A stretch of 64,000 bases of DNA from Pseudoflavonifractor sp. 60 (GTDB taxonomy: Bacteria > Bacillota > Clostridia > Oscillospirales > Oscillospiraceae): positions 1 to 64,000 of the forward strand of contig NZ_QWKI01000057.1 of NCBI RefSeq assembly GCF_009911645.1, written 5' to 3'. The notes below the pieces were generated by a model. That model did no database searches, had not been told where the DNA came from, and was given only the letters and a program-made list of their open reading frames with translations. This document shows positions 1 to 64,000 of this stretch, piece by piece; the stretch's first letter is position 1; each line of letters opens with the position of its first letter. A program made the translations under genes and the position numbers.

Positions 1-78
1 CTCCTGCGGAACTCTTTCTTAAACCCTCCTGACTCCTCCTTTTTCTTTTTTGTTGCACTTCATTGACAATCTGCCCCG
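1..78. other. left-edge non-coding stretch
   Basis: No gene is seen here. Read on the minus strand it holds two purine-rich AGGAGG-like stretches followed by no start codon before the edge, so it may be the leader of a minus-strand gene starting just outside the window. That reading is inference. Confidence 0.25.
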
Positions 79-285
79 GCCCCTGCTGGCGCAGGGCCGT
101 ACAGGCGGCGCAGCCGCCCAGCCCCCTTTGGCAAAGGGGGTGGCGAGCGAAGCCAGGGCGGGGGATTGTCACTAGTAAAACTATCTCCTACCCAGGATTT
201 TCTGTAGATGCAGTGCCCGCCAGACAATCCCCATCGCTTCGCAGAGCCCCTTTCAAAAGGGCCCAACTCCCGCTTCACAGGAATC
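79..285 (-). repeat. composite palindromic repeat, copy 1
   Basis: A chain of short hairpins: a GGCC..CCTGC/GCAGGG hairpin (79-98), GGCGGC/GCCGCC (about 104-118) and CCCCCTTTGGCAAAGGGGG (about 122-140). A diverged core with GGGGGATTGT and ATTTTCTGTAGATG follows, then another CCCCTTT/AAAAGGG arm near 265. The same modules in reverse order and opposite orientation occur at 9318-9627, so this is a dispersed repeat family. The rest of the stretch up to the antitoxin gene (286-399) shows no gene. Confidence 0.7.
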
Positions 286-402
286 GTTGGAGCGGCGCAC
301 CAGGGCTGTCGTGCCCTGCAAGATACTTTACAAACGAAAAAATTCTTCAAAAACGCTTGCTATTGTGCAGACAACAGCGTATAATAAGGAAGAAAGGGTG
401 TG

Positions 403-627
403 ATGACAATGGCGAAGGACGCCAACGTCTTTGCGAGAGTGGACGCCTCCCTGAAGGAACAGGCGGAGAGCATTTTATCCCAGCTTGGTATGCCCATGTC
501 TGGAGCAATCAATGTTTTTCTGAAGCAAATCGTACTTCGGCGCGGCCTTCCCTTTGAGGTAACACTGCCTGCTAAAACTGCGGGCGGCCTGACCAGCGAC
601 GTCTCAAAGCTGCTGAAAGACTCCTGA
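403..627 (+). CDS. RelB/DinJ-family antitoxin, apparently orphan
   Basis: A protein of about 74 aa with the RelB/DinJ ribbon-helix-helix layout: an N-terminal strand (NVFARVDASLKEQAE), then a helix-turn-helix part with the characteristic GMPMSGAINVFLKQI stretch, then RGLPFEV. The family represses its own promoter and neutralises a RelE/YafQ-type mRNase. The start could be GTG 400, ATG 403 or ATG 409; an AGGAAGAAAGGG stretch lies just upstream. No toxin gene follows: a hairpin comes within 60 bases and the next gene is convergent. The family call is solid; whether it still pairs with a toxin elsewhere is unknown. Confidence 0.85.
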   Translation: MTMAKDANVFARVDASLKEQAESILSQLGMPMSGAINVFLKQIVLRRGLPFEVTLPAKTAGGLTSDVSKLLKDS

Positions 628-680
628 TTCGAACACATATGATCCCGGTCTCCTGCTTCAAAAGCCTCATTAAAACAGCA

Positions 681-711
681 GAGCCTTGATCTGTTCGCAA
701 TCAAGGCTCTC
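681..711. terminator. hairpin between convergent genes
   Basis: An 11-bp perfect stem, AGAGCCTTGAT/ATCAAGGCTCT, with a 9-base loop lies between the antitoxin and the convergent XRE gene. The T-run is weak on both sides, so termination is likely but not certain. Confidence 0.55.
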
Positions 712-840
712 TATTTATACCCTCCGGCTTGTTCCAATTCTCTTCCCTGCGGAGCTGCGGCCGCTTATGAAAGGGTCCGCCGTTCCCGATAAGAGCGAAC
801 TGGGCACAGCAGTTCTTTTTGCCCTATTTTCGGAATTCGG

Positions 841-1191
841 TCAATCCTCAACCTCCCACAGCTGCACCAGGTCCAGAAACAGCTCTGCGAAACGGAGCCG
901 TTTGGGCTGGGGAAGGTCCGAAATGGCCTTAATGCTGTCCAGCAGCAGCAGGGCGATTTGATACTTTTCCGGCTCCATGTCCCCCGACAGGAGGGCCAGG
1001 GGTTCCACGCCCAGCTTTTCCGCCAGATGCTCCACCATATGGATGGTTGGATTTCCGATCCCCTTGAGGTAGTCCTGGAGCGTGGAGGGAGAGATCCCCA
1101 ACTCCGCCGCCCAGGTTTCGATTGACTTTCCGCTAAGCCGCCGTTTTGCACACAGAACATCGGCTATATTCTTCTGCATTCCCATATCCAT
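841..1191 (-). CDS. XRE-type helix-turn-helix regulator
   Basis: 116 aa. Residues about 8-65 form a Cro/CI-type HTH (KNIADVLCAKRRLSGKSIETWAAELGISPSTLQDYL), with the recognition helix around SPSTLQDYL. The C-terminal half is helical and acidic with no recognised domain. It is divergent from a second XRE gene across a 284-bp AT-rich gap that contains a perfect GACAAAATTTTGTC palindrome, a plausible operator. The target genes are not known. Confidence 0.8.
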   Translation of the reverse strand: MDMGMQKNIADVLCAKRRLSGKSIETWAAELGISPSTLQDYLKGIGNPTIHMVEHLAEKLGVEPLALLSGDMEPEKYQIALLLLDSIKAISDLPQPKRLRFAELFLDLVQLWEVED

Positions 1192-1322
1192 CCTCTTTCA
1201 ACAAAAAAATAAACAAAGGGTCCACGCACCCAACCGCCGGCACAAAGTCGAATTTTGTCTGTTTTTGCCGTCAATGGGTCGTGGTCTTTCATAATACATA
1301 TCCGATAAGGAGGCCAATTTGT

Positions 1323-1336
1323 GACAAAATTTTGTC
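1323..1336. promoter_or_regulatory. perfect palindrome GACAAAATTTTGTC, candidate operator
   Basis: A 14-bp perfect inverted repeat between two divergent XRE regulator genes. A partial half-site, AATTTTGTC, lies at 1251-1259. The position fits autoregulation by one of the two flanking HTH proteins. That function is inferred. Confidence 0.5.
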
Positions 1337-1475
1337 TTTTTCGATTTTTCTAATGGGAAACCGCCAGACGGGAACTATAGGATATAGGGCGCTAAAAGCC
1401 CTACATCTCCATTTATTATATTGATTACTGCATATAGAATGAATGAAACAATACTTTATATGTAGGTGATCAATT

Positions 1476-1820
1476 ATGCTGGATTATCAGGAAATCGGAA
1501 AAAACATTAAGCTATATCGCATCCAACGAAACATGAAGCAGGCTGCGCTGGCGGAACGAATTGACGTATCCACCCAATATATTAGCCACATTGAATGCGG
1601 CAGCACATCCGTTGGACTGAAAACGCTTGTCAAGATTGCAGCGGCGCTTTCCGTGAGCGTGGATATGCTGCTGGGGACCAATTTGCCGATCCAGGCTGAC
1701 AACAGCATCGCCCCTGAACTTACTTCCCTGCTCCAGGACGCGGCGCCGGAGGACCGCAACCTGTGTCTGGCGCTGTGCCGTGCAGTGATTGAAGAAAAAC
1801 AGCGTGCGTACTTCATTTAA
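1476..1820 (+). CDS. XRE-type helix-turn-helix regulator
   Basis: 114 aa. Residues about 7-65 are a classical XRE HTH (IGKNIKLYRIQRNMKQAALA, then VSTQYISHIECG and LVKIAAALSVSVDMLLG). The tail of about 45 residues is of the kind found in small Firmicutes XRE regulators. A TAGGTGAT ribosome site precedes the ATG. It sits just upstream of the sigma factor gene, but that gene has its own extended -10 element, so the two need not be one unit. Confidence 0.85.
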   Translation: MLDYQEIGKNIKLYRIQRNMKQAALAERIDVSTQYISHIECGSTSVGLKTLVKIAAALSVSVDMLLGTNLPIQADNSIAPELTSLLQDAAPEDRNLCLALCRAVIEEKQRAYFI

Positions 1821-1845
1821 TTGGGCTATCTGGCAATTCGCCGAA

Positions 1846-1854
1846 TGGTATAAT
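1846..1854 (+). promoter_or_regulatory. extended -10 promoter of the sigma factor gene
   Basis: TGGTATAAT: a consensus TATAAT (1849-1854) with the TGn extension, 30 bases before the sigma factor start. No good -35 hexamer is visible, which is acceptable for an extended -10 promoter. Confidence 0.5.
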
Positions 1855-1883
1855 TTCGTTAACCCGACAAAGGAGAGTTGAGA

Positions 1884-2372
1884 ATGGATTTGACAAAGGA
1901 CATCCGTCAAAAAATTGAAGCTCTTTTTATGCAGCACTCTAAAGCCATGGTCCAGTTCGCATATCGCAAGCTTGAAGACAGTCATTTGGCTGAGGAAATG
2001 GTTCAAAAGACATTTGAAGAGGCCTGCAAGCACCCGGACAAGATTTCCGGTGACAAGGCCGTTGGATGGCTCTACGGCACACTGAAAAATATCATCAAGC
2101 GTGAAAAAGAGCGCGCCTATCACAAAATGGAGACGTCAGAATTTGACGATGAAAAGCTGGGCAGCGTGGAGATGGACGAGCTGATGGAGCTCCTTCTGCC
2201 CAAGGGCCTGACAAAGCGGGAGAGGGGTTTGATTTTGGCCCGCGTGGGGAAGGACCTGTCCTACAAAGAAATCTCGGAACTATTCGGCCTTTCCCAGGAT
2301 GCCAGCCGTCAGGCCTATAATCGGGCGAAGAAACGGTGCCAGTATCTGTTCGGAAAAGACCCGGCCAAATAA
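1884..2372 (+). CDS. ECF-type RNA polymerase sigma factor
   Basis: 162 aa with sigma-70 region 2 (about residues 10-70, including YRKLEDSHLAEEMVQKTFEEA) and region 4 (about 108-155, with GLTKRERGLILARVGKDLSYKEI and the HTH ending DASRQAYNRAKKR). ATG 1884 is chosen because AGGAG lies 8 bases upstream; a TTG six bases earlier is less likely. The next gene encodes a single-pass membrane protein, as expected for a sigma/anti-sigma pair. The promoters it recognises are unknown. Confidence 0.85.
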   Translation: MDLTKDIRQKIEALFMQHSKAMVQFAYRKLEDSHLAEEMVQKTFEEACKHPDKISGDKAVGWLYGTLKNIIKREKERAYHKMETSEFDDEKLGSVEMDELMELLLPKGLTKRERGLILARVGKDLSYKEISELFGLSQDASRQAYNRAKKRCQYLFGKDPAK

Positions 2373-2436
2373 TTTTATTGGATCCTGTGTCACAAAACAG
2401 ACGTCTCAGCGGATGTACATAATAGGAGGTAATGAT

Positions 2437-3279
2437 ATGATGAAAAGAACTAGCCCCGCTGGAATCCACGGGGCTAAGGCGGATACACTTGATCCGGACA
2501 CCATGTCAAATACTGAGCTGCTGCAACAGATCGAAATCCTAATGGATGCTCCGGCTGAGACCATGGACACTGATTTGATTGAGCTGTATCTGTCGAAACT
2601 GCAAGAGCGGACGCCTGTCATGGAGGACTATGACGCGGACGCTCAGTGGAAGGAGTTGATGGACCGGCCCCTCCCGCCTGCGGAGGAGCATAAAACTGCA
2701 AAATCCCGGGCGGCACGTCCCCGGCCCCGCCGCGTACTCAAATGGGTATATACCGGTCTGGCCGCAGTGCTCGCTCTGGTCATAACAACCTCTGCTTTTG
2801 GAACAAATCCCATTCAGGCTATTTGGGAGTGGGCCAATGATGCCATCCAAGTTTATACAAATCCTTCCGGTGTGATGGAGCTGAGAGACCCTTCAAAGGA
2901 ATATCAATCATTGGAGGAAGCGCTGGAAGACAATGGTATTGATCCTTCTTCCTGTCCTACCTGGGTTCCTCAAGATTATACACTATCCGAGGTTAGTTCT
3001 GATAACTTTGGAGATGTAACACGCTATTTAGCACTCTATGATTCTAGTCGAGGGGAATTATCGTTTCTGGTAATACAAGCAAAAGATATGATGTCCCTTG
3101 CTGATGAAAAGGAATCCGGTGGTTACATCTATCCTAACAATGGTATTGAATATTATATTGTTGCAAACACCGAAACCAATAAAGCAGGATGGCAATTTGG
3201 GGGTTGCTCCTATAGTATCAATGGCCACATTTCCGAGGATGAACTTATCACAATGATTGATTCTATTCATAAGGGGTAA
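2437..3279 (+). CDS. DUF4367-type membrane protein, probable anti-sigma factor
   Basis: 280 aa. The acidic cytosolic part (about 1-85) is followed by an Arg/Pro-rich stretch, one membrane segment (about residues 103-122, VLKWVYTGLAAVLALVITTSAFG) and an extracytoplasmic domain with the SCPTWVPQDYTLSEV.. pattern of DUF4367. The ATG is preceded by AGGAGGT at 6 bases. It is encoded 64 bases after the sigma gene and probably holds it inactive until a signal arrives. The coding sequence becomes clearly AT-richer from about 2840 onward, so the sensor half may have a different history from the N-terminal half. Confidence 0.75.
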   Translation: MMKRTSPAGIHGAKADTLDPDTMSNTELLQQIEILMDAPAETMDTDLIELYLSKLQERTPVMEDYDADAQWKELMDRPLPPAEEHKTAKSRAARPRPRRVLKWVYTGLAAVLALVITTSAFGTNPIQAIWEWANDAIQVYTNPSGVMELRDPSKEYQSLEEALEDNGIDPSSCPTWVPQDYTLSEVSSDNFGDVTRYLALYDSSRGELSFLVIQAKDMMSLADEKESGGYIYPNNGIEYYIVANTETNKAGWQFGGCSYSINGHISEDELITMIDSIHKG

Positions 3280-3286
3280 TATTGAT

Positions 3287-3724
3287 ATGAAAAGAAAGCT
3301 AATCCCTACCCTACTAGCACTTGTAATGCTATTAGGTTTGGTTAATACTACATATGCTGTAGATAATCAGGTAGTTCCTTATGCCAGTAGTTATCTGGAA
3401 AGCTATTATGTAACTTTATCTGCAAAAGGTAATGACAAAATGCTCATCTCTATGGGAGTGGAAGGCATTGGTGTTCAAGATAAAATCGGTGTTACACATA
3501 TTGATATTGAAGAGAAAGCAAACGGAGGATGGAGTTATTTTGATACCTTATATTCCGTAGACCATGATGATTTTTTCGCCTATAATTCGCGGAATTATGG
3601 AGGAACCGCAACGTTTTATGGAACTCCCGGTCTGTCCTACCGTGTTACAGTACATGTATATGCTCGAAAAGGAACCGGTTCTGATACCGGAAGCATCGTC
3701 TCTTACACCGTCGAATGCAAATAA
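3287..3724 (+). CDS. small secreted protein (DUF6147-like)
   Basis: 145 aa. A signal peptide (MKRKLIPTLLALVMLLGLVN..YAV) with a likely cleavage after TYA is followed by a beta-rich domain. AAGGGG lies 10 bases before ATG 3287. The start is only 7 bases after the anti-sigma stop, so the two are probably co-transcribed. The low GC content is shared with the end of the preceding gene. It resembles the DUF6147 secreted proteins of Clostridia; function unknown. Confidence 0.65.
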   Translation: MKRKLIPTLLALVMLLGLVNTTYAVDNQVVPYASSYLESYYVTLSAKGNDKMLISMGVEGIGVQDKIGVTHIDIEEKANGGWSYFDTLYSVDHDDFFAYNSRNYGGTATFYGTPGLSYRVTVHVYARKGTGSDTGSIVSYTVECK

Positions 3725-3755
3725 TTAGTTTTCATTATCTCATTGCCTCCTCATC

Positions 3756-3792
3756 AAAAAAGCTGACAGCGTTTCAAGCTGTCAGCTTTTTT
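3756..3792. terminator. strong bidirectional rho-independent terminator
   Basis: A perfect 15-bp stem, AAAAAAGCTGACAGC/GCTGTCAGCTTTTTT, with a 7-base loop serves the plus-strand sigma operon and the convergent DivIVA-like gene. Confidence 0.9.
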
Positions 3793-3814
3793 GATGTTTC
3801 GGGGGCTTTTTCAG

Positions 3815-4528
3815 TTATTCCTCGGGCAGGGGCACCGGGGCCTCGACCCGGTCCAGGTCGGTCTTGTTATAAGCCTGAACCAACTGCTCCAGCGCCGCCT
3901 CCTGGTCGCCCAGCATCTGATTGACCTTCTCCAGACAGGCGTCCGCCCGCTCCAGCTCACTGGCGGCGTGGGCGGCGGTGGCCTCCACCTGACTGCGCAG
4001 GGCCTCATACTCCCGCCCCAGACGCTGGAGCCACTGGTTCACCTGCCGCCGGGTCCGCTGGGCGTCGCTTGCCGCCTTCTCCTGCACCGCCTGAGCCCTG
4101 CGGTGGGCGTCCAACTCCACGCCGGCGGTCCGCTCCTTCAGCTGCACAAAGGCCTGGGCGTCGGGGGTCACCGCCTCCAGCCGGCCCCGCAGCGCCTCCC
4201 GCTCCTGCCGGGTCTGCTCCAGCTCCTGCCGGGTCCGCTCCAGCTGCTCCCGGTTGGCGTTCAGGTCAAAATTGGCCCGGTCCAGCTGGACGTTCAGGCT
4301 GTCCCGCTGCTGGCGGAGCCCCTCCAGCTCCCGCCGGGCCTCCTCCAGCTGGCTGCGCAGCTCCTCCCCCTCCTGCCGCAGGCCCTCCGCCTGCCGCTCC
4401 GCCCCCTCCAGCCGCTGGCTGAGCTGCTGCTGGGCCTGGGCGCTCTGCTTGGCCTGCTCCTCTAAAAACGAGAGTACGTCCTGCTTGTTGAATCCGCCCA
4501 GCGCGGCGGAACGAAACGGATGGTCCAT
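3815..4528 (-). CDS. DivIVA-like coiled-coil protein
   Basis: 237 aa. The N-terminus (MDHPFRSAALGGFNKQDVLSFLEE) matches the short lipid-binding head of DivIVA/GpsB-type proteins. About 120 residues of Gln/Glu/Leu/Arg heptads (30-150) follow, predicted as a long coiled coil, then a second helical part to the C-terminus. Such proteins mark curved membrane and recruit division or cell-wall factors. It is monocistronic and convergent with the operon to its left. The N-terminal match is clear; the precise role is not. Confidence 0.7.
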   Translation of the reverse strand: MDHPFRSAALGGFNKQDVLSFLEEQAKQSAQAQQQLSQRLEGAERQAEGLRQEGEELRSQLEEARRELEGLRQQRDSLNVQLDRANFDLNANREQLERTRQELEQTRQEREALRGRLEAVTPDAQAFVQLKERTAGVELDAHRRAQAVQEKAASDAQRTRRQVNQWLQRLGREYEALRSQVEATAAHAASELERADACLEKVNQMLGDQEAALEQLVQAYNKTDLDRVEAPVPLPEE

Positions 4529-4721
4529 GTTTTACACCTCTCTCATGCGGCCTCCGGGACCGCTGAACTTGTCGCTGCTTGAGGCATTTTAACATAGTTT
4601 GCCGCAAATTACAATCACTTCTCCGTCATTGCCGCAAAATCCTTATATTTCATTGACGGAAAGCCAGGTAAATGATATACTATTCTGGTTTTAGAACATA
4701 ATTTTTCCAGGGGGGATTACC

Positions 4722-5585
4722 ATGTGGCCGTCCGACCGATGGACCGACTATGAGCTGATCGACTGCGGCAGAGGGGAGAAGCTGGAGCGCTGGGGGGACC
4801 AGCTCCTGGTGCGCCCCGACCCCCAGGCCATCTGGAACACTCCCCGCTCCCATCCCGGCTGGAAGCACAGCGCGGGCCGCTATGTCCGCTCCTCCACCGG
4901 GGGCGGCCAGTGGCTCAACCGCTCCATGCCCCAGCGCTGGACGGTGTCCTACGGAAGCCTTACCTTTAATATTAAGCCCATGAACTTCAAGCACACCGGC
5001 CTCTTCCCCGAGCAGGCGGCCAACTGGGACTTCGCCATGGAGCAGATCAGGAACGCGGGCCGGCCGGTCAACGTGCTCAACCTCTTTGCCTACACCGGCG
5101 GGGCCACTGTGGCCTGCGCCGCCGCCGGGGCCAGCGTGTGCCACGTGGACGCCGCCAAGGGCATGGTCCAGTGGGCCAGGGAGAACGCCAAAAGCTCCGG
5201 TCTGGAGCAGGCCCCCATCCGCTGGATTGTGGACGACTGCGCCAAATTCGTAGAGCGGGAGATTCGCCGGGGCCGGAAATACGACGCCATTATCATGGAC
5301 CCCCCCTCTTACGGCAGAGGCCCCACCGGCGAGGTGTGGAAGCTGGAGGAAAGCCTGTACCCCTTTGTGGAGCTGGTGTCCGGGGTCCTGTCCGACGACC
5401 CCCTGTTCCTCATTTTGAACTCCTACACCACCGGCCTGGCCCCCAGCGTGGTGACCTACATCCTGGAGACCCTGATTTCCAAAAAATTCGGTGGCCGCGC
5501 CGTCTCCGACGAGCTGGGGCTGCCGGTGACCCAGTCCGGCCTGGTCCTCCCCTGCGGCGCCGCCGGACGGTGGACCCGGAAGTGA
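4722..5585 (+). CDS. class I SAM-dependent methyltransferase, RlmI-like
   Basis: 287 aa. The Rossmann methyltransferase core starts around residue 115 with motif I LNLFAYTGGATVACAAAG and has DPPSYGRGP (about 193-201), the catalytic motif of the RlmI/RlmL-type and PF10672 enzymes. The N-terminal PUA domain of RlmI is absent, so the target may not be 23S rRNA C1962. The ATG follows GGGGGATTACC. The next gene begins 13 bases after the stop, suggesting a shared transcript. Confidence 0.8.
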   Translation: MWPSDRWTDYELIDCGRGEKLERWGDQLLVRPDPQAIWNTPRSHPGWKHSAGRYVRSSTGGGQWLNRSMPQRWTVSYGSLTFNIKPMNFKHTGLFPEQAANWDFAMEQIRNAGRPVNVLNLFAYTGGATVACAAAGASVCHVDAAKGMVQWARENAKSSGLEQAPIRWIVDDCAKFVEREIRRGRKYDAIIMDPPSYGRGPTGEVWKLEESLYPFVELVSGVLSDDPLFLILNSYTTGLAPSVVTYILETLISKKFGGRAVSDELGLPVTQSGLVLPCGAAGRWTRK

Positions 5586-5598
5586 GGTGGCCTGCACC

Positions 5599-6102
5599 AT
5601 GATAAAGCAATTTGACGAATATTCCAGGCAGATTTCTCCGGAGGACTGGTATCTGGAATTTCCTCCCGCCCAAATCACCATACACAGCCTCAAAACCGGG
5701 CGGCAGGTCCAGGAACCCTCCCTGATTGCTGTGGTCCGCGCCCAGCCGGACAAGCTGGCCGCCGCGGGCAAAGAGGCGCTCCCATACAGGGACGACCCGG
5801 ATTATGTGGTGTTCTCCCCCTTCCGTCAGGGGCAGATTGTCCAGTATCCCGCCGCCCAGGCGCTGCTGAAGGCACTGCTGAAACAAGCCGGCCACGGTAC
5901 GGTCGCCATTCCCAAGCCCGTCATGTGCGTCCACATCCAGGAGCACACAACCCAGGTGGAGGAACAGGCCCTGGCTGAGGCGGCCATCCAGTGCGGGGCC
6001 CGGAAGGTGTTCTTCTACACCGACTCCCTGCCCGTTATGATAGACTGCGCCCAAAACCGGCCCGACCTGCGGCACGGGGTTCTCATTCACATTGAACCAT
6101 GA
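5599..6102 (+). CDS. MreB-like domain fragment, function unknown
   Basis: About 167 aa. The segment KPVMCVHIQEHTTQVEEQAL..AAIQCGARKVFFY matches the MreB/actin-fold stretch that in MreB reads roughly KPRVVICVPSGVTEVEKRAV..AAEQAGA+.VYLI. The phosphate-binding loops of MreB are not seen, so it is at most one actin-like subdomain and probably does not bind nucleotide in the usual way. ATG 5599 is preferred over GTG 5587, which overlaps the GAGG ribosome site. It ends 12 bases before the ecfA1 start. Confidence 0.55.
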   Translation: MIKQFDEYSRQISPEDWYLEFPPAQITIHSLKTGRQVQEPSLIAVVRAQPDKLAAAGKEALPYRDDPDYVVFSPFRQGQIVQYPAAQALLKALLKQAGHGTVAIPKPVMCVHIQEHTTQVEEQALAEAAIQCGARKVFFYTDSLPVMIDCAQNRPDLRHGVLIHIEP

Positions 6103-6114
6103 GAAGGTGACACT

Positions 6115-6969
6115 GTGGAAACTATTATCAAAACCGAAGATTTACACTTCTCCTACCCCGCCGTGGAGGGGACCACGCCCGTGGTGCTGGACGGCGTGGA
6201 CCTGGAGATCCAGGAGGGCAGCTTTGTGGCCGTCCTGGGGCACAACGGCTGCGGCAAATCCACACTGGCCAAGCACATGAACGCCATCCTCCTGCCCTCC
6301 GGGGGGACGGTCTGGGTTGACGGCATCAACACCGCTGACGAGGACCGGCTCCTGGACGTGCGCCGCACCGTGGGCATGGTGTTCCAGAACCCGGACAACC
6401 AGATTGTGGCCAACGTGGTAGAGGAGGACGTGGCCTTTGCCCCGGAAAACCTGGGGGTCCCCCCCGCCGAAATCAGGCAGCGGGTTGACGACGCCCTGAA
6501 AGCGGTGAATATGTATCAGTTCCGGGAGCACGCCCCCCACCTCCTCTCCGGCGGCCAGAAGCAGCGGGTCGCCATCGCCGGCGTCATCGCTATGCGGCCC
6601 CGGTGCATCGTGCTGGACGAGCCCACCGCTATGCTGGACCCCATTGGCCGCAAGGACGTGCTGCGCACCATCAAGACCCTGAACCGGGAGCGGGGGGTCA
6701 CGGTGGTCCTCATCACCCACCACATGGACGAGGCCGCCCAGGCCGGACGGCTGATTGTCATGTCCAAGGGGCGGGTCGTGGCCGACGGCACGCCAAAGGA
6801 GGTCTTCTCCCAGGTGGAGGAGCTGCACCAGGTGGGCCTCACCGTCCCCCACACCACTCAGCTGCTGTGGGAGCTGCGCCAGGAGGGATTCGACGTCCCC
6901 CTGGACGCCCTCTCTGACGAGGAGTGCGCACAGGCGCTGTACAATCTTTTGCAGGCACGGGGCGCGTAA
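6115..6969 (+). CDS. ecfA1: energy-coupling factor transporter ATPase EcfA1
   Basis: 284 aa. The ABC ATPase has Walker A GHNGCGKST (42-50), Q-loop Q91, signature LLSGGQKQR (143-151), Walker B IVLDEP (165-170) and a switch His in ITHHMDE. With EcfA2 and EcfT it forms the shared energising module that drives vitamin uptake through separate S-components. The GTG start has AAGGTGA 5 bases upstream. The order ecfA1-ecfA2-ecfT is the standard Firmicutes arrangement. No S-component gene is in the window. Confidence 0.95.
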   Translation: METIIKTEDLHFSYPAVEGTTPVVLDGVDLEIQEGSFVAVLGHNGCGKSTLAKHMNAILLPSGGTVWVDGINTADEDRLLDVRRTVGMVFQNPDNQIVANVVEEDVAFAPENLGVPPAEIRQRVDDALKAVNMYQFREHAPHLLSGGQKQRVAIAGVIAMRPRCIVLDEPTAMLDPIGRKDVLRTIKTLNRERGVTVVLITHHMDEAAQAGRLIVMSKGRVVADGTPKEVFSQVEELHQVGLTVPHTTQLLWELRQEGFDVPLDALSDEECAQALYNLLQARGA

Positions 6970-7037
6970 CAACCGCCGCCCCTTCGGATTTGACCCCTCA
7001 CGGGGCAGATACCAATCATAAAGGATGGGAACCGCCC

Positions 7038-7901
7038 ATGGAACCAATTATCGAAACAAAAATGCTGACCCACATCTACTCCGCCGGGACCCCCTTCCAG
7101 CACACCGCCCTGGACCAGGTGGATTTCTGCGCCTACCCCGGGGAGTATTTGGGCATCATCGGCCACACCGGCTCCGGCAAATCGACCCTCATTCAGCACC
7201 TGAACGCTCTGCTCAAGCCCACCTCGGGCCAGGTGCTGTTTCAGGGCGCCGACATCTGGTCCGACCCCCAGACCACCAAAAAGACCCGCTTCCAGGTGGG
7301 GCTGGTGTTCCAGTACCCGGAGTACCAGCTCTTTGAGGAGACGGTGTACAAGGATATCTCCTTCGGCCCCAAAAATATGGGGCTGGACAGCAAAGAAATT
7401 GACCGCCGGGTCCGGGCGGCGGCCTACTTCGTGGGACTGCGGGACGATCAACTGGAAAAATCCCCCTTCGAGCTGTCCGGCGGCCAGAAGCGGCGGGTCG
7501 CCATTGCTGGCGTCATCGCTATGGAGCCCAAGGTGCTCATCCTGGACGAGCCCACCGCCGGCCTGGACCCGGAGGGGGTTGAATCCATCCTGGGCAACAT
7601 CCGGGAGTACCACCGGGCCCACAACGCCACCATCATCCTGGTCTCCCACTCCATGGAGGAGGTGGCCCGCTCTGTGGACCGGCTGGTGGCGGTGAACGAC
7701 GGGACCATTCCCTTTCAGGGGACCCCTCGTGAGGTGTTCCGCCACGGGGACGAGCTGGAGAACATGGGCCTGGGCGTGCCCCAGCTCACAAGAGTCTTCC
7801 ACCGCCTGAGGGCCATGGGCGTGGAGATCGACCCGTCGGTCTACACCCTGGGGCAGGCCAAGGCGGCCATTTTGGCAAAGCTGGGAAAGGGGGCGGTGTA
7901 A
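7038..7901 (+). CDS. ecfA2: energy-coupling factor transporter ATPase EcfA2
   Basis: 287 aa. Walker A is GHTGSGKST (42-50), the signature is ELSGGQKRRVAIAG, Walker B is VLILDEPTAGLDP and the switch region is LVSHSMEE. The sequence just after Walker A and the GLGVPQLTRVFHRLR tail are typical of the A2 subunit. ATG 7038 has AAGGATGGGA about 8 bases upstream. The stop codon directly abuts the ecfT start, so translation is probably coupled. Confidence 0.95.
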   Translation: MEPIIETKMLTHIYSAGTPFQHTALDQVDFCAYPGEYLGIIGHTGSGKSTLIQHLNALLKPTSGQVLFQGADIWSDPQTTKKTRFQVGLVFQYPEYQLFEETVYKDISFGPKNMGLDSKEIDRRVRAAAYFVGLRDDQLEKSPFELSGGQKRRVAIAGVIAMEPKVLILDEPTAGLDPEGVESILGNIREYHRAHNATIILVSHSMEEVARSVDRLVAVNDGTIPFQGTPREVFRHGDELENMGLGVPQLTRVFHRLRAMGVEIDPSVYTLGQAKAAILAKLGKGAV

Positions 7902-8711
7902 ATGGCACTGAAGGATATCACCCTGGGCCAGTACTTCCCCGGCAGCTCAGTGGTCCACCGGCTGGACCCCAGGACCAAGCTGATCTGCGTCGTCCTCTTC
8001 ATCGTGGCCCTGTTCCTGGCCAGTGGGTTCTTCACCTACGCCATGATGTTCACCGTGCTGGAGGGGGCCATCGCCCTGTCCCGGGTCCCCCCAAAATCCA
8101 TCCTCCGGGGACTGAAGCCGGTGCTGTTTATCGTGGTCTTCACCGCCCTGCTCAACATCTTCTATACCCCGGGAACCACGGTGCTGGCCCGGTTCTGGAT
8201 CTTTACCATAACCCTGGAGGGCATCTGGCGGGCCTTCTTTATGGTCGTCCGGATCATGATGCTCATCTCCGGCACCTTCCTGCTGACCTATACCACCTCG
8301 CCCATTCTGCTCACCGACGGCCTGGAGTCCCTGATGAACCCGCTGAAAAAGGTGCGGGTCCCCGTCCATGAGCTGGCGATGATGATGTCTATTGCCCTGC
8401 GGTTCATCCCAACCCTCATCGAAGAGACCGACAAAATCATGTCCGCCCAGCGGGCGCGGGGGGCCGACTTCGAGAGCGGAAATTTGATCCAGCGGGCCAA
8501 GGCGCTGCTGCCCCTGCTGGTGCCCCTGTTTATCTCCGCCTTCCGAAGAGCCGACGAGCTGGCCACCGCTATGGAGTGCCGCTGTTACCACGGGGGCGAG
8601 GGCCGCACCAGACTGCGCCAGCTGCGCTATCAGTTCCCGGACTATGTGGCGTTGCTCCTGTTCCTGGCCGTCACCGTGGCCGCGGGCGTGTTAGGACACT
8701 TTGGGCTGTAA
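7902..8711 (+). CDS. ecfT: energy-coupling factor transmembrane protein EcfT
   Basis: 269 aa with about five membrane segments. Two coupling helices carry the A-R-G signature: AQRARGADFESGNLIQRAKALLPLLVPL and the following SAFRRADELATAMECRCY stretch, which contact the ATPases. It bridges EcfA1/A2 to the substrate-binding S-components in the membrane. It ends with a 21-base convergent overlap with the small gene on the opposite strand. Confidence 0.95.
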   Translation: MALKDITLGQYFPGSSVVHRLDPRTKLICVVLFIVALFLASGFFTYAMMFTVLEGAIALSRVPPKSILRGLKPVLFIVVFTALLNIFYTPGTTVLARFWIFTITLEGIWRAFFMVVRIMMLISGTFLLTYTTSPILLTDGLESLMNPLKKVRVPVHELAMMMSIALRFIPTLIEETDKIMSAQRARGADFESGNLIQRAKALLPLLVPLFISAFRRADELATAMECRCYHGGEGRTRLRQLRYQFPDYVALLLFLAVTVAAGVLGHFGL

Positions 8712-8963
8712 GGCAGTGAAAACCCCTTGACGCAAGCCCAGACCGAAGCGATAATAGAGGTCGTTGACACAGGATATGTACAGCCCAAAGCGGCTTTCGA
8801 ATTTGCTGTACTGCTCAAAGCCAACAATTTCGGCAATTTCATGGGCAGTCTCGTAAAATTCCTGCCTCAACTTGAGATATTCCGGATCTTGGCTGCAAAA
8901 CGCTTCGATTCGTTCGACTAATTCTGGATTATCCAAAAAAAGCATATTGACAGATTCGAGCAT
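8691..8963 (-). CDS. small helical protein of unknown function (DUF6809-like)
   Basis: 90 aa, all-helical and acidic in the middle, ending in a RFGLGLRQGVF stretch that recalls the G-[FL]-R-x-G ending of small Firmicutes DUF6809 proteins; that match is tentative. The translation start is preceded by an AAGGAGCT-like site. It is divergent from an XRE regulator across a 75-bp AT-rich gap, so the regulator may control it. Confidence 0.6.
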   Translation of the reverse strand: MLESVNMLFLDNPELVERIEAFCSQDPEYLKLRQEFYETAHEIAEIVGFEQYSKFESRFGLYISCVNDLYYRFGLGLRQGVFTALQPKVS

Positions 8964-9038
8964 GAGGTCAGCTCCTTTCGCATTTATAATGTTAATTATA
9001 TCACATTTATATTGAAAGTCAAGGGCAATGGGGGTACT

Positions 9039-9260
9039 ATGGAAAATTTTTCTGGACGGCTTAAATTACTGCGAAATGAAAATCGGTATACACAGAACCA
9101 AATGGCCGAAATTTTAGGGTTAAAACCACGCGGTTATCAGGCATATGAATATGGAACCGCCTACCCCACTGTCCCTGGGCTCATTCAAATTGCCAAATTT
9201 TTTGACGTCAGCACCGATTACCTCCTGGGCTTGACCGATCAACGGGAAGTGAACCGCTAA
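9039..9260 (+). CDS. small XRE-type regulator
   Basis: 73 aa, essentially only an XRE HTH: FSGRLKLLRNENRYTQNQMAEILGL, then RGYQAYEYGTAYPTVPGLIQIAKFFDVSTDYLLG. ATG 9039 is chosen because of ATGGGGG just upstream; an in-frame TTG lies 27 bases earlier. It is divergent from the DUF6809-like gene and is followed by the palindromic repeat array. Confidence 0.85.
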   Translation: MENFSGRLKLLRNENRYTQNQMAEILGLKPRGYQAYEYGTAYPTVPGLIQIAKFFDVSTDYLLGLTDQREVNR

Positions 9261-9317
9261 GCGAACAATGCCCTGCGCAGCAGGGCCCATCTCTCGTCCC
9301 GCCCGCAGGCGGCCTGG

Positions 9318-9627
9318 CCCCTTTGAAAAGGGGCTCCGGCGAAGCCGGTGGGGATTGACCTGCTTGCACTGCTGCAACCAAAAATCTGGAGTGGAAGGTA
9401 GTTTTCCTAGGTACAATCCCCCGCCCTCGCTTCGCTCGGGCACCCCCTTTCAAAAGGGGCTCCGGCGAAGCCGGTGGGGATTGATTTGCTGGCACTGCTG
9501 CAACCAAAAATCTGGGGTGGAAGGTAGTTTTCCTAGGTACAATCCCCCGCCCTCGCTTCGCTCAGGGGCCCCCTTTGCCAAAGGGGGCAAGCGGCTGCGC
9601 CGCTTGTTTGGCCCTGCTTCGCAGGGC
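9318..9627 (+). repeat. composite palindromic repeat, copy 2, with a 126-bp tandem duplication
   Basis: Two near-identical 126-bp units run 9330-9455 and 9456-9581; they differ at only a few positions. Each holds a CCGGCGAAGCCGG hairpin, a core with CAACCAAAAATCTGG and TTTTCCTAGGTACAATCCCCC, and a CCCCTTT/AAAAGGGG arm. The array ends with hairpins CCCCCTTTGCCAAAGGGGG (about 9569-9587), AAGCGGCTGCGCCGCTT (9589-9605) and GGCCCTGCTTCGCAGGGC (9610-9627). The same modules appear inverted at 79-285. The rest of the gap between the XRE gene and truA (9261-9688) shows no gene. Confidence 0.85.
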
Positions 9628-9688
9628 TCGTCCCCCGCTCCTCTGTTTTCCGACCGTGTCCGGCACTGCTTTGATGAAGGATGTTACG

Positions 9689-10441
9689 ATGGAACGAAAC
9701 GTAGCCTTAAAACTGATGTACAACGGCACGGCCTACCACGGTTGGCAGGTGCAGAAGAACGCGGTCTCGGTGGCGGAGACGCTGGAAAAAGCGCTGGCGG
9801 CCACGGTGGGGCATCCGGTAAAATGCACCGGCGCGGGCCGCACCGACGCGGGGGTCCACGCCGAGGTCTACGCCGCCAACTTCCGCACCACCTCCCGCAT
9901 TCCTCTGGACAAGCTGCCCCTGGCGGTGAACACCCGTCTGCCCAACGACATTGTGGTGGTCAAGGCGACCCAGGTGCCCGACAGCTTCAACGCCATTGGC
10001 TCCTGCCGGAAAAAGGAGTACACCTATAAAATTTACAACTCCCGTCTGGGCAATCCCTTCTACGTGGACCGGGCCTGGTTCTACCCCAAGCACCTGGACG
10101 AGAAGATCATGGCCCGGGCGGCGGCCCAATTCGTAGGGACCCACGACTTTCGGGCGGTGCGCTCTGTGGGGACCGAAACCAAAACAACTGTACGTACAGT
10201 CTACTATTTCACCGCGGAGCGCCAGGGAGACCTGATTTCCTGCCAGGTGTGCGCCAACGGCTTTCTGTACAACATGGTACGGGCCATGGTGGGCACCGTT
10301 GTCTACGCCGCCGAGGGCAAGCTGTCCCCGGAGGATATCCCCGCCATCCTGGAGTCGGGCAACCGCACTCTGGCGGGTCCCACCGTACCTCCGGGCGGAC
10401 TGTACATGACAAAATTATGGTATGAAGAGGACATTTTATAA
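9689..10441 (+). CDS. truA: tRNA pseudouridine(38-40) synthase TruA
   Basis: 250 aa. The catalytic Asp is D53 in GAGRTDAGVHA, the TruA hallmark. Other conserved blocks are YNGTAYHGWQVQ near the start, the GTHDFRAV block, the NGFLYNMVRAMVGT block and the C-terminal APP-like GPTVPPGGLYM. It isomerises uridines 38-40 in the anticodon arm of many tRNAs. ATG 9689 has GAAGGA at 7 bases; an in-frame ATG at 9674 is possible. It lies directly behind the repeat array and 7 bases before the next gene. Confidence 0.95.
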   Translation: MERNVALKLMYNGTAYHGWQVQKNAVSVAETLEKALAATVGHPVKCTGAGRTDAGVHAEVYAANFRTTSRIPLDKLPLAVNTRLPNDIVVVKATQVPDSFNAIGSCRKKEYTYKIYNSRLGNPFYVDRAWFYPKHLDEKIMARAAAQFVGTHDFRAVRSVGTETKTTVRTVYYFTAERQGDLISCQVCANGFLYNMVRAMVGTVVYAAEGKLSPEDIPAILESGNRTLAGPTVPPGGLYMTKLWYEEDIL

Positions 10442-10448
10442 GTAAAGT

Positions 10449-11621
10449 ATGGATGAGAAAGCAAAGGCCCCCAAGCGGGTGAAAAAACCGAACATCGTGG
10501 TCCGCCTGCTGGCCCTGTGTACAACGGGAGCGCTGGTACTGGGCGCGCTGATGGTGGTAGTCTACCGGGACCAGCTGAATCTGGACGCCATCAGGCGGCG
10601 CATCTCCTACCGCAATATGCAGACCAGCGACACCGGCGAGGCCGCCCCCTTTACCCATGCCGGGGGGAGCAAGCTGGACCTGGCCTATCTGGAGGACGGC
10701 GTTGTCACTGCCTCCGCCGCCGGCGCCCATTACTACGGCCTGGACGGCGAGCACCTGGCGGAGCGGGTCCTCACCCTGGAAAATCCGGTGCTGGAGGCCT
10801 CCCGCACCACCGGTGTGGTCTACGACGCGGGGGGACAGTCCCTGTTCGCCTTCCGCAACAGCCAGGAGTATTTCTCCCTGACCCTCAGCGGCAGCGCCGA
10901 CCTGCTGTCCGCCCGGCCCAATGACAGCGGCTGGCTGGCGGTCACCGCCCAGCAGAGCGGCTTCAAGGGGGCGGTTACCGTCTACAACAACCGGGGCAGC
11001 GAGGTCATCCAAATCAGCCTGTCCAGCACCTTCGCCATAGACGCCGCCATCTCCCCCGACTGCCGGACAGCAGCGGTGATTACCATCGGCCAGGAAAACG
11101 GCACGTTTTTCAGCCGGCTCCTTCTCTACCCCATCAACCAGACCGAGCCCTCCGCCCAAATTGACCTGGGCAGCATCGCCGTACTGGACTTGGACTACGA
11201 GGACGACCTGATTTGGGTCCTGGGAGAGGACCGCCTTCTCATGGTCGATCCCCACGACAGCAGCATTCAGAGCTATACCTTCTCTCCCAGCTACCTGAAG
11301 GGCTGCTCTCTGGGCGGAGACGGCTTTGCCCTGCTGCTGACCGGGCGGTACCGCTCCGGTGGCGCCACTCAGGCCATTGTGGTCCACGGCGGGGAGCAGT
11401 CAGCCCGGACTGTGGACCTCACCGGGCAAATCCTGGACTGCGCCGCCGCTGGGAGCTACTGTGCTCTGCTGTCGGGCAGTCATCTCACCATCTATGACCA
11501 GGAACTGACCCTGTACTCCCTCCTGAACGACGCCCAGGCCGCCCGCCAGCTGGACCTGGCCCCCAACGGCTCCGCCCTCCTGGCCAACGACCAGCAGACC
11601 TGGCTGTACATTCCCAAATAA
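10449..11621 (+). CDS. membrane-anchored beta-propeller-like protein (DUF5711-like)
   Basis: 390 aa. A basic N-terminus is followed by one membrane segment (about residues 18-40, VRLLALCTTGALVLGALMVVVY). A long extracytoplasmic domain rich in short strand repeats such as GVVTASAAGAHYYGLDGEHL resembles WD40/PQQ-type propellers and the DUF5711 family of Clostridia. It lies between truA and a CvpA-family gene with tight spacing, a fixed neighbourhood in this lineage. Function unknown. Confidence 0.65.
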   Translation: MDEKAKAPKRVKKPNIVVRLLALCTTGALVLGALMVVVYRDQLNLDAIRRRISYRNMQTSDTGEAAPFTHAGGSKLDLAYLEDGVVTASAAGAHYYGLDGEHLAERVLTLENPVLEASRTTGVVYDAGGQSLFAFRNSQEYFSLTLSGSADLLSARPNDSGWLAVTAQQSGFKGAVTVYNNRGSEVIQISLSSTFAIDAAISPDCRTAAVITIGQENGTFFSRLLLYPINQTEPSAQIDLGSIAVLDLDYEDDLIWVLGEDRLLMVDPHDSSIQSYTFSPSYLKGCSLGGDGFALLLTGRYRSGGATQAIVVHGGEQSARTVDLTGQILDCAAAGSYCALLSGSHLTIYDQELTLYSLLNDAQAARQLDLAPNGSALLANDQQTWLYIPK

Positions 11622-11638
11622 GATTGGAGGTTTTTCCG

Positions 11639-12334
11639 ATGGATCCCATAACCCTTGACCTGATCGCCGCCGCCCTGCTCCTCTTCTTCCTGTGGCGGGG
11701 CTACAGGAAGGGCTTTGTGCTCACCCTGTGCGGCTTTCTGGCTGTCTTTGTGGCCCTCATCGGCGCGTCCATCCTGTCCAACGCCCTGGCTGAACCGGTG
11801 GCCAAAGCGGTAGAGCCGGCCATTGAGCAGCGTATTCAGGACGTGCTGACCGAGGCCATCCGAAATACGGAGTTTACCGCTGTGGGCGGCGGTGTGGCCC
11901 AGACGCCGGAGGAGCTGTCCCTGGCTGCGGTAATCCAGCAGCTGAAGGAATCCAGGCTGTACCACAGCTTTGCCGATGCCTTCCAGACTGCGGTGGACTC
12001 CGGCATGGCAGAGATGACCTCCAACGCCGCCCAGACCCTGGCCCACTTCGTGGCGGTGCAGATCGCCCGGACGGTGATCTTCGCCCTCGCCTTTTTCGCG
12101 GTGCTCATCGCCTGGTTCTTTCTCAGCCGCGCCCTGGACCTGGTGACCAGGCTCCCGGTACTCAACAGCGTCAACCGCTGGGGCGGCGGGGCCATCGGCC
12201 TGTGCAAGGGGGCGCTGATCGTGATGATTGCCGCCTGGCTGCTCCAGGACAGCTACCTCCCAAGGGCGGCTGTGGAGGAAACTTTTCTGTTAAAATTCCT
12301 CTGTTCTGTAACACCTCTGTCATTCTTCCTCTGA
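11639..12334 (+). CDS. CvpA-family membrane protein
   Basis: 231 aa. The N-terminal two membrane segments with WRGYRKGFVLTLCGFLAVFVALIGA match the CvpA/colicin V production family. Two more hydrophobic segments lie at about 145-170 and 190-210 (GGGAIGLCKGALIVMIAAWLL, the second family signature). ATG 11639 follows GGAGG at 8 bases. The family's biochemical role is unsettled; it is linked to envelope stress in other bacteria. Confidence 0.8.
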   Translation: MDPITLDLIAAALLLFFLWRGYRKGFVLTLCGFLAVFVALIGASILSNALAEPVAKAVEPAIEQRIQDVLTEAIRNTEFTAVGGGVAQTPEELSLAAVIQQLKESRLYHSFADAFQTAVDSGMAEMTSNAAQTLAHFVAVQIARTVIFALAFFAVLIAWFFLSRALDLVTRLPVLNSVNRWGGGAIGLCKGALIVMIAAWLLQDSYLPRAAVEETFLLKFLCSVTPLSFFL

Positions 12335-12469
12335 TTCCCGGATTTCCCGGACAAAAGTTCATAACCAGTTCATAATTTAGGTGTACTATCTCCCCAAACA
12401 TGAACTTTTCCCGACTCCCCCTCCCCCTCCGGGCAGGAGATGGAGTCCCTCGAAAGGAGCGAATTCACT

Positions 12470-14782
12470 ATGCAGCCTACCATGTGCAGCCGCTGCGGAA
12501 AAAACGTGGCGGTGATCTTCATTACCAAGCTGGAGGGCAGCGCCTCGAAAAATGAGGGGCTGTGCCTCAAATGCGCCCGCGAGATGGGCATTAAACCCAT
12601 CGACGACATGATGAAGCGGATGGGCATCAGCGATGAGGATCTGGACAACCTGACCTCCGAGATGATGTCCGCTTTCGGAGGCGCGGAGGGAATTGAGGGC
12701 ATGATGTCCCCCGCCAAGGAGGAGGACGACGAGGAGGACGACGGCCGCACCGCCACCTTCCCCTTCCTCAACCAGCTTTTTGGCGGCGGCAGCTCCTCCC
12801 CCGCGCCTGCCCCCAGCGGTGAGGGTCCCGCTCCCAGCAGCCGGGAGAAAAATAGCGGCGCCAAGCCTGCCAAGCGGAAATTTCTGGACAGCTACTGCAT
12901 CTCCCTCACCCAGCGCGCCCAGGACGGCAAGCTGGACCAGCTCATTGGCCGGGAACGGGAGCTGGAACGGGTGATTCAGATCCTCAACCGCCGGCAGAAG
13001 AACAATCCCTGTCTCATCGGCGAGCCCGGCGTGGGCAAAACCGCCATTGCCGAGGGCCTGGCCCAGCGCATCGCCGCCAAGGATGTGCCCTACAAGCTGC
13101 TGGACAAGGAGGTCTATCTGCTGGACCTTACCGCTCTGGTGGCGGGAACCCAGTTCCGGGGCCAGTTCGAGAGCCGCATGAAGGGCCTGATCGAGGAGAT
13201 CCGGAAGCTGGGCAACATTATCCTGGTCATTGACGAGGTCCACACTATTGTGGGCGCCGGCGACGCCGAGGGCTCTATGAACGCCGCCAACATTCTCAAG
13301 CCCGCCCTCAGCCGGGGAGAAATCCAGGTCATCGGAGCCACGACCCTCAACGAGTACCGCAAGCACATCGAGAAGGACACCGCTCTGGAGCGCCGCTTCC
13401 AGCCCGTCATCGTGGAGGAGCCCTCCATCGAGGAGAGCGTGAGGGTCATTGAGGGCATTGTCCCCTACTACGAGAAGTTCCACCAGGTGACCGTCTCCCC
13501 CGCCATGTGCCGCCTGGCCGTCACCATGAGCGAGCGGTATATCACCGACCGCTACCTGCCCGACAAGGCCATCGACCTGATCGACGAGGCCTGCTCCAAT
13601 GTAAACCTCCACAACAAGGCCCTGGCCCGCCTCAATGCGGTGGACAAGGAGCTGGCTGATCTGGCCAAGGAGAAAGAGGTCATGATGGCCGCCGCCACCG
13701 AGGACTCCTATAAGCGGCTGGCCGACATTAAGAGCCTGGAGCTGCGTCTGGAGGAGGAGAAGCAGGGGCTGGAAGCCCAGGCCCACCCCGCCCTGGCCCA
13801 GGAGCATCTGGCCAACGTCATTGAACTGTGGACCAACATCCCCGCCAGCCGCATCCAGGAACAGGAGTTTCAGCGTCTGGCCCGGCTGGAGGAGCGGCTG
13901 AAGGAACATGTCATCGGCCAGGACGAGGCGGTAAAGGCGGTCTCCGTTGCCATCCGCCGGGGCCGCGTGGGCATCTCTCCCAAGCGCAAGCCGGTATCCT
14001 TCATCTTCGTGGGCTCCACCGGCGTGGGCAAGACCGAGCTGGTGAAGCAGCTGGCCGCCGACCTCTTCGATACCCCAGAGTCCCTCATCCGTCTGGATAT
14101 GTCCGAGTTTATGGAGAAGCACGCTGTGTCCCGCATTATCGGCTCTCCTCCAGGCTATGTGGGCTATGACGAGGCGGGGCAGCTCACCGAGAAGATCCGG
14201 AGGAAGCCCTACTCGGTGGTCCTCTTCGACGAGATTGAGAAGGCTCACCCCGACGTGCTGAACATCCTCCTCCAGGTACTGGACGACGGACGCATTACCG
14301 ACGCCCACGGTCGGACTGTCAACTTTGAGAACACGGTCATCGTGATGACCACCAACGCAGGGAGCAGCACCAAGGTAGGCTCCGTGGGCTTTGGGCGCAC
14401 CGCCAACGAACAGGGCAAGGACCGGGCTATGAAGGCGCTGAACGACTTCCTTCGTCCCGAGTTCATCAACCGGATTGACGAGATCGTCTACTTTAACCAG
14501 CTGTCCGAGGAGAACTTTAAGGATATTGCCGTGCTCATGCTCAAGGAGCTGGTGGGGACTCTGGGTGAGAAGGACATCCACTTCACCTGGGACGAGACTC
14601 TGCTGGACTATCTGGTAAAGAAGTCCTACTCCGCCACCTACGGCGCCCGGAATCTGCGCCGCCTGATCCAGAAGGAGCTGGAGGACACCATTGCCGCCCG
14701 GCTGATCGAGGGCTGGCAGGAGCCCGTCTCTCAGCTCAAGGCGGTCTCCGACGGGGAAACGCTGGAGCTGCTGGCGATGTAA
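12470..14782 (+). CDS. ClpE-like ATP-dependent Clp ATPase with N-terminal zinc finger
   Basis: 770 aa. Four Cys (C6, C9, C32, C35) make an N-terminal zinc finger as in ClpE. A low-complexity acidic linker (about 85-125) follows, then two AAA+ modules: first Walker [10 protein letters not shown] and Walker [10 protein letters not shown], second Walker [10 protein letters not shown] with the sensor/arginine-finger region [10 protein letters not shown]. The Clp N-domain repeats are absent. Such Hsp100 proteins unfold proteins for ClpP. ATG 12470 has AAAGGAG upstream. A strong terminator follows directly, so it ends the transcript. Confidence 0.85.
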
Positions 14783-14790
14783 AAACAAAA

Positions 14791-14831
14791 ACACCGGCAC
14801 ATGGAACAAACCCCATGTGCCGGTGTTTTTT
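14791..14831 (+). terminator. rho-independent terminator of the Clp ATPase gene
   Basis: A perfect 14-bp stem, ACACCGGCACATGG/CCATGTGCCGGTGT, with an 8-base loop and a T-tail. The A-rich left side means it could also work for the convergent gene. Confidence 0.9.
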
Positions 14832-14863
14832 GCGTTGGGACAATTTTCAGTCAGGCGTACCCG

Positions 14864-17038
14864 TCAATTTCTCTGCATAAAGGCGTAGAGCATCATAATG
14901 GCGTCCCCTCGGGTCGCGGTCTGTCCGGGGGCAAAGGTGTCGCCCGCCACCACATTCATAGCCTGGGCCAGGGCGGCATAACCCAACAGCTGGACCGGGA
15001 TGGACTCCTCATCGGAAAAGCTGGTGCGGTAGATCCCCTGGAGCCGGGCGGCAGGTCCGTAGCCCCCCGCGTTCAGCAGGACCTTTACCACATCCATCCT
15101 CGTCTGCCGCTGGCCGTCGTTCCGCTCCTCCCGGCGGAGCGCCCCTATGCTGTAGGCAATCCGATAGATCTGGTCTGCGTTGTCCTCCAGGTTTTCCAGG
15201 TCGGTCAGGGTCCCCTGGGTGCTGGCCAGCAGGGACATCAGGTCCAGCTGCGTCAGCTCCTGCTCGGGCCGGAGCTGGCCCCCTGCGTAACCAATGCCGT
15301 ACTCCGCCAGAGCCTGGGCGGCCTCTCTCACCAGGGAGCCCTCCAGGTCACTGTACTCCACAGGACTGCGGCTTACACTCTGCCAGCGCACCGGCTGGCC
15401 GGTCTTGGCGTCGATCCCCGTCACTCTCTCCTCTGCCGCCGTGAGCTGCCACCCCAATTTCAGGCAGTTCAGAGCGCTGTAGCCCATCTCTGCCAGCGGC
15501 ATATGCTCCGGGTCGGAGAGGTCCAGCTTCTGGGGGACCGCAATATAGCCCCCGGTAACCCGGAAGGTCTGGAAATAGGCGCCGACCGCCTCCTCCATGG
15601 AGATGATCCCCTCGGGGCTGTCAAACTGCATATCCTCCGACCAGGTCTGGGAATAGGAGGCGATGGACCCGTCGATGGTGTCCACACCCACACTGAACTG
15701 GTCCTGGGGGAAGAAGTATCCCCCCTCCTGCCGGGCATACCGGAAGCTCCAGGTCCCATAGCGGCCGTTCTCCCGGACATAGGCGGGGTCGCCGGTGTAG
15801 GCTGCACACAGGGCAAACCGCGTTCTCTGCTGGGCCTGCAGGAAAGCCTCCGCCGTCCTCCGTGCGGTCTCCTCGCTCACCTTCTGCTCATTCTCCTGGC
15901 TCCAGGGCCGGTAGCTGTACACCCCCAGCAGCTCCCCGGTCTTGGCGTCCACCGTCACCATCCGGCGGCAGGTCTCCTCCTCAACCCGCTTGGCGTAGGA
16001 CAGGCGGGCGGAAATCACTGGGGCGTCCTTCACCAGTTCCTCCTCCCGATAGGAGACAGTGGCCAGCGTATAGCTGCTCAGCCCCAGCTGGGAGATGGCT
16101 CTCGCCTTTTGGTCCAGGACCTCCTTGCTCAGCGTCCCCTTCAGCTTGTCCGTCCCCAGCTGCTCCGCCTGGGTCAGGCCGCCAGCGTTGTTGGCGGCGG
16201 CTGTTGGCGCAGACTCCGCCCTGTCCTCAGCAAAATCAGAACCGCCGCTCTTCCCCAGCTCCTCATACAGCTCAGTCAGGTTCACCAGCCTGCCGGAGGC
16301 GTCATCCACATAGAAGCTGTCGATTCCGTTGGGCAGATAGCGCAGCACCGCTTTCTCCGCTTCCTCGTCCAGAACGTACTCCAGCCGCAGAGACAAAGTA
16401 TCCCGCAGCAGGGGCTCCACGGCGCTCTGCTCCATGCGGAAGCCGGCGGCGGGCAGGGAGCCGATGTAATCCGTCTCCAGCGCGTCCCGCCGGAACTGTA
16501 CAACGGCGTAATCCGAGGTGCGCACCGACAGGGTGTAGCTCAAGGGAGAGGGACAGCCGTTGAGCAGCACAGTTCCCTGGAAGTAGCAGCGGGTCTGCCG
16601 GAGAGAGGAGGTGGTATCTCCGTCAGCGTCCAGGTCCACCGTCTCCCTGGAGTCCAGGACCCGGCTCAAAAATGCGGACGCCGCCGCCTTGACCCGGGCG
16701 GGATCGCCCTTGGGCAGAGAGAGGGGTTCGCCGCTCCGGTCCTCGTCCTCGCTGTAGAAGTAGTAGCTTAAAATCTTGCCGGACTCGCTGGCCGTGATTT
16801 CCAGGGAACCGCCCACTCCGCTCCAGCTCAGCCGCCAGGTGGGGGCCAGCTCCCCCTCGGTCAGCTGACCATGAAAGTCCTTGTACTGCTCCGTATCCAG
16901 GTTCAATGTGTCCTTCACCTTCCTGGTCACGGCGGCCAGACGGTCCGCACTGTCGCTTCTCTCCACCGTCATCCCGGGGACAGCCATAGAAAACAGAAGC
17001 GCCGGGGCCAGCATCAGGGACAGGATGCGTTTTTTCAT
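14864..17038 (-). CDS. secreted YcdB/YcdC-type protein with SLH-like C-terminus
   Basis: 724 aa. A signal peptide (MKKRILSLMLAPALLFSMAVPG) is followed by two or more PepSY-like YcdB/YcdC repeats (TWRLSWSG..GSLEITASESGKILSYYFY; again around SYAKRVEEETCRRMVTVDAKTGELLGVY and YSALNCLKLGWQLTAAEERVTGIDAKTG). The last 100 residues hold SLH-like motifs (TRMDVVKVLLNAGGYG and FAPGQTATRGDAIMMLYAFM) expected to bind cell-wall polymer. It is probably a surface protein. Function is unknown; PepSY domains often inhibit or regulate peptidases. Confidence 0.75.
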   Translation of the reverse strand: MKKRILSLMLAPALLFSMAVPGMTVERSDSADRLAAVTRKVKDTLNLDTEQYKDFHGQLTEGELAPTWRLSWSGVGGSLEITASESGKILSYYFYSEDEDRSGEPLSLPKGDPARVKAAASAFLSRVLDSRETVDLDADGDTTSSLRQTRCYFQGTVLLNGCPSPLSYTLSVRTSDYAVVQFRRDALETDYIGSLPAAGFRMEQSAVEPLLRDTLSLRLEYVLDEEAEKAVLRYLPNGIDSFYVDDASGRLVNLTELYEELGKSGGSDFAEDRAESAPTAAANNAGGLTQAEQLGTDKLKGTLSKEVLDQKARAISQLGLSSYTLATVSYREEELVKDAPVISARLSYAKRVEEETCRRMVTVDAKTGELLGVYSYRPWSQENEQKVSEETARRTAEAFLQAQQRTRFALCAAYTGDPAYVRENGRYGTWSFRYARQEGGYFFPQDQFSVGVDTIDGSIASYSQTWSEDMQFDSPEGIISMEEAVGAYFQTFRVTGGYIAVPQKLDLSDPEHMPLAEMGYSALNCLKLGWQLTAAEERVTGIDAKTGQPVRWQSVSRSPVEYSDLEGSLVREAAQALAEYGIGYAGGQLRPEQELTQLDLMSLLASTQGTLTDLENLEDNADQIYRIAYSIGALRREERNDGQRQTRMDVVKVLLNAGGYGPAARLQGIYRTSFSDEESIPVQLLGYAALAQAMNVVAGDTFAPGQTATRGDAIMMLYAFMQRN

Positions 17039-17201
17039 CGTACTCTCTCCTTTCCTTTCTTAAACACGCAGGGCGTCAAATCCTGCCTCACTGATATCAG
17101 ACGTTTTTCAGCGCCCGAAGTTCCATCTTTTTCATATTTTTTAATTGGCTTTGTTCCAGCTGGAAATGGCTTCCCCAAAGGGGGCAGTCCCCTCTAAACA
17201 A

Positions 17202-17234
17202 AGACAGACTGCCAGGGCCAGCAATCTGTCTGTT
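17202..17234 (-). terminator. probable terminator of the FapA-family gene
   Basis: An imperfect hairpin (AGACAGACTGCC against AGCAATCTGTCT), followed on the minus strand by CTTTGTTT. The upstream gene on the minus strand ends at 17250. Confidence 0.45.
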
Positions 17235-17249
17235 CTGTGTATATGGCCT

Positions 17250-18836
17250 TCACCTTAACAGCATGACGTTATCCACCACACGGATATCGCAGTTTTCCTC
17301 CGCCGTGGTAATCTCCTCCGCCGCTCTGCCAATATGGACGTCCAGGGAGGGGTACAATTTTTCACACTGTATCCTCCCCGCACTTTTTTGGCCCAGAATT
17401 TGATTCATGGTGTGCAGCTCCGCGGTCAGTGTCTCCCGCCGCTGGGTGTAAAGCTCCCGCTGTTCCACAAGCTTGTCCAGAACGGCCTTCTCCCCCGGAG
17501 AAATCCGGGTCCCCTTTTTTCGCAGGTCGGTGATTGAGTTCCAAAGCAGCTCAAGGGTGGACTGCACCTGCGCCAATTCCGCCTTGCTGCGCTCCCAGGA
17601 CTCCAGGACATGGGGGGGATAGCCGACAGAAAATCGGTTGTGGCCCCCTGCCAGATTGCCGATCCGCTGACATAGGACGCTGCCCCCCGCCTGGATATGG
17701 CTGTCTGCAATCATGCCCCGTCCATTGGTCGCATAGACTGTGTCGCCGCAGCGGATGACGCTGTTGGAAATCGTCTCGGCAAAGACGCTGGTCCCGGCAC
17801 TGATTTCCGCCCACTCCACCACCGGGGACTGCACCTGGCGGTTTGCACTTACAAGGGTACCGCCTTTCCTTCCATAAATGCCCTGCTGGACTAAAATCGT
17901 TCCCTCTCTGGAGGTAATGCGGGCCTGTCCCACCTTTCCGGCAACTACAACATCGCCGGACACCTCTACCTCAACGCCCCCGTCCACATTCCCGCCGATA
18001 TAAAGGTTGCCTGAAATCCGAAGCACACCCTGAAACTGGTCCAGGTTGCCGTCAATAATTTTCTGCTCATGGACACAGAACCGGTCGTTCTCAATGTACA
18101 GGATCCCGTCCACACCGGCGGCGAGGGCCTGGCCATCCTTGCTGATGATGGTGTTCTTTCCCTGAGGGATATCGGCGCCGACTGACTGGGAGGCGGGAAG
18201 AATCTGTCCTGTGACATCCATGCCGTCCGTCCCCGCTTTGGGGAGCTGGATCTGACAGATCACCGTCCCCTTGCGGATGGGCTGGAGCTGGATATCCTTC
18301 CCTAAATTCACCGGGTCCCCGTCCTGCACCTCCAGACACAGGTTCCCGTGCCGCTGGAACAGCTCTGTCACACTGCCGTCCTGTCCCGCTTGGGGCAGGC
18401 TCCCCTGGGCGACCAGAAAGATGCGGAGATACCCCTGCTCAAATTCCCGCTGGAGCTCCTCCTGCAAAATGCCGTAGCAAATGCCCTCGTAACGGATATC
18501 CTCCAAAAACTCCTCCAGCGTGAGCCCATCTCCGTTGTTCTCCGGCGGAAGCAGACAGGCGTAGGCGCTCATCCGGTCCTCGGACAGGAAAAACTGCGCC
18601 TCGGCCTTCATGGGCTCCCGGCCCCCCTCCAACGCCTTTTTATATCTGACTCTGGACACTTCCTTTAAAATCCCTAGAAAATCATCCATTGATTTGCTGT
18701 CGTCTGGATACTGAGCCTTCGCCTCTTTACTGGTGGCGTCCAGCTCGGAAAATACCTTTTTGCAGGAAGTGGGGCGGGGCGCTTTCTTTTCCTGCTCATT
18801 TGAGTCTCTTGAGATAAACCGGTCGAAAATCGACAT
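17250..18836 (-). CDS. FapA-family (DUF342) protein
   Basis: 528 aa from ATG 18836, preceded by AGGGGTGGAG; an upstream ATG at 18890 lacks a good ribosome site. The central part (about 190-430) is the DUF342/FapA domain, a right-handed beta-helix recognisable by repeats such as GNLYIGGNVDGGVEVEVSGDVVVAGKVG. The C-terminal part (about 430-500) is a coiled coil, and the N-terminus is charged with no signal peptide. In other bacteria FapA proteins bind polymer or act in envelope or flagellar regulation. It is monocistronic here, so its role cannot be read from context. Confidence 0.8.
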   Translation of the reverse strand: MSIFDRFISRDSNEQEKKAPRPTSCKKVFSELDATSKEAKAQYPDDSKSMDDFLGILKEVSRVRYKKALEGGREPMKAEAQFFLSEDRMSAYACLLPPENNGDGLTLEEFLEDIRYEGICYGILQEELQREFEQGYLRIFLVAQGSLPQAGQDGSVTELFQRHGNLCLEVQDGDPVNLGKDIQLQPIRKGTVICQIQLPKAGTDGMDVTGQILPASQSVGADIPQGKNTIISKDGQALAAGVDGILYIENDRFCVHEQKIIDGNLDQFQGVLRISGNLYIGGNVDGGVEVEVSGDVVVAGKVGQARITSREGTILVQQGIYGRKGGTLVSANRQVQSPVVEWAEISAGTSVFAETISNSVIRCGDTVYATNGRGMIADSHIQAGGSVLCQRIGNLAGGHNRFSVGYPPHVLESWERSKAELAQVQSTLELLWNSITDLRKKGTRISPGEKAVLDKLVEQRELYTQRRETLTAELHTMNQILGQKSAGRIQCEKLYPSLDVHIGRAAEEITTAEENCDIRVVDNVMLLR

Positions 18837-19076
18837 CTCCACCCCTGCCTTTTCGTAAGCTGCGGCTTTATCACAGCCGCTTCCTGACATCCAGACTCTC
18901 GTATCATATCATTCATACGGGAGATTATCAAGGGTTAAAAGCATAATATTACTAATATTTTAATGAATTTTCCTATAGATTGACCTGGGGGCAGAAGCTG
19001 CAAACAACTTGGACAAGGAGAAAAACGGTCTGGAGCTTATCTCCCGCCGTCCTGCCTGTGCGGCACTCCCAGCGGG

Positions 19077-19916
19077 TTACCGCCGGGGCGTCCTCCGCCG
19101 CCGGTATTCCAGCGGACTGATCCCCTCAACGCGGCGGAAGCACTGGGAAAAGTAGCTGGGGGAGGAGAAACCCAGCATTTGGGAGATGAGAGACAGGGTG
19201 TGGTCCGTCTCCCGCAGCAGAAAGCGGCTCTCCTCAACCCGCCGGGAGATGAGGTAGCTGATCGGCGAAGTGCCGAATTCCTGGCGGAAGGCGTGGGCCA
19301 GATAATATTTGTTCACATGAGCCAGCTGCGCCAGCTGATCCAGCTTCAAATCCTCCTTAAAATGGTTGTCGATATACCGCCGCACCAGGGCACATTCCCG
19401 GCTGGAGCGGGACCCGTCCGGCTGGTCGGACAGGGACAGGCTGTCCTGCCGCTCCAGACGGACCAGCACCACCTCCAGCAGGTGGAGACACACCTCCTCA
19501 TAGCCGGACTGCTTCTCCCTGGCCTCCTGAAACATAAGCTCCAGACAATTCAGCAGCTCCCGCCAGCCGCTGTGGAGATGGAGCATGGTATAGCCGTCCG
19601 CGCCTCCCAGAGCCTCCAGCCCCTCCACCCCCAGCACGATGTACTTCAAAGGGCTGTCCATCTGGCTCAGCTCGGTGTGGAGCACATTGGCGTTGACGAT
19701 GATCAGGTCGTGGATCGCCACAGGAAACTCCTCATACTGGGTGCGAAAGCGTCCGTGGCCATCGGTGATGAAAAACAGCTCGGCACAGCCGTGAGCGTGG
19801 AGATTGGAGTTCCACTCCTGGGAATATTGCGCCTTGGTGATATAGCTCAGCCGCAGGTCCCTGCGGCTGGACGGCTCATGAGCCGTCTGGGAAAAACTAA
19901 ACTGACAGCTGCTCAA
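19077..19916 (-). CDS. AraC-family transcriptional regulator
   Basis: 279 aa from TTG 19916, which has GGGGAGAGGAG 5 bases upstream; a longer frame starts at TTG 19949. The N-terminal half is a cupin-like sensor (HAHGCAELFFITDGHGRFRTQYEEF). The C-terminal 100 residues carry two HTH motifs (LKLDQLAQLAHVNKYYLAHAFRQEFGTSPISYLISRR and SLISQMLGFSSPSYFSQCFRRVEGISPLEYR). It is divergent from the sugar ABC importer/GH112 operon and is the natural candidate to activate it in response to a sugar. Confidence 0.85.
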   Translation of the reverse strand: MSSCQFSFSQTAHEPSSRRDLRLSYITKAQYSQEWNSNLHAHGCAELFFITDGHGRFRTQYEEFPVAIHDLIIVNANVLHTELSQMDSPLKYIVLGVEGLEALGGADGYTMLHLHSGWRELLNCLELMFQEAREKQSGYEEVCLHLLEVVLVRLERQDSLSLSDQPDGSRSSRECALVRRYIDNHFKEDLKLDQLAQLAHVNKYYLAHAFRQEFGTSPISYLISRRVEESRFLLRETDHTLSLISQMLGFSSPSYFSQCFRRVEGISPLEYRRRRTPRR

Positions 19917-20273
19917 ACAGACTCCTCTCCCCTCAGCGCAATTTTGCAAAACTGACAGAATCCCGCTCTTTTTTCTATTATAGACTTATTCTGAAATTTG
20001 TGCAACATTTAACTGTTTACACCATTCCCTTTTGTTCTCTTTTCAGTTAGTTCAGCCTCTGCCCCTTGCTTTACCGGAATAAACTATGGATATTTACCAA
20101 AGCTAAGAAAGGATGTTGAAGAAAAATGTGCAAAACGCGAAGAGAGCAATATTTCTAAAGACAAGCGCAAGAATCAGGCTGTTTTCCCAGCGAAGACACA
20201 TATATACTTAGAGTCACAAGGCCGGTGTTTCGGCCAAACGTACTGTTCCAATTTTTTGAGGAGGTTAGAAACG
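19917..20273. other. divergent regulatory region, AraC gene / sugar importer
   Basis: 357 bases without a gene, AT-richer than the flanks. A possible promoter toward the importer is TTGCTT near 20067 with GATATT 17 bases further on. A GGCC/GGCC hairpin (about 20220-20235) lies shortly before the importer gene's ribosome site. No convincing AraC direct repeat was identified by eye. Confidence 0.4.
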
Positions 20274-21671
20274 ATGAAAAAGATGCTCAGCTTGCTCCTT
20301 GCATCCGCCATGTCCCTGTCTCTGCTGGCGGGCTGCGGCGGCGCACCGGCGCCCGCTCAGTCCAACAATCCCCCCGCCGGCGGCTCCAGCACCAGCCAAG
20401 GCGGCTCCGGCACAACTGACCCCACAACCCCCGCCGGCCCCATCAAGGTAGCCGCCCTGTCCTCCGGCTATGAGACCACCTATCCCGGTATGTGGCAGGA
20501 GGTCTGCGATGCTTTCACCGCCGAGACCGGCGTTGAGGTCCAGCTCATCCTGGAGAAGAACCTGGAGGACGTGATTGGCCCCTCCATGCAGGGCGGCGAC
20601 TACCCTGATGCGATCCTGTGCGCTACCGGCCGCGAGAAGGGCCTGACCGAGCAGTTTATCAAGGACAAGCTCATTGCCGACATCACCGACGTGCTGTCCA
20701 TGACCGTCCCCGGCGAAAGCGCCACCGTCAGCAGCAAACTGGTCCCCGGCTTTGTGGGCACCAACATCACCAATCCCTACAACGACGGAAAGACCTACCT
20801 GGCCCCCATGTTCTACTCCCCCTGTGGCCTGTTCTACAACGCCGGCCTCTTCGCCGAGAAGGGCTGGACCGTCCCCACCACCTGGGACGGGATGTGGGAG
20901 CTGGGCGACAAGGCTGCCGCTGAGGGCATTGCCCTGTTTACCTACCCCACCACCGGCTACTTCGACACCTTCTTCCCCACCCTGCTCTACTCTGTGGGCG
21001 GGCCCGACTTCTTCAACAAGGCCATGAACTACGCCGAGGGCGTGTGGGATACCGACGAAGCCAAACAGTGCTTCGACGTGATGAGCAAGCTGGCCAGCTA
21101 CACCGCCAAGGTGACCCCCGCTCAGGCCAACGACTCCGACTTCACCCAGAACCAGCAGCTGATCCTGGACAACAAGGCCCTGTTCATGCCCAATGGCACC
21201 TGGATCGTGGGCGAGATGGCCGATGCCCCCCGGGCCGACGGCTTCCAGTGGGGTATGTGCGCCCTGCCTGGCGGCGGCAGCGGCACCAGTGCCAGCTACT
21301 GCTGGCTGGAGCAGATCTGGATTCCCTCCGGCGCGGCCAACATCGACGCCGGCAAGCAGTTCGTGGCCTTTATGTACAGCGACAAGGCCGCTGAGATCTT
21401 CGCCAAGGGCGGCGCCGCCCAGCCCATCACCGGCATCACCGACGGTATGGAGGGCGACAACAAGATCTTCTACTCCATCTATGACAACGGCGCCTCCGCC
21501 GTTATGGGCGGCTTCGCCGCCTACGCCTCCGTTGCCGGCCTGGGCAGCGTGCGCGAGGTCTTCTTTGACCCCTTCAACAGCCTTGTGAGCGGCTCCCTGA
21601 CCACGGACCAGTGGGTGGAGAACATCAATACCGCCAGCGACCAGATGCGCGCCAATCTGCTGAGCGAGTGA
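20274..21671 (+). CDS. sugar ABC transporter substrate-binding lipoprotein
   Basis: 465 aa. A lipoprotein signal with lipobox LLAGC (Cys about 23) is followed by a Ser/Gly/Pro linker and a family 1 (MalE-like) binding fold: VAALSSGYETTYPGMWQEVCDAFTAETGVEVQLI, then YPDAILCATG, and LAPMFYSPCGLFYNAGLFAEKGW..PTTWDGMWELGDKA. GAGGAGG lies about 8 bases before the ATG. It is the first gene of an importer operon ending in GH112. From context its ligand is probably lacto-N-biose or galacto-N-biose (inference). Confidence 0.85.
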   Translation: MKKMLSLLLASAMSLSLLAGCGGAPAPAQSNNPPAGGSSTSQGGSGTTDPTTPAGPIKVAALSSGYETTYPGMWQEVCDAFTAETGVEVQLILEKNLEDVIGPSMQGGDYPDAILCATGREKGLTEQFIKDKLIADITDVLSMTVPGESATVSSKLVPGFVGTNITNPYNDGKTYLAPMFYSPCGLFYNAGLFAEKGWTVPTTWDGMWELGDKAAAEGIALFTYPTTGYFDTFFPTLLYSVGGPDFFNKAMNYAEGVWDTDEAKQCFDVMSKLASYTAKVTPAQANDSDFTQNQQLILDNKALFMPNGTWIVGEMADAPRADGFQWGMCALPGGGSGTSASYCWLEQIWIPSGAANIDAGKQFVAFMYSDKAAEIFAKGGAAQPITGITDGMEGDNKIFYSIYDNGASAVMGGFAAYASVAGLGSVREVFFDPFNSLVSGSLTTDQWVENINTASDQMRANLLSE

Positions 21672-21710
21672 TTTTTCCCCGTCTAAAACCATTCAATCGT
21701 CCGTAATGCA

Positions 21711-21743
21711 GGCGGCGGTGAGCGAAAACCGCTCACCGCTGCC
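21711..21743 (+). terminator. intercistronic hairpin after the binding-protein gene
   Basis: A stem of about 14 bp, GGCGGCGGTGAGCG against CGCTCACCGCTGCC, with loop AAAAC is followed by GTTTTATTT. Lying inside the operon, it probably acts as a partial terminator or mRNA-stabilising element so that the binding protein is made in excess of the permeases. Confidence 0.6.
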
Positions 21744-21774
21744 GTTTTATTTCCAGCGAGAAAGGAGAGATTCC

Positions 21775-22650
21775 ATGCGCAGCAAAGGCCGCAGCCGGTT
21801 CATCGCTCTGTGTGTGGCTCCGGCAGCCATCCTGTTCTTCGTTTTTATGGTTATGCCCACCTTTAACGTGTTTCGTATGTCCCTCTTTGAGCGGGGCGCC
21901 TACTCCCCCACCGAGACCTTCGTGGGGATAAACAACTTCAAAGTCCTGCTCAAGGATACCAAGTTTATCACCTCCATGCAGAACACCATTCTGCTCATCG
22001 TCACCGTGACCATCATCACCTTCTTCTTCGCCATCGTCTTCGCCGCCATCCTCACCCGGGAGAAGATCAAGGGACAGAACTTCTTCCGGATCATCTTCTA
22101 CATCCCCAACATCCTGTCCATCGTGGTCATCGCTGGTATCTTCTCCGCCGTCTACAAGCCGGACACCACCGGTATGCTGAACAATATCTTTACCTTCTTC
22201 GCCGGACGGGATATTGCGGTCCTCTGGAAGACCCAGCCCATGGTCATTGTCAGCGTCATCATCGCCATGGTGTGGCAGGCCATCGGTTACTACATGGTGA
22301 TGTATATGGCCTCTATGTCCGCCGTCCCCGCCAGCCTCTATGAGAGCGCCGGGCTGGACGGCGCAGGGCGGCTGACCCAGTTCTTCCAGATCACCCTGCC
22401 CCTGATCTGGACCAACATTCGCACCACATTGACCTTCTTCATCATCTCCACCATCAATATGGCCTTCCTGTTTGTAAAATCCATGGTGGCCCCCGGTATG
22501 GCCGACGTGGGCCTGAGCTTTATGTACGCCCAGAAGGACGCCGGCCTTTACGGCTACTCTATGGCCGCCGGCGTGATTATCTTCCTGTTCTCCTTCCTGC
22601 TGTCCGCCCTGGTCAACAAGGTAACGGAGCGGGAAGTGCTGGAAATGTAA
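21775..22650 (+). CDS. sugar ABC transporter permease (MalF type)
   Basis: 291 aa with six membrane segments. The EAA loop reads YESAGLDGAGRLTQFFQITLPLIW, matching the EAA---G---------I-LP consensus of carbohydrate permeases. The start ATG follows AAAGGAGAG. The stop is 13 bases before the partner permease. It forms a heterodimer with the next gene product; the ATPase is not in the operon and is presumably a shared MsmX-type subunit encoded elsewhere. Confidence 0.9.
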   Translation: MRSKGRSRFIALCVAPAAILFFVFMVMPTFNVFRMSLFERGAYSPTETFVGINNFKVLLKDTKFITSMQNTILLIVTVTIITFFFAIVFAAILTREKIKGQNFFRIIFYIPNILSIVVIAGIFSAVYKPDTTGMLNNIFTFFAGRDIAVLWKTQPMVIVSVIIAMVWQAIGYYMVMYMASMSAVPASLYESAGLDGAGRLTQFFQITLPLIWTNIRTTLTFFIISTINMAFLFVKSMVAPGMADVGLSFMYAQKDAGLYGYSMAAGVIIFLFSFLLSALVNKVTEREVLEM

Positions 22651-22663
22651 GGAGGGGCAGAGA

Positions 22664-23548
22664 ATGACAAAAAAGATTTCCTCCGGCGACCGGCTGTACA
22701 AGGCCTTTATCTATGTGGTACTGGCCACCCTGGCCATCGTCATTATTGTCCCGGTGGCCTGGGTCTTCCTGGCCTCCATCAAGCAGAACAGCGAGTTTTA
22801 TGGCAATCCCTGGGCTATGCCCGCCGGGTTCTACTGGCAGAACTTCTATGAGGCCTGGACGGCGGCCAGCATGGGCAGCTATATGCTCAACTCGGTGATC
22901 GTCACCGCCCTGGCCCTGGCTCTGCTGCTGGTGGTGGCCCTGCCGGCTGCCTACTGCCTGTCCCGGTTCCGCTTCCGGGGAGGCCGGTTCCTGAACACCG
23001 CCTTTATGGCCGGGCTGTTCATTAACGTGAACTACATCGTAGTGCCCATCTTCCTGATGATGCGGGACTGGGACAGCTGGATCAACTACTTCTTCGGCAA
23101 GACCATCTTCCTCAACAACCTGTTTATGCTGGCCCTGGTCTACGCCGCCACTGCTCTTCCCTTCACCGTCTACCTGCTGTCGGGCTACTTCGCAACCCTC
23201 CCCCATGACTTTGAGGAGGCCGCCTACATCGACGGCGCGGGCTACGGTCAGGCTATGATCCGGGTGATTTTTCCCATGGCTCAGCCCTCCATTATCACCA
23301 TCATCCTGTTCAATTTCCTGTCCTTCTGGAACGAGTACATCATCTCCATGACCCTGATGAGCAGCGCCGCCGGACAGAAGACCCTCCCTGTGGGCCTGCT
23401 CAATCTGATGCAGGCTTCCCAGTCCAAGGCGGAGTTCGGCCGGATGTACGCCGGTCTGGTGCTGGTGATGCTGCCAACTCTGATCCTCTATATGTGCGTG
23501 CAGAAAAAGCTGACTCAGGGCATGACCGTGGGCGGACTGAAAGGCTAA
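22664..23548 (+). CDS. sugar ABC transporter permease (MalG type)
   Basis: 294 aa with six membrane segments. The EAA loop is FEEAAYIDGAGYGQAMIRVIFPMAQP. The C-terminus, KKLTQGMTVGGLKG, is the usual end of this subfamily. AAGGAGGGG precedes the ATG. It pairs with the preceding permease to form the channel of the importer. Confidence 0.9.
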   Translation: MTKKISSGDRLYKAFIYVVLATLAIVIIVPVAWVFLASIKQNSEFYGNPWAMPAGFYWQNFYEAWTAASMGSYMLNSVIVTALALALLLVVALPAAYCLSRFRFRGGRFLNTAFMAGLFINVNYIVVPIFLMMRDWDSWINYFFGKTIFLNNLFMLALVYAATALPFTVYLLSGYFATLPHDFEEAAYIDGAGYGQAMIRVIFPMAQPSIITIILFNFLSFWNEYIISMTLMSSAAGQKTLPVGLLNLMQASQSKAEFGRMYAGLVLVMLPTLILYMCVQKKLTQGMTVGGLKG

Positions 23549-23626
23549 GCTGTGCCGCTTCGATTGCTGGAATATTGCGGAAGCACTCCGCCGAACCATC
23601 GACTTTAACGGAGAGGATGTGTTATA

Positions 23627-23830
23627 ATGAAATTCTGGAAAGAACATACCAGCCTGCGGGTCTCGCTGATTGCCCTGTTTTTTTTCGTAGGGCTGGGGCT
23701 GGTGATCTACGGCTGGACCCTGACCGGTCAGCTGTCCGGCCTGGGGCTGATGATCCTGGGCGTGATCCTGCTGCTGGCCGCCCTGATGATCTACAACAAA
23801 CCCTTTGAGACGGAAAAGCGCAAGCTGTAA
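23627..23830 (+). CDS. small membrane protein (DUF6903-like)
   Basis: 67 aa with two hydrophobic helices (about 13-32 LIALFFFVGLGLVIYGWTL and 37-56 LGLMILGVILLLAALMIYN) and a basic C-terminus. It lies between the importer permease and the GH112 gene, 12 bases before the latter. It resembles short DUF6903 proteins found beside GH112 genes in Clostridia (from memory, tentative). It could assist the transporter. Confidence 0.65.
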   Translation: MKFWKEHTSLRVSLIALFFFVGLGLVIYGWTLTGQLSGLGLMILGVILLLAALMIYNKPFETEKRKL

Positions 23831-23842
23831 AGGGAGGAACAC

Positions 23843-26008
23843 ATGACCGACATATGTAAAACAGGCCGGGTAACCATCCCCACCGACGTGGACGTGGTCC
23901 CCGAGACGCTGGAGCTGCTGAAGCGCTGGGGGGCGGACGCCATCCGGGACTGCGACGGCACCGACTACCCCGAGGAGCTGAAGGGGGTTGACGCCAAGGT
24001 ATACTCCACCTACTACACGACCCGGAAGGACAACGCCTGGGCCCGGGCCAATCCGGACGAAATTCAGCAGTGCTATATTATGACCGGCTTCCACACCGCC
24101 TCGGTTGGACCGCTGTCCATCCCGCTGATGCAGGGAATCAGCGACGAGCTGCTGGAGGTCAACACCCGGGACGACATCAAACGCTGGTGGGAGGTGGTGG
24201 ACCGCACCACTGTGGAACCCCTGGCCCCCCAGGCGTGGCGGTACGAGGAGGGCCAGGTCGTCATCGACGCCCCGGAGCCCTTCCACGACTACACCGTCAG
24301 CTTTCTGGCCTACCTGATCTGGGACCCGGTCCATATGTACAACGCTGTCACCAACGGCTGGACCAACTTCGAGCACCAGATTACCTTTGACGTCCGCCAG
24401 CCCAAGACCCGGAAATTCACCATGGAGCGGCTGCGCAAGTTCATCGCGGACCACCCCTATGTGGATGTCATCCGGTATACCACCTTCTTCCACCAGTTCA
24501 CTCTGATCTTTGACGAGTGGAAGCGGGAGAAATATGTGGACTGGTACGGCTACTCCGCCTCGGTCTCCCCCTACATCCTGGAGCAGTTTGAGCGAGAGGC
24601 GGGTTACAAGTTCCGCCCTGAGTACATCATTGACCAGGGCTACTACAACAACCAGTACCGGGTCCCCTCCAAGGAGTTTAAGGACTTTATGGCCTTCCAG
24701 CGCCGGGAGGTGGCCGCCCTGGCCAAGGAGATGGTGGACATCACCCACGAGCTGGGCAAGGAGGCCATGATGTTCCTGGGTGACCACTGGATCGGCACCG
24801 AGCCCTATCTGGAGGAGTTTTCCAGCATTGGCCTGGACGCGGTGGTGGGCAGCGTGGGCAACGGGTCCACCCTGCGGCTGATTGCTGACATTCCCGGGGT
24901 TCAATACACCGAGGGCCGCTTTCTGCCCTACTTCTTCCCCGACACCTTCCACCAGGGGGGCGACCCCGTCCGGGAGGCCAAAGAGAACTGGGTCACCGCC
25001 CGCCGGGCCATTTTGAGAAAGCCCATTGACCGCATTGGCTACGGCGGCTACCTGAAGCTGGCCTGCCAATTCCCCGCGTTTATCGACTATGTGGAGTCGG
25101 TCTGCAATGAGTTCCGGGAGCTGTACCACAACATCAAGGGGACAACCCCCTACTGCGTCAAGACGGTGGCCGTGCTGAACAGCTGGGGACGGGCCCGGTC
25201 CTGGGGCTGCCATATGGTTCACCACGCCCTGTATCAGAAACAGAATTACTCCTATGCCGGGGTCATCGAGGCCCTGTCCGGCGCACCCTTCCAGGTGCAG
25301 TTCCTCAGCTTCGACCAGGTCAAGGCCAATCCCTCCCTTCTGGATGGAGTAGACGTCCTTCTGAACATCGGCGACGGCGACACCGCCCACACCGGCGGAG
25401 CAGTCTGGGAGGACCCGGAGATTTCCGCTGCGGTGAAACGCTTTGTGTGGAACGGCGGCGGCCTAATCGGCGTGGGGGAGCCCTCGGGGCATCAGTACCA
25501 AGGCCGATATCTCCAGCTGGCCAGTATACTCGGCGTAGAAAAAGAGACGGGTTTCACCCTGGGTTATGACAAATATAACTGGGAGGAACATCTGGACCAC
25601 TTCATTCTGGCCGACTGCCAGGGGGAGGCGGACTTTGGCGAGGGCAAGAAGGGCATCTACGCTCTGCCGGGCGCCCAGGTGCTGGTCCAGCGGGACAGAG
25701 AGGTCCAGCTGGCGGTGAATGAGTATGGCCAGGGCCGGGCGGTGTACATCTCTGGCCTGCCCTACTCCTTTGAGAACAGCCGTCTGCTCCACCGGGCGGT
25801 GCTCTGGTCCAGCCGCAGCGAGGACCAGCTCAATCTGTGGCTGTCCAGCAACTGCAATGTGGACGTCCACGCCTATGTGAAAAACGGCAAATTCTGTGTG
25901 GTCAACAACACCTATGTATCCCAGTCCACCACCGTCTTCCGGGGGGACGGCTCCAGCTTTACTCTGGATCTGGACGCCAACGAGATTCGGTGGTATGAGA
26001 TTGAATAG
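23843..26008 (+). CDS. lnpA: GH112 1,3-beta-galactosyl-N-acetylhexosamine phosphorylase
   Basis: 721 aa, the usual GH112 length. The N-terminal TIM-barrel has IRDCDGTDYPEEL (about 34-46) and GDHWIGTEPY (313-322). D314 falls at the position of the catalytic acid described for the Bifidobacterium enzyme (Asp313); this is placed by position, not alignment. A glutamine-amidotransferase-like domain (about 435-620) and a small beta domain follow. The enzyme splits lacto-N-biose or galacto-N-biose with phosphate into galactose-1-phosphate and the hexosamine. AGGGAGG precedes the ATG. The kinase and epimerase genes of the bifidobacterial pathway are not here. Confidence 0.9.
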   Translation: MTDICKTGRVTIPTDVDVVPETLELLKRWGADAIRDCDGTDYPEELKGVDAKVYSTYYTTRKDNAWARANPDEIQQCYIMTGFHTASVGPLSIPLMQGISDELLEVNTRDDIKRWWEVVDRTTVEPLAPQAWRYEEGQVVIDAPEPFHDYTVSFLAYLIWDPVHMYNAVTNGWTNFEHQITFDVRQPKTRKFTMERLRKFIADHPYVDVIRYTTFFHQFTLIFDEWKREKYVDWYGYSASVSPYILEQFEREAGYKFRPEYIIDQGYYNNQYRVPSKEFKDFMAFQRREVAALAKEMVDITHELGKEAMMFLGDHWIGTEPYLEEFSSIGLDAVVGSVGNGSTLRLIADIPGVQYTEGRFLPYFFPDTFHQGGDPVREAKENWVTARRAILRKPIDRIGYGGYLKLACQFPAFIDYVESVCNEFRELYHNIKGTTPYCVKTVAVLNSWGRARSWGCHMVHHALYQKQNYSYAGVIEALSGAPFQVQFLSFDQVKANPSLLDGVDVLLNIGDGDTAHTGGAVWEDPEISAAVKRFVWNGGGLIGVGEPSGHQYQGRYLQLASILGVEKETGFTLGYDKYNWEEHLDHFILADCQGEADFGEGKKGIYALPGAQVLVQRDREVQLAVNEYGQGRAVYISGLPYSFENSRLLHRAVLWSSRSEDQLNLWLSSNCNVDVHAYVKNGKFCVVNNTYVSQSTTVFRGDGSSFTLDLDANEIRWYEIE

Positions 26009-26035
26009 GGCGTTATAAAAATCCCTCAAACAGAT

Positions 26036-26078
26036 GCCAGTGCTTGCTGCCTGCGTAAAGCAGATGGCAAACACTGGC
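26036..26078 (+). terminator. interrupted hairpin after the GH112 gene
   Basis: GCCAGTG/CACTGGC closes a longer interrupted stem that also pairs TTGC/GCAA and CTGC/GCAG. There is no real T-run, so this may be an mRNA 3'-end or processing hairpin rather than a simple terminator. Confidence 0.4.
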
Positions 26079-26141
26079 AATTTGAATTGCGCCTGTCATC
26101 CCCTTCCATCCCCCCAAGCCGATTCAACTCCTGGAATCTTG

Positions 26142-26192
26142 CAAGAATATTCTTGTCTATTCACTTATCAAACAGAGAAAATTTTCCGATAT
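26142..26192 (+). promoter_or_regulatory. upstream region of the chemoreceptor: palindrome and sigma-D-like -10
   Basis: CAAGAATATTCTTG (26142-26155) is a perfect 14-bp palindrome. CCGATAT (26186-26192) equals the -10 core of flagellar sigma-D promoters, with TCAAA at 26168-26172 as a weak -35 at slightly short spacing. Function is inferred from the chemotaxis gene downstream. Confidence 0.35.
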
Positions 26193-26272
26193 AGTTGAGG
26201 GACTGTGTTTGCAGACATATTATTTTTGCGGCTGACCGCTGCGACAAAGAAACATCAAAGGAGACGGCGAAT

Positions 26273-28003
26273 ATGATTCACTGCATACGAAATTTAAAAA
26301 TCAGACTCAAGCTCTATATCCTCATAGGAGTTGCACTGCTTGGAATGCTGATTATCAGCGGTATGTCATTTTTCCTCATGGGCCGGCTAAACGACATGAC
26401 AAATGACATTGCAACAAGCTGGCTTCCCAGTGTTGACACGGCCAGGGAATTGAGCGCCACCCTCTCGAATATCCGGCTGAATGAGCTGGGCTATCTAACT
26501 GCAAACTCCTCCATGCGGGAGGAGACCAGCCTTCAGTATCTCCACAGCGAAAAAGAAATTATGGACACTCTCTTAGCCACATATGGGGCATTGATTGACG
26601 AGGAAGAGAGCGCTTTCTATGAAAATGCCAATGACCTCTGGACGAAATACAGGAATGCGGACGAGAAAATATTGGCGTTGGCCCAGCAGGGCCAGATGGA
26701 GCGTGCCCGCGATATTCTGGAGGTGGACTGTGAAGATCTGTTCAACTCTTTGAACAGCGCCTTTGATGATATTATTGCCTACAATACAACAGGCAGTAAC
26801 AACGCGGCGGCAGAAAGCGCTTCCCTCTATAGGACCGCCATCTTTACCATGACAGCAATTATCATTGCCATCATCCTTGTGGGCGTCTTTTTCTCTTTTG
26901 TGATAATACGCCTGATTAAAACCCCGATTTCTGAAATCGAGAATGCCGCCATTAAAATGGCGGAGGGAGATTTGGACGTAGAGATCTCTTATACCTCCAA
27001 GGATGAGCTGGGCGTTCTGGCCGCCCAGGTGGGCAAATTGATCCGTAAGCTTCGGGTTATCATTGACGATGAGAATAAATTCCTTGCTAAAATGGCCGAC
27101 GGAGATTTTACCGTGGATTCCACCTGCGAGGGAGAATATACAGGGGGCTTCCATCCTCTGCTCATCTCTTTCCGGAGCATTGCGGAGAAGCTCAATGACA
27201 CCATGCTTCAGATCAGTCAGAGCTCCTCTCAGGTGGCAAGCGGCGCAGGCCAGGTATCAAACGGCGCCCAGGCCCTTGCTCAGGGTGCAACGGAGCAGGC
27301 CAGCGCCGTGCAGGAGCTCGCCGCCACCATTGACGGAATCTCCAACAAGGTAAATCAGAATGCGGACAATGCGCGGCAGGCCAGCGAGGCGGCAGGCTCT
27401 GTCAGCGTAAAGGTAAACGTGAGCAAAGAAAAAATGCAGCAAATGACCCAGGCAATGGGGGATATCAGCAGCTGTTCCAGTGAAATCAGCAAGATCATGA
27501 AGATCATTGAGGATATTGCATTCCAGACCAATATCCTTGCCCTGAATGCCGCTGTAGAGGCCGCCCGCGCAGGCACCGCCGGAAAAGGATTTGCCGTAGT
27601 AGCCGATGAAGTCCGCAATCTGGCCAACAAGAGCACAGAAGCCTCTGAGAATATCGCCTCTTTGATTGAAAACACCTTAAACGCCGTTGAAAAAGGGACG
27701 CAGATTGCGGACGATACAGCCCAGTCTTTGATTCAGGCGGTTCATGACGTAAACGAAATGACCGGTATCATCGAACAGATTTCGGAGGCCAGCAGAGACC
27801 AGGCGGATTCCATTTCTCAGATCACAGTGGGCATTGACCAGATTTCCAGCGTTGTACAGACAAACTCGGCCACCGCAGAGGAGAGCGCGGCGGCCAGTGA
27901 AGAGCTGTCCAGTCAGTCGCAGCTTATGAAGGGCCTGGTTGAACGGTTCCAGCTGAAGAGCGATTCGGCCAGGCGGTCCCAATACGCTGATATGCTGCGA
28001 TAG
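26273..28003 (+). CDS. methyl-accepting chemotaxis protein
   Basis: 576 aa. A first membrane segment (about 15-37) is followed by a four-helix-bundle (4HB_MCP) sensor (38-185), a second membrane segment (about 187-212), a HAMP domain, and a long cytoplasmic signalling helix pair with the hairpin tip [39 protein letters not shown]. The ATG at 26273 follows AAGGAG at 8 bases. The 4HB class often senses small organic ligands directly. It is monocistronic and closed by a terminator at 28151-28195. Confidence 0.92.
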
Positions 28004-28150
28004 AGTCCGGCCAGCCGCCCCCACCTGGATCACACCGGATTCCTGGACGGCCAGCCACGCAGCCATCCCCTGGTCCAGGAGGGCAGGAATTCCATACTGA
28101 ATATTTGATGTTATCTGCGTAGACAGGTGACCCCTGCCTTCAACGAGATA

Positions 28151-28195
28151 GGGCCCTATGATATCGCCGCTGCGGCGTATCATAGGACCCTTTTG
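28151..28195 (+). terminator. terminator between the chemoreceptor and the convergent LysR gene
   Basis: A long stem, GGGCCCTATGATA paired with TATCATAGGACCC, is closed further by CGCCG/CGGCG and followed by TTTTG. The 147 bases before it (28004-28150) hold no convincing gene. Confidence 0.75.
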
Positions 28196-28284
28196 TATGT
28201 CTGAGGGGTTTGGCAGCTGGGCCACGGGCACCAGAAGAAGGATTGGACAAGAAACCCATCGTACTGTCTGCGGCGGGCTTCACG

Positions 28285-29232
28285 CTAAGAGAAGAAAATT
28301 TCCTGTGCAATCTGAATCAGGAGCCTTCCGGCCTTGGAAATATATCTGCCTTTTTTATGGACAATACATAGCCTGCGCCGGCACAGCGGGGCGTCAATGG
28401 CATACAGGCAGATATCTGGACAATTTCGTCCGTAGCGAAACAGGGTATCCGTCACAAAGCTGCATCCCAGTCCATACATGGTATATTGGAGGGAGGTATT
28501 CAGCTGGTCCAGCTGAATCAGCGCTTTCGGCTGGAGCTTATAGTGCCGGAATACAGCGTCGGCCCGCTGGTACATATCGTTTTCACTTTTCAACAGGATA
28601 AAAGGGCTCTCCAAGGCGGAACGGGCCAGGTCATAGGGGAGGCAGCGCCTTTTCTGTGCGGGATCCAACAGCTGGGCCGCCGTAATCTGATACTCCATCA
28701 GCGCTTGATTCACGGGGTCCGCGGCTGGAATAGCCAGCAGAATATGCTCCTCAAATAAATCATGATAGATGAGCGAGGGCTCCTCCTCGCTGGAGCTGTC
28801 AATCACAAAATCCAGTGCGCCTGAAAGCAGCATCTGGCGCAGTACAAACGAGTTTGCCTCTGCCGTCTCAAATGTAATATCAGGGTAACGGGGAATCATG
28901 CGCTGTAAAATCAACGGCAGAATATTGGATAGGATATAGTTAGAGCCGCCAATATAAATATGCCCTTTATTTAAATTCTGAATGTCCCACAGCTTTTCCG
29001 ACAAAAGGGTCTCATTGCGGACGGTTGCATCAATATATTCCATATATGCCCGCCCCGCCTCGGTCAGCTCCAGCGGAGTGCAGCTGCGGTCGAAAATAGC
29101 GGTTCCAAGCTCTGTCTCCGCTTTTTTTATCATGGCGCTTAAAGAGGGCTGAGAGATGTACAATTTTTCCGCCGCTTTGGTAAAGCTGCGCTGGTCGTAC
29201 ACCATTTTTACATAGCTCATTTGTTTATCCAC
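28285..29232 (-). CDS. LysR-family transcriptional regulator
   Basis: 315 aa from GTG 29232, which has AGGAGG 7 bases upstream. The N-terminal winged HTH is MVYDQRSFTKAAEKLYISQPSLSAMIKKAETELGTAIFDR. The remaining 230 residues are the usual two-lobed effector domain. It is divergent from murI across 104 bases containing an AAATAC-ATTT-GTATTT inverted repeat that overlaps the murI -35 box, so it probably controls murI and the genes behind it. Confidence 0.88.
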   Translation of the reverse strand: MDKQMSYVKMVYDQRSFTKAAEKLYISQPSLSAMIKKAETELGTAIFDRSCTPLELTEAGRAYMEYIDATVRNETLLSEKLWDIQNLNKGHIYIGGSNYILSNILPLILQRMIPRYPDITFETAEANSFVLRQMLLSGALDFVIDSSSEEEPSLIYHDLFEEHILLAIPAADPVNQALMEYQITAAQLLDPAQKRRCLPYDLARSALESPFILLKSENDMYQRADAVFRHYKLQPKALIQLDQLNTSLQYTMYGLGCSFVTDTLFRYGRNCPDICLYAIDAPLCRRRLCIVHKKGRYISKAGRLLIQIAQEIFFS

Positions 29233-29271
29233 TGGCCGGCCTCCTGATAGATTTTTATCTATCGCTGTGAT

Positions 29272-29314
29272 AAATACATTTGTATTTGATAATACCATAC
29301 CGCCACGCTATAAT
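29272..29314 (+). promoter_or_regulatory. murI promoter with overlapping inverted repeat
   Basis: TTGATA (29286-29291), a 17-bp spacer and TATAAT (29309-29314) form a near-consensus promoter. The inverted repeat AAATAC-N4-GTATTT (29272-29287) ends on the -35 box, a likely binding site for the divergent LysR protein. Confidence 0.65.
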
Positions 29315-29336
29315 CAAGGCCAAGGGGGGATCTTTT

Positions 29337-30113
29337 ATGAAACATTCAGAACAGCCTGTTGTAGTATTCGACTCGGGATTAGGCGGAATCAGTGTGCTTA
29401 AAAAATTGGTCAAGGAGATGCCGAATGAGTCCTTCATTTATTACGGAGACTCAGCGAACGCCCCCTATGGCCCCAAGGACCCCTGCGAGGTCCGAAGGCT
29501 GACGGTGGAGAGCATAGCGCGGCTGGATGTCTTTCAGCCCAAGGCCATTGTGATTGCCTGCAATACGGCAACCGCCGCCGCCCAGGGGGCACTGGAGGAA
29601 GCGCACCCCTGTATTCCGGTAATCGGCATTGAACCGGCGGTGCAAAGGGCGCTCCAGGCGCACCCGGGCGGCCGGATCCTGTCGCTGGCCACTGCGGGGA
29701 CGCTGGCCTCCCCGCGCTATCAGAAACAGCTCCAGGCGGTGCAGGGGTTGGGAGAAGTGGTTTCTGTGGCCGCCCCGGGTATTGTCGGCTATGTGGAGGG
29801 CGGGAAGCAGGACCGTGGGGGGATCATAGCCTACCTGCGCGAGCTGCTTGCGCCATGGCAATCGACGATGTTCCACGGCGTCGTGTTGGGCTGTACCCAT
29901 TTTCCCTTTGCCGCCGCTGAGATTCAAGAGGCGCTGGGCTATCCTGTATGCTTCTATGAGCAGAGCGATACCGTCGCACGGGAGACCCAAAGCCGGTTTG
30001 CCCAATTGGGAATCACCCGCTGTGAAGAGGACAGAGGCAGCGTTACGATGATGAACAGCGCAAACAACAAGGAAATCCTGGGCTTTGTGTGGCGTTTGTT
30101 TGCCGCAGTCTAG
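29337..30113 (+). CDS. murI: glutamate racemase family protein
   Basis: 258 aa. Both catalytic Cys are present: IACNTATAAA near residue 80 and LGCTHFPF near 187. The N-terminal VFDSGLGGISVLKKL, YYGDSANAPYG and IGIEPA motifs are those of MurI, which supplies D-glutamate for peptidoglycan. AAGGGGGG precedes the ATG. The position behind a dedicated LysR regulator and before a sensor kinase and an amino acid permease/formamidase unit suggests a second, catabolic racemase is possible; the sequence alone cannot decide. Confidence 0.85.
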   Translation: MKHSEQPVVVFDSGLGGISVLKKLVKEMPNESFIYYGDSANAPYGPKDPCEVRRLTVESIARLDVFQPKAIVIACNTATAAAQGALEEAHPCIPVIGIEPAVQRALQAHPGGRILSLATAGTLASPRYQKQLQAVQGLGEVVSVAAPGIVGYVEGGKQDRGGIIAYLRELLAPWQSTMFHGVVLGCTHFPFAAAEIQEALGYPVCFYEQSDTVARETQSRFAQLGITRCEEDRGSVTMMNSANNKEILGFVWRLFAAV

Positions 30114-30152
30114 GTGCTGTCAGAAAACGACGGCCAAAAATTGGGGGTGAAT

Positions 30153-31538
30153 ATGGTCCAGAAATCCAGAAAAGGGAGCAGAGCGAAAGCTGTCCTCCCC
30201 CGTTTGGTAGCTGCCGCTGTAATCGTGTTAGCCATAGCGCTGCTGGTGCGCGTCCTTTTGGCGATGGGCGGCACAGCGGAATACAGCGGATACGCCGCCG
30301 CCAGCGCATTGGTGGAGCTGATGTTTATTCTGCTGACAGCAACCACATATATCAGCGTCTCCAGCAGCGGCCACTGTGAGAGAGTCTTTGTAAAACTGTT
30401 TTTGTGGATGCTTGCCATTGTAACAATGGGAATGCTGGGGGATGTCTTGGTCTGGGGAATTGGGCTGGAGGAATTTCCCTGGGTCGTTCCCCTACAGGCT
30501 GTGGGGGCATTTTTCCGTGACAGCATGGGTTTTCCGCTGATCATTCTCTACAGCACCTATCTGCTGAGCTATGTAAACGAGGACCCCAAGGAGCTGCTGC
30601 GGTATGTTCGGCTGGTGGGCGGTCTGTGCGCCGACGGTCTGCTGCTGGTGTGCATCAATCAAATAACCTCCAGAAGCACGGTCCAGTATTGGCAGCTGTG
30701 GGACCACCCATGGGTATTCCTTTTCTTTCTGGCGGTGCCCATTGTGGTGACCATGGGGATCATCTTTTATTTCCGCCGGATGCTGAGCAACGGCAAGGCA
30801 ATTGCCTTTTTGTTCTATGAACTGCTGGTATTGATGGCCGTTGTTGTGGATATCCTGATTTCTGAGATGACTCTGGCCTATGCTGTCGCAGCCTTTTCTC
30901 TGCTCCAGCTGTATATCAGCGTACAGCTGGAGTATGAGAAGCAGCAGGAGGAGGCCCTGCTTCAGCAGCGCATTTCCATTATGCTCAGCCAGATCCGACC
31001 GCACTTTCTCTACAATGTGCTGACCGGGATCCGGGCGCTGTGCCGCCTCGACCCGCCCAAGGCGGAGGCCGCCCTGGTGGACTTTACCCGCTATCTCCGT
31101 GCCAACCTCAGCTCCCTGGAGGATGAGAGCCTGATCCCTCTGACTCAGGAGCTGGAACACACCCGGCACTATATCCGGTTGGAGCAGATGCGGTATGGGG
31201 ACGATCTGAAGGTCGTCTTTCACACGCCAGCCGCCCAGTTCTTTGTTCCCGCGCTGACATTGGAGCCCATCGTGGAAAACGCCGTCCGCCACGGAGTCAT
31301 GCAGCGGGAGCGAGGCGGCACCGTCATAATCCAAACAGCGGAGACCGCCCAGGGCTTTACAATTACGGTAACGGACGACGGCGTGGGATTTGACACATCC
31401 CTCTTAAACCGGTGCGGACCGGTCCATGTGGGGGTCAGCAACGTGCAAAAGCGTCTTGCCGCCATGTGCGGCGGCTCTCTGGACATTCATTCCCAGCCGG
31501 GTATCGGTACAACCGCAGTCATTTTTGTCCCCAAATAG
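30153..31538 (+). CDS. LytS-type membrane sensor histidine kinase
   Basis: 461 aa. About six to seven membrane segments fill residues 20-265. A short coiled coil is followed by the His_kinase (PF06580) motif QIRPHFLYNVLTGIRALC, whose His is the phosphorylation site, and a GHKL ATPase with ENAVRHGV (N-box) and DDGVGFD (G1). GGGGGTG lies 5 bases before ATG 30153. It starts 40 bases after murI and precedes its response regulator by 11 bases. The membrane-embedded sensor has no recognised ligand domain. Confidence 0.88.
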   Translation: MVQKSRKGSRAKAVLPRLVAAAVIVLAIALLVRVLLAMGGTAEYSGYAAASALVELMFILLTATTYISVSSSGHCERVFVKLFLWMLAIVTMGMLGDVLVWGIGLEEFPWVVPLQAVGAFFRDSMGFPLIILYSTYLLSYVNEDPKELLRYVRLVGGLCADGLLLVCINQITSRSTVQYWQLWDHPWVFLFFLAVPIVVTMGIIFYFRRMLSNGKAIAFLFYELLVLMAVVVDILISEMTLAYAVAAFSLLQLYISVQLEYEKQQEEALLQQRISIMLSQIRPHFLYNVLTGIRALCRLDPPKAEAALVDFTRYLRANLSSLEDESLIPLTQELEHTRHYIRLEQMRYGDDLKVVFHTPAAQFFVPALTLEPIVENAVRHGVMQRERGGTVIIQTAETAQGFTITVTDDGVGFDTSLLNRCGPVHVGVSNVQKRLAAMCGGSLDIHSQPGIGTTAVIFVPK

Positions 31539-31549
31539 GGAGAGGGTTT

Positions 31550-32347
31550 ATGAAATACACATTTTTGGCCGTTGACGACGAAGCACTGGCGCTGGCCGAC
31601 CTGACTGCCTCCCTGAAAGAGGCTGCGCCTGACGGGACGATCTGCCCTTACACCTCCCCCTCCGCGGCGCTGGAGGCGGTGCAGCGAGGAGAAATCCGTC
31701 CGGATGTGGCATTTCTGGACATTCAGATGCGGGATTGGACCGGCCTGCGTCTGGCCGGTGAGCTGCGCAGGGTCCTGCCCCAGCTGGAGATCGTCTTTGT
31801 GACCGCTTACCCCCAATATGCCCTGGAGTCCTACTCCCTCCATGCCAGGGGCTATCTGATTAAACCGGTCACTGCGCAGGCGGTCCGAGCGGAGCTGAAT
31901 AATATTTTCAGCGGGACCGCTGTTCCGCTGAGCGTGAAATGCTTTGGAAATTTTGAGGTGTTTTACAGCGGGAAGCCGCTGAAATTTTCCAGGGCGAAAT
32001 CCAAAGAGCTCTTCGCCTATCTAATTTACCGCTGCGGGGCAACCTGCTCGGTGAAGGAGATTGCCGCCGTCCTGTTCGAGGACCGGGAGTATGACAGCAC
32101 CCTGAAAAATCAGACTCAGACCTTTAAATCGGACCTGCTGAAGACTCTGCGGTCGGTAGACTGCGAGGATGTGCTTATCAAAGGCCACAACGTTCTCGGG
32201 GTAGCCGTAGAGAAAGTGGACTGCGATTATTACCACCTGCTGCGGGGCGATACCCACGCGATTGGGGCCTTTATGGGCGAGTTTATGGCCCAATACAGCT
32301 GGGCAGAGCCCGCCACGGCTGCTCTTTTTTATAAATATCTCCAATAA
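31550..32347 (+). CDS. response regulator with SARP-like winged-helix output
   Basis: 265 aa. The receiver domain (1-120) has acidic residues at D9-D10, phospho-acceptor D57 (FLDIQM) and the Lys in GYLIKP. The output (about 130-225, VKCFGNFEVFYSGKPLKFSRAKSKELFAYLIYRCGATCSVKEIAAVLF) is a Trans_reg_C/SARP-type winged helix, not LytTR as is usual beside LytS kinases. No BTAD domain follows. A heptamer direct repeat of the kind bound by SARPs lies in the next promoter (32401-32418). Confidence 0.85.
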   Translation: MKYTFLAVDDEALALADLTASLKEAAPDGTICPYTSPSAALEAVQRGEIRPDVAFLDIQMRDWTGLRLAGELRRVLPQLEIVFVTAYPQYALESYSLHARGYLIKPVTAQAVRAELNNIFSGTAVPLSVKCFGNFEVFYSGKPLKFSRAKSKELFAYLIYRCGATCSVKEIAAVLFEDREYDSTLKNQTQTFKSDLLKTLRSVDCEDVLIKGHNVLGVAVEKVDCDYYHLLRGDTHAIGAFMGEFMAQYSWAEPATAALFYKYLQ

Positions 32348-32400
32348 ATGCCGCTGTCTCCGGCGCCTCAATGCAAGCAAATCCCAAAAGCTTATCTATT

Positions 32401-32433
32401 GTTGTCCTTTCGTTGTCCCCCCCAAGCTATAAT
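32401..32433 (+). promoter_or_regulatory. GTTGTCC direct repeats and -10 box of the permease operon
   Basis: GTTGTCC occurs at 32401-32407 and 32412-32418, an 11-bp period. TATAAT follows at 32428-32433, 9 bases after the second repeat. No consensus -35 is present. This is the classical SARP-activated layout: heptamer repeats on one DNA face directly upstream of the -10. The adjacent response regulator is the likely activator (inference). Confidence 0.6.
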
Positions 32434-32482
32434 GGTGATACATCTCTGAACAGAGATGAAATTTTACAAGGAGGAGAACAAC

Positions 32483-33706
32483 ATGGAGGAAAAAAATTTG
32501 CAGCCTGAAGAGGGCGCCCTGAGAGTTACGAAATTAACTCTGTACGAGGCGGCGGCAATCATTGTCGGCGCGAACATTGGCTCTGGCATTTTGGGCTTGG
32601 CGTACTCGTCCCGCAAGGCCGGCTGGCCCATCCTGCTGCTGTGGCTGATTGTGGCCGGTGTGTTTACCACATTTTCCATGCTGTATGTGGCGGAGACTGC
32701 CCTGCGGACCCAAAAGCCCTTACAGCTGCCCGGCCTGGCCGAGAAGTATGTGGGGAAGCTGGGGGCAGTGCTGGTCTTTATTTCGGTGGTTGCCAACTCT
32801 ATGGGGTGTATGATCGCATATACCAGCGGTTCCGGCAACATTCTGTGTACTCTTCTGGGCCTTCCCAACTGGGCAGGCAGTCTGCTGTTCACCGTACCCT
32901 GTGTGCTTGTGGTCTGGCTGGGCCTGAAGGCCACCGGACTGTGGGAGAAGTTTATGTCCACCGGTATGGTGGTACTGCTGGCCGTCATCGTTCTGGCCTC
33001 CTTCCTGTCCGGAAAAGCGGATATCTCCCGGGCGGTGTATGCCGATTGGACCTACGCCGTCCCCCTGCTCAGCAGCGCCATCTTCTGCTACATCGCCCAG
33101 TACGCTGTGCCTGAGCTGGCCCGCGGTATGCGCCACACCCCCAAAAAACTGCCGGTGGCCATCATTGCGGGAATGGTTGTGACCGGTATGCTCCTGGCCA
33201 TCGTCCCCCTGGCTGTGCTCAGTCTCACCGGTGCGGACCAGGTCACCGAGGTCGCCACACTGGCCTGGGGTCACGCCCTGGGGACCTGGGCGCTGTATAC
33301 TGCCAACATCTTTGCCCTGTGCGCCATGATGACCTCCTACTGGGCGGTGGGCGGTTCAATGCTGACCAACATTGTGGATATGTTTAAGCTCAAGGATGAG
33401 CACGACCCCAAGACCCGGATCACCGCCATCATCTGCACTGTGCTGCCCCCCTTCATCCTGGCCTATGGCGGCTTTGTCAGCTTTGTGGATGCCATCGGCC
33501 TGGCAGGTACCTTCGGCGGCGTGATTATGTCCATTGTCCCCGTGCTGATGCTGAACAGCGCCCGGAAACACAGCGAAATCGAGCCGGAGTGGAAATGCGG
33601 CTGGTACGCCCACCCCGCCATCCAAGGCACAATCATTGTAGTCTTCAGCCTGGCTGCGGTCTACTTCATCTGTTCCATGGTGGGCATTCTGCCCGCTGGC
33701 TGGTAA
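32483..33706 (+). CDS. amino acid permease, aromatic amino acid/HAAAP type
   Basis: 407 aa with about 11 membrane segments. The start of the first segment, LYEAAAIIVGANIGSGILGLAYSSRKAG, is the Trp/Tyr permease (HAAAP/APC superfamily) signature around the unwound substrate helix. AAGGAGG precedes ATG 32483. It is transcribed from the GTTGTCC-repeat promoter and followed 15 bases later by a formamidase-like gene. Substrate not determinable; an amino acid or an amide-containing derivative fits the neighbours. Confidence 0.8.
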   Translation: MEEKNLQPEEGALRVTKLTLYEAAAIIVGANIGSGILGLAYSSRKAGWPILLLWLIVAGVFTTFSMLYVAETALRTQKPLQLPGLAEKYVGKLGAVLVFISVVANSMGCMIAYTSGSGNILCTLLGLPNWAGSLLFTVPCVLVVWLGLKATGLWEKFMSTGMVVLLAVIVLASFLSGKADISRAVYADWTYAVPLLSSAIFCYIAQYAVPELARGMRHTPKKLPVAIIAGMVVTGMLLAIVPLAVLSLTGADQVTEVATLAWGHALGTWALYTANIFALCAMMTSYWAVGGSMLTNIVDMFKLKDEHDPKTRITAIICTVLPPFILAYGGFVSFVDAIGLAGTFGGVIMSIVPVLMLNSARKHSEIEPEWKCGWYAHPAIQGTIIVVFSLAAVYFICSMVGILPAGW

Positions 33707-33721
33707 GGGAAAGGGGCAAAT

Positions 33722-34612
33722 ATGAAAATTATACCAAAGGATCAGGTCATTTTCTATTTTAACACCACCAACAGGGCAAATTACACCGTGGAGGATGGAG
33801 AGGTTTTCTGGGTCGAGGCAGATGACTGCTACTCCGGGCAGATCACCGACGCCTCGGTAAAGCGGACAGACATTGACATCAGCATCATGGACTGCGCGGT
33901 GGGCCCCATCCATGTGCGGGGGGCGTGTCCCGGGGATACGCTTTGCGTGGAGGTGTTGGCCATCGACCTGGCCGCTCAGGGCGTGATGGTCACCTCAAAG
34001 GGACTTGGGGTCCTGGGAGACCGGATCACCCAGCCGGACACCAAAATAATCCCGGTCCATGACGGCTTTGCCCACTTCTCTGATAGGATCAAGCTGCCCC
34101 TTAGCCCCATGATCGGCGTTATGGGTGTGGCGCCAAAATCCGGACAGTTCCACTGTGCGGTCCCCCATGACCACGGGGCCAACCTGGATACCAAGCTAAT
34201 CCGAGCGGGCTCCCGCGTCTACTTCCCGGTGAACGTGGAGGGAGCCGGGCTGGCTGTGGGTGACATACACGCCTGCATGGGCGATGGTGAGCTGTCCGGT
34301 ACCGGAATTGAAATTGCCGGACGTATGTGCCTGAAAACCACCGTTTATCGGGACCGCCCCATTCAGCGCCCTGTCATTGAGACCCTTGACGGCATCTATT
34401 TTCTGGCCTCCCGGACAACTCTGGAGGAGAGTATTCAGACAGCGGCGGCGGACGCGGTGGAATTTCTGATGAAGAAGCTGGAGTTGAACTTTCCGGACGC
34501 TTACCGGCTGCTGAGCGCCATCTGCGATGCACAAATCAGCGAGGTTGTGGACGACAACGTAACAGTCCGGCTGCACTGCCCCAAGTTTGATACCCGTATT
34601 CAGACATTGTAG
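33722..34612 (+). CDS. acetamidase/formamidase family protein
   Basis: 296 aa, matching the FmdA/AmdA fold throughout: HVRGACPGDTLCVEVLAIDL, PMIGVMGVAPKSGQFHCAVPHDHGANLDTKLI, VYFPVNVEGAGLAVGDIHACMGDGELSGTGIE. The DxHxxxGDGE metal/active-site block is intact. Family members hydrolyse short amides to ammonia and a carboxylate. Spacing to the permease gene (15 bases) implies one transcript, so the permease substrate or its breakdown product may be the amide. Confidence 0.85.
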   Translation: MKIIPKDQVIFYFNTTNRANYTVEDGEVFWVEADDCYSGQITDASVKRTDIDISIMDCAVGPIHVRGACPGDTLCVEVLAIDLAAQGVMVTSKGLGVLGDRITQPDTKIIPVHDGFAHFSDRIKLPLSPMIGVMGVAPKSGQFHCAVPHDHGANLDTKLIRAGSRVYFPVNVEGAGLAVGDIHACMGDGELSGTGIEIAGRMCLKTTVYRDRPIQRPVIETLDGIYFLASRTTLEESIQTAAADAVEFLMKKLELNFPDAYRLLSAICDAQISEVVDDNVTVRLHCPKFDTRIQTL

Positions 34613-34985
34613 GACGGCTTGAGCCGCAAGATTCAAGGGGTCAACCCTCCTGGAAATCCGTCTGACACTGTTTTCCCTCTTTGACCGCTGTGGCCGGATA
34701 CGGCCCAACTCTGGGGCTGGAGCATCACACTCCAGCCCCATGAGTTTCAAGTCGCGGTTCTTTCAGGTATGAATTGGGATTGTCCGGAATATGCTGACAG
34801 AGGCAGATTTCTCCGGAAGCAGGCAAAAATAGCTAAAAAAATTGAGATAACCTGTCGAAAAGCCAAAAATGGGCGGTCCGGCAGATTATTTTTTTACTTT
34901 CCATAAATAGACAATTGCCCAACGCTGGGGTAGAATAAAACAGTAGCATATAACCCGCCGGTTTGGGCGGGGAAAGGAGACAAAC
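34613..34985. other. 373-base gap before deoC
   Basis: No gene seen. It contains the GGGGCTGGAG/CTCCAGCCCC hairpin (34713-34739), which may end the formamidase transcript although no T-run follows, and the deoC promoter near the right end. Confidence 0.6.
34908..34936 (+). promoter_or_regulatory. deoC promoter
   Basis: TAGACA (34908-34913) and TAGAAT (34931-34936) separated by 17 bp lie about 50 bases before the deoC start. Confidence 0.55.
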
Positions 34986-35630
34986 ATGGACCAGAAAGAA
35001 GTTTTGAGGCGGGTCGACCACACCCTTCTCGCCCCTACGGCTACCTGGGAGCAGGTCAAGGCTGTCTGCGACGAGGGCCGGGATCTGGGGGTTGCCAGTG
35101 TGTGCATCCCGCCCCGCTATGTGAAAAAGGCCAGCGACTATTTGGGCAATGGCCTGAAAATTTGCACCGTGGTCGGCTTCCCCAACGGCTACGCAACCCC
35201 TGAGGTAAAGGTGTTTGAGGCGGAGGACGCCATCCGGGACGGTGCGGACGAAATCGACATGGTCATCAACCAGGGCCTGGCCAAGGAGGGCGACTGGGAG
35301 GGAGTCCTGGCGGAGATCAAGGCGGTGAAGGAGTCCTGCAAGGGCCGCATCCTGAAGGTCATCATTGAGGCCTGCAACTTTACCTATGAGGAGAAGCTGT
35401 CCCTGTGCCGGGTCGTATCCATGTCCGGCGCGGACTTCATCAAGACCTCCACCGGCTTTGCCGCGGGGGGCGCCACCGTGGAGGATGTACGCCTCCTGCG
35501 GGAGCACGTCAGCCCCGACGTCCGGGTGAAAGCCGCCGGCGGTATCCGCACCTTTGAGCAGGCCCAGGCCATGCTGGACGCCGGTGCGGACCGCATTGGC
35601 TCCAGTGCGCTGGCGAGCCTGTCCAAGTAA
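34986..35630 (+). CDS. deoC: deoxyribose-phosphate aldolase
   Basis: 214 aa, the short bacterial DeoC length. The Schiff-base Lys lies in GADFIKTSTGF (about residue 148). Other family motifs are DHTLLAPTATWEQV near the start, VVGFPNGYAT, ADEIDMVINQG and the phosphate-binding VKAAGGIRTFEQA. It cleaves 2-deoxyribose-5-phosphate into acetaldehyde and glyceraldehyde-3-phosphate. GGAAAGGAG lies before the ATG. It is a single-gene unit between a promoter and a terminator. Confidence 0.95.
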   Translation: MDQKEVLRRVDHTLLAPTATWEQVKAVCDEGRDLGVASVCIPPRYVKKASDYLGNGLKICTVVGFPNGYATPEVKVFEAEDAIRDGADEIDMVINQGLAKEGDWEGVLAEIKAVKESCKGRILKVIIEACNFTYEEKLSLCRVVSMSGADFIKTSTGFAAGGATVEDVRLLREHVSPDVRVKAAGGIRTFEQAQAMLDAGADRIGSSALASLSK

Positions 35631-35644
35631 CAAAATAAACCCCA

Positions 35645-35690
35645 CATCCCCCCTGAGACAGTGACGCTCCCGCCTCAGGGGGATGCTTTC
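35645..35690 (+). terminator. deoC terminator
   Basis: CATCCCCCCTGAG pairs with CTCAGGGGGATG around a 16-base loop and is followed by CTTTCTGTT. Confidence 0.7.
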
Positions 35691-35712
35691 TGTTGCGGAG
35701 AGGATCCACAGC

Positions 35713-37293
35713 TCAGTGGAAGGCCACCGCCTCAGCGACCCGGATGCCGTCCACCGCAGCGGAAACGATGCCCCCGGCGTAGCCCGCTCCCTCGCCGCAG
35801 GGGTAGAGCCCCCGCAATTTCGATTGGTAATTTTCATCCCGAAGAATACGAACTGGAGAGGAGGAACGGGTCTCCACACCGGTGAGGACCCCGTCCTCCG
35901 CAGCAAATCCCTGGAGCTTCCGGTCCAGCAGAGGCAGAGCCTGGGCCAGGCTGGCGGTGACATAGCCGGGCAGGCAGGGGCGCAGGTCGGTCCAGGCCAC
36001 TCCGGGCCGGTAGGTGGGCGCGACTCCGCCCGGCCCCTCGGAGGGGCGGCCCTGGAGAAAATCCCTCACCCGCTGGGCCGGCGCCCGGAAGCCCCCGCCC
36101 CCCAGGCGGAAGGCGGCCCGCTCCCACCGCTCCTGAAACTGGACCCCGGCCAGCACATCCCCGCCGCCAAAGTCCTCCGGGCCCACCCCCACCAGCAGGC
36201 CGCCGTTGATATTCTCCCCGTCTCTCGCCCGCAGGCTCATGCCGTTGGTCACCACGCCCCCCTGCTGGGAGGCGGCAGCCACCACCTGGCCCCCGGGGCA
36301 GACGCAGAAGGTGAAGACGGAGCGGCTATTGGGCAGATGACAGGCCAGCTTGTAGTCGGAGGGGGGCAGCGTTTTCCAGGCGGGTCCATACTGCTGGAGG
36401 CTCACATCCCGCTGTCTGTGCTCAATGCGGACCCCAATGGCAAATTTTTTCTGCTCCATGGGGATTCCCGCGTCCCGCAGCATGGCGAAGGTGTCCCGAG
36501 CCGAGTGGCCCGGGGCCAAAATCAGGGTGTCGGCGGTGAGGAACTCCGTTCCCCGTGGGCCCTCCGCCTGGACCCCCGCCAGACAGTCCCCACGCACCGT
36601 CAGCCCGGTGAGCTTGTGGCCAAAGCGCACGTCACAGCCCAGGGCGATCAGCTCCCGGCGGAGGGTTTTCACCACCTCCCGCAGCACGTCGGTGCCAATG
36701 TGGGGACGGTGGGAGTACTTCACATCCGCCGGGGCCCCCGCCTCCACCAGCACGTCCAGCACGGCGGAGATGCGGGGGTCGTGGGTCCCGGTGGTCAGCT
36801 TGCCGTCAGAAAAGGTCCCTGCGCCTCCCTCGCCAAACTGGACGTTGGAGCCCTCATCCAGCCCCCCGGTACTCCAAAAATCCCCCACGTCCAGAGCCCG
36901 CCGGTCCACATCCTGGCCCCGCTCCAGCACCACACAGGGGATCCCATTCCTTGCCAGAAACAGGGCCGCAAACAGCCCCGCCGGTCCCATCCCCACCACG
37001 ACCGGGGGCAGGGTCGATTTCCGGCCCACCTGGGGGAAGACATAGGGGAGCCGCTGGACCAGGGCTATATTTCTGCCGGGGGCGGAGCGGACCAGAGACT
37101 CCTCACCGGGCATCTCCACCTCCACCGTGTACACATAGTGGACGTCATTCTTCCGACGGGCGTCGATGGACTGGCGGACCAGCTCCAGCTCCCCCAGCGC
37201 CCCTGGCCGGACCCCCAGCGCCCGGGCCGCCCGTCTGCGCAGCTGGTCCAGGTCCCCATTCAGGGGCAGAGGCAAATTGCTGATCCGTATCAT
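35713..37293 (-). CDS. FAD-dependent dehydrogenase (COG2509 type)
   Basis: 526 aa. An N-terminal domain (1-90) of the type preceding COG2509 enzymes is followed by the FAD-binding Rossmann motif VVVGMGPAGLFAALFLARNG (about 98-117), FGEGGAGTFSDGKL, LILAPGHSARDTF, a CVCPGG motif and the closing GLYPCGEGAGYAGGIVSAAVDG, which contacts FAD. These uncharacterised oxidoreductases are widespread in Clostridia; the substrate is unknown. The DUF3006-like gene lies upstream on the same strand with only 28 bases between, so the two may be co-transcribed. Confidence 0.85.
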   Translation of the reverse strand: MIRISNLPLPLNGDLDQLRRRAARALGVRPGALGELELVRQSIDARRKNDVHYVYTVEVEMPGEESLVRSAPGRNIALVQRLPYVFPQVGRKSTLPPVVVGMGPAGLFAALFLARNGIPCVVLERGQDVDRRALDVGDFWSTGGLDEGSNVQFGEGGAGTFSDGKLTTGTHDPRISAVLDVLVEAGAPADVKYSHRPHIGTDVLREVVKTLRRELIALGCDVRFGHKLTGLTVRGDCLAGVQAEGPRGTEFLTADTLILAPGHSARDTFAMLRDAGIPMEQKKFAIGVRIEHRQRDVSLQQYGPAWKTLPPSDYKLACHLPNSRSVFTFCVCPGGQVVAAASQQGGVVTNGMSLRARDGENINGGLLVGVGPEDFGGGDVLAGVQFQERWERAAFRLGGGGFRAPAQRVRDFLQGRPSEGPGGVAPTYRPGVAWTDLRPCLPGYVTASLAQALPLLDRKLQGFAAEDGVLTGVETRSSSPVRILRDENYQSKLRGLYPCGEGAGYAGGIVSAAVDGIRVAEAVAFH

Positions 37294-37321
37294 CGGGCTC
37301 CCCTCCTTCCCCCGCTCCGGC

Positions 37322-37483
37322 TCATACGATCTCCCACTGGAAATTTTCCAGCTTCAGCCAGGTCCCCAGGGTCGTGCCCTCGGGAAGCAGGAACATGGTA
37401 ATGGAGTGCTCCCCGCCCTCGTCGGTGACCAGGTGGGCGTAATCTCCGTTGATGGCGTCCACGGTGTAATAAATCGGGTCCAT
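37322..37483 (-). CDS. small DUF3006-like protein
   Basis: 53 aa. The pattern MDPIYYTVDAINGDYAHLVTDEGG..LPEGTTLGTWL matches DUF3006, a small beta-barrel-like protein found singly in Firmicutes. AAAAGGAGGGG precedes ATG 37483. Function unknown. Confidence 0.75.
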   Translation of the reverse strand: MDPIYYTVDAINGDYAHLVTDEGGEHSITMFLLPEGTTLGTWLKLENFQWEIV

Positions 37484-37627
37484 AGATCCCCCTCCTTTTC
37501 CTCCAGCATACCTGATTTTCCCCCGTTTGGCAACAATAATCTTGCTGCCGCCCCCGTCAAAAGTCCGGTTTATGGGACTATCCTTCTTGTATACTGTGGT
37601 CATACTACAAGAAAGGAGCAAGACGCG

Positions 37628-37747
37628 ATGGATTACAGCATTGTTTGGGTCAGAGGACACGTGGAGGTCTACGATTGGGCAGGACGGTTTTGCTTCTCTG
37701 CTGACAGCGAACGAGAGGCCATGGAGGAGCTGGCCCTTACTGCGTAA
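37628..37747 (+). CDS. 39-aa small protein
   Basis: A short frame, MDYSIVWVRGHVEVYDWAGR through REAMEELALTA, with a strong AAAGGAG ribosome site 9 bases before the ATG. A TATACT -10-like box is at 37590-37595. It is divergent from the DUF3006-like gene. Hydrophobic/aromatic strands are followed by an acidic helix; no family recognised. Confidence 0.55.
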   Translation: MDYSIVWVRGHVEVYDWAGRFCFSADSEREAMEELALTA

Positions 37748-37795
37748 ACAGAAACCGCGCCCTGGGAGAGTCCCCGGGCGCAGTTCTTTGAGAAC

Positions 37796-38440
37796 TCAGC
37801 GGCGGCGCAGGAAGTCATGGTCGATTTTGGCCTTCCAGCCGGCGCCCAGGGGCTTCCCGGCCCGGACGGAGCACACCGCCTCGCTGAGGACCTGGTAGTT
37901 CAGCTGGGTCCCCTCCTGGTCGCAGCAGTAGTTGGCGGAGTGCTGGGGGGCGATGCCCATGCTGCCGGCGGTCTCTACCGCGTCGATGTTGGCCCCCAGG
38001 AACAAAAACTCCCAGCCGAACTTTCGCTGCTGCCGCTCCACCATCTCCTTCACCTGGGGGAGGGTGTACCGCCTGCTGGCGTTCTCCATGCCGTCGGTGG
38101 TAATGACCACCAGGGTCCGCTGGGGCACGTCCTCCGGGCGGGCGTATTTGTGGACGTTGCCGATATGGTGGATGGCCCCGCCCACCGCGTCCAGCAGGGC
38201 GGTGCAGCCCCGGACAAAGTAGTCCTTCTGGGTTATGGGGGCCACCTGGTTCAGGTCGGCCCGGTCGTGGAGCACCTGTATCTCGTGGTCGAAGAGGACG
38301 GTGGAGAGGATGGCCTCCCCTGGCTCCTCCTTCTGCTTGCTCAGCAGGGAGTTGAAGCCGCCGATGGTGTCGGCCTCCAGCCCCGCCATAGAGCCGCTGC
38401 GGTCCAGGATGAAGATGATCTCGGTCAAATTGTTGTTCAT
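37796..38440 (-). CDS. von Willebrand factor A (VWA) domain protein
   Basis: 214 aa, a single VWA domain. The metal-ion site is complete: DRSGSMAG (DxSxS, residues 13-17), a Thr in the CTALLDAVGG stretch and an Asp in ITTDGMENA. No signal peptide or membrane segment is present, so it acts in the cytosol, like TerY-type VWA proteins. It lies 92 bases after a macro-domain gene on the same strand; a hairpin (38459-38483) precedes its ribosome site. Confidence 0.85.
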   Translation of the reverse strand: MNNNLTEIIFILDRSGSMAGLEADTIGGFNSLLSKQKEEPGEAILSTVLFDHEIQVLHDRADLNQVAPITQKDYFVRGCTALLDAVGGAIHHIGNVHKYARPEDVPQRTLVVITTDGMENASRRYTLPQVKEMVERQQRKFGWEFLFLGANIDAVETAGSMGIAPQHSANYCCDQEGTQLNYQVLSEAVCSVRAGKPLGAGWKAKIDHDFLRRR

Positions 38441-38458
38441 AATAAAACCCCCTGTACA

Positions 38459-38483
38459 ATGGCTGTCTGCTGCTTACAGCCAT
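38459..38483 (-). promoter_or_regulatory. hairpin in the leader of the VWA gene
   Basis: ATGGCTGT/ACAGCCAT with a 9-base loop lies between a TATACT box (plus-strand 38484-38489 read in reverse) and the ribosome site of the VWA gene. It could affect message stability or translation; function is inferred. Confidence 0.35.
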
Positions 38484-38532
38484 AGTATAGGGGATTTTTT
38501 CTCTTTCGGGGTCGCCTGCCGGGCGACAAATT

Positions 38533-39531
38533 TCAGCCGCCCAGAAGAGACTGGTCGAAGGCGAACAGGGCCTCGTTGATGGTGAAGATGTTGTAGCTTC
38601 CCCGGGAAATAAAGTACTCCACAATGATGTCGAACTTGCTGGACCGGGACAGGGCAAATCCCGCCTTGCGCAGCAGCTCCCCTGTCTCCTCCAGGGTCAG
38701 CTCCAGGGCCACGGCGAAGGCCAGAGCAGTGGGCTTGCTGGGGCGGTAGCCGGGATTTTTACGAATCTTGGAGAAGAGCTTGCGGTCGATGTTGGCCCGC
38801 TTGTAGCACTGGGCATCGGTCATCCCCCGCTGGTCGATGAGGCGCAGCAGCGCCTGAGAAAAGCTCTCGTCCAGCTCCTCCAGGGCCTGCTCCAAGCTGT
38901 CTGCTTCCAGAAGCGGGGCCGGCATGGCCGCCGCCATGGGAGGGACTTCCTGGTACCGCCTATCTCCCCAGATGAGGCGGCGGGTCTGGCCGGTGTGCTG
39001 GTCCACATAGTTCTGGTCGATATAGGCGGCAATGTCCTCAAAGAGCTGCTGCCCAATCTGATAGGCGGCCCGGTCAAAGACCACGATGTATACGGTAATA
39101 TCCTCGTGGTCCATCAGGAAGCGCTCCACCGTCTCCATAGCCACTTGGAGGGCCTGGTCCTTGGGGTAGCCGTAAATGCCGGAGGAGAGCAGGGGGAAAG
39201 CCACCGTCTCACACCGGTGCTCCGCCGCCAGCTCCAGGCTGGTCTGATAGCAGGAGGCCAGCAGCGCCCGCTCCCCCTGGCCTCCGCCCCGCCACACAGG
39301 GCCCACCGCATGGATCACATACTTGCAGGGCAGGCGGTAACCCCCGGTGATTTTTGCCTTCCCGGTGTCGCAGCCCCCCAGCTTTTTGCAGGCCTCCAGC
39401 AGCTGGGGACCCGCCGCCCGGTGGATGCAGCCGTCCACACCCCCGCCCCCCAGCAGGGAGGTGTTGGCGGCATTGACAATGGCGTCCACCGACATGGTGG
39501 TAATATCATTGCGCACAATCTGAATGGGCAT
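38533..39531 (-). CDS. macro-domain protein with C-terminal HTH-like domain
   Basis: 332 aa. The macro domain (about 1-165) has the ADP-ribose-binding blocks [29 protein letters not shown] and [12 protein letters not shown], as in ADP-ribosylhydrolases. A linker follows, then a C-terminal domain (about 225-330) with [32 protein letters not shown] and a helical tail, an XRE-like fold often fused to macro or kinase domains in Firmicutes. It probably removes or senses ADP-ribose marks. Its downstream neighbour is the VWA gene. Confidence 0.88.
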
Positions 39532-39576
39532 ATCTGCTCCCCTCCATTTTGTTCTCTTCCTCCGGGGCCCCGGCTG

Positions 39577-41025
39577 TCATCTACTCCGCTTCAGCAGCTC
39601 GCAGGTCATCTCATACACCCGGCCCACCGAGGCCACGTTCAGCCGCTCCTGGGGGGAGTGGATATCCACCAGCTCCGGGCCGGCGGACACCGCGTCCAGA
39701 CCGGGGATCTTCTCGATAAACAGGCCGCACTCCAGGCCGCCGTGGGTCGCCTCAATCCGGCCCTCCTTGCCGGTCACCGCCTGGTAGGCCGCCAGAATAT
39801 CCTCCCGCAGCACCGACTCCTTGGCGTACTGCCAGCCGGGGTAGTCGCCCCGCTCAGCCACACTCCCCCGGGCGCTGGCCACAATGGCCCGTACCTTTTG
39901 AACCATCATGGTCTTCTGGGAGGCGATGCAGGAGCGGACAGAGATACTGAAGTGGAGCCCGTCCTCCTCAAGTCCCATGGTGCCCAGGTTCAGAGAGGTC
40001 TGCACCAGTCCGGGGAAATCCGCGCTCATGGCCTGGACCCCCTGGGGCAGGACCATCAGCACCTGGAGCATCCGGAAGGCGACCTTGGGGGACAGAGCCC
40101 GCTCCAGCTCCACGGGGGCACAGGTCAGAGACAGACCGTCGTCACAGCCGGCGTACTCGTTTTGCAGCACGGCCTGGAACTCCTGGATAAAGGCCTCGAA
40201 GTCCGCCGCCCGCTCCGCCGGCACCGCCACCTTGGCCTGGTTGCTGGGACAGATCACGTTGTCAAACCGCCCGCCCCGAATATCGGCCAGCCGCAGGCCG
40301 GGGACCCGCCCCATGGCATTGTACAGCACCCGGCCCATCAGATGGTTGGCGGAGGCCCGGCCCTTGTGGATCTCCCCGCCGGAGTGGCCGCCCAACAGGC
40401 CATCCAGGGTCACCACATAGCCCTTCTCCCCCAGCAGAGGCCTCTGCTCTCCCGCCAGGAAACAGTCCAGCCGCAGGCCGCCGGCGCAGGAGACGGTAAA
40501 CACTCCCTCCTCCTCCGAGTCCAGGTTGACCAGCTTGCACCCCTTCAAATCGGAGCAGTCCAGGGCAAAGGCGCCGTCCATGCCCACCTCCTCGTCCACG
40601 GTAAATACTGCCTCTAGCGGAGGGTGGGGCAGGGTGTCATCGGCCAAAATGGCCAGGATCATGGCCACCGCAATGCAGTTGTCCCCGCCCAGAGAGGTGC
40701 CATCCGCCCAGACCCACTCCCCGTCGGTGGCCAGGTCCAGCCCCTCCGCCGCCATATCCTTGGGGCAGTCCTCTGTCTTGACGCACACCATGTCCATGTG
40801 ACCCTGGAGAATCACCGGGACAGCTCCCTCATAACCCGGGGTGGCCTCCTTCCAGATGACCACGTTGTTCACCTCGTCCTGCCGCCACCTCAGCCCCAGC
40901 TCCTGGGCAAAGCTGACACACAGGTCGCTGATCTGCTTGGTATTGTGGCTGCCGTGGGGGACGGAGCACAGCTTTTCAAAGTACTCAAATACCCTCCTGG
41001 GCTCCAGCGTGGATAGTACTGCCAT
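39577..41025 (-). CDS. pepD: beta-Ala-His/aminoacyl-histidine dipeptidase PepD
   Basis: 482 aa, the usual length. The metal site of the M20 family is visible: QGHMDMVC (first ligand His), then the bridging Asp in GDNCIAVA, the DEEVGMDGA block with the catalytic Glu, and a C-terminal THGGLECGLF. The lid domain carries GGHSGGEIHKGRA. It hydrolyses Xaa-His and related dipeptides in the cytosol. ATG 41025 has GGAGGA at 7 bases. It has its own promoter. Confidence 0.92.
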   Translation of the reverse strand: MAVLSTLEPRRVFEYFEKLCSVPHGSHNTKQISDLCVSFAQELGLRWRQDEVNNVVIWKEATPGYEGAVPVILQGHMDMVCVKTEDCPKDMAAEGLDLATDGEWVWADGTSLGGDNCIAVAMILAILADDTLPHPPLEAVFTVDEEVGMDGAFALDCSDLKGCKLVNLDSEEEGVFTVSCAGGLRLDCFLAGEQRPLLGEKGYVVTLDGLLGGHSGGEIHKGRASANHLMGRVLYNAMGRVPGLRLADIRGGRFDNVICPSNQAKVAVPAERAADFEAFIQEFQAVLQNEYAGCDDGLSLTCAPVELERALSPKVAFRMLQVLMVLPQGVQAMSADFPGLVQTSLNLGTMGLEEDGLHFSISVRSCIASQKTMMVQKVRAIVASARGSVAERGDYPGWQYAKESVLREDILAAYQAVTGKEGRIEATHGGLECGLFIEKIPGLDAVSAGPELVDIHSPQERLNVASVGRVYEMTCELLKRSR

Positions 41026-41057
41026 GTGACATTCCTCCATTCCATCTTTGTAGATTC

Positions 41058-41086
41058 AGTATACCACCAATCTCTGGGAAAAACAA
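41058..41086 (-). promoter_or_regulatory. pepD promoter
   Basis: On the minus strand, TTGTTT (41086-41081), a 17-bp spacer and TATACT (41063-41058) with a TGn extension form a good sigma-A promoter 33 bases before the pepD start. Confidence 0.6.
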
Positions 41087-41087
41087 C

Positions 41088-41108
41088 AAAAAAACACCCC
41101 CATGGGTG
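41088..41108 (-). terminator. terminator of the MATE/hydrolase operon
   Basis: On the minus strand CACCC-ATGG-GGGTG is followed by seven T. A second, stronger GC hairpin lies just upstream at 41128-41158 (CCCCGGCAGGGA/TCCTGCCGGGG). Confidence 0.65.
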
Positions 41109-41127
41109 CGGAGTATCTGCTGAATAT

Positions 41128-41163
41128 CCCCGGCAGGGATCATGATGTCCTGCCGGGGGTTTT
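41128..41163. terminator. GC-rich hairpin
   Basis: CCCCGGCAGGGA/TCCTGCCGGGG is followed on the plus strand by GTTTTCT. It lies in the 3' region of the hydrolase gene and probably supports termination together with the 41088-41108 element. Confidence 0.55.
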
Positions 41164-41271
41164 CTGCTCCCTATGGCCCGTTCAAGGCCATACATCAATC
41201 TTCCTCTGTGCTGCGGCGCAGTGTTCAGAGATTACGTGAGTCCCATTAGATACAGTAGCCCTCAATTGCAC

Positions 41272-42561
41272 TCACTGAAAGGAGGATGGACCTTCAAATC
41301 TGCCCTCGGACAGCCACTTGGCCACATAGTCGTGGAGGGTCTCCATCGTATTGCCGAACTGACCCTTGAAGGCCTCGCAGTGGTGGGCGGTATGGAACTT
41401 GTGGTTGGCCCCCTCCACAAAGGCGACGTGTTTATCGATGCTGGCGGACATTTCATAAATCGTCTCCGCGGCCAGGAACTCCCACCCGGCGGTCATACCC
41501 ATGAACAGAGAGGGCACATGGATATGCTGGACGTTGCCGGGAGGACAGCAGTAGGTGGAATCCCAGTCGATTCCCCAGACGGAGTCCTCACCGTAGCCGT
41601 AGCTGTCCAGGGTGCGCACCGCGTAGGAGGTCAGGTAGTTGTACACCGTCATAATCCGGGCGCCGTCCATCATGTTGTGGGTCATGGACTCCGGGTTTTC
41701 CGGATGGCGCACGGAGTGAACGATCTCCACGGTGGAACTGCCGTCGGCGTGGATCAGCTCTCTGGGCTGGCGGGTGTGGGACATAAGGCGGATATCCTGG
41801 GCGTAGAGCTTGTTATTGAAGAACACCTGGTTGGCCCCGGGGATGACCAGTGGTTCGTCATCGCTGTAGCGGCCCTCGCCGGCCTGGATCTTTTCCCAGC
41901 ACTCCAGGGCGTGGGCCAGAATCTGATTGTTGCGCTCTCCTTGCTTCCTCTGGAAGCGCCGGATAAATGCGTCGGAAAAGGTGGAGCCCTCCTTTTTAAA
42001 GCCGTTCTCCTTCTCAAAGAGGTTATAGACGGGGTCCAGCTCCATTCCGCTGTCCTCCGAAACCACAGCGGGGTCCAGACTGAACAGCTGCATGGCGGCG
42101 TTGCCCCAGTTGGCGTCCAGCAGCATGAGGCCGTCGGCGGGGGGCAGCGGGGAGCTGTCCGGATAGGGCAGGATCACCTCTGGCCCCTGGAAAATCTGGG
42201 CTCCATTTTCTGCAATGGCCTGATAGGCGGTCATCAGGGTTGCACCTCCGCTGTGGCCCATCAGGATGATCCGGTTGACCCGGGGCAGACTGCGCAGATA
42301 CTCGACGGCCCCCTTCACCGCCTGCATCTTGTCCACCTGGGTAAAAAACAGGCCCTCCTTGACCATCGCATTGGCGCACAGGACCCGGAAGCCCCGCTTA
42401 GCCAGCTGCCGGCCGGTGGGGGCGTCCAGATAGTCCTCGTCGGAGTGCATTACCAGCACGGCGTTCAGGCACTCGCCGTCCCGGCCCGCCGGCTCATAGA
42501 GCACGCCGGGGACCCGCCTTGTAACCCGGAGAAACGTCTCCTTGACTTCGTATTCCTTCAT
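41272..42561 (-). CDS. alpha/beta hydrolase
   Basis: 429 aa, longer than a minimal hydrolase. The nucleophile elbow is GHSGGA (Ser about residue 107) after LPRVNRIILM, with VLVMHSDEDYLDAPTGRQLAKRGFRVL as the oxyanion side and a late His in ANHKFHTAHH. A large cap insertion lies at about 140-330. Its ATG overlaps the MATE stop (ATGA), so the two are translationally coupled. The operon carries the same LysR-type promoter signature as the phloretin-hydrolase-like operon, suggesting an ester or amide of the same compound class. Confidence 0.82.
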   Translation of the reverse strand: MKEYEVKETFLRVTRRVPGVLYEPAGRDGECLNAVLVMHSDEDYLDAPTGRQLAKRGFRVLCANAMVKEGLFFTQVDKMQAVKGAVEYLRSLPRVNRIILMGHSGGATLMTAYQAIAENGAQIFQGPEVILPYPDSSPLPPADGLMLLDANWGNAAMQLFSLDPAVVSEDSGMELDPVYNLFEKENGFKKEGSTFSDAFIRRFQRKQGERNNQILAHALECWEKIQAGEGRYSDDEPLVIPGANQVFFNNKLYAQDIRLMSHTRQPRELIHADGSSTVEIVHSVRHPENPESMTHNMMDGARIMTVYNYLTSYAVRTLDSYGYGEDSVWGIDWDSTYCCPPGNVQHIHVPSLFMGMTAGWEFLAAETIYEMSASIDKHVAFVEGANHKFHTAHHCEAFKGQFGNTMETLHDYVAKWLSEGRFEGPSSFQ

Positions 42562-43982
42562 TTTATGGCCTCCTCCTGCGATTCTTTTATCTCTTCCTCA
42601 TCGATCATCTTAAAGGCTTTGATCGCTAAGGGAATTGCAATAAAGAGACACACCACGTCCGCAATGGCCTGAGCTGAGGCAATGCCCACCTCCTTCAGGA
42701 AGATGGGGGCAATGATTGCCACCGGGATAAAGACATAACCCTGCCGGGCAGTGCTCATGGCCAGGGCGTACTTGGCCTTGCCAATACCGGCGTAGAACAT
42801 GTTGATAATGGAGTTCAGCGCATGGGAGAACAGCATGATACATTGCAGGCGGATACACAGCACACCCAGCCGGAGCACCTCGGCGTCGGCCTGCTTGTTG
42901 AAGATGCTCACGATGGGGGCGGCCAGCAGGACCAGCACCGCGCCGATGCCAATGGCGCCGATGAGGGAGACCTGGATGACAAACTTCAAGCTGTCCCGAA
43001 CCCGCTTGGTCTGCTTGGCCCCCCAGTTGAAGCCGGCGATGGGCTGATAGCCCTGGCCGAAGCCCAGAATGATGGCGAAGGGGAACTCCAGGACCCGGTT
43101 GGCCACCGACAGGGCGGCCAGAGCGGCGGTGGAGTAGCCCCGGGCAACCCGGTTGATGGTGACGTTGGCAATCACGGAGAAGGCGCTGCGGAAGAAGGAG
43201 GTGGAGCCAATGGCCAGCACCTCACGCACATCCTCCATCACCAGCTTAAACTTTTTCAGGCTGATGGTCACCGAGCTGCGGTGCCGGAGGTAGGGCCAGC
43301 ACAGGATGCAGAAGCTGACGGTCTTGGAGATTGCCGTGGCCATAGATGCGCCGGCCACACCCAGGCCCAGTCCCTGAATGCCGAAGAGGCCGGGACCGTA
43401 TTCGCCGCCGTAGATGAACAAGGGGTCCAGGAAGCAGTTGAGTACGCCGCCAAAGCCCATGCCGATCATGGAAAACATGGCGCTGCCTTCACTGCGCAGG
43501 CACATGTTCAAAATGAAGCTGCCCACCATAAAGGGCGCGGCGTACAGCACATAGGTGGCATACTGGATGGAGTAGGCGGCGCAGTTCTCGTCCGCCCCCA
43601 GCAGGTAGACCATGGGCTGAATGCACAGCCGGCCGATGAGCATAAAGAGAATGCCTAGGCCCAGCGCCGAGAACAGAGAGGTGGACAGGACCCGGTTGGC
43701 GTCCTCGTCCCGCTTGGAGCCCAGCAGCCGGGCGATGTAGCTGCACGCGCCCGCGCCAATCAGGGAGCCGATGAGGGTTATGGTGCGCTCCAGGGAGCTG
43801 TTCACGCCCACTGCGGCGGTGGCGTTGGTCCCCAGGGTGCTGACAAAATACGCGTCTACCAGATTATAGACCGTTGTAATCAGCTGCGCCACAATGGTGG
43901 GGACCGCCATTTTGGGCACAAGGGTCCGGATGTCCTCCGTTAACATCATTTGCTTTTTTTCCGCGCTAACCTGTCTTGCCAT
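42558..43982 (-). CDS. MATE-family efflux transporter
   Basis: 474 aa with twelve membrane segments in two related halves (LVPKMAVPTIVAQLITTVYNLVDAYFVSTLG at the start; FGQGYQPIAGFNWGAKQTKRVRDSL in the second half). MATE proteins export drugs and plant or microbial phenolics with Na+ or H+. ATG 43982 has CGGAGGT 8 bases upstream. It is the first gene of a two-gene operon with the alpha/beta hydrolase. Confidence 0.93.
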   Translation of the reverse strand: MARQVSAEKKQMMLTEDIRTLVPKMAVPTIVAQLITTVYNLVDAYFVSTLGTNATAAVGVNSSLERTITLIGSLIGAGACSYIARLLGSKRDEDANRVLSTSLFSALGLGILFMLIGRLCIQPMVYLLGADENCAAYSIQYATYVLYAAPFMVGSFILNMCLRSEGSAMFSMIGMGFGGVLNCFLDPLFIYGGEYGPGLFGIQGLGLGVAGASMATAISKTVSFCILCWPYLRHRSSVTISLKKFKLVMEDVREVLAIGSTSFFRSAFSVIANVTINRVARGYSTAALAALSVANRVLEFPFAIILGFGQGYQPIAGFNWGAKQTKRVRDSLKFVIQVSLIGAIGIGAVLVLLAAPIVSIFNKQADAEVLRLGVLCIRLQCIMLFSHALNSIINMFYAGIGKAKYALAMSTARQGYVFIPVAIIAPIFLKEVGIASAQAIADVVCLFIAIPLAIKAFKMIDEEEIKESQEEAIK

Positions 43983-44044
43983 GGTAGCATACCTCCGTTT
44001 CATCCCAGGGGAGTGTTAACCCTTACATGGTCTGCTTTGCCTTT

Positions 44045-44109
44045 ATTAAATCACACAATTCCAGGTGGAATCAATTCAATTTGTTTAGGGATAGTTTCCA
44101 AAACGGAAA
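44045..44109 (-). promoter_or_regulatory. LysR-type regulated promoter of the MATE/hydrolase operon
   Basis: On the minus strand: the dyad TTTCC-GTTTT-GGAAA (44109-44095), 20 bases, -35 TTGATT (44074-44069), an 18-bp spacer and -10 TTTAAT (44050-44045). The dyad has T-N11-A form and is centred about 64 bases before the predicted start of transcription. The same layout recurs at 51360-51424 and 55681-55744. Confidence 0.75.
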
Positions 44110-44124
44110 TAGTATGTGCGCCAT

Positions 44125-44162
44125 GAAAAAGGACAGGCCAGGAACGGAAGTTCCCAGCCTGT
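44125..44162 (-). terminator. terminator of the nitrogenase-like operon
   Basis: ACAGGCCAGGAAC/GTTCCCAGCCTGT with a 4-base loop is followed on the minus strand by CCTTTTTC. It separates the operon above from the MATE promoter. Confidence 0.8.
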
Positions 44163-44167
44163 TTTCT

Positions 44168-46168
<2,001 letters not shown>

Positions 46169-46169
<1 letters not shown>

Positions 46170-46693
46170 TACTCCTCCCCCCTTCCCTGCCGGTGGTCGT
46201 CCTCGCCGCCCTGGGCGTTGCCGCACAGGTGGCAGGTGGCGTCCAGCACCGCGGTGATGCCGTGGACCTCCTTCAGCTCCCGGGCCATCATGTCGAAGTC
46301 GGTGGACAGCACCGCCCACTGACAGCCGTACATCACCACAAACTCCTTCACGCCCTTCCTCTCGCTCAGCTCCACCATGGCGTCCTCCACCTGGTGGAGG
46401 TAGCGCCCGGTGGCGTAGTCGGCGGCGGTGGGGCACAGCAGCGCCAGGCGGCCTGCCCGCATCAGCTCAGCCATCTGGTCGGCCCGGTGCCGGGCGCAGT
46501 TGGCCGCGCCCACAAACAGCAGCATAGTCTCCAATTTGTTCTCCAGCAGATTGGACAGGTGCTTCTGCCTGCCGTGGCGGCCGTGTCCCTCAGCGCCCCG
46601 GCTGTGGCCGTTTTCGTTGTGGCGATGCCCGTGGCTGCCGTGGTGACGGCCTGCACCATCGGGCTTGTTGTCCCAATTATGATGTAATCGCAT
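46169..46693 (-). CDS. His-rich nitrogenase-associated protein, component-1-fragment-like
   Basis: 174 aa. The first 45 residues hold about ten His in short HG/GH repeats (RHHGSHGHRHN, HGRHGRQKH), a likely metal-binding tail. The rest resembles an N-terminal component-1 lobe: FVGAANCARHRADQM, then LLCPTAADYATGRY, KEFVVMYGCQWAVLSTDFD and ATCHLCG, with several Cys in P-cluster-like spacing. It overlaps the next gene by one base, so the two products may form one split subunit or a heterodimer. AGGAAGAAGGA lies before the ATG. Confidence 0.65.
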
Positions 46694-46727
46694 TTAATGT
46701 TCCTTCTTCCTGAAACTTTTGTTATAC

Positions 46728-48554
46728 TTAAGTGGCAAAGCCCGCATATTGAGTCATATAGAGCTCGTAGTATTTGCCTCTGGCGGCCAGCAGACCGGCG
46801 TGGCTGCCCATCTCGGCAATCTGCCCCTGGTCCATAACCACGATGATATCCGCGTCCCGAATGGTGGACAGCCGGTGGGCGATGATGATGCTGGTCCGGT
46901 GCTCCATAATCCGCTGCATGGCCTCCTGAATGGCCCGCTCGGTCTGGGTGTCCACGTTGGAGGTGGCCTCGTCCAGAATCAGGATCTGCGGGTCGGCGGC
47001 AAAGGCCCGGGCAATGGCCAGCAGCTGGCGCTGCCCCTGGCTCAGATTTCCTCCCGCTCCCGTCAGGACGGTATCCAGCCCCTGGGGCAGGCGCTGGACA
47101 AACTCCTGACACCGGCTCATGGCCAGTACAGAGCGCAGCTGCTCCTCTGTGGCGTGTTCATTGCTGTAGGTCAGGTTGTGGCGCACTGTGCCGGCAAAGA
47201 GCACCGTGTCCTGGAGCACAATAGCCATATTCCGGCGGAGACTGTCCAGGCTGACCGCCCCGATGTTCTGCCCGTTGATGGCAATCTCGCCGCTGTCCGG
47301 CTGGTAAAAACGCATCAGCAGATTGACCACCGCTGTCTTTCCGCTGCCTGTGGCCCCCACCAGGGCCACCTTCTTCCCCGATGGAATTTTTAGGGAGAAG
47401 TCCCGCAGCACCGGGCGGCCCGGCTCATAGGAGAAATTCACATGCTGGAAGGAGACCTCCGCAACACCGCGTTCCTCCAGCTTCTGACCGGAGGGGTCCT
47501 CGCCCCTCTCGTCCAGCACATAAAAGACCCGCTCCGCCCCGGCGATGGCGGTTTGCAGCTGGCCGTAGATCTGTGCCAGCTCGTTGATAGGACGGCTGAA
47601 CTGCTTGGCGTAGACGATAAAGGCGGAGATCACTCCCACCGAGATCATGCCCCGGAGGGAAAAGCAGCCCCCCACCGCCGCGATGATGACAAAGCCAGTG
47701 TTGCCGATGCAGTTGGACAGGGGACCCATAATGCCGCTGACAGCGTCCGTCCGGATGCCGGCCCTTGTCATGCTGTCGGACACCTGGGCAAAGTCCGCCG
47801 CCGCCCTCTCCTGGCGGTTGTAGGCTGCCACTGTGCGGTAGCCGGCAATCATCTCCTCTACCTGGCCGTTGAGCCGTCCCAGCAGTTCCTGGCGCTGGCG
47901 GGAGGAGCTACGCACCTTTTTGGACAGAAATTTGGTGACAAGCACTGTCAGCATAATGGTGACCAGGCTGAGCAGGGCCAACTGCCAGCAGTACCACACC
48001 ATGACCGCCGCAGTTCCGATGACAGTCAGGACCCCGGAGCAGAGGGAGGGGAGAGACTGGGTCACGGTGGTGGAGATATTTTCAATGTCGTTGGTCATGC
48101 GGCTCATCAGGTCGCCGTTGGCGTGGGTATCCAGATAGCTCAGGGGCAGATCCACCAGCTTGTCAAAGAGCTCCTGGCGCATCCGCCTGACAATGCTCTG
48201 GCTCAGCCGGGCGCTGAGCAGCCCCTGGACCAGCCGGCTGGCGCTGTACAGCAGATAGGCCCCCAGCATCAGTCCCACGGTGTTTGTCAGGATGCCCTCC
48301 GCCTCGCCGGAGATAATATCAATGGCTCTGCTCTGCAGGCTGGGGGCCCACAGCCCGCACAGTGTACCCAGCACCACCACGGCCAGCATGGCGGCCAGAG
48401 TGGCGCGCTCCCGGGCCAGGTAGGCGGCAATCCGGAGCAGGGTCCCGCCCAAATGCTCCGCGTACTCCACCTGCATGGTCCCCGGCATTCTGCCCGGACC
48501 GCCTCCCGCACCGGGAATGCGGGGCATCTGGGCGGCAGGCTTCATCTCTCTCAC
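46728..48554 (-). CDS. ABC exporter half (canonical ATPase site subunit)
   Basis: 608 aa. Six membrane segments (about 40-330) are followed by an ABC ATPase with Walker A GATGSGKTA, signature NLSQGQRQL, Walker B ILILDEATSNVD with the catalytic Glu, and switch His in IIAHRLST. It is longer at the N-terminus than its partner. The GTG start overlaps the partner's stop (GTGA) and has AGGAGG at 7 bases. With the next entry it forms a heterodimeric exporter of the BmrCD/TM287-288 type. The His-rich gene starts 35 bases later, so the nitrogenase-like genes are likely co-transcribed. Confidence 0.9.
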   Translation of the reverse strand: MREMKPAAQMPRIPGAGGGPGRMPGTMQVEYAEHLGGTLLRIAAYLARERATLAAMLAVVVLGTLCGLWAPSLQSRAIDIISGEAEGILTNTVGLMLGAYLLYSASRLVQGLLSARLSQSIVRRMRQELFDKLVDLPLSYLDTHANGDLMSRMTNDIENISTTVTQSLPSLCSGVLTVIGTAAVMVWYCWQLALLSLVTIMLTVLVTKFLSKKVRSSSRQRQELLGRLNGQVEEMIAGYRTVAAYNRQERAAADFAQVSDSMTRAGIRTDAVSGIMGPLSNCIGNTGFVIIAAVGGCFSLRGMISVGVISAFIVYAKQFSRPINELAQIYGQLQTAIAGAERVFYVLDERGEDPSGQKLEERGVAEVSFQHVNFSYEPGRPVLRDFSLKIPSGKKVALVGATGSGKTAVVNLLMRFYQPDSGEIAINGQNIGAVSLDSLRRNMAIVLQDTVLFAGTVRHNLTYSNEHATEEQLRSVLAMSRCQEFVQRLPQGLDTVLTGAGGNLSQGQRQLLAIARAFAADPQILILDEATSNVDTQTERAIQEAMQRIMEHRTSIIIAHRLSTIRDADIIVVMDQGQIAEMGSHAGLLAARGKYYELYMTQYAGFAT

Positions 48555-50287
48555 AGCAATTCCTCCTCACTCCCCATCTGAGACTGGCAGATATCCTGAT
48601 AGATGGGACAGCACTCCAGCAGCTCCCAGTGGGTACCGCACCCCACGATGGTCCCCCTGTCCATCACGGCAATTCGGTCCGCCCGGCGCACGGTGGCAAT
48701 TCGCTGGGCAATTAAAATCTTGGTACACGACGGCTGGGCGCTGTCCAGAGCGTCGTACAGGGCCGCCTCAGTTTTCAGGTCCAGAGCGCTGGAGGAGTCG
48801 TCAAAAATGAGGAACTCCGACGGCTTCAACACTGCCCGGGCGATGGACACCCGCTGCTTCTGCCCGCCGGACAGGCTGGCCCCCCGCTCCGCCACCGGAG
48901 TGCGGTAGCCCTGGGGGGCGGCCTGGATGAAGTCTGCCGCCTGGGCGGTGCGGGCGGCGGCGGCAATGGCCTCGTCCGAAGCCCCGTCAACTCCCCAGGC
49001 GATGTTCTCCCCCAGGGAGCCGCTGAACAACTCGCTCTTTTGCAGCGCCGCCCCCATCTTATCCCGCAGGGCCCTCTGGTCGTAGCGGCGCACATCCACG
49101 CCATCCACCAGCAGCTCACCTTCAGTCACATCGTAAAAGCGCAGCATCAAATTGACCAAAGTGGATTTTCCGCTGCCGGTGGGGCCGATGATGGCCAGCG
49201 TCTCGCCGGGCTGGACGGTCAAATCAATATGGCGCAGGGCCGGCTGCCGGGAGCCTGGGTAGCAGAAGGAGACATTTCGAAATTCCAGCTTCCCCTGGAC
49301 CTCCGTCTCCCCGTGAAAGCCGCCGTCCGTCAGCGCGGGCTCGCTGTTCAGAATTTCCCGGGCCCGTTTCCAGGAGGCGCAGCCCCGGGAGATGGTCTGG
49401 AAAATCATCACCAGCATCAGGATGCCGTCCAGCAGCTGGGTCGTGTAGGTAATGGCCGCCATCACCATGCCGGGGGTTGCGGCTCCCTGCCCCACCTGGA
49501 CGGAGCCCCTCATCAGAATCACCGCCACGGCCAGGTACATCAAAGCGTTGATGGTGGGGTTCATAAAGGCGAAAATCACTAGAAATTTCAGCTGTATCTT
49601 GATTAACTCCCCATTGGCTTTGCCGAAGCGGAGCTTCTCATAGGTCTCCCGCACGCAGGCCTTGACCACTCGGATGCCTGAAATGTCCTCCTGGAGAATT
49701 CCGTTGACCTGGTCCAGCTGCTCCTGAAGCCGGGAAAACAGGGGATTGGCGGCCCAAATACAGCCAATCAGGCAGGCCAGGATGAGGGGGACGGCACACA
49801 GAACGATGGTACCAAAGGTGGCGCTCAGCCGGTACAGGCAGATCAGACTGCCGAAGGTCAGCATACCGGCCCGGACAACGCCCCGGATAAACTGCCCCAC
49901 CAGCATGGACACCTGGTTTACGTCGTTGGTGACCCGGGTGATGAGGGAGCCAGTGCCGAACCGGTCCATCTGGTCAAAGGAGTAGGACATGATCTTCTGA
50001 AAACAGTCCTTGCGCAGGTCGTTGCCCATGTTCTGGCAGCACATATGAGTAAACACATTGTTCAGCGACCCGGCGGCGCCCCCCAGGACGACCACCAGAA
50101 TCATGACGATTCCCACCCGCAGAATCAACTGCAGGTCACCCAGACCTCCGGTGTTCAGGCCCAGCACGCCGTCGTCCACAATCTGTTTCATCAGGGCGGG
50201 CTGATACAGGTCGGCCAGGACCTCCCCCACCATAAACAGCGCGGCGATAACGGCAAAATGGCAATACCGCTTAATATATCTCCACAC
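48551..50287 (-). CDS. ABC exporter half (degenerate ATPase site subunit)
   Basis: 578 aa with six membrane segments and an ABC ATPase: Walker A GPTGSGKST, signature SLSGGQKQR, but Walker B ends IFDDSSS (Asp in place of the catalytic Glu) and the switch His is Gln (IAQRIAT). This marks the degenerate-site partner of heterodimeric exporters. It is the first gene of the minus-strand operon. The GTG start follows GGAGGC. Substrate unknown; multidrug-type family. Confidence 0.9.
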   Translation of the reverse strand: MWRYIKRYCHFAVIAALFMVGEVLADLYQPALMKQIVDDGVLGLNTGGLGDLQLILRVGIVMILVVVLGGAAGSLNNVFTHMCCQNMGNDLRKDCFQKIMSYSFDQMDRFGTGSLITRVTNDVNQVSMLVGQFIRGVVRAGMLTFGSLICLYRLSATFGTIVLCAVPLILACLIGCIWAANPLFSRLQEQLDQVNGILQEDISGIRVVKACVRETYEKLRFGKANGELIKIQLKFLVIFAFMNPTINALMYLAVAVILMRGSVQVGQGAATPGMVMAAITYTTQLLDGILMLVMIFQTISRGCASWKRAREILNSEPALTDGGFHGETEVQGKLEFRNVSFCYPGSRQPALRHIDLTVQPGETLAIIGPTGSGKSTLVNLMLRFYDVTEGELLVDGVDVRRYDQRALRDKMGAALQKSELFSGSLGENIAWGVDGASDEAIAAAARTAQAADFIQAAPQGYRTPVAERGASLSGGQKQRVSIARAVLKPSEFLIFDDSSSALDLKTEAALYDALDSAQPSCTKILIAQRIATVRRADRIAVMDRGTIVGCGTHWELLECCPIYQDICQSQMGSEEELL

Positions 50288-50316
50288 GGCTCCGCCTGCC
50301 TCCTTCCATAATTACT

Positions 50317-50361
50317 AGGTACCTTGGTTTTGTATTATAACACCGGAGAAGAAAATGTCAA
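50317..50361 (-). promoter_or_regulatory. promoter of the ABC exporter/nitrogenase-like operon
   Basis: On the minus strand TTGACA (50361-50356), a 16-bp spacer and TATAAT (50339-50334): both hexamers are perfect consensus. An 8-bp palindrome, AGGTACCT (50317-50324), lies right at or after the expected start of transcription, a position suited to a repressor. The repressor is not identified. Confidence 0.7.
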
Positions 50362-50383
50362 GGTGCCTTTTAAAATTTCCCCC

Positions 50384-50419
50384 AAAAAAAGAGCCGGAAC
50401 GCGTCCTGCGTTCCAGCCC
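50384..50419 (-). terminator. terminator of the LysR gene at 50.4 kb
   Basis: GAGCCGGAACGC/GCGTTCCAGCCC (two mismatches) is followed on the minus strand by seven T. Confidence 0.7.
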
Positions 50420-50423
50420 TTTA

Positions 50424-51338
50424 TCAGCTCTGTTCCAATGTTTTCTCCTTGCTGATGGTTTGCTTCAGATATTTTCGGAAGGTTTTACAGGCGGCCGGCA
50501 TCTGCTTGCTGCTCAAATACAGCGCATAGATATGGGACTGCACCGGTGGGGTCAGCTCTGCCCAGAAGATGCCCTCTGCGTCCTCGGGGATGTGGTCCCG
50601 GTGGAGAATGGCGATCCCCTGCTCCTGGCTGACCATCTTCACGATGGTGGAAATGGAGGAGATATTGGCCGCCACCAGCGGCTTGAAGCCCGCCGATTTG
50701 CACAGCTGCACGAATTTCCGGCTCTCCAGGTGCATCTCTCCGCTGGAATTGCGGTGCAGAATGAACCGCTCCCCCCGGATCTGGTCGATTGTCACCTTGT
50801 GGAGCGCGGCCAGGGGGTGGGACACAGGGAACACCGCAACCAGCCTGTCCACCTTATACAGCAGCCGGGTCATGCGGTCGTCCATGGCGTCGTTCTCCAT
50901 GGCAAAGACGAAATCGCACTTCTGGCTCACCAGCAGCTCCACCACGTGGGGCTGTTCTGTGATTTCCATCTGATACTGGGGGTGCTGCCGGGAAAAGTCG
51001 GAGAGGACCTCCACCCCGCCGTAGTGGACCAGGGCCGGCGTCAGGGCGATGCGCACAATATTCTCCCCGTGGGAGAGCATGGTGCTGATGGCGGCGTTGG
51101 ACTGCTCATAGAGCTCGGCCATTTTCTTCGCATAGGGGTAATAGGCCCGGCTGTACTCGTTCAGCTCCACGGAGCGGGTAGAGCGGTCGAACAGGGAGAC
51201 CCCCAGTTCATCCTCCAGCTTGTGGATGTGCTTGGTGAGGGCGGACTGAGAAATATTCATCCGCTCTGAGGTCTCCTGAAAGCTCTGCGTCTCCACCAAG
51301 GAGACAAATTCCTGCAATAATTTCAGTTCCATCTCCAC
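50424..51338 (-). CDS. LysR-family regulator, proposed controller of a three-operon regulon
   Basis: 304 aa. The winged HTH is at the N-terminus (ETQSFQETSERMNISQSALTKHIHKLEDELGVSLFDR); the effector domain follows (IVRIALTPALVHYGGVEVL, LLVSQKCDFVFAM, SQEQGIAILHRDHIPE). The start is GTG 51338 or ATG 51332; the ribosome site cannot decide. It is divergent from the DAPG-hydrolase-like operon, whose promoter carries TTTCC-N5-GGAAA centred at about -64. The same dyad precedes the Dpp-type and MATE operons, so this protein is the best candidate activator of all three (inference). Confidence 0.88.
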   Translation of the reverse strand: MEMELKLLQEFVSLVETQSFQETSERMNISQSALTKHIHKLEDELGVSLFDRSTRSVELNEYSRAYYPYAKKMAELYEQSNAAISTMLSHGENIVRIALTPALVHYGGVEVLSDFSRQHPQYQMEITEQPHVVELLVSQKCDFVFAMENDAMDDRMTRLLYKVDRLVAVFPVSHPLAALHKVTIDQIRGERFILHRNSSGEMHLESRKFVQLCKSAGFKPLVAANISSISTIVKMVSQEQGIAILHRDHIPEDAEGIFWAELTPPVQSHIYALYLSSKQMPAACKTFRKYLKQTISKEKTLEQS

Positions 51339-51359
51339 GCACTCCCATCCGGCGAATTA

Positions 51360-51424
51360 TTTCCCGCCTGGAAAAAATTATAGATAAAATCGAATTGATT
51401 GTCAAGTCATCTAACAATTATAAT
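51360..51424 (+). promoter_or_regulatory. LysR-type regulated promoter of the hydrolase/symporter operon
   Basis: Dyad TTTCC-CGCCT-GGAAA (51360-51374), 20 bases, -35 TTGATT (51395-51400) within a conserved GAATTGATT, an 18-bp spacer and consensus -10 TATAAT (51419-51424). The dyad is T-N11-A, centred about 64 bases before the predicted transcription start, and lies between the divergent LysR gene and its likely target. Confidence 0.8.
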
Positions 51425-51479
51425 TGTTTCAAGCTCAATTTTTGAAGGAATTGCACATAAATATTGAAGGAGGAGTTTT

Positions 51480-52361
51480 ATGTTTATTCAGGTAGATAAA
51501 GAGACCTTCCCTACGGAAGACAGCAGCGTCATCAATGTCCGGCAGAAGCTTTTTCCCGAGGAGGAAAAAATGCCTCTGGTCAAGTACTTTTACAAGTACC
51601 CCCTCCACTACCCCACGCCGGTGGAGATGCAGATCATCAACACTATGAATCCCATTCCCGTGGAGGACGCCATCCAGCCTGAAAACTTCATGTCTCTGCT
51701 CAAGCCCTACGGCTATGACAAGTACGAGCTGGGCTACTGCATGTTCCCCGACGGCTCCGGCTATGTGGCCACCTACCGGGTCCGCCCGCCCCACATTACC
51801 GCCGAGATGGAGCGCTGGTACCGCAACTGGCGGAACCTGAAATCCAAGAGCATGGTCCCCGGCCACGGCAACCTGCGCTACAAGATCTGGAACTACGCCG
51901 ACCACTTCGACCACTACTACGTGAACTGGAAGAACGGCTCAGACGGCATCCACACCACAGAGAGCCTGGATTTGGGGGCTGGCGACCGGATGTACGACAC
52001 CATCCGGCACGAGTTCCCCCTGTCCGACTTCGGCATGACCGACCAGTGGATGGCTGAGCTAAAGGCGGCGGGCTGCCAGCTCACCAGCCACGGCTCCTAC
52101 GAGACCTTCGACGAGCCGGGAACCCACCTGTGCCTGAGCTACTCCCGCCCCTGCCCCCAGGGCGGCGTGGAGACCCGCAGCCGGGAGTGGATCGGCTGGC
52201 GGCCCGAGAACGGCAAGCTGGTCCGGGACCCCGCCACCAAGTGTGACCTGGACTACCTGAAAAAGGTGGTCATCCACACTCTGGTGGAGTGGGAGCACCT
52301 GTACACCTTCCTGCCCGAGCTGTACGCCGAGTACAAGGATCAGCCCATGGACGCCGACTGA
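51480..52361 (+). CDS. DAPG/phloretin hydrolase family protein, copy 1
   Basis: 293 aa, the length of PhlG and phloretin hydrolase (PF18089 type). These zinc enzymes cut the C-C bond between an acyl group and a phloroglucinol ring. Candidate zinc ligands shared with the second copy are the His of DHFDH (142/145), E161 in ESLDLGAG, and the H266-x3-E270 pair. NLRYKIWN and SRPCPQGG are further shared blocks. GGAGGAG precedes the ATG. It is the first gene of an operon with a GPH symporter, an SDR and a paralogue. The substrate is inferred only from the family. Confidence 0.85.
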   Translation: MFIQVDKETFPTEDSSVINVRQKLFPEEEKMPLVKYFYKYPLHYPTPVEMQIINTMNPIPVEDAIQPENFMSLLKPYGYDKYELGYCMFPDGSGYVATYRVRPPHITAEMERWYRNWRNLKSKSMVPGHGNLRYKIWNYADHFDHYYVNWKNGSDGIHTTESLDLGAGDRMYDTIRHEFPLSDFGMTDQWMAELKAAGCQLTSHGSYETFDEPGTHLCLSYSRPCPQGGVETRSREWIGWRPENGKLVRDPATKCDLDYLKKVVIHTLVEWEHLYTFLPELYAEYKDQPMDAD

Positions 52362-52405
52362 TCTCCGCTTCAGCCCCTGACAAATAATTTAAATAGAAAG
52401 AGACG

Positions 52406-53848
52406 ATGAAAATGGCAGCACCACAAGCGACACGGACTCTGCGGCCATTCGGTCTGCGGGACCAGTTCGGTTATCTGGCCGGCAACTTCGCCGGCGACTT
52501 TACATACACCCTGTGTACCGGCTTCATGATGAAGTTTTACACCGACGTTTTGGGTGTATCCGCTGTTATTGTCGGTCTGGCTATGACGGTGGCGCAAATC
52601 CTGGACGCCGTTACCGACCTGGGCATGGGCCAGATCTGCGACCGTGCCCCTACCACTGAGCAGGGCAAGTTCCGCCCCTGGATCCGCCGGATCGCCGGTC
52701 CCGTCTCCCTCATCAGCTTCCTGATGTACGCAAGCTGGATCAAAGAAGCGCCCATGACATTGAAAATCGTGTGGCTGTTCGTCACCTATCTACTCTACTC
52801 CAGCGTGTTCTACACCATGATTATCATCCCCTACGGTTCCATGGCCTCCGCCATGTCCAACGACGCTCTGGACCGGACTAAGCTGTCTAACTGGCGGCAC
52901 GTGGGCGGAACCCTGGCAGTCACCGTTATCAACTTTATTGTTCCCCTGGTGGTCTATGTGGACGCCACCAACCCCGATGGCTCCCTAATCCTGAACGACG
53001 CGGGCGAGGTAATCCAGAGCCTGAACGGCACCAGAATGATGCTCTGCGGTTTGGTGTTCTCCATACTCTCCTTTGTTCTGTGGATGGTCTGCTACTTTAT
53101 GACCACTGAGCGGGTCAAAATCCCCTCAAAGAACGAGAAATTGAATATCGGTGCGTTTATCAACAACCTGTTCCACAACCGGGGCCTGATTGCAATCGTC
53201 CTGCTGATTATCGTACAGGAGTGCTCCAACAGCGCCTTCCACCGCATGAGCGGATATATGTTTGACAACTACTTCCGCCAGGGCAAGATGCAGGCCATTA
53301 CCAGCCCGGTAGAGACCATTATCACACTGGTCATTGCGGCCTGTATCGTCAAAATTGTGGCCAAGGTGGGCAAGAAAGAGATCACTGTTACCGGCTGCCT
53401 GATCTCCGCCGCCGTGTTCGCCATTGCCTTTGTGATGCACACCAGCAATGTCTACAGCTGGCTTGTCATTTATGGCGGCGTCACTGTGGGCCTGGCCCTG
53501 TTTAACCCCGTCACCTTCGCTCTGGTCACTGACATTGTGGACGACGAGGAGGTCCGCACCGGCAACCGGATGGACGGCACCATCTATAGTGTCTACAGCT
53601 TCGGCCGGAAGTTCGGCAGCGCCCTGTCCTCCGGCGTCACCGGTATGATGCTGTCTATCATCGGCTATGACAGCGCCCCCGACAAGTATGCTCCCAGCCT
53701 GACTGACGGGATCTACAACATCTCCTGTGTTGTCCCTCTGATCGGCTTCGTGCTGATGGCCCTGATCGTCGGCGTACTCTATCCGCTGAACAAGAAGCGG
53801 GTCGACTCCAACGTGGCCATTTTGAAGGAGCGCCACGGCGGCGAATAA
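52406..53848 (+). CDS. GPH-type (glycoside-pentoside-hexuronide):cation symporter, MFS
   Basis: 480 aa with twelve membrane segments. The GPH signatures are present: FGYLAGNFAGDFTYTL, DAVTDLGMGQICDRAPTTEQGKFRPWI in the first half, and DIVDDEEVRTGNRMDGTIYSVYSFGRKFG in the second. Members take up sugars and glycosides with H+ or Na+; in this operon the cargo may be an aromatic glycoside or a related compound. It lies 44 bases after the first hydrolase gene and 33 bases before the SDR gene. Confidence 0.9.
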   Translation: MKMAAPQATRTLRPFGLRDQFGYLAGNFAGDFTYTLCTGFMMKFYTDVLGVSAVIVGLAMTVAQILDAVTDLGMGQICDRAPTTEQGKFRPWIRRIAGPVSLISFLMYASWIKEAPMTLKIVWLFVTYLLYSSVFYTMIIIPYGSMASAMSNDALDRTKLSNWRHVGGTLAVTVINFIVPLVVYVDATNPDGSLILNDAGEVIQSLNGTRMMLCGLVFSILSFVLWMVCYFMTTERVKIPSKNEKLNIGAFINNLFHNRGLIAIVLLIIVQECSNSAFHRMSGYMFDNYFRQGKMQAITSPVETIITLVIAACIVKIVAKVGKKEITVTGCLISAAVFAIAFVMHTSNVYSWLVIYGGVTVGLALFNPVTFALVTDIVDDEEVRTGNRMDGTIYSVYSFGRKFGSALSSGVTGMMLSIIGYDSAPDKYAPSLTDGIYNISCVVPLIGFVLMALIVGVLYPLNKKRVDSNVAILKERHGGE

Positions 53849-53881
53849 AGCCCCAAAATCTCAATTAAAGGAGTGAATCCT

Positions 53882-54691
53882 ATGCTGACATTAAAAGGAA
53901 GGACCATGATTATCACCGGCGGCGCAGGCCACAACGGGATGAGGGTTGTGGAGATGGCCCTGGAGAACGGCATGAACGTGGCCCTGATGAGCGGCTTCCA
54001 CGCCAAGGCCCAGAAGGCCATTCAGGAGCTGCTGGAGCGCCGCCCGGAGTTTGAGGGCCGTGTCATCGGCTACGCCCAGAATCCTCAGGCCAAGCTGGAG
54101 TGGAACATGGAGGCGGCCCCGGAGATCTACAAGCCCGACTCCAAAATGGCCGACGTCCACCACTGGATTTTCGAGAAATTCGGCAGCATCGACGTGGTGG
54201 TCAACGCCAAGGGGGGCCACGTCCCCTGCACCATGGAGCAGACCGACAAGACCATCTGGGCCCATTCCATGGAGGTGGTGGAGTCCGCCTTTGTCAACGT
54301 GAAGCTGGCCCTGCCCTACCTGGAGAAGAGCAAAGCCCCCCGGGTCATCAACATGACCAGCTGCGACGGACGCCACGGCGGCTGGCGGTGCGACCCTGCC
54401 TTTGCGGCAGCCCGGGGCGGTCTGGAGACCATGACCTACGAGATGGCCAAGGAGCTGGGGCCCAAGGGCATCACCTGCAACATCGTTCTTCTGGGCCACA
54501 TCGAGAATGACGTGCCTCCGGAGACGACCCTCACCGACGAGGCCCGGGCCGCACTGTTGGCCCGCACTCCCATCGGCCGCCTGGGCCAGCCCCAGGACGT
54601 GGTGGCAGCGGTGGAGTTTTTGGCCAGCGAGGAGGCCGGATTTGTCAACGGCGCCCGCATCGACGTCAACGGCGGCTTTGTCGTGGGTTAA
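53882..54691 (+). CDS. short-chain dehydrogenase/reductase without the Tyr-Lys catalytic pair
   Basis: 269 aa. The Rossmann cofactor motif is TGGAGHNG (about 12-19), followed by VVNAKGG and the helix block AKELGPKGITCNIVLLG, as in 3-oxoacyl-ACP-reductase-like SDRs. The catalytic Ser region reads MTSCDG, but the YxxxK motif is replaced by FxxxR (PAFAAARGGLE). It may not be an ordinary dehydrogenase, or may use another acid. AAAGGAG precedes ATG 53882. It is encoded between the symporter and the second hydrolase. Confidence 0.85.
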   Translation: MLTLKGRTMIITGGAGHNGMRVVEMALENGMNVALMSGFHAKAQKAIQELLERRPEFEGRVIGYAQNPQAKLEWNMEAAPEIYKPDSKMADVHHWIFEKFGSIDVVVNAKGGHVPCTMEQTDKTIWAHSMEVVESAFVNVKLALPYLEKSKAPRVINMTSCDGRHGGWRCDPAFAAARGGLETMTYEMAKELGPKGITCNIVLLGHIENDVPPETTLTDEARAALLARTPIGRLGQPQDVVAAVEFLASEEAGFVNGARIDVNGGFVVG

Positions 54692-54706
54692 AAGGAGGAA
54701 CACACC

Positions 54707-55588
54707 ATGGAACTGATTACCGAAAACTGTATGCCCCATATCAAGGTCCCCGAGCTCTCCCCTGAGGAGAAGGCTCTGCCCTCCTCCTGCTTCTACACCG
54801 ACTACCCCCTATATCCCCCCAATCCCCTCCAGCAGCAGATTTTAGACGCCGGCCCCATGCGGGTTGAGGACGCCATCCCGGTGGAGCACTGGCTGGACTG
54901 GCTCCAGCCCCACGGCTACCCCAGGGTTGTCTACGGCTACACCATGATGCCCGACGGCTCCGGGTTCTACATCGAGTACTCTGTCACGCCCCCCACCTGG
55001 AAATCCGCCTGGCGGCGGTGGTACGGCAAGTGGTACAACCAGTACTCCAGGAGCATGAAGGGCAAGAAGCTGGGCAATCTGCGCTACAAAATCTGGAATC
55101 CCATCGACCACTGGGACCACAGGTTTATCAACGGCGAGAACGACAAGGACGGCGTCTGGTCCCTGGAGACCCTGGACCTGGGTGCGGGCGGCGATCCCAG
55201 CTGCGGCATTCCCGCCATCTCCCACCAGATCAATTTGCGGGACTACGGCCTCACCGCGGAGAAGCAGCGGGAGCTGGAGGAGGCCGACTGCCGGGCCGAG
55301 GCGGTCTACGAGGAGTTCTTCGACCAGGACGGCAATCAGCTGCCTGGCCACCACCTGGTGCTGCGGTTCAGCCGCCCCTGCCCCCTGGGCGGCCGGGAGA
55401 GTCTCAACTGCGAGTGGATGGGCTGGTACCCCAGGGACGGCAAAATTGTCCGGGACCCGGACACGCCGGTGGACGAGACCTACCTGAAAAATGTCATAAC
55501 CCACAATACCATTGAGCGGGCCCACCTGCTCCAGGTGCTGCCCGATTTGTACGAGGCCTACAAGGACCTCCCCATGGATGAGGACTGA
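54707..55588 (+). CDS. DAPG/phloretin hydrolase family protein, copy 2
   Basis: 293 aa, same length as copy 1 and clearly paralogous but diverged. Conserved positions are DHWDH (135/138), E154 in ETLDLGAG, H266-x3-E270, NLRYKIWN, FSRPCPLGG, and the ending YKDLPMDED (copy 1: YKDQPMDAD). The N-terminal 50 residues differ most. The gene begins 15 bases after the SDR stop with AAAGGAGG. The two copies may act on different acyl-phenols or form a mixed oligomer. A terminator follows. Confidence 0.85.
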   Translation: MELITENCMPHIKVPELSPEEKALPSSCFYTDYPLYPPNPLQQQILDAGPMRVEDAIPVEHWLDWLQPHGYPRVVYGYTMMPDGSGFYIEYSVTPPTWKSAWRRWYGKWYNQYSRSMKGKKLGNLRYKIWNPIDHWDHRFINGENDKDGVWSLETLDLGAGGDPSCGIPAISHQINLRDYGLTAEKQRELEEADCRAEAVYEEFFDQDGNQLPGHHLVLRFSRPCPLGGRESLNCEWMGWYPRDGKIVRDPDTPVDETYLKNVITHNTIERAHLLQVLPDLYEAYKDLPMDED

Positions 55589-55594
55589 ATAATG

Positions 55595-55632
55595 AGCGGT
55601 GCTGTGACGGCAGGTCGCAGCACCGCTTTTGT
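55595..55632 (+). terminator. terminator of the hydrolase/symporter operon
   Basis: AGCGGTGCTG/CAGCACCGCT with a 13-base loop is followed by TTTTGTATT. Confidence 0.8.
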
Positions 55633-55680
55633 ATTAAACACATAAAAATCATTTTAAAATTTTGTATAAAATGGTCACTT

Positions 55681-55744
55681 TTTCCGTTTTGGAAAATAAC
55701 ACTCCAGGAACAGAATTGATTCAAGGAAGCCGTTTTTATAAAAT
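55681..55744 (+). promoter_or_regulatory. LysR-type regulated promoter of the Dpp-type ABC operon
   Basis: Dyad TTTCC-GTTTT-GGAAA (55681-55695), 20 bases, -35 TTGATT (55716-55721) in GAATTGATTC, a 17-bp spacer and -10 TAAAAT (55739-55744). The dyad sequence is identical to the one upstream of the MATE gene. It is centred about 63 bases before the predicted start of transcription. Confidence 0.78.
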
Positions 55745-55802
55745 AGAATCAGAGTTGAACCCGCTATCTTCGACAAAAGGGTTCATAAAAGGAGGAACTT
55801 AT

Positions 55803-57446
55803 ATGAAAAAAGCACTTGCCTTGCTGCTGGCTGCGGCCATGTCTCTCAGCCTGGCCGCCTGCGGCGGCAATGGTGGAACCAGTGCCGGCAACACCGGCGG
55901 CGATGGCTCCAAGTCCATGCCTGGACTGGACACCGGAAGTGTGGCGACTGCCATGGACACGGCGGCAGAATCCGTCACCGTTGCGGTGGACGACGACTCC
56001 TTCACCATTGGCCCCTGGGGCAGCGACAGCGCCGTCCGGGACTGGACCGAGACCATCCTGTGGACCCACCTGGCCTACCGTCCCTTTATCGGCGCCGCCT
56101 TTGAGGCCGGCGAGCTGGAGCTGGTTGCTGCCAAGAGCGTAAATGCAGTGGACAGCACTACCTATGAGGTAGAGATCTACGACAACATCGTGGACAGCGC
56201 GGGCAACGCCATCAAAGCCTCCGACGTGGTATTCAGCTATGACAAGCTGGCCGAGCTGGGCTATGTCACCGAGATCAGCACCTACTACAGCAGCGCCGAG
56301 GCCACCGGCGACTACACCCTGACCATCAACCTCAAGAGCGACACCGAGGGCGCCATTGAGGAAGTCCTCTGCGGCTGCTCCATCGCCAGCGAGTCCTGGT
56401 ACACCAGCGCTTCTCAGGACGAAATTGAGAAGAACCCCGCCACCACCGGCCCTTACACCGTGGAGAACATGGAAATCGGCGCGTCCCTGACCATGGCCGC
56501 CAAGGACAACTACTGGAAGACCAGCGATTTGACCACGGTTGAGCTGCAAAATGTGAAGAAGATCAACCTGAAGTGCATCACCGAGGCCTCCATGCGCTCC
56601 GTGGCCCTGGAGAATGGCGAGGTGGATATGGCCGAGATCGCCGCCTCTGACGTCAGCCGTTTTGAGAGCGGCAGCGACTACAATATCACCCGCTATATGA
56701 ACGCCATGTCCCAGTACCTGATTTACAACACCAGCGAGAACTCCCCCATGCACGACGTCAACGTCCGCCGGGCCGTCTCCTACGCCACCGACTCCCTCAC
56801 TGTGATGATGGGCGGCGGCAGCGACGCCTGTGTGGTCAGCCACGACGTGGCCCCCAACAAGGGCCCTGACTACGTGCAGGATTGGGACAATCAGTCCTAC
56901 TTCGAGCAGGACCTGGACAAGGCCGCCGAGTGCCTGGCCGCCGCCGGCTACAAGCCCGGTGAGCTGAAGCTGAAGATCCTGACCTCCGCCCAGGCCCCCC
57001 AGGGCCCCTACGTGGCCCTCCAGGCCATGCTTCAGGAGGCCGGCATCGAGCTGGAGATTATGGCTCTGGACCGGGCCGCCCGCATGGGCGTTCAGAACGA
57101 CCCCACCGTGTGGGATATCGCCGAGTACTCCGACGTGGTGACCGACTTTACGACCCACTTCTGGAGCAACCTGTTTAACGAGGACAACTACCCCGGCCAG
57201 GGTACCCAGGGCTTTACCCTGGACCCCGAGCTCCAGCGCCTGCTGAAGGCCGCCATGTCTGACCGCAGCGAGGAGAACATGAACGCCTTCCACAACTACG
57301 TGGTTGAGAACTGCTACATGTATGGCCTGTACACCGAGATCCGCTCCATTGTCACCACCAAGGGCCTGACCAACGTGTGTATGCAGAAGGAGAACCCCGT
57401 GCTCAACGCCATGACCTTTACCGGCGATTACGTGCCCGCCGTGTAA
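55803..57446 (+). CDS. peptide/nickel-type ABC substrate-binding lipoprotein (SBP_bac_5)
   Basis: 547 aa. A lipoprotein signal MKKALALLLAAAMSLSLAAC (Cys 20) is followed by a Gly/Ser linker and the family 5 binding fold (YNTSENSPMHDVNVRRAVSYATD, LDKAAECLAAAGYKPGELKLKIL, LQAMLQEAGIELEIMALD). AAAGGAGG precedes ATG 55803. Family 5 proteins bind oligopeptides, but also opines, sugars and other organic ligands. The LysR-type promoter shared with the phloretin-hydrolase-like operon suggests a related small molecule here. Confidence 0.88.
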   Translation: MKKALALLLAAAMSLSLAACGGNGGTSAGNTGGDGSKSMPGLDTGSVATAMDTAAESVTVAVDDDSFTIGPWGSDSAVRDWTETILWTHLAYRPFIGAAFEAGELELVAAKSVNAVDSTTYEVEIYDNIVDSAGNAIKASDVVFSYDKLAELGYVTEISTYYSSAEATGDYTLTINLKSDTEGAIEEVLCGCSIASESWYTSASQDEIEKNPATTGPYTVENMEIGASLTMAAKDNYWKTSDLTTVELQNVKKINLKCITEASMRSVALENGEVDMAEIAASDVSRFESGSDYNITRYMNAMSQYLIYNTSENSPMHDVNVRRAVSYATDSLTVMMGGGSDACVVSHDVAPNKGPDYVQDWDNQSYFEQDLDKAAECLAAAGYKPGELKLKILTSAQAPQGPYVALQAMLQEAGIELEIMALDRAARMGVQNDPTVWDIAEYSDVVTDFTTHFWSNLFNEDNYPGQGTQGFTLDPELQRLLKAAMSDRSEENMNAFHNYVVENCYMYGLYTEIRSIVTTKGLTNVCMQKENPVLNAMTFTGDYVPAV

Positions 57447-57495
57447 CCCCAATGTTTCCGGCCGGACCTGATTCCGGTACATAGCAAATGCGGAA

Positions 57496-57532
57496 GCAGT
57501 ACTGTATGAACCCCGGATACAGTACTGCTTTT
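57496..57532 (+). terminator. intercistronic hairpin after the binding-protein gene
   Basis: A perfect 12-bp stem, GCAGTACTGTAT/ATACAGTACTGC, with a 9-base loop is followed by TTTT. It is placed inside the ABC operon, as in the sugar importer at 21711, and probably sets the binding protein in excess. Confidence 0.65.
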
Positions 57533-57577
57533 GCAAAATAATCCCGCAGCTCTACACTGAAAGGAGAGGAGAATGGC

Positions 57578-58543
57578 ATGACACGCTATATCATCAAGCG
57601 GCTGCTGATTATGATTCCCCTGCTCATTGCGGTGGGCGTCATCATGTACACCCTGATGGAATTTGTCCCCGGCGACCCTGTGGACATTGTGTTTAACACC
57701 GGCTTCCACACGGAGGAGGAGAAGGATTTGATGCGGGAGGCCATGGGGCTGAACCGGCCCTTTGTGGTGCGGCTGGGGGAGTATATCGGCGGCGTCTTCC
57801 TGCACTTTGACTTCGGCACCAGCCTGCTGGACGGCACCAGCATCAAAACCGCCCTGCTGAACCGCTTCCCCAATACCCTGTATATCGCCATCTTCAGCAT
57901 CCTGCTGACCGTTGTGGTGGGCCTGCCTCTGGGCATCTATACGGCGGTCCACGCCAACAGCCTGGGGGATAAGGTGTCGCTGTTTGTCACGCTGCTGTTC
58001 GACTGTATGCCCAGCTTCTGGACAGCCCTGCTGCTGGTACTGCTGTTTTCGGTGAAGCTGAAATGGCTTCCGTCCTCGGGCAACGACTCGCTGAAATTCT
58101 TCATCCTGCCCACCCTGGCCAACTCCCTGGGCGGACTGGCCGGCTTCACCCGGCAGGTTCGGGCCAGTATGCTGGAGGTCATCCGCTCCGACTATGTCAC
58201 CACCGCCCGTTCCAAGGGTCTGCCGGAGCATGATGTGGTGTACGGCCACGCCCTGCCCAACGCCCTGATCCCCATCCTGACGGTGGTGGGTATGCGCTTT
58301 GGCAGTATGCTGGGGGGCGCCACCATCGTGGAGGTGATCTTCTCCATCCCCGGCATCGGCCAGTACCTGGTCAACGCCATCAACGGCCTGGACTATACCG
58401 CCGCCACCGGCAGCATTATCTTCATCGCTTTCACCTTCTCCGTCATTATGCTGCTGACCGACCTGCTGTACGCCTACGCCGACCCCCGCATCAAGGCCCA
58501 ATACACCGCTTCCAGCAGAAAGAAGGTGCCCGCAAATGGCTGA
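57578..58543 (+). CDS. ABC transporter permease (DppB/OppB type)
   Basis: 321 aa. The N-terminus MTRYIIKRLLIMIPLLIAVGVIMYTLMEFVPGDP is typical of DppB-type permeases; the EAA-like loop is YVTTARSKGLPEHDVVYGHALPNALIPI. Six membrane segments. GAAAGGAGAGG precedes the ATG. Its end overlaps the next gene by 8 bases, so the pair is translationally coupled. Confidence 0.92.
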   Translation: MTRYIIKRLLIMIPLLIAVGVIMYTLMEFVPGDPVDIVFNTGFHTEEEKDLMREAMGLNRPFVVRLGEYIGGVFLHFDFGTSLLDGTSIKTALLNRFPNTLYIAIFSILLTVVVGLPLGIYTAVHANSLGDKVSLFVTLLFDCMPSFWTALLLVLLFSVKLKWLPSSGNDSLKFFILPTLANSLGGLAGFTRQVRASMLEVIRSDYVTTARSKGLPEHDVVYGHALPNALIPILTVVGMRFGSMLGGATIVEVIFSIPGIGQYLVNAINGLDYTAATGSIIFIAFTFSVIMLLTDLLYAYADPRIKAQYTASSRKKVPANG

Positions 58544-59489
58544 ACTGTTGAAGGAAAAAACCGAAAAAAAGAATCCCGAGCACGGACACGGCGGCTATCA
58601 CAAGGGTGAGAACAGACACCGCCACGGAAGAAAGCCGGAGAGCTTAAAGCCGGGCTCCCTGAAATATGTTTGGAACAGCGTCTCCCACAACAAAAGCGCT
58701 GTCATCGGCATGGTCCTGCTGGCAGCCATTGTGATTCTGTGCATCCTCTCCCCCTACATCTGTCCCTGGCCCTACTCCAAGATGAACATGCCCCACGCCT
58801 ATCAGGGGCCCAACCTGACCCATCTGCTGGGCACCGACCACATCGGTCGTGACCTGCTCTCCCGTGTGCTCTACGGCGCCCGGTACACCCTGATTATTGG
58901 CATCACCGCCACCGTCATCTCCGCCGTGCTGGGTATTCTGATGGGGGCCATTGCCGGCTACTTCGGCGGCTTCATCGACTCCTGCCTCATGCGTTTCCTG
59001 GACATCTTCCAGGCCTTCCCCACCCTGATCCTGGCTATGGCCTTCTGCGCCATCTTCGGCAAGGGGGTTGACAAGTGTATCTGGGCCCTGGGCATCACCG
59101 GCATTCCCGGCTTTGCCCGGCTCATGCGGGCCAACATCCTGCGGGTCGTCAACATGGAGTACATTGAGGCCGCCCGGACTATCAACTGCCCCACCTGGCG
59201 GATCATCGCCCAGCACATCATCCCCAACGCTATCTCCCCCATTATCGTGGAGATCGCCATGACCGTCAGCCGCAACGGCCTGACTTCCTCCTCCCTCAGC
59301 TTCCTGGGTATGGGGGTCCAGGAGCCCAAGCCGGAGTGGGGCGCCATGCTGTCCGCCTCCCGGGATTTTATCCGGGACTACCCCCACATGGTGATTGCCC
59401 CCGGCATCTTCATCGTCATCACTGTGCTCAGCTTCAACCTGATTGGCGACGCTTTCCGGGACGCGCTGGACCCCAAGTTCAAGGATTGA
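58536..59489 (+). CDS. ABC transporter permease (DppC/OppC type)
   Basis: 317 aa. A charged His/Lys-rich N-terminal tail of about 45 residues (EHGHGGYHKGENRHRHGRK) precedes the first membrane segment, longer and more His-rich than in typical DppC. HLLGTDHIGRDLLSRVLYGAR and the EAA loop YIEAARTINCPTWRIIAQHIIPNAISPI are family hallmarks. It pairs with the preceding permease. Confidence 0.92.
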   Translation: MAELLKEKTEKKNPEHGHGGYHKGENRHRHGRKPESLKPGSLKYVWNSVSHNKSAVIGMVLLAAIVILCILSPYICPWPYSKMNMPHAYQGPNLTHLLGTDHIGRDLLSRVLYGARYTLIIGITATVISAVLGILMGAIAGYFGGFIDSCLMRFLDIFQAFPTLILAMAFCAIFGKGVDKCIWALGITGIPGFARLMRANILRVVNMEYIEAARTINCPTWRIIAQHIIPNAISPIIVEIAMTVSRNGLTSSSLSFLGMGVQEPKPEWGAMLSASRDFIRDYPHMVIAPGIFIVITVLSFNLIGDAFRDALDPKFKD

Positions 59490-59502
59490 AGGAGGAAGTC
59501 AT

Positions 59503-60477
59503 ATGAGTGAAAACAAAACTGCGCTGTTTTCCGTCCGCGACCTGGTGGTGGAGTACCACTCCGGCCAGTCCATCATCCACGCGGTCAACGGCGTCTCCTT
59601 CTCCCTGGGGGTCGGCGAGACCCTGGGCCTGGTGGGGGAGACCGGAGCGGGCAAGACCACCATCGCCAAGGCGGCTCTGCGCATTCTCCCCGACCACTCG
59701 GTGGAGCGGGTAGGCGGCGAGATCCTGTTTGAGGGAAAAAATGTCCTGGATATGGGCGACGCCGAGCTGCGGGACCTGCGGGGCAAGAAAATCTCCATGA
59801 TCTTCCAGGACCCCATGACCGCCCTGAACCCGGTAAAGACGGTCATCTCCCAGATCGCAGAGGGCTATAAAATCCACCACAACTGCTCCAAGGCGGAGGC
59901 CAACCAGCAGGCCATCAAAATGCTGGAGATGGTGGGCATCGGCGCCGACCGGGCCGACGAGTACCCTCACCAGTTCTCCGGCGGCATGAAGCAGCGGGTC
60001 GTCATCGCCCTGGCCCTGGCCTGCTCCCCCCAGCTGCTCATTGCGGACGAGCCCACCACCGCCCTGGATGTCACCATCCAGGCCCAGGTACTGGACCTGA
60101 TTAAGGGCCTGCGCAACGAATTGGGTACGGCTATGATCCTGATCACCCACGACTTGGGCATTGTGGCCGACGTGTGCGACTATGTGTGCGTCATCTACGC
60201 CGGCCGCATCATCGAGAGCGGCACCAAGGAGGACATCTTCGACAACCCCGCCCACCCCTACACCAAGGGTCTGTTCGCCGCCCTGCCCGACCTGGACAAG
60301 AATGTCCGGCGGCTGTCTCCCATCGAGGGCCTGCCCCCCGACCCCTCCCAGGTGCGCGACGAGTGCGACTTCTACCAGCGATGCCCCCACAGGTGCGACA
60401 AGTGCCTGGCCTATGACCGGGAGATGATCGAGCTCAGCCCGGGACACTTTTCCAGATGCTGGAGAACGGAGGAATGA
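59503..60477 (+). CDS. ABC transporter ATP-binding protein (DppD/OppD type)
   Basis: 324 aa. Walker A is GETGAGKTT, Walker [13 protein letters not shown], the signature region [16 protein letters not shown], and the switch His lies in LITHDLG. The C-terminal oligopeptide-transport domain has the Cys cluster [17 protein letters not shown], which in OppD-type proteins can bind a [4Fe-4S] cluster. GAAGGAGG precedes ATG 59503. The next gene follows after 3 bases. Confidence 0.93.
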
Positions 60478-60480
60478 GCA

Positions 60481-61440
60481 ATGGCCCCGCTAATCGAGGT
60501 AAAGAACCTGAAAAAGTATTTTAAAAGCGCAGCCGGCATGGTCCATGCGGTGGATGACATCTCCTTTTCCATTGAGGAGGGCGAGACTGTGGGCCTGGTG
60601 GGTGAATCGGGCTGCGGCAAGTCAACTCTGGGCCGTACGCTGATTCATCTGAATGAGAGCACTGGTGGACAGATCCTGTACAGGGGTCAGGACGTAACCA
60701 AGCTGAACAAGAAGCAGCTGGTGGACTTCCGCCGGGACGTGCAGATGATTTTCCAGGACCCCTTCTCCTCCCTGGACCCCCGGCAGACCGTGCAGGATAT
60801 CATCGAGGAGCCCATCCGCCTGACCGGCAGGCTGAGTAAGGGGGAGCTGAAGGAGAAGGTCATCGACCTGATGGACACTGTGGGCATTGAGAAGCGCCTG
60901 CGGATGAGCTATCCCCACGAGCTGGACGGCGGCCGCCGCCAGCGGGTTGGGATCGCCCGGGCCCTGGCCCTGGACCCCAAGTTTATTGTCTGCGATGAGC
61001 CGGTATCCGCCCTGGATGTGTCCATTCAGGCCCAAATCCTGAACCTGCTCATGGACCTTCAGGAGACCCGGGGGCTGACCTACTTGTTTATAACCCACGA
61101 CATGTCGGTGGTCAAGCACATCTCCAACCAGATCTGCGTCATGTATCTGGGCCAGATGGTGGAAAAGGCGGAGAAGGAGGAGCTGTTTGCCCGGCCCCTC
61201 CACCCCTACACCAAGGCGCTCCTCTCCGCCATCCCCACAACGGACATTCATCACCAGAAAAAACGTATCCTGCTCAAAGGTGAAATCAAATCCCCCATCA
61301 ACCCCGGCCCCGCCTGCCGCTTTGCCTCCCGGTGTATCTACGCCAACGAGAGTTGCCAGCAGGGCGCCCGCCTGCATGAAGTCTCCCCGGGCCACTTCGT
61401 GGCCTGCAACAGGGTTGACGAGATCAACAAGGACGCATAA
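60481..61440 (+). CDS. ABC transporter ATP-binding protein (DppF/OppF type)
   Basis: 319 aa. Walker A is GESGCGKST and Walker [13 protein letters not shown]. The signature reads [16 protein letters not shown], so the usual LSGGQ is LDGGR, a known variation in OppF-like proteins. The tail holds [18 protein letters not shown], the second Cys-rich oligopeptide domain. It completes the five-gene importer. A hairpin (61443-61471) follows. Confidence 0.92.
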
Positions 61441-61442
61441 AA

Positions 61443-61471
61443 GATTTCCCTGCCCTTAGGGCGGGGAAATC
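61443..61471 (+). terminator. hairpin at the end of the ABC operon
   Basis: GATTTCCCTGCCC/GGGCGGGGAAATC with a 3-base TTA loop and one wobble pair. There is no T-run, so read-through into the next gene is possible. Confidence 0.45.
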
Positions 61472-61494
61472 CACAATACAATGAGATTGGAAAC

Positions 61495-62076
61495 GTGGCT
61501 ATGAGGACACTGCGAAGCACCTTCGAGGAAAATTACAGGGCCGTTCCGGAGCCCAGCGGCAACCGGCGGGGCTTTAAGATGCGCTACATATATATCGGCC
61601 CGTGGTACATCTGGAACCTGCCTCGGGAGCGGGTCCAGACAGCCAAGCGGCTGATGGGTGCGGCCTGTATATTCAGCATTCTGCTCTTCTTCTCAGGAGC
61701 CTTTTTGAACTCCCCCCTGAACCACGACCGGTATGTGAGTCTCACCGGAATGCTCTCCATCGCCGCACTGGTCTTCGAGGTTTTTGGAGCCGCGCAGTTC
61801 TGCGCCGCCAGGGAAAAAATGACCACCATGGATTTCCACGACATTCAGACCAAGCTGATGCTTGCCCCCCTGGCCCACGGCGTCCTGCTGCTCATCACAG
61901 CAGCATTCGCGGTCCGTCAGCTGCTCCGCTGGGACGGCTTCGTCCTGACGGATACGGTGGTCCCCATGTGCTATGCCCTGTCGGGCATTCTGTCCCTGCT
62001 GATGTTCTTCTATTTCCGCTCTCTGCCTATCCGGAAGGAGAAGAACAAAGATTGGGACATCGGCCTGTCCTCTTGA
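61495..62076 (+). CDS. membrane protein of unknown function
   Basis: 193 aa (GTG 61495; ATG 61501 is an alternative) with four predicted membrane segments (about 53-72, 84-102, 125-143, 158-176) and a charged N-terminus with MRYIYIGPWYIWNLPRERV. No family recognised. It lies between the ABC operon hairpin and a MarR gene 53 bases downstream, which may regulate it. Confidence 0.6.
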   Translation: MAMRTLRSTFEENYRAVPEPSGNRRGFKMRYIYIGPWYIWNLPRERVQTAKRLMGAACIFSILLFFSGAFLNSPLNHDRYVSLTGMLSIAALVFEVFGAAQFCAAREKMTTMDFHDIQTKLMLAPLAHGVLLLITAAFAVRQLLRWDGFVLTDTVVPMCYALSGILSLLMFFYFRSLPIRKEKNKDWDIGLSS

Positions 62077-62129
62077 CAAACTGGCGGCCTCCGTGGTACT
62101 CTGGAATTACGTTGATAGGAGGCTGTATC

Positions 62130-62651
62130 ATGAGAGATCGGAACAGTTTTGCCGGAAAACACCACAAAAACGGACACAAAGGGCCCCACGGCCATCACGG
62201 GCACGGCTCCGGGGGCAGCCGGGAGGACCTGGCTGGAAAACTGGAGTACTGCGCCCGGGAACTGGCTCACTTTGCGGGGCGGCACCACGGCCAACGAAAA
62301 ATTCTTTGCCTCCTCCGGGAGCAGAGCCCCATCAACCAGAAGGAGCTTCAGGACATGCTGGGGATTCAGTCCGGCTCGATGAGCGAAATTGCGGCAAAGC
62401 TGGAGGGACGGGGCCTGATTGGCCGCGACCGGGACCAGATGGACAAGCGAAAGATCACCCTGTCCATTACACCGGCTGGGCTGGAGTGGCTGGCCCAGCG
62501 GGACGATGAGGAGATCGAACAGCGCCGGACCGAGTTCTTCCAGGGCTTGACCCAGGAGGAGCGGGATACGCTGGAGTCTCTGCTGGACAAGCTGGCTGAC
62601 TACTGGGACCAGAAGCTGGAGCCCAAACGGCTGGAAAATCATCCAAGCTGA
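62130..62651 (+). CDS. MarR-family regulator with His-rich N-terminus
   Basis: 173 aa. The first 26 residues contain eight His in GHH/HGHGS repeats, a possible metal-binding tail. The MarR winged helix follows (about 45-140): REQSPINQKELQDMLGIQSGSMSEIAAKLEGRGLIGRDRDQMDKRKITLSITPAG. AGGAGG precedes the ATG at 7 bases. Its target may be the membrane protein upstream. A similar His-rich tail occurs on the nitrogenase-associated 174-aa protein, which makes a metal-linked role worth considering. Confidence 0.85.
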   Translation: MRDRNSFAGKHHKNGHKGPHGHHGHGSGGSREDLAGKLEYCARELAHFAGRHHGQRKILCLLREQSPINQKELQDMLGIQSGSMSEIAAKLEGRGLIGRDRDQMDKRKITLSITPAGLEWLAQRDDEEIEQRRTEFFQGLTQEERDTLESLLDKLADYWDQKLEPKRLENHPS

Positions 62652-62780
62652 CAGCCCCTGTGCAGCAGCCCTCAGCGACTTTGCGGCATAGGAATCACTA
62701 TTCTTATAACAGCCGACAGTTCTCGTTTGCGCGCAACTGCGTTGGAATACAGGCGGTTTATAAAAGCGTACTCAGAAAAA

Positions 62781-62813
62781 TGGAAGGGATTAGGAACATC
62801 CTAATCCCTTCCA
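62781..62813. terminator. bidirectional terminator
   Basis: A perfect 15-bp stem, TGGAAGGGATTAGGA/TCCTAATCCCTTCCA, with a 3-base loop lies between the MarR gene and the convergent gene at 62880. The T-run is best on the minus strand (TTTTTC). Confidence 0.8.
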
Positions 62814-62879
62814 TCTTTACTCTTAAACCGCTGCTGCGCTGTCCTTCCCTTTCTTCGGGCGGTTTTTGCGCTGTGCAGC

Positions 62880-63368
62880 TTAGAGGCCGTCCCCCTCCAG
62901 GCCCAACTCATCTCCCAGGCCGAAGTCGTCGCCAATCGTGGGGTCCTCCTCCACGGGTTCCTTGGTCACCGCTGGGACAAACTCGGTGTACCAGGCCTCC
63001 TCGGGCAGGCCGGCCAGGTAGGCGGGCAGGTTCACCACAATGCCGTCCACACTGTAGGGCAGCTTAATGCTGACCTCCTTCACCACCGGCTCGTCCCCCT
63101 TGTTCTCGGTGATCTCCAGGGTCATTTGGAAGTTCTGTCCAATCCAGATGGACATACCCCGTTCCCGCTTGCCCAGCTTGGCAACCTCCTCGCCCTTGAC
63201 CTTGACCACCACACGCTCGAAAGCCTTGTAGTCCTGACCCTGGTAGCCCTCCAGGGTCTTGTTGTCAAAGTAGACGGTGTGGCCCCGTCCGATGACCAGC
63301 ATACAGCCGGCAATGGCAACCAGAACGGCCACCAGCAGGAGGGAAAATACAATCTGACGCGATTTCAT
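62880..63368 (-). CDS. membrane-anchored protein (DUF6672-like)
   Basis: 162 aa. One N-terminal hydrophobic segment (IVFSLLLVAVLVAIAGCMLVIG) is followed by a beta-rich outer domain starting HTVYFDNKTLEGYQGQDYKAFERVVVKV, which resembles DUF6672 proteins found next to ribose/nucleoside-type ABC permeases. The C-terminus is acidic and Gly-rich. Its ATG overlaps the permease stop by 4 bases (ATGA), so they are co-translated. Probably an accessory of that transporter. Confidence 0.65.
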   Translation of the reverse strand: MKSRQIVFSLLLVAVLVAIAGCMLVIGRGHTVYFDNKTLEGYQGQDYKAFERVVVKVKGEEVAKLGKRERGMSIWIGQNFQMTLEITENKGDEPVVKEVSIKLPYSVDGIVVNLPAYLAGLPEEAWYTEFVPAVTKEPVEEDPTIGDDFGLGDELGLEGDGL

Positions 63369-64000
63369 TCCGCTTCCTCCTTTTGGGCCTGGGCCAGCTC
63401 CTGGCCTGCCTTACTCTTCACCATGCGCTTCTTGGCCTCGTACATAATCAAAGCCAGGGTTATCACGCCGTAGGACAGGAACACACGGAAGTACTCGCCC
63501 ACCATGGAGTCGCCGGTGATAAACGCGCCGGCGCCGGGGGCCACAATGAACATCAGATGGAACAGAATCACACCCAGGAAGGCGTTGCCGATGGAGGCCC
63601 GCTCCACCGATGCACCCCCAACCAGCAGGGCGGCGATGCAGAACATACCGATTTGGGCGTGACCGGTGTAGGTGGGCAGGTTGCCCATGTTTTGCAGGTA
63701 GATCACCATGCCGAAGCCGGCAAAGACGGTGGACATAACAATGGAGATAATGCGGGTGCGCTCCACCTTGATCCCGGCGGCCCGGGCCACCTCCATGTCC
63801 TGGCCCACCGCCCGCATATCCTGGCCCAGCTTCGTGCGTCGGAACCAGACAATAAACAGGCACAGCAGCCCCACCAGCAGGAAGGTGAGGACGGGAATTT
63901 TGACCCCGCCCACCCGAACGGCCAGCAGGTCGTCCAGGCACTGGCGCATATTCAGCAGACTGACGGTGTTCCGGATGCCGTAGCCCCGGGGCAGCATAAT
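63365..64000 (-). CDS. ABC transporter permease, BPD_transp_2 (RbsC/BmpD) type, 5' end beyond window
   Basis: At least 211 C-terminal residues are visible; the frame stays open to the right edge. The family stretch GQDMRAVGQDMEVARAAGIKVERTRIISIVMSTVFAGFGMVIYLQ matches ribose/nucleoside importer permeases, with GGASVERASIGNAFLGVILFHLMFI later. The C-terminus is charged. The rest of the transporter operon lies outside. Confidence 0.88.
   Translation of the reverse strand: MMLPRGYGIRNTVSLLNMRQCLDDLLAVRVGGVKIPVLTFLLVGLLCLFIVWFRRTKLGQDMRAVGQDMEVARAAGIKVERTRIISIVMSTVFAGFGMVIYLQNMGNLPTYTGHAQIGMFCIAALLVGGASVERASIGNAFLGVILFHLMFIVAPGAGAFITGDSMVGEYFRVFLSYGVITLALIMYEAKKRMVKSKAGQELAQAQKEEAE

Follow-up and report, generated by a model that had tools for sequence, protein, structure and literature searches.

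The GltC box of Bacillus subtilis has the sequence ATCTC-N5-GAGAT. The promoter sites described here resemble this box in that the two dyad arms are 5 bp apart and the presumed regulator belongs to the LysR family, whereas the arm sequence, the target genes and the likely ligand are different. According to the BsrA paper, LysR-type promoters follow a rule in which a T-N11-A recognition site near -65 is combined with an activation site at -35/-10 (PMC8407307). Compared with such two-site promoters, the sites reported here share a T-N11-A dyad near -64, a conserved block over the -35 and a divergent regulator gene; they differ in that AAAnnGAATTGA is strongly conserved across genera and that several units share one fixed register. 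On the metabolic side, phloretin hydrolase and tannase both feed the phloroglucinol route in gut anaerobes, and in Clostridium scatologenes and other species a transcriptional regulator lies beside the genes for phloroglucinol degradation (PMC10470551). TanR of Lactobacillus plantarum is a putative tannase regulator (PMC8004764). Compared by description only, both systems are similar to the present locus: in the first, a regulator and a major-family transporter adjoin phloroglucinol-route genes, and in the second, a putative regulator is linked with tannase and gallate-decarboxylase genes. The descriptions used give neither a regulator family nor an operator for the first system, and neither a family nor a binding site for TanR. 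A regulator-and-operator pair for phloretin hydrolase or tannase in gut Clostridia was not found in the literature searched, which covered few subscription journals.

The window is a stretch of 64,000 nucleotides from Pseudoflavonifractor sp. 60. Its features are collected in Table 1. TTTCC-N5-GGAAA-N17-GAATTGATT occurs without mismatch at 51360-51400 and 55681-55721 on the plus strand and at 44109-44069 on the minus strand, and every copy precedes a gene start. The sequence-only reading had described the dyad 17 bases before GAATTGATT in three promoters, with a -10 at 17-18 bp from TTGATT and a T-N11-A dyad centred at about -63 to -64. These claims were borne out. All three copies were exact, and none of 100 shuffles held three layout matches (mean 0.00). 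The distances from TTGATT to the -10 were 18, 17 and 18 bp for the 51360, 55681 and 44109 copies. With the transcription start assumed 7 bp past the -10, the dyad centres fell at about -64, -63 and -64, and T-N11-A near -65 was present in all three. One copy had also been placed beside the LysR gene; the adjacency stands, but the gene probably starts at the ATG at 51332, which has GGGAG upstream, rather than at the GTG at 51338.

The LysR protein scored above the cut-off for both HTH_1 (65.2 bits) and LysR_substrate (111.1 bits). The first hydrolase reached 75.6 bits to PF18089 against a gathering score of 22.7. By sequence, its nearest solved relatives are phloretin hydrolase (5xe5/5xey) and PhlG (3hwp), with E-values from 1e-9 to 4e-7; it is distant from both, and its 28.7 bits to the PhlG equivalog NF047887 are under the cut-off of 600. 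The short-chain dehydrogenase at 53873-54691 might conceivably be a phloroglucinol reductase. The protein at 41272-42561 had no Pfam, NCBIfam or PDB sequence match. Its homologue adjoins a MATE gene in a genome of another genus of the family (G033) as well, and a 44% identical homologue is found in G276. Between the LysR gene and the MATE operon, a minus-strand block at 44168-50287 encodes two ABC exporters together with a NifH-like protein, which scores 432.5 bits to TIGR01287 against a cut-off of 394, and an Oxidored_nitro-type partner. This block is kept in the relatives L013 and L014, and the window scan found no layout copy of its own in it.

Table 1. Genes and promoter elements of the window (forward-strand coordinates).
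Feature	Position	Strand	Remarks
MATE transporter	42558..44003	-	
Hydrolase-like protein (so called in the sequence-only reading)	41272..42561	-	Homologue in G033 (53% identity) likewise lies behind the layout
LysR-type regulator with HTH_1 and LysR_substrate domains (recognition helix SQSALTKHIHKLE; gene start probably 51332)	50424..51338	-	
DAPG/phloretin-hydrolase-family enzyme (PF18089)	51480..52361	+	Pfam
GPH-type symporter	52406..53848	+	
Short-chain dehydrogenase (SDR)	53873..54691	+	
Second DAPG/phloretin-hydrolase-family enzyme (PF18089)	54707..55588	+	Pfam
SBP_bac_5 protein, opens the Dpp-type importer operon	55803..57446	+	
Importer permeases and ATPases (DppB, C, D, F-like)	57578..61440	+	57578-58543 and 60481-61440 by Pfam; middle two by translation
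Dyad TTTCC-N5-GGAAA of the divergent LysR/hydrolase promoter, a putative recognition site for LysR	51360..51374	+	Kept in L013, L014, L015
AAA-nn-GAATTGATT, a putative activation site that shares bases with the -35 TTGATT (51395-51400)	51387..51400	+	
-10 TATAAT, 18-bp spacer	51419..51424	+	
Dyad before substrate-binding protein / Dpp-type importer	55681..55695	+	Kept in L013, L015
GAATTGATT, -35 / proposed activation site; AAA reads GAA here	55713..55721	+	
-10 TAAAAT, 17-bp spacer	55739..55744	+	
Dyad before MATE/hydrolase operon	44095..44109	-	Kept in L013
GAATTGATT, -35 / proposed activation site	44069..44077	-	
-10 TTTAAT, 18-bp spacer	44045..44050	-	

In the whole 4.38-Mb genome, the exact 41-bp layout has no copy outside the three of the window, and allowing up to 3 mismatches added a single match, with 3 mismatches. 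The bare dyad was found at 3 exact places in the window and at 14 in the genome, against 5 for the reversed control. Since the dyad by itself is not rare, the information is carried by the combined layout. A 63-bp form with one fixed -10 spacing was sought in 391 Clostridia genomes and matched solely the window's 55682 site; this form is blind to the two remaining sites of the window, whose spacers are 18 bp, and the list was without any genome of the G033 genus. Could the layout be a product of chance, or a repeat copied from promoter to promoter? The 5-bp dyad spacer is identical in two of the three window copies, which counts in its favor, yet the linkers and flanks vary among the copies, the shuffles yield nothing and the 63-bp form is confined to its own genome. 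We consider this explanation ruled out, at a negligible probability, by the shuffles, the genome scans, the conservation in relatives, the G033 cluster and the site alignment.

The relative scan returned three relatives of the cluster. In L013, a Lawsonibacter MAG whose LysR is 87% identical, the gene order is kept over 18.9 kb. The LysR of L014 is 73% identical, and the sequence ends before the other two promoters. L015 is a close and nearly identical MAG with a contig that ends inside the LysR gene. The sequence-only reading was staked on the dyad spacing being kept in related genomes, and it is kept at all covered sites: 3/3 in L013, 1/1 in L014 and 2/2 in L015, and also in G033. At the divergent site of L014 the 5-bp spacer is altered while both arms and the register are intact. 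The motif columns were identical at 19/19 in each of the four L013 and L014 comparisons, against 227/304 for the remaining columns within the 95-bp stretches. Restricted to the three L013 promoters, the figures were 57/57 and 177/228 (Fisher p = 3e-6). The layout was present in none of the nine same-genus genomes sampled, which indicates that the cluster is accessory in its genus.

The scan proposed in the sequence-only reading, with the layout in its TTGATT form, was carried out on 400 genomes of the family. Four genomes matched, its own included; the other three (G219, G042 and G015) had one match each. In G219:C10 (L048, 9157), an exact dyad with TTGATT in register lies behind a LysR gene and before a URO-D-like gene. 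In G042:C55 (L049, 8559), an exact dyad with TTGATT in register lies before an amidohydrolase gene, and the G033 cluster has an amidohydrolase from this Pfam family as well. The more relaxed TTCC-N5-GGAA-N19-AATTGA gave 22 matches in 18 of the 400 genomes, against 2 in the reversed control, both in G238. Eleven matches have a G before AATTGA, three of them in the own genome. The other eight include G070 and a G100 match that falls inside an ORF. The eleven matches with A, C or T at this position had no LysR gene in 6.5-12 kb and were dropped as likely chance, their genes not being individually checked. An exact layout at 5338 of L091 (G222:C181) lies between a LysR gene with recognition helix SKYI and an AcnX/URO-D-like unit.

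A scan of five genomes with up to 2 mismatches gave 66 layout matches against 3 for the reversed control, which probably understates the background at 2 mismatches. Twenty-one matches and a pair on contig C217 of the window's own genome (G000) were assigned to loci, leaving 43. The alignment of 23 sites described below contains 17 of the 66, and four were placed later, on C76 (G033), C119 (G186), and C88 and C83 (G124). In the own genome, 13 two-mismatch matches stand outside the assigned set. The C217 pair (L129, 6413 on the minus and 7659 on the plus strand) consists of two near-identical degenerate copies that flank a LysR gene at 6433-7386, the product of which falls outside the LysR clade described below.

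The densest group of sites was found in G033. Contig C65 of this genome carries three LysR paralogs 36, 33 and 30% identical to the window LysR, one of which (63863-64732) contains an in-frame TAG. It also carries two genes related to the window hydrolase, at 43-44% and 32-33% identity, of which the former was confirmed as PF18089, and a homologous SDR-hydrolase-MATE unit, with 72% identity for the MATE and 53% for the hydrolase-like protein. Between 40 and 110 kb of C65 there are ten sites with up to 3 mismatches, nine of them at 57.0-82.8 kb; the tenth (109441) was dropped as no -10 was seen. All nine promoters, spread over 26 kb, are in register, and each lies 67-121 bp before a candidate start codon. 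Behind them are two SBP_bac_1 proteins, a lipoprotein with a sub-threshold match only, an EstA_Ig_like esterase, an M24 peptidase, the SDR unit, a protein of 440 aa that matched nothing in Pfam, and the two hydrolases. The cluster at 57-83 kb (L050, L125 and L051) includes lipoproteins and esterases. With up to 2 mismatches, G033 holds 24 layout matches, 8 of which are inside the C65 stretch (binomial p about 1e-11, for an interval set by the sites themselves). The reversed control gave no match in G033, and it probably understates the background because many matches elsewhere are unassigned.

To describe the promoter architecture, 23 chosen sites, 18 of them non-redundant, were aligned. When spacers of 14 to 21 bp were tried, the best -10 lay at 17 bp in 16 of the 23 sites, at 18 bp in six and at 19 bp in one, and it matched TATAAT in at least 5 of 6 positions in 20 of the 23. 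T-N11-A was present in 17 of the 18 non-redundant sites. AATTGA was present in all 18, which is partly a result of selection. The A residues of an AAA at columns 27-29 were found in 16, 14 and 15 of the 18; these columns and the -10 were outside the search pattern. Because of the conserved AAA block before GAATTGA we read AAAnnGAATTGA as a putative activation site, and GAATTGA probably combines this role with that of the -35.

On the observed sites, their register and conservation, and their ties to one LysR clade and to polyphenol-hydrolase genes, we propose a LysR-type regulon with this element as its operator-promoter, at a probability of about 0.85; that the LysR protein binds there, whether it activates and what it senses are inferred. 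A LysR tetramer would anchor one dimer on TTTCC-N5-GGAAA, centred at about -64, and its second dimer on AAAnnGAATTGA, some 30 bp (three helical turns) downstream, where it would overlap the -35 of a sigma-A-type promoter. Binding of a polyphenol-derived ligand would reposition the LysR protein and turn transcription on. The LysR of the window would thereby control the hydrolase-symporter-SDR-hydrolase, the Dpp-type importer and the MATE-hydrolase units. It probably controls itself as well, because the dyad lies about 22 bp before the LysR start.

TTGATT and TTGAAC are weaker -35 sequences than TTGACA. This bears on a different sign of control, in which the LysR protein mainly represses, or does so in its unliganded state until the ligand lifts the repression. 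The sign of control cannot be read from the layout, and the -10 and the spacers are good enough for some unaided transcription. The weakness of the -35, TTGATT or TTGAAC, argues against repression, as does the placement of a second site over the -35, which is the activation layout described in the BsrA paper (PMC8407307). We regard repression as rather unlikely and favor activation.

Which regulator binds the layout was approached through all 52 LysR-type genes of the window's genome (G000) and G033, collected with E up to 1e-5. A layout copy with up to 2 mismatches lay within 450 bp of four of the five LysR genes with an [ST]KH[IV] recognition helix and of one of the 47 others (Fisher p = 9e-5). 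A K-[HY] rule noted before the test gave 4/6 and 1/46 (p = 3e-4). The helix rule came from the four positive proteins, so that the test is not independent for them and the information lies in the near-absence elsewhere. In a FastTree tree, for which support values were not reported, the four layout-flanked KH LysRs share one clade with G196, G061 and G033:C44. The last is the fifth KH LysR and has same-helix relatives in G186, G235 and G124. A KH-helix LysR is present in all four genomes of the G033 genus. Adjacent copies of the layout were not found for the KH-clade LysRs of G061 (L062) and G033:C44, nor for the G186 and G235 relatives of the latter; in G196 the layout is, by eye, one base off register. 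Judged from these sequences, the layout is a feature of the regulator clade, not solely of the window cluster.

Some regulator other than the adjacent LysR could bind the layout, and the tannase-family promoters in G235 (C8), G186 (C13) and G033 (C84 and C77) indeed have no nearby LysR gene in the loci read. Against this stand the LysR genes that adjoin the layout in the window, L013, L014, the three G033 paralogs, G222 and G124, the tie to the KH-helix clade with its representative in every G033-genus genome, and T-N11-A near -65, the LysR-type rule of PMC8407307. We consider another regulator improbable. From gene position and the link with one LysR clade, the layout is most likely bound by a LysR-type regulator.

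The family scan, which was blind to gene content, led to G033-genus promoters before tannase-family genes, including one subtype B tannase. The genes behind the sites in G235, G033 and G186 are loci of the subtype B tannase family (NF041556), and the G235 tannase reached 393.7 bits against the curated cut-off of 300. The four G033-genus genomes contain 16 tannase-family loci, some of them partial, and the layout with 0-2 mismatches lies upstream on the coding strand in eight. Six of the 16 exceed the NF041556 cut-off, five of these with the layout; the remaining three layout loci are below it. A -10-like hexamer was seen in all eight layout-bearing loci, scored in five and identified by eye in L216, L217 and L229. 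In two of the eight (L220 and L230) an open frame covers the site, and the start is therefore assumed to be further down. The tannase site of G235 is the sole exact match in that genome and is on a different contig from the KH-helix LysR, an arrangement consistent with action in trans. The KH-helix LysR gene of G124 is directly followed by a site with 2 mismatches. Next comes a UbiD-type hydroxyaryl-decarboxylase-like gene, which is cut by the locus end and reaches 430.7 bits to NF041204, below the cut-off of 650. The window's own genome has no tannase-family match. Within the stretches read, no site precedes the hydrolases of about 50% identity in G090, G194, G134 and G276 (in L052 and L054-L056 only the exact dyad was sought).

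The polyphenol link, as we propose it, rests on the sites before tannase genes. The same layout before polyphenol enzymes in related bacteria probably marks one shared polyphenol-response switch, and the best reading is that the regulon controls the breakdown of acylphloroglucinols and gallotannins. A LysR regulon could instead sense something other than a polyphenol, for example a peptide or a sugar derivative taken up through the Dpp or GPH transporters. The transporters are generic, the sequence cannot reveal a ligand, and the units in G222 (AcnX/URO-D-like) and G219 (URO-D-like) point the same way, the G222 layout suggesting use outside polyphenol hydrolysis. On the other side, the sites precede phloretin-hydrolase-family genes, tannases and the G124 hydroxyaryl-decarboxylase-like gene. 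A ligand of another kind is a serious though less probable option, and the polyphenol reading is preferred.

The regulon prediction is supported by these analyses: the two-part LysR promoter is of a kind already known, and its operator layout appears unusually strict and portable. We give an even chance to a broader proposal for the Oscillospiraceae, in which one LysR clade ([ST]KH[IVM]), through a two-part operator that is almost invariant and merges with the -35, would govern entry into the phloroglucinol pathway from acylphloroglucinols, through the phloretin-hydrolase family, and from gallotannins, through tannase, together with importers and efflux. The layout would move with its regulator between genera and could be used to find targets on other contigs. 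With the promoter layout, genes responsive to dietary polyphenols may be predicted directly, among them some that have no known function, for example the gene at 41272-42561.
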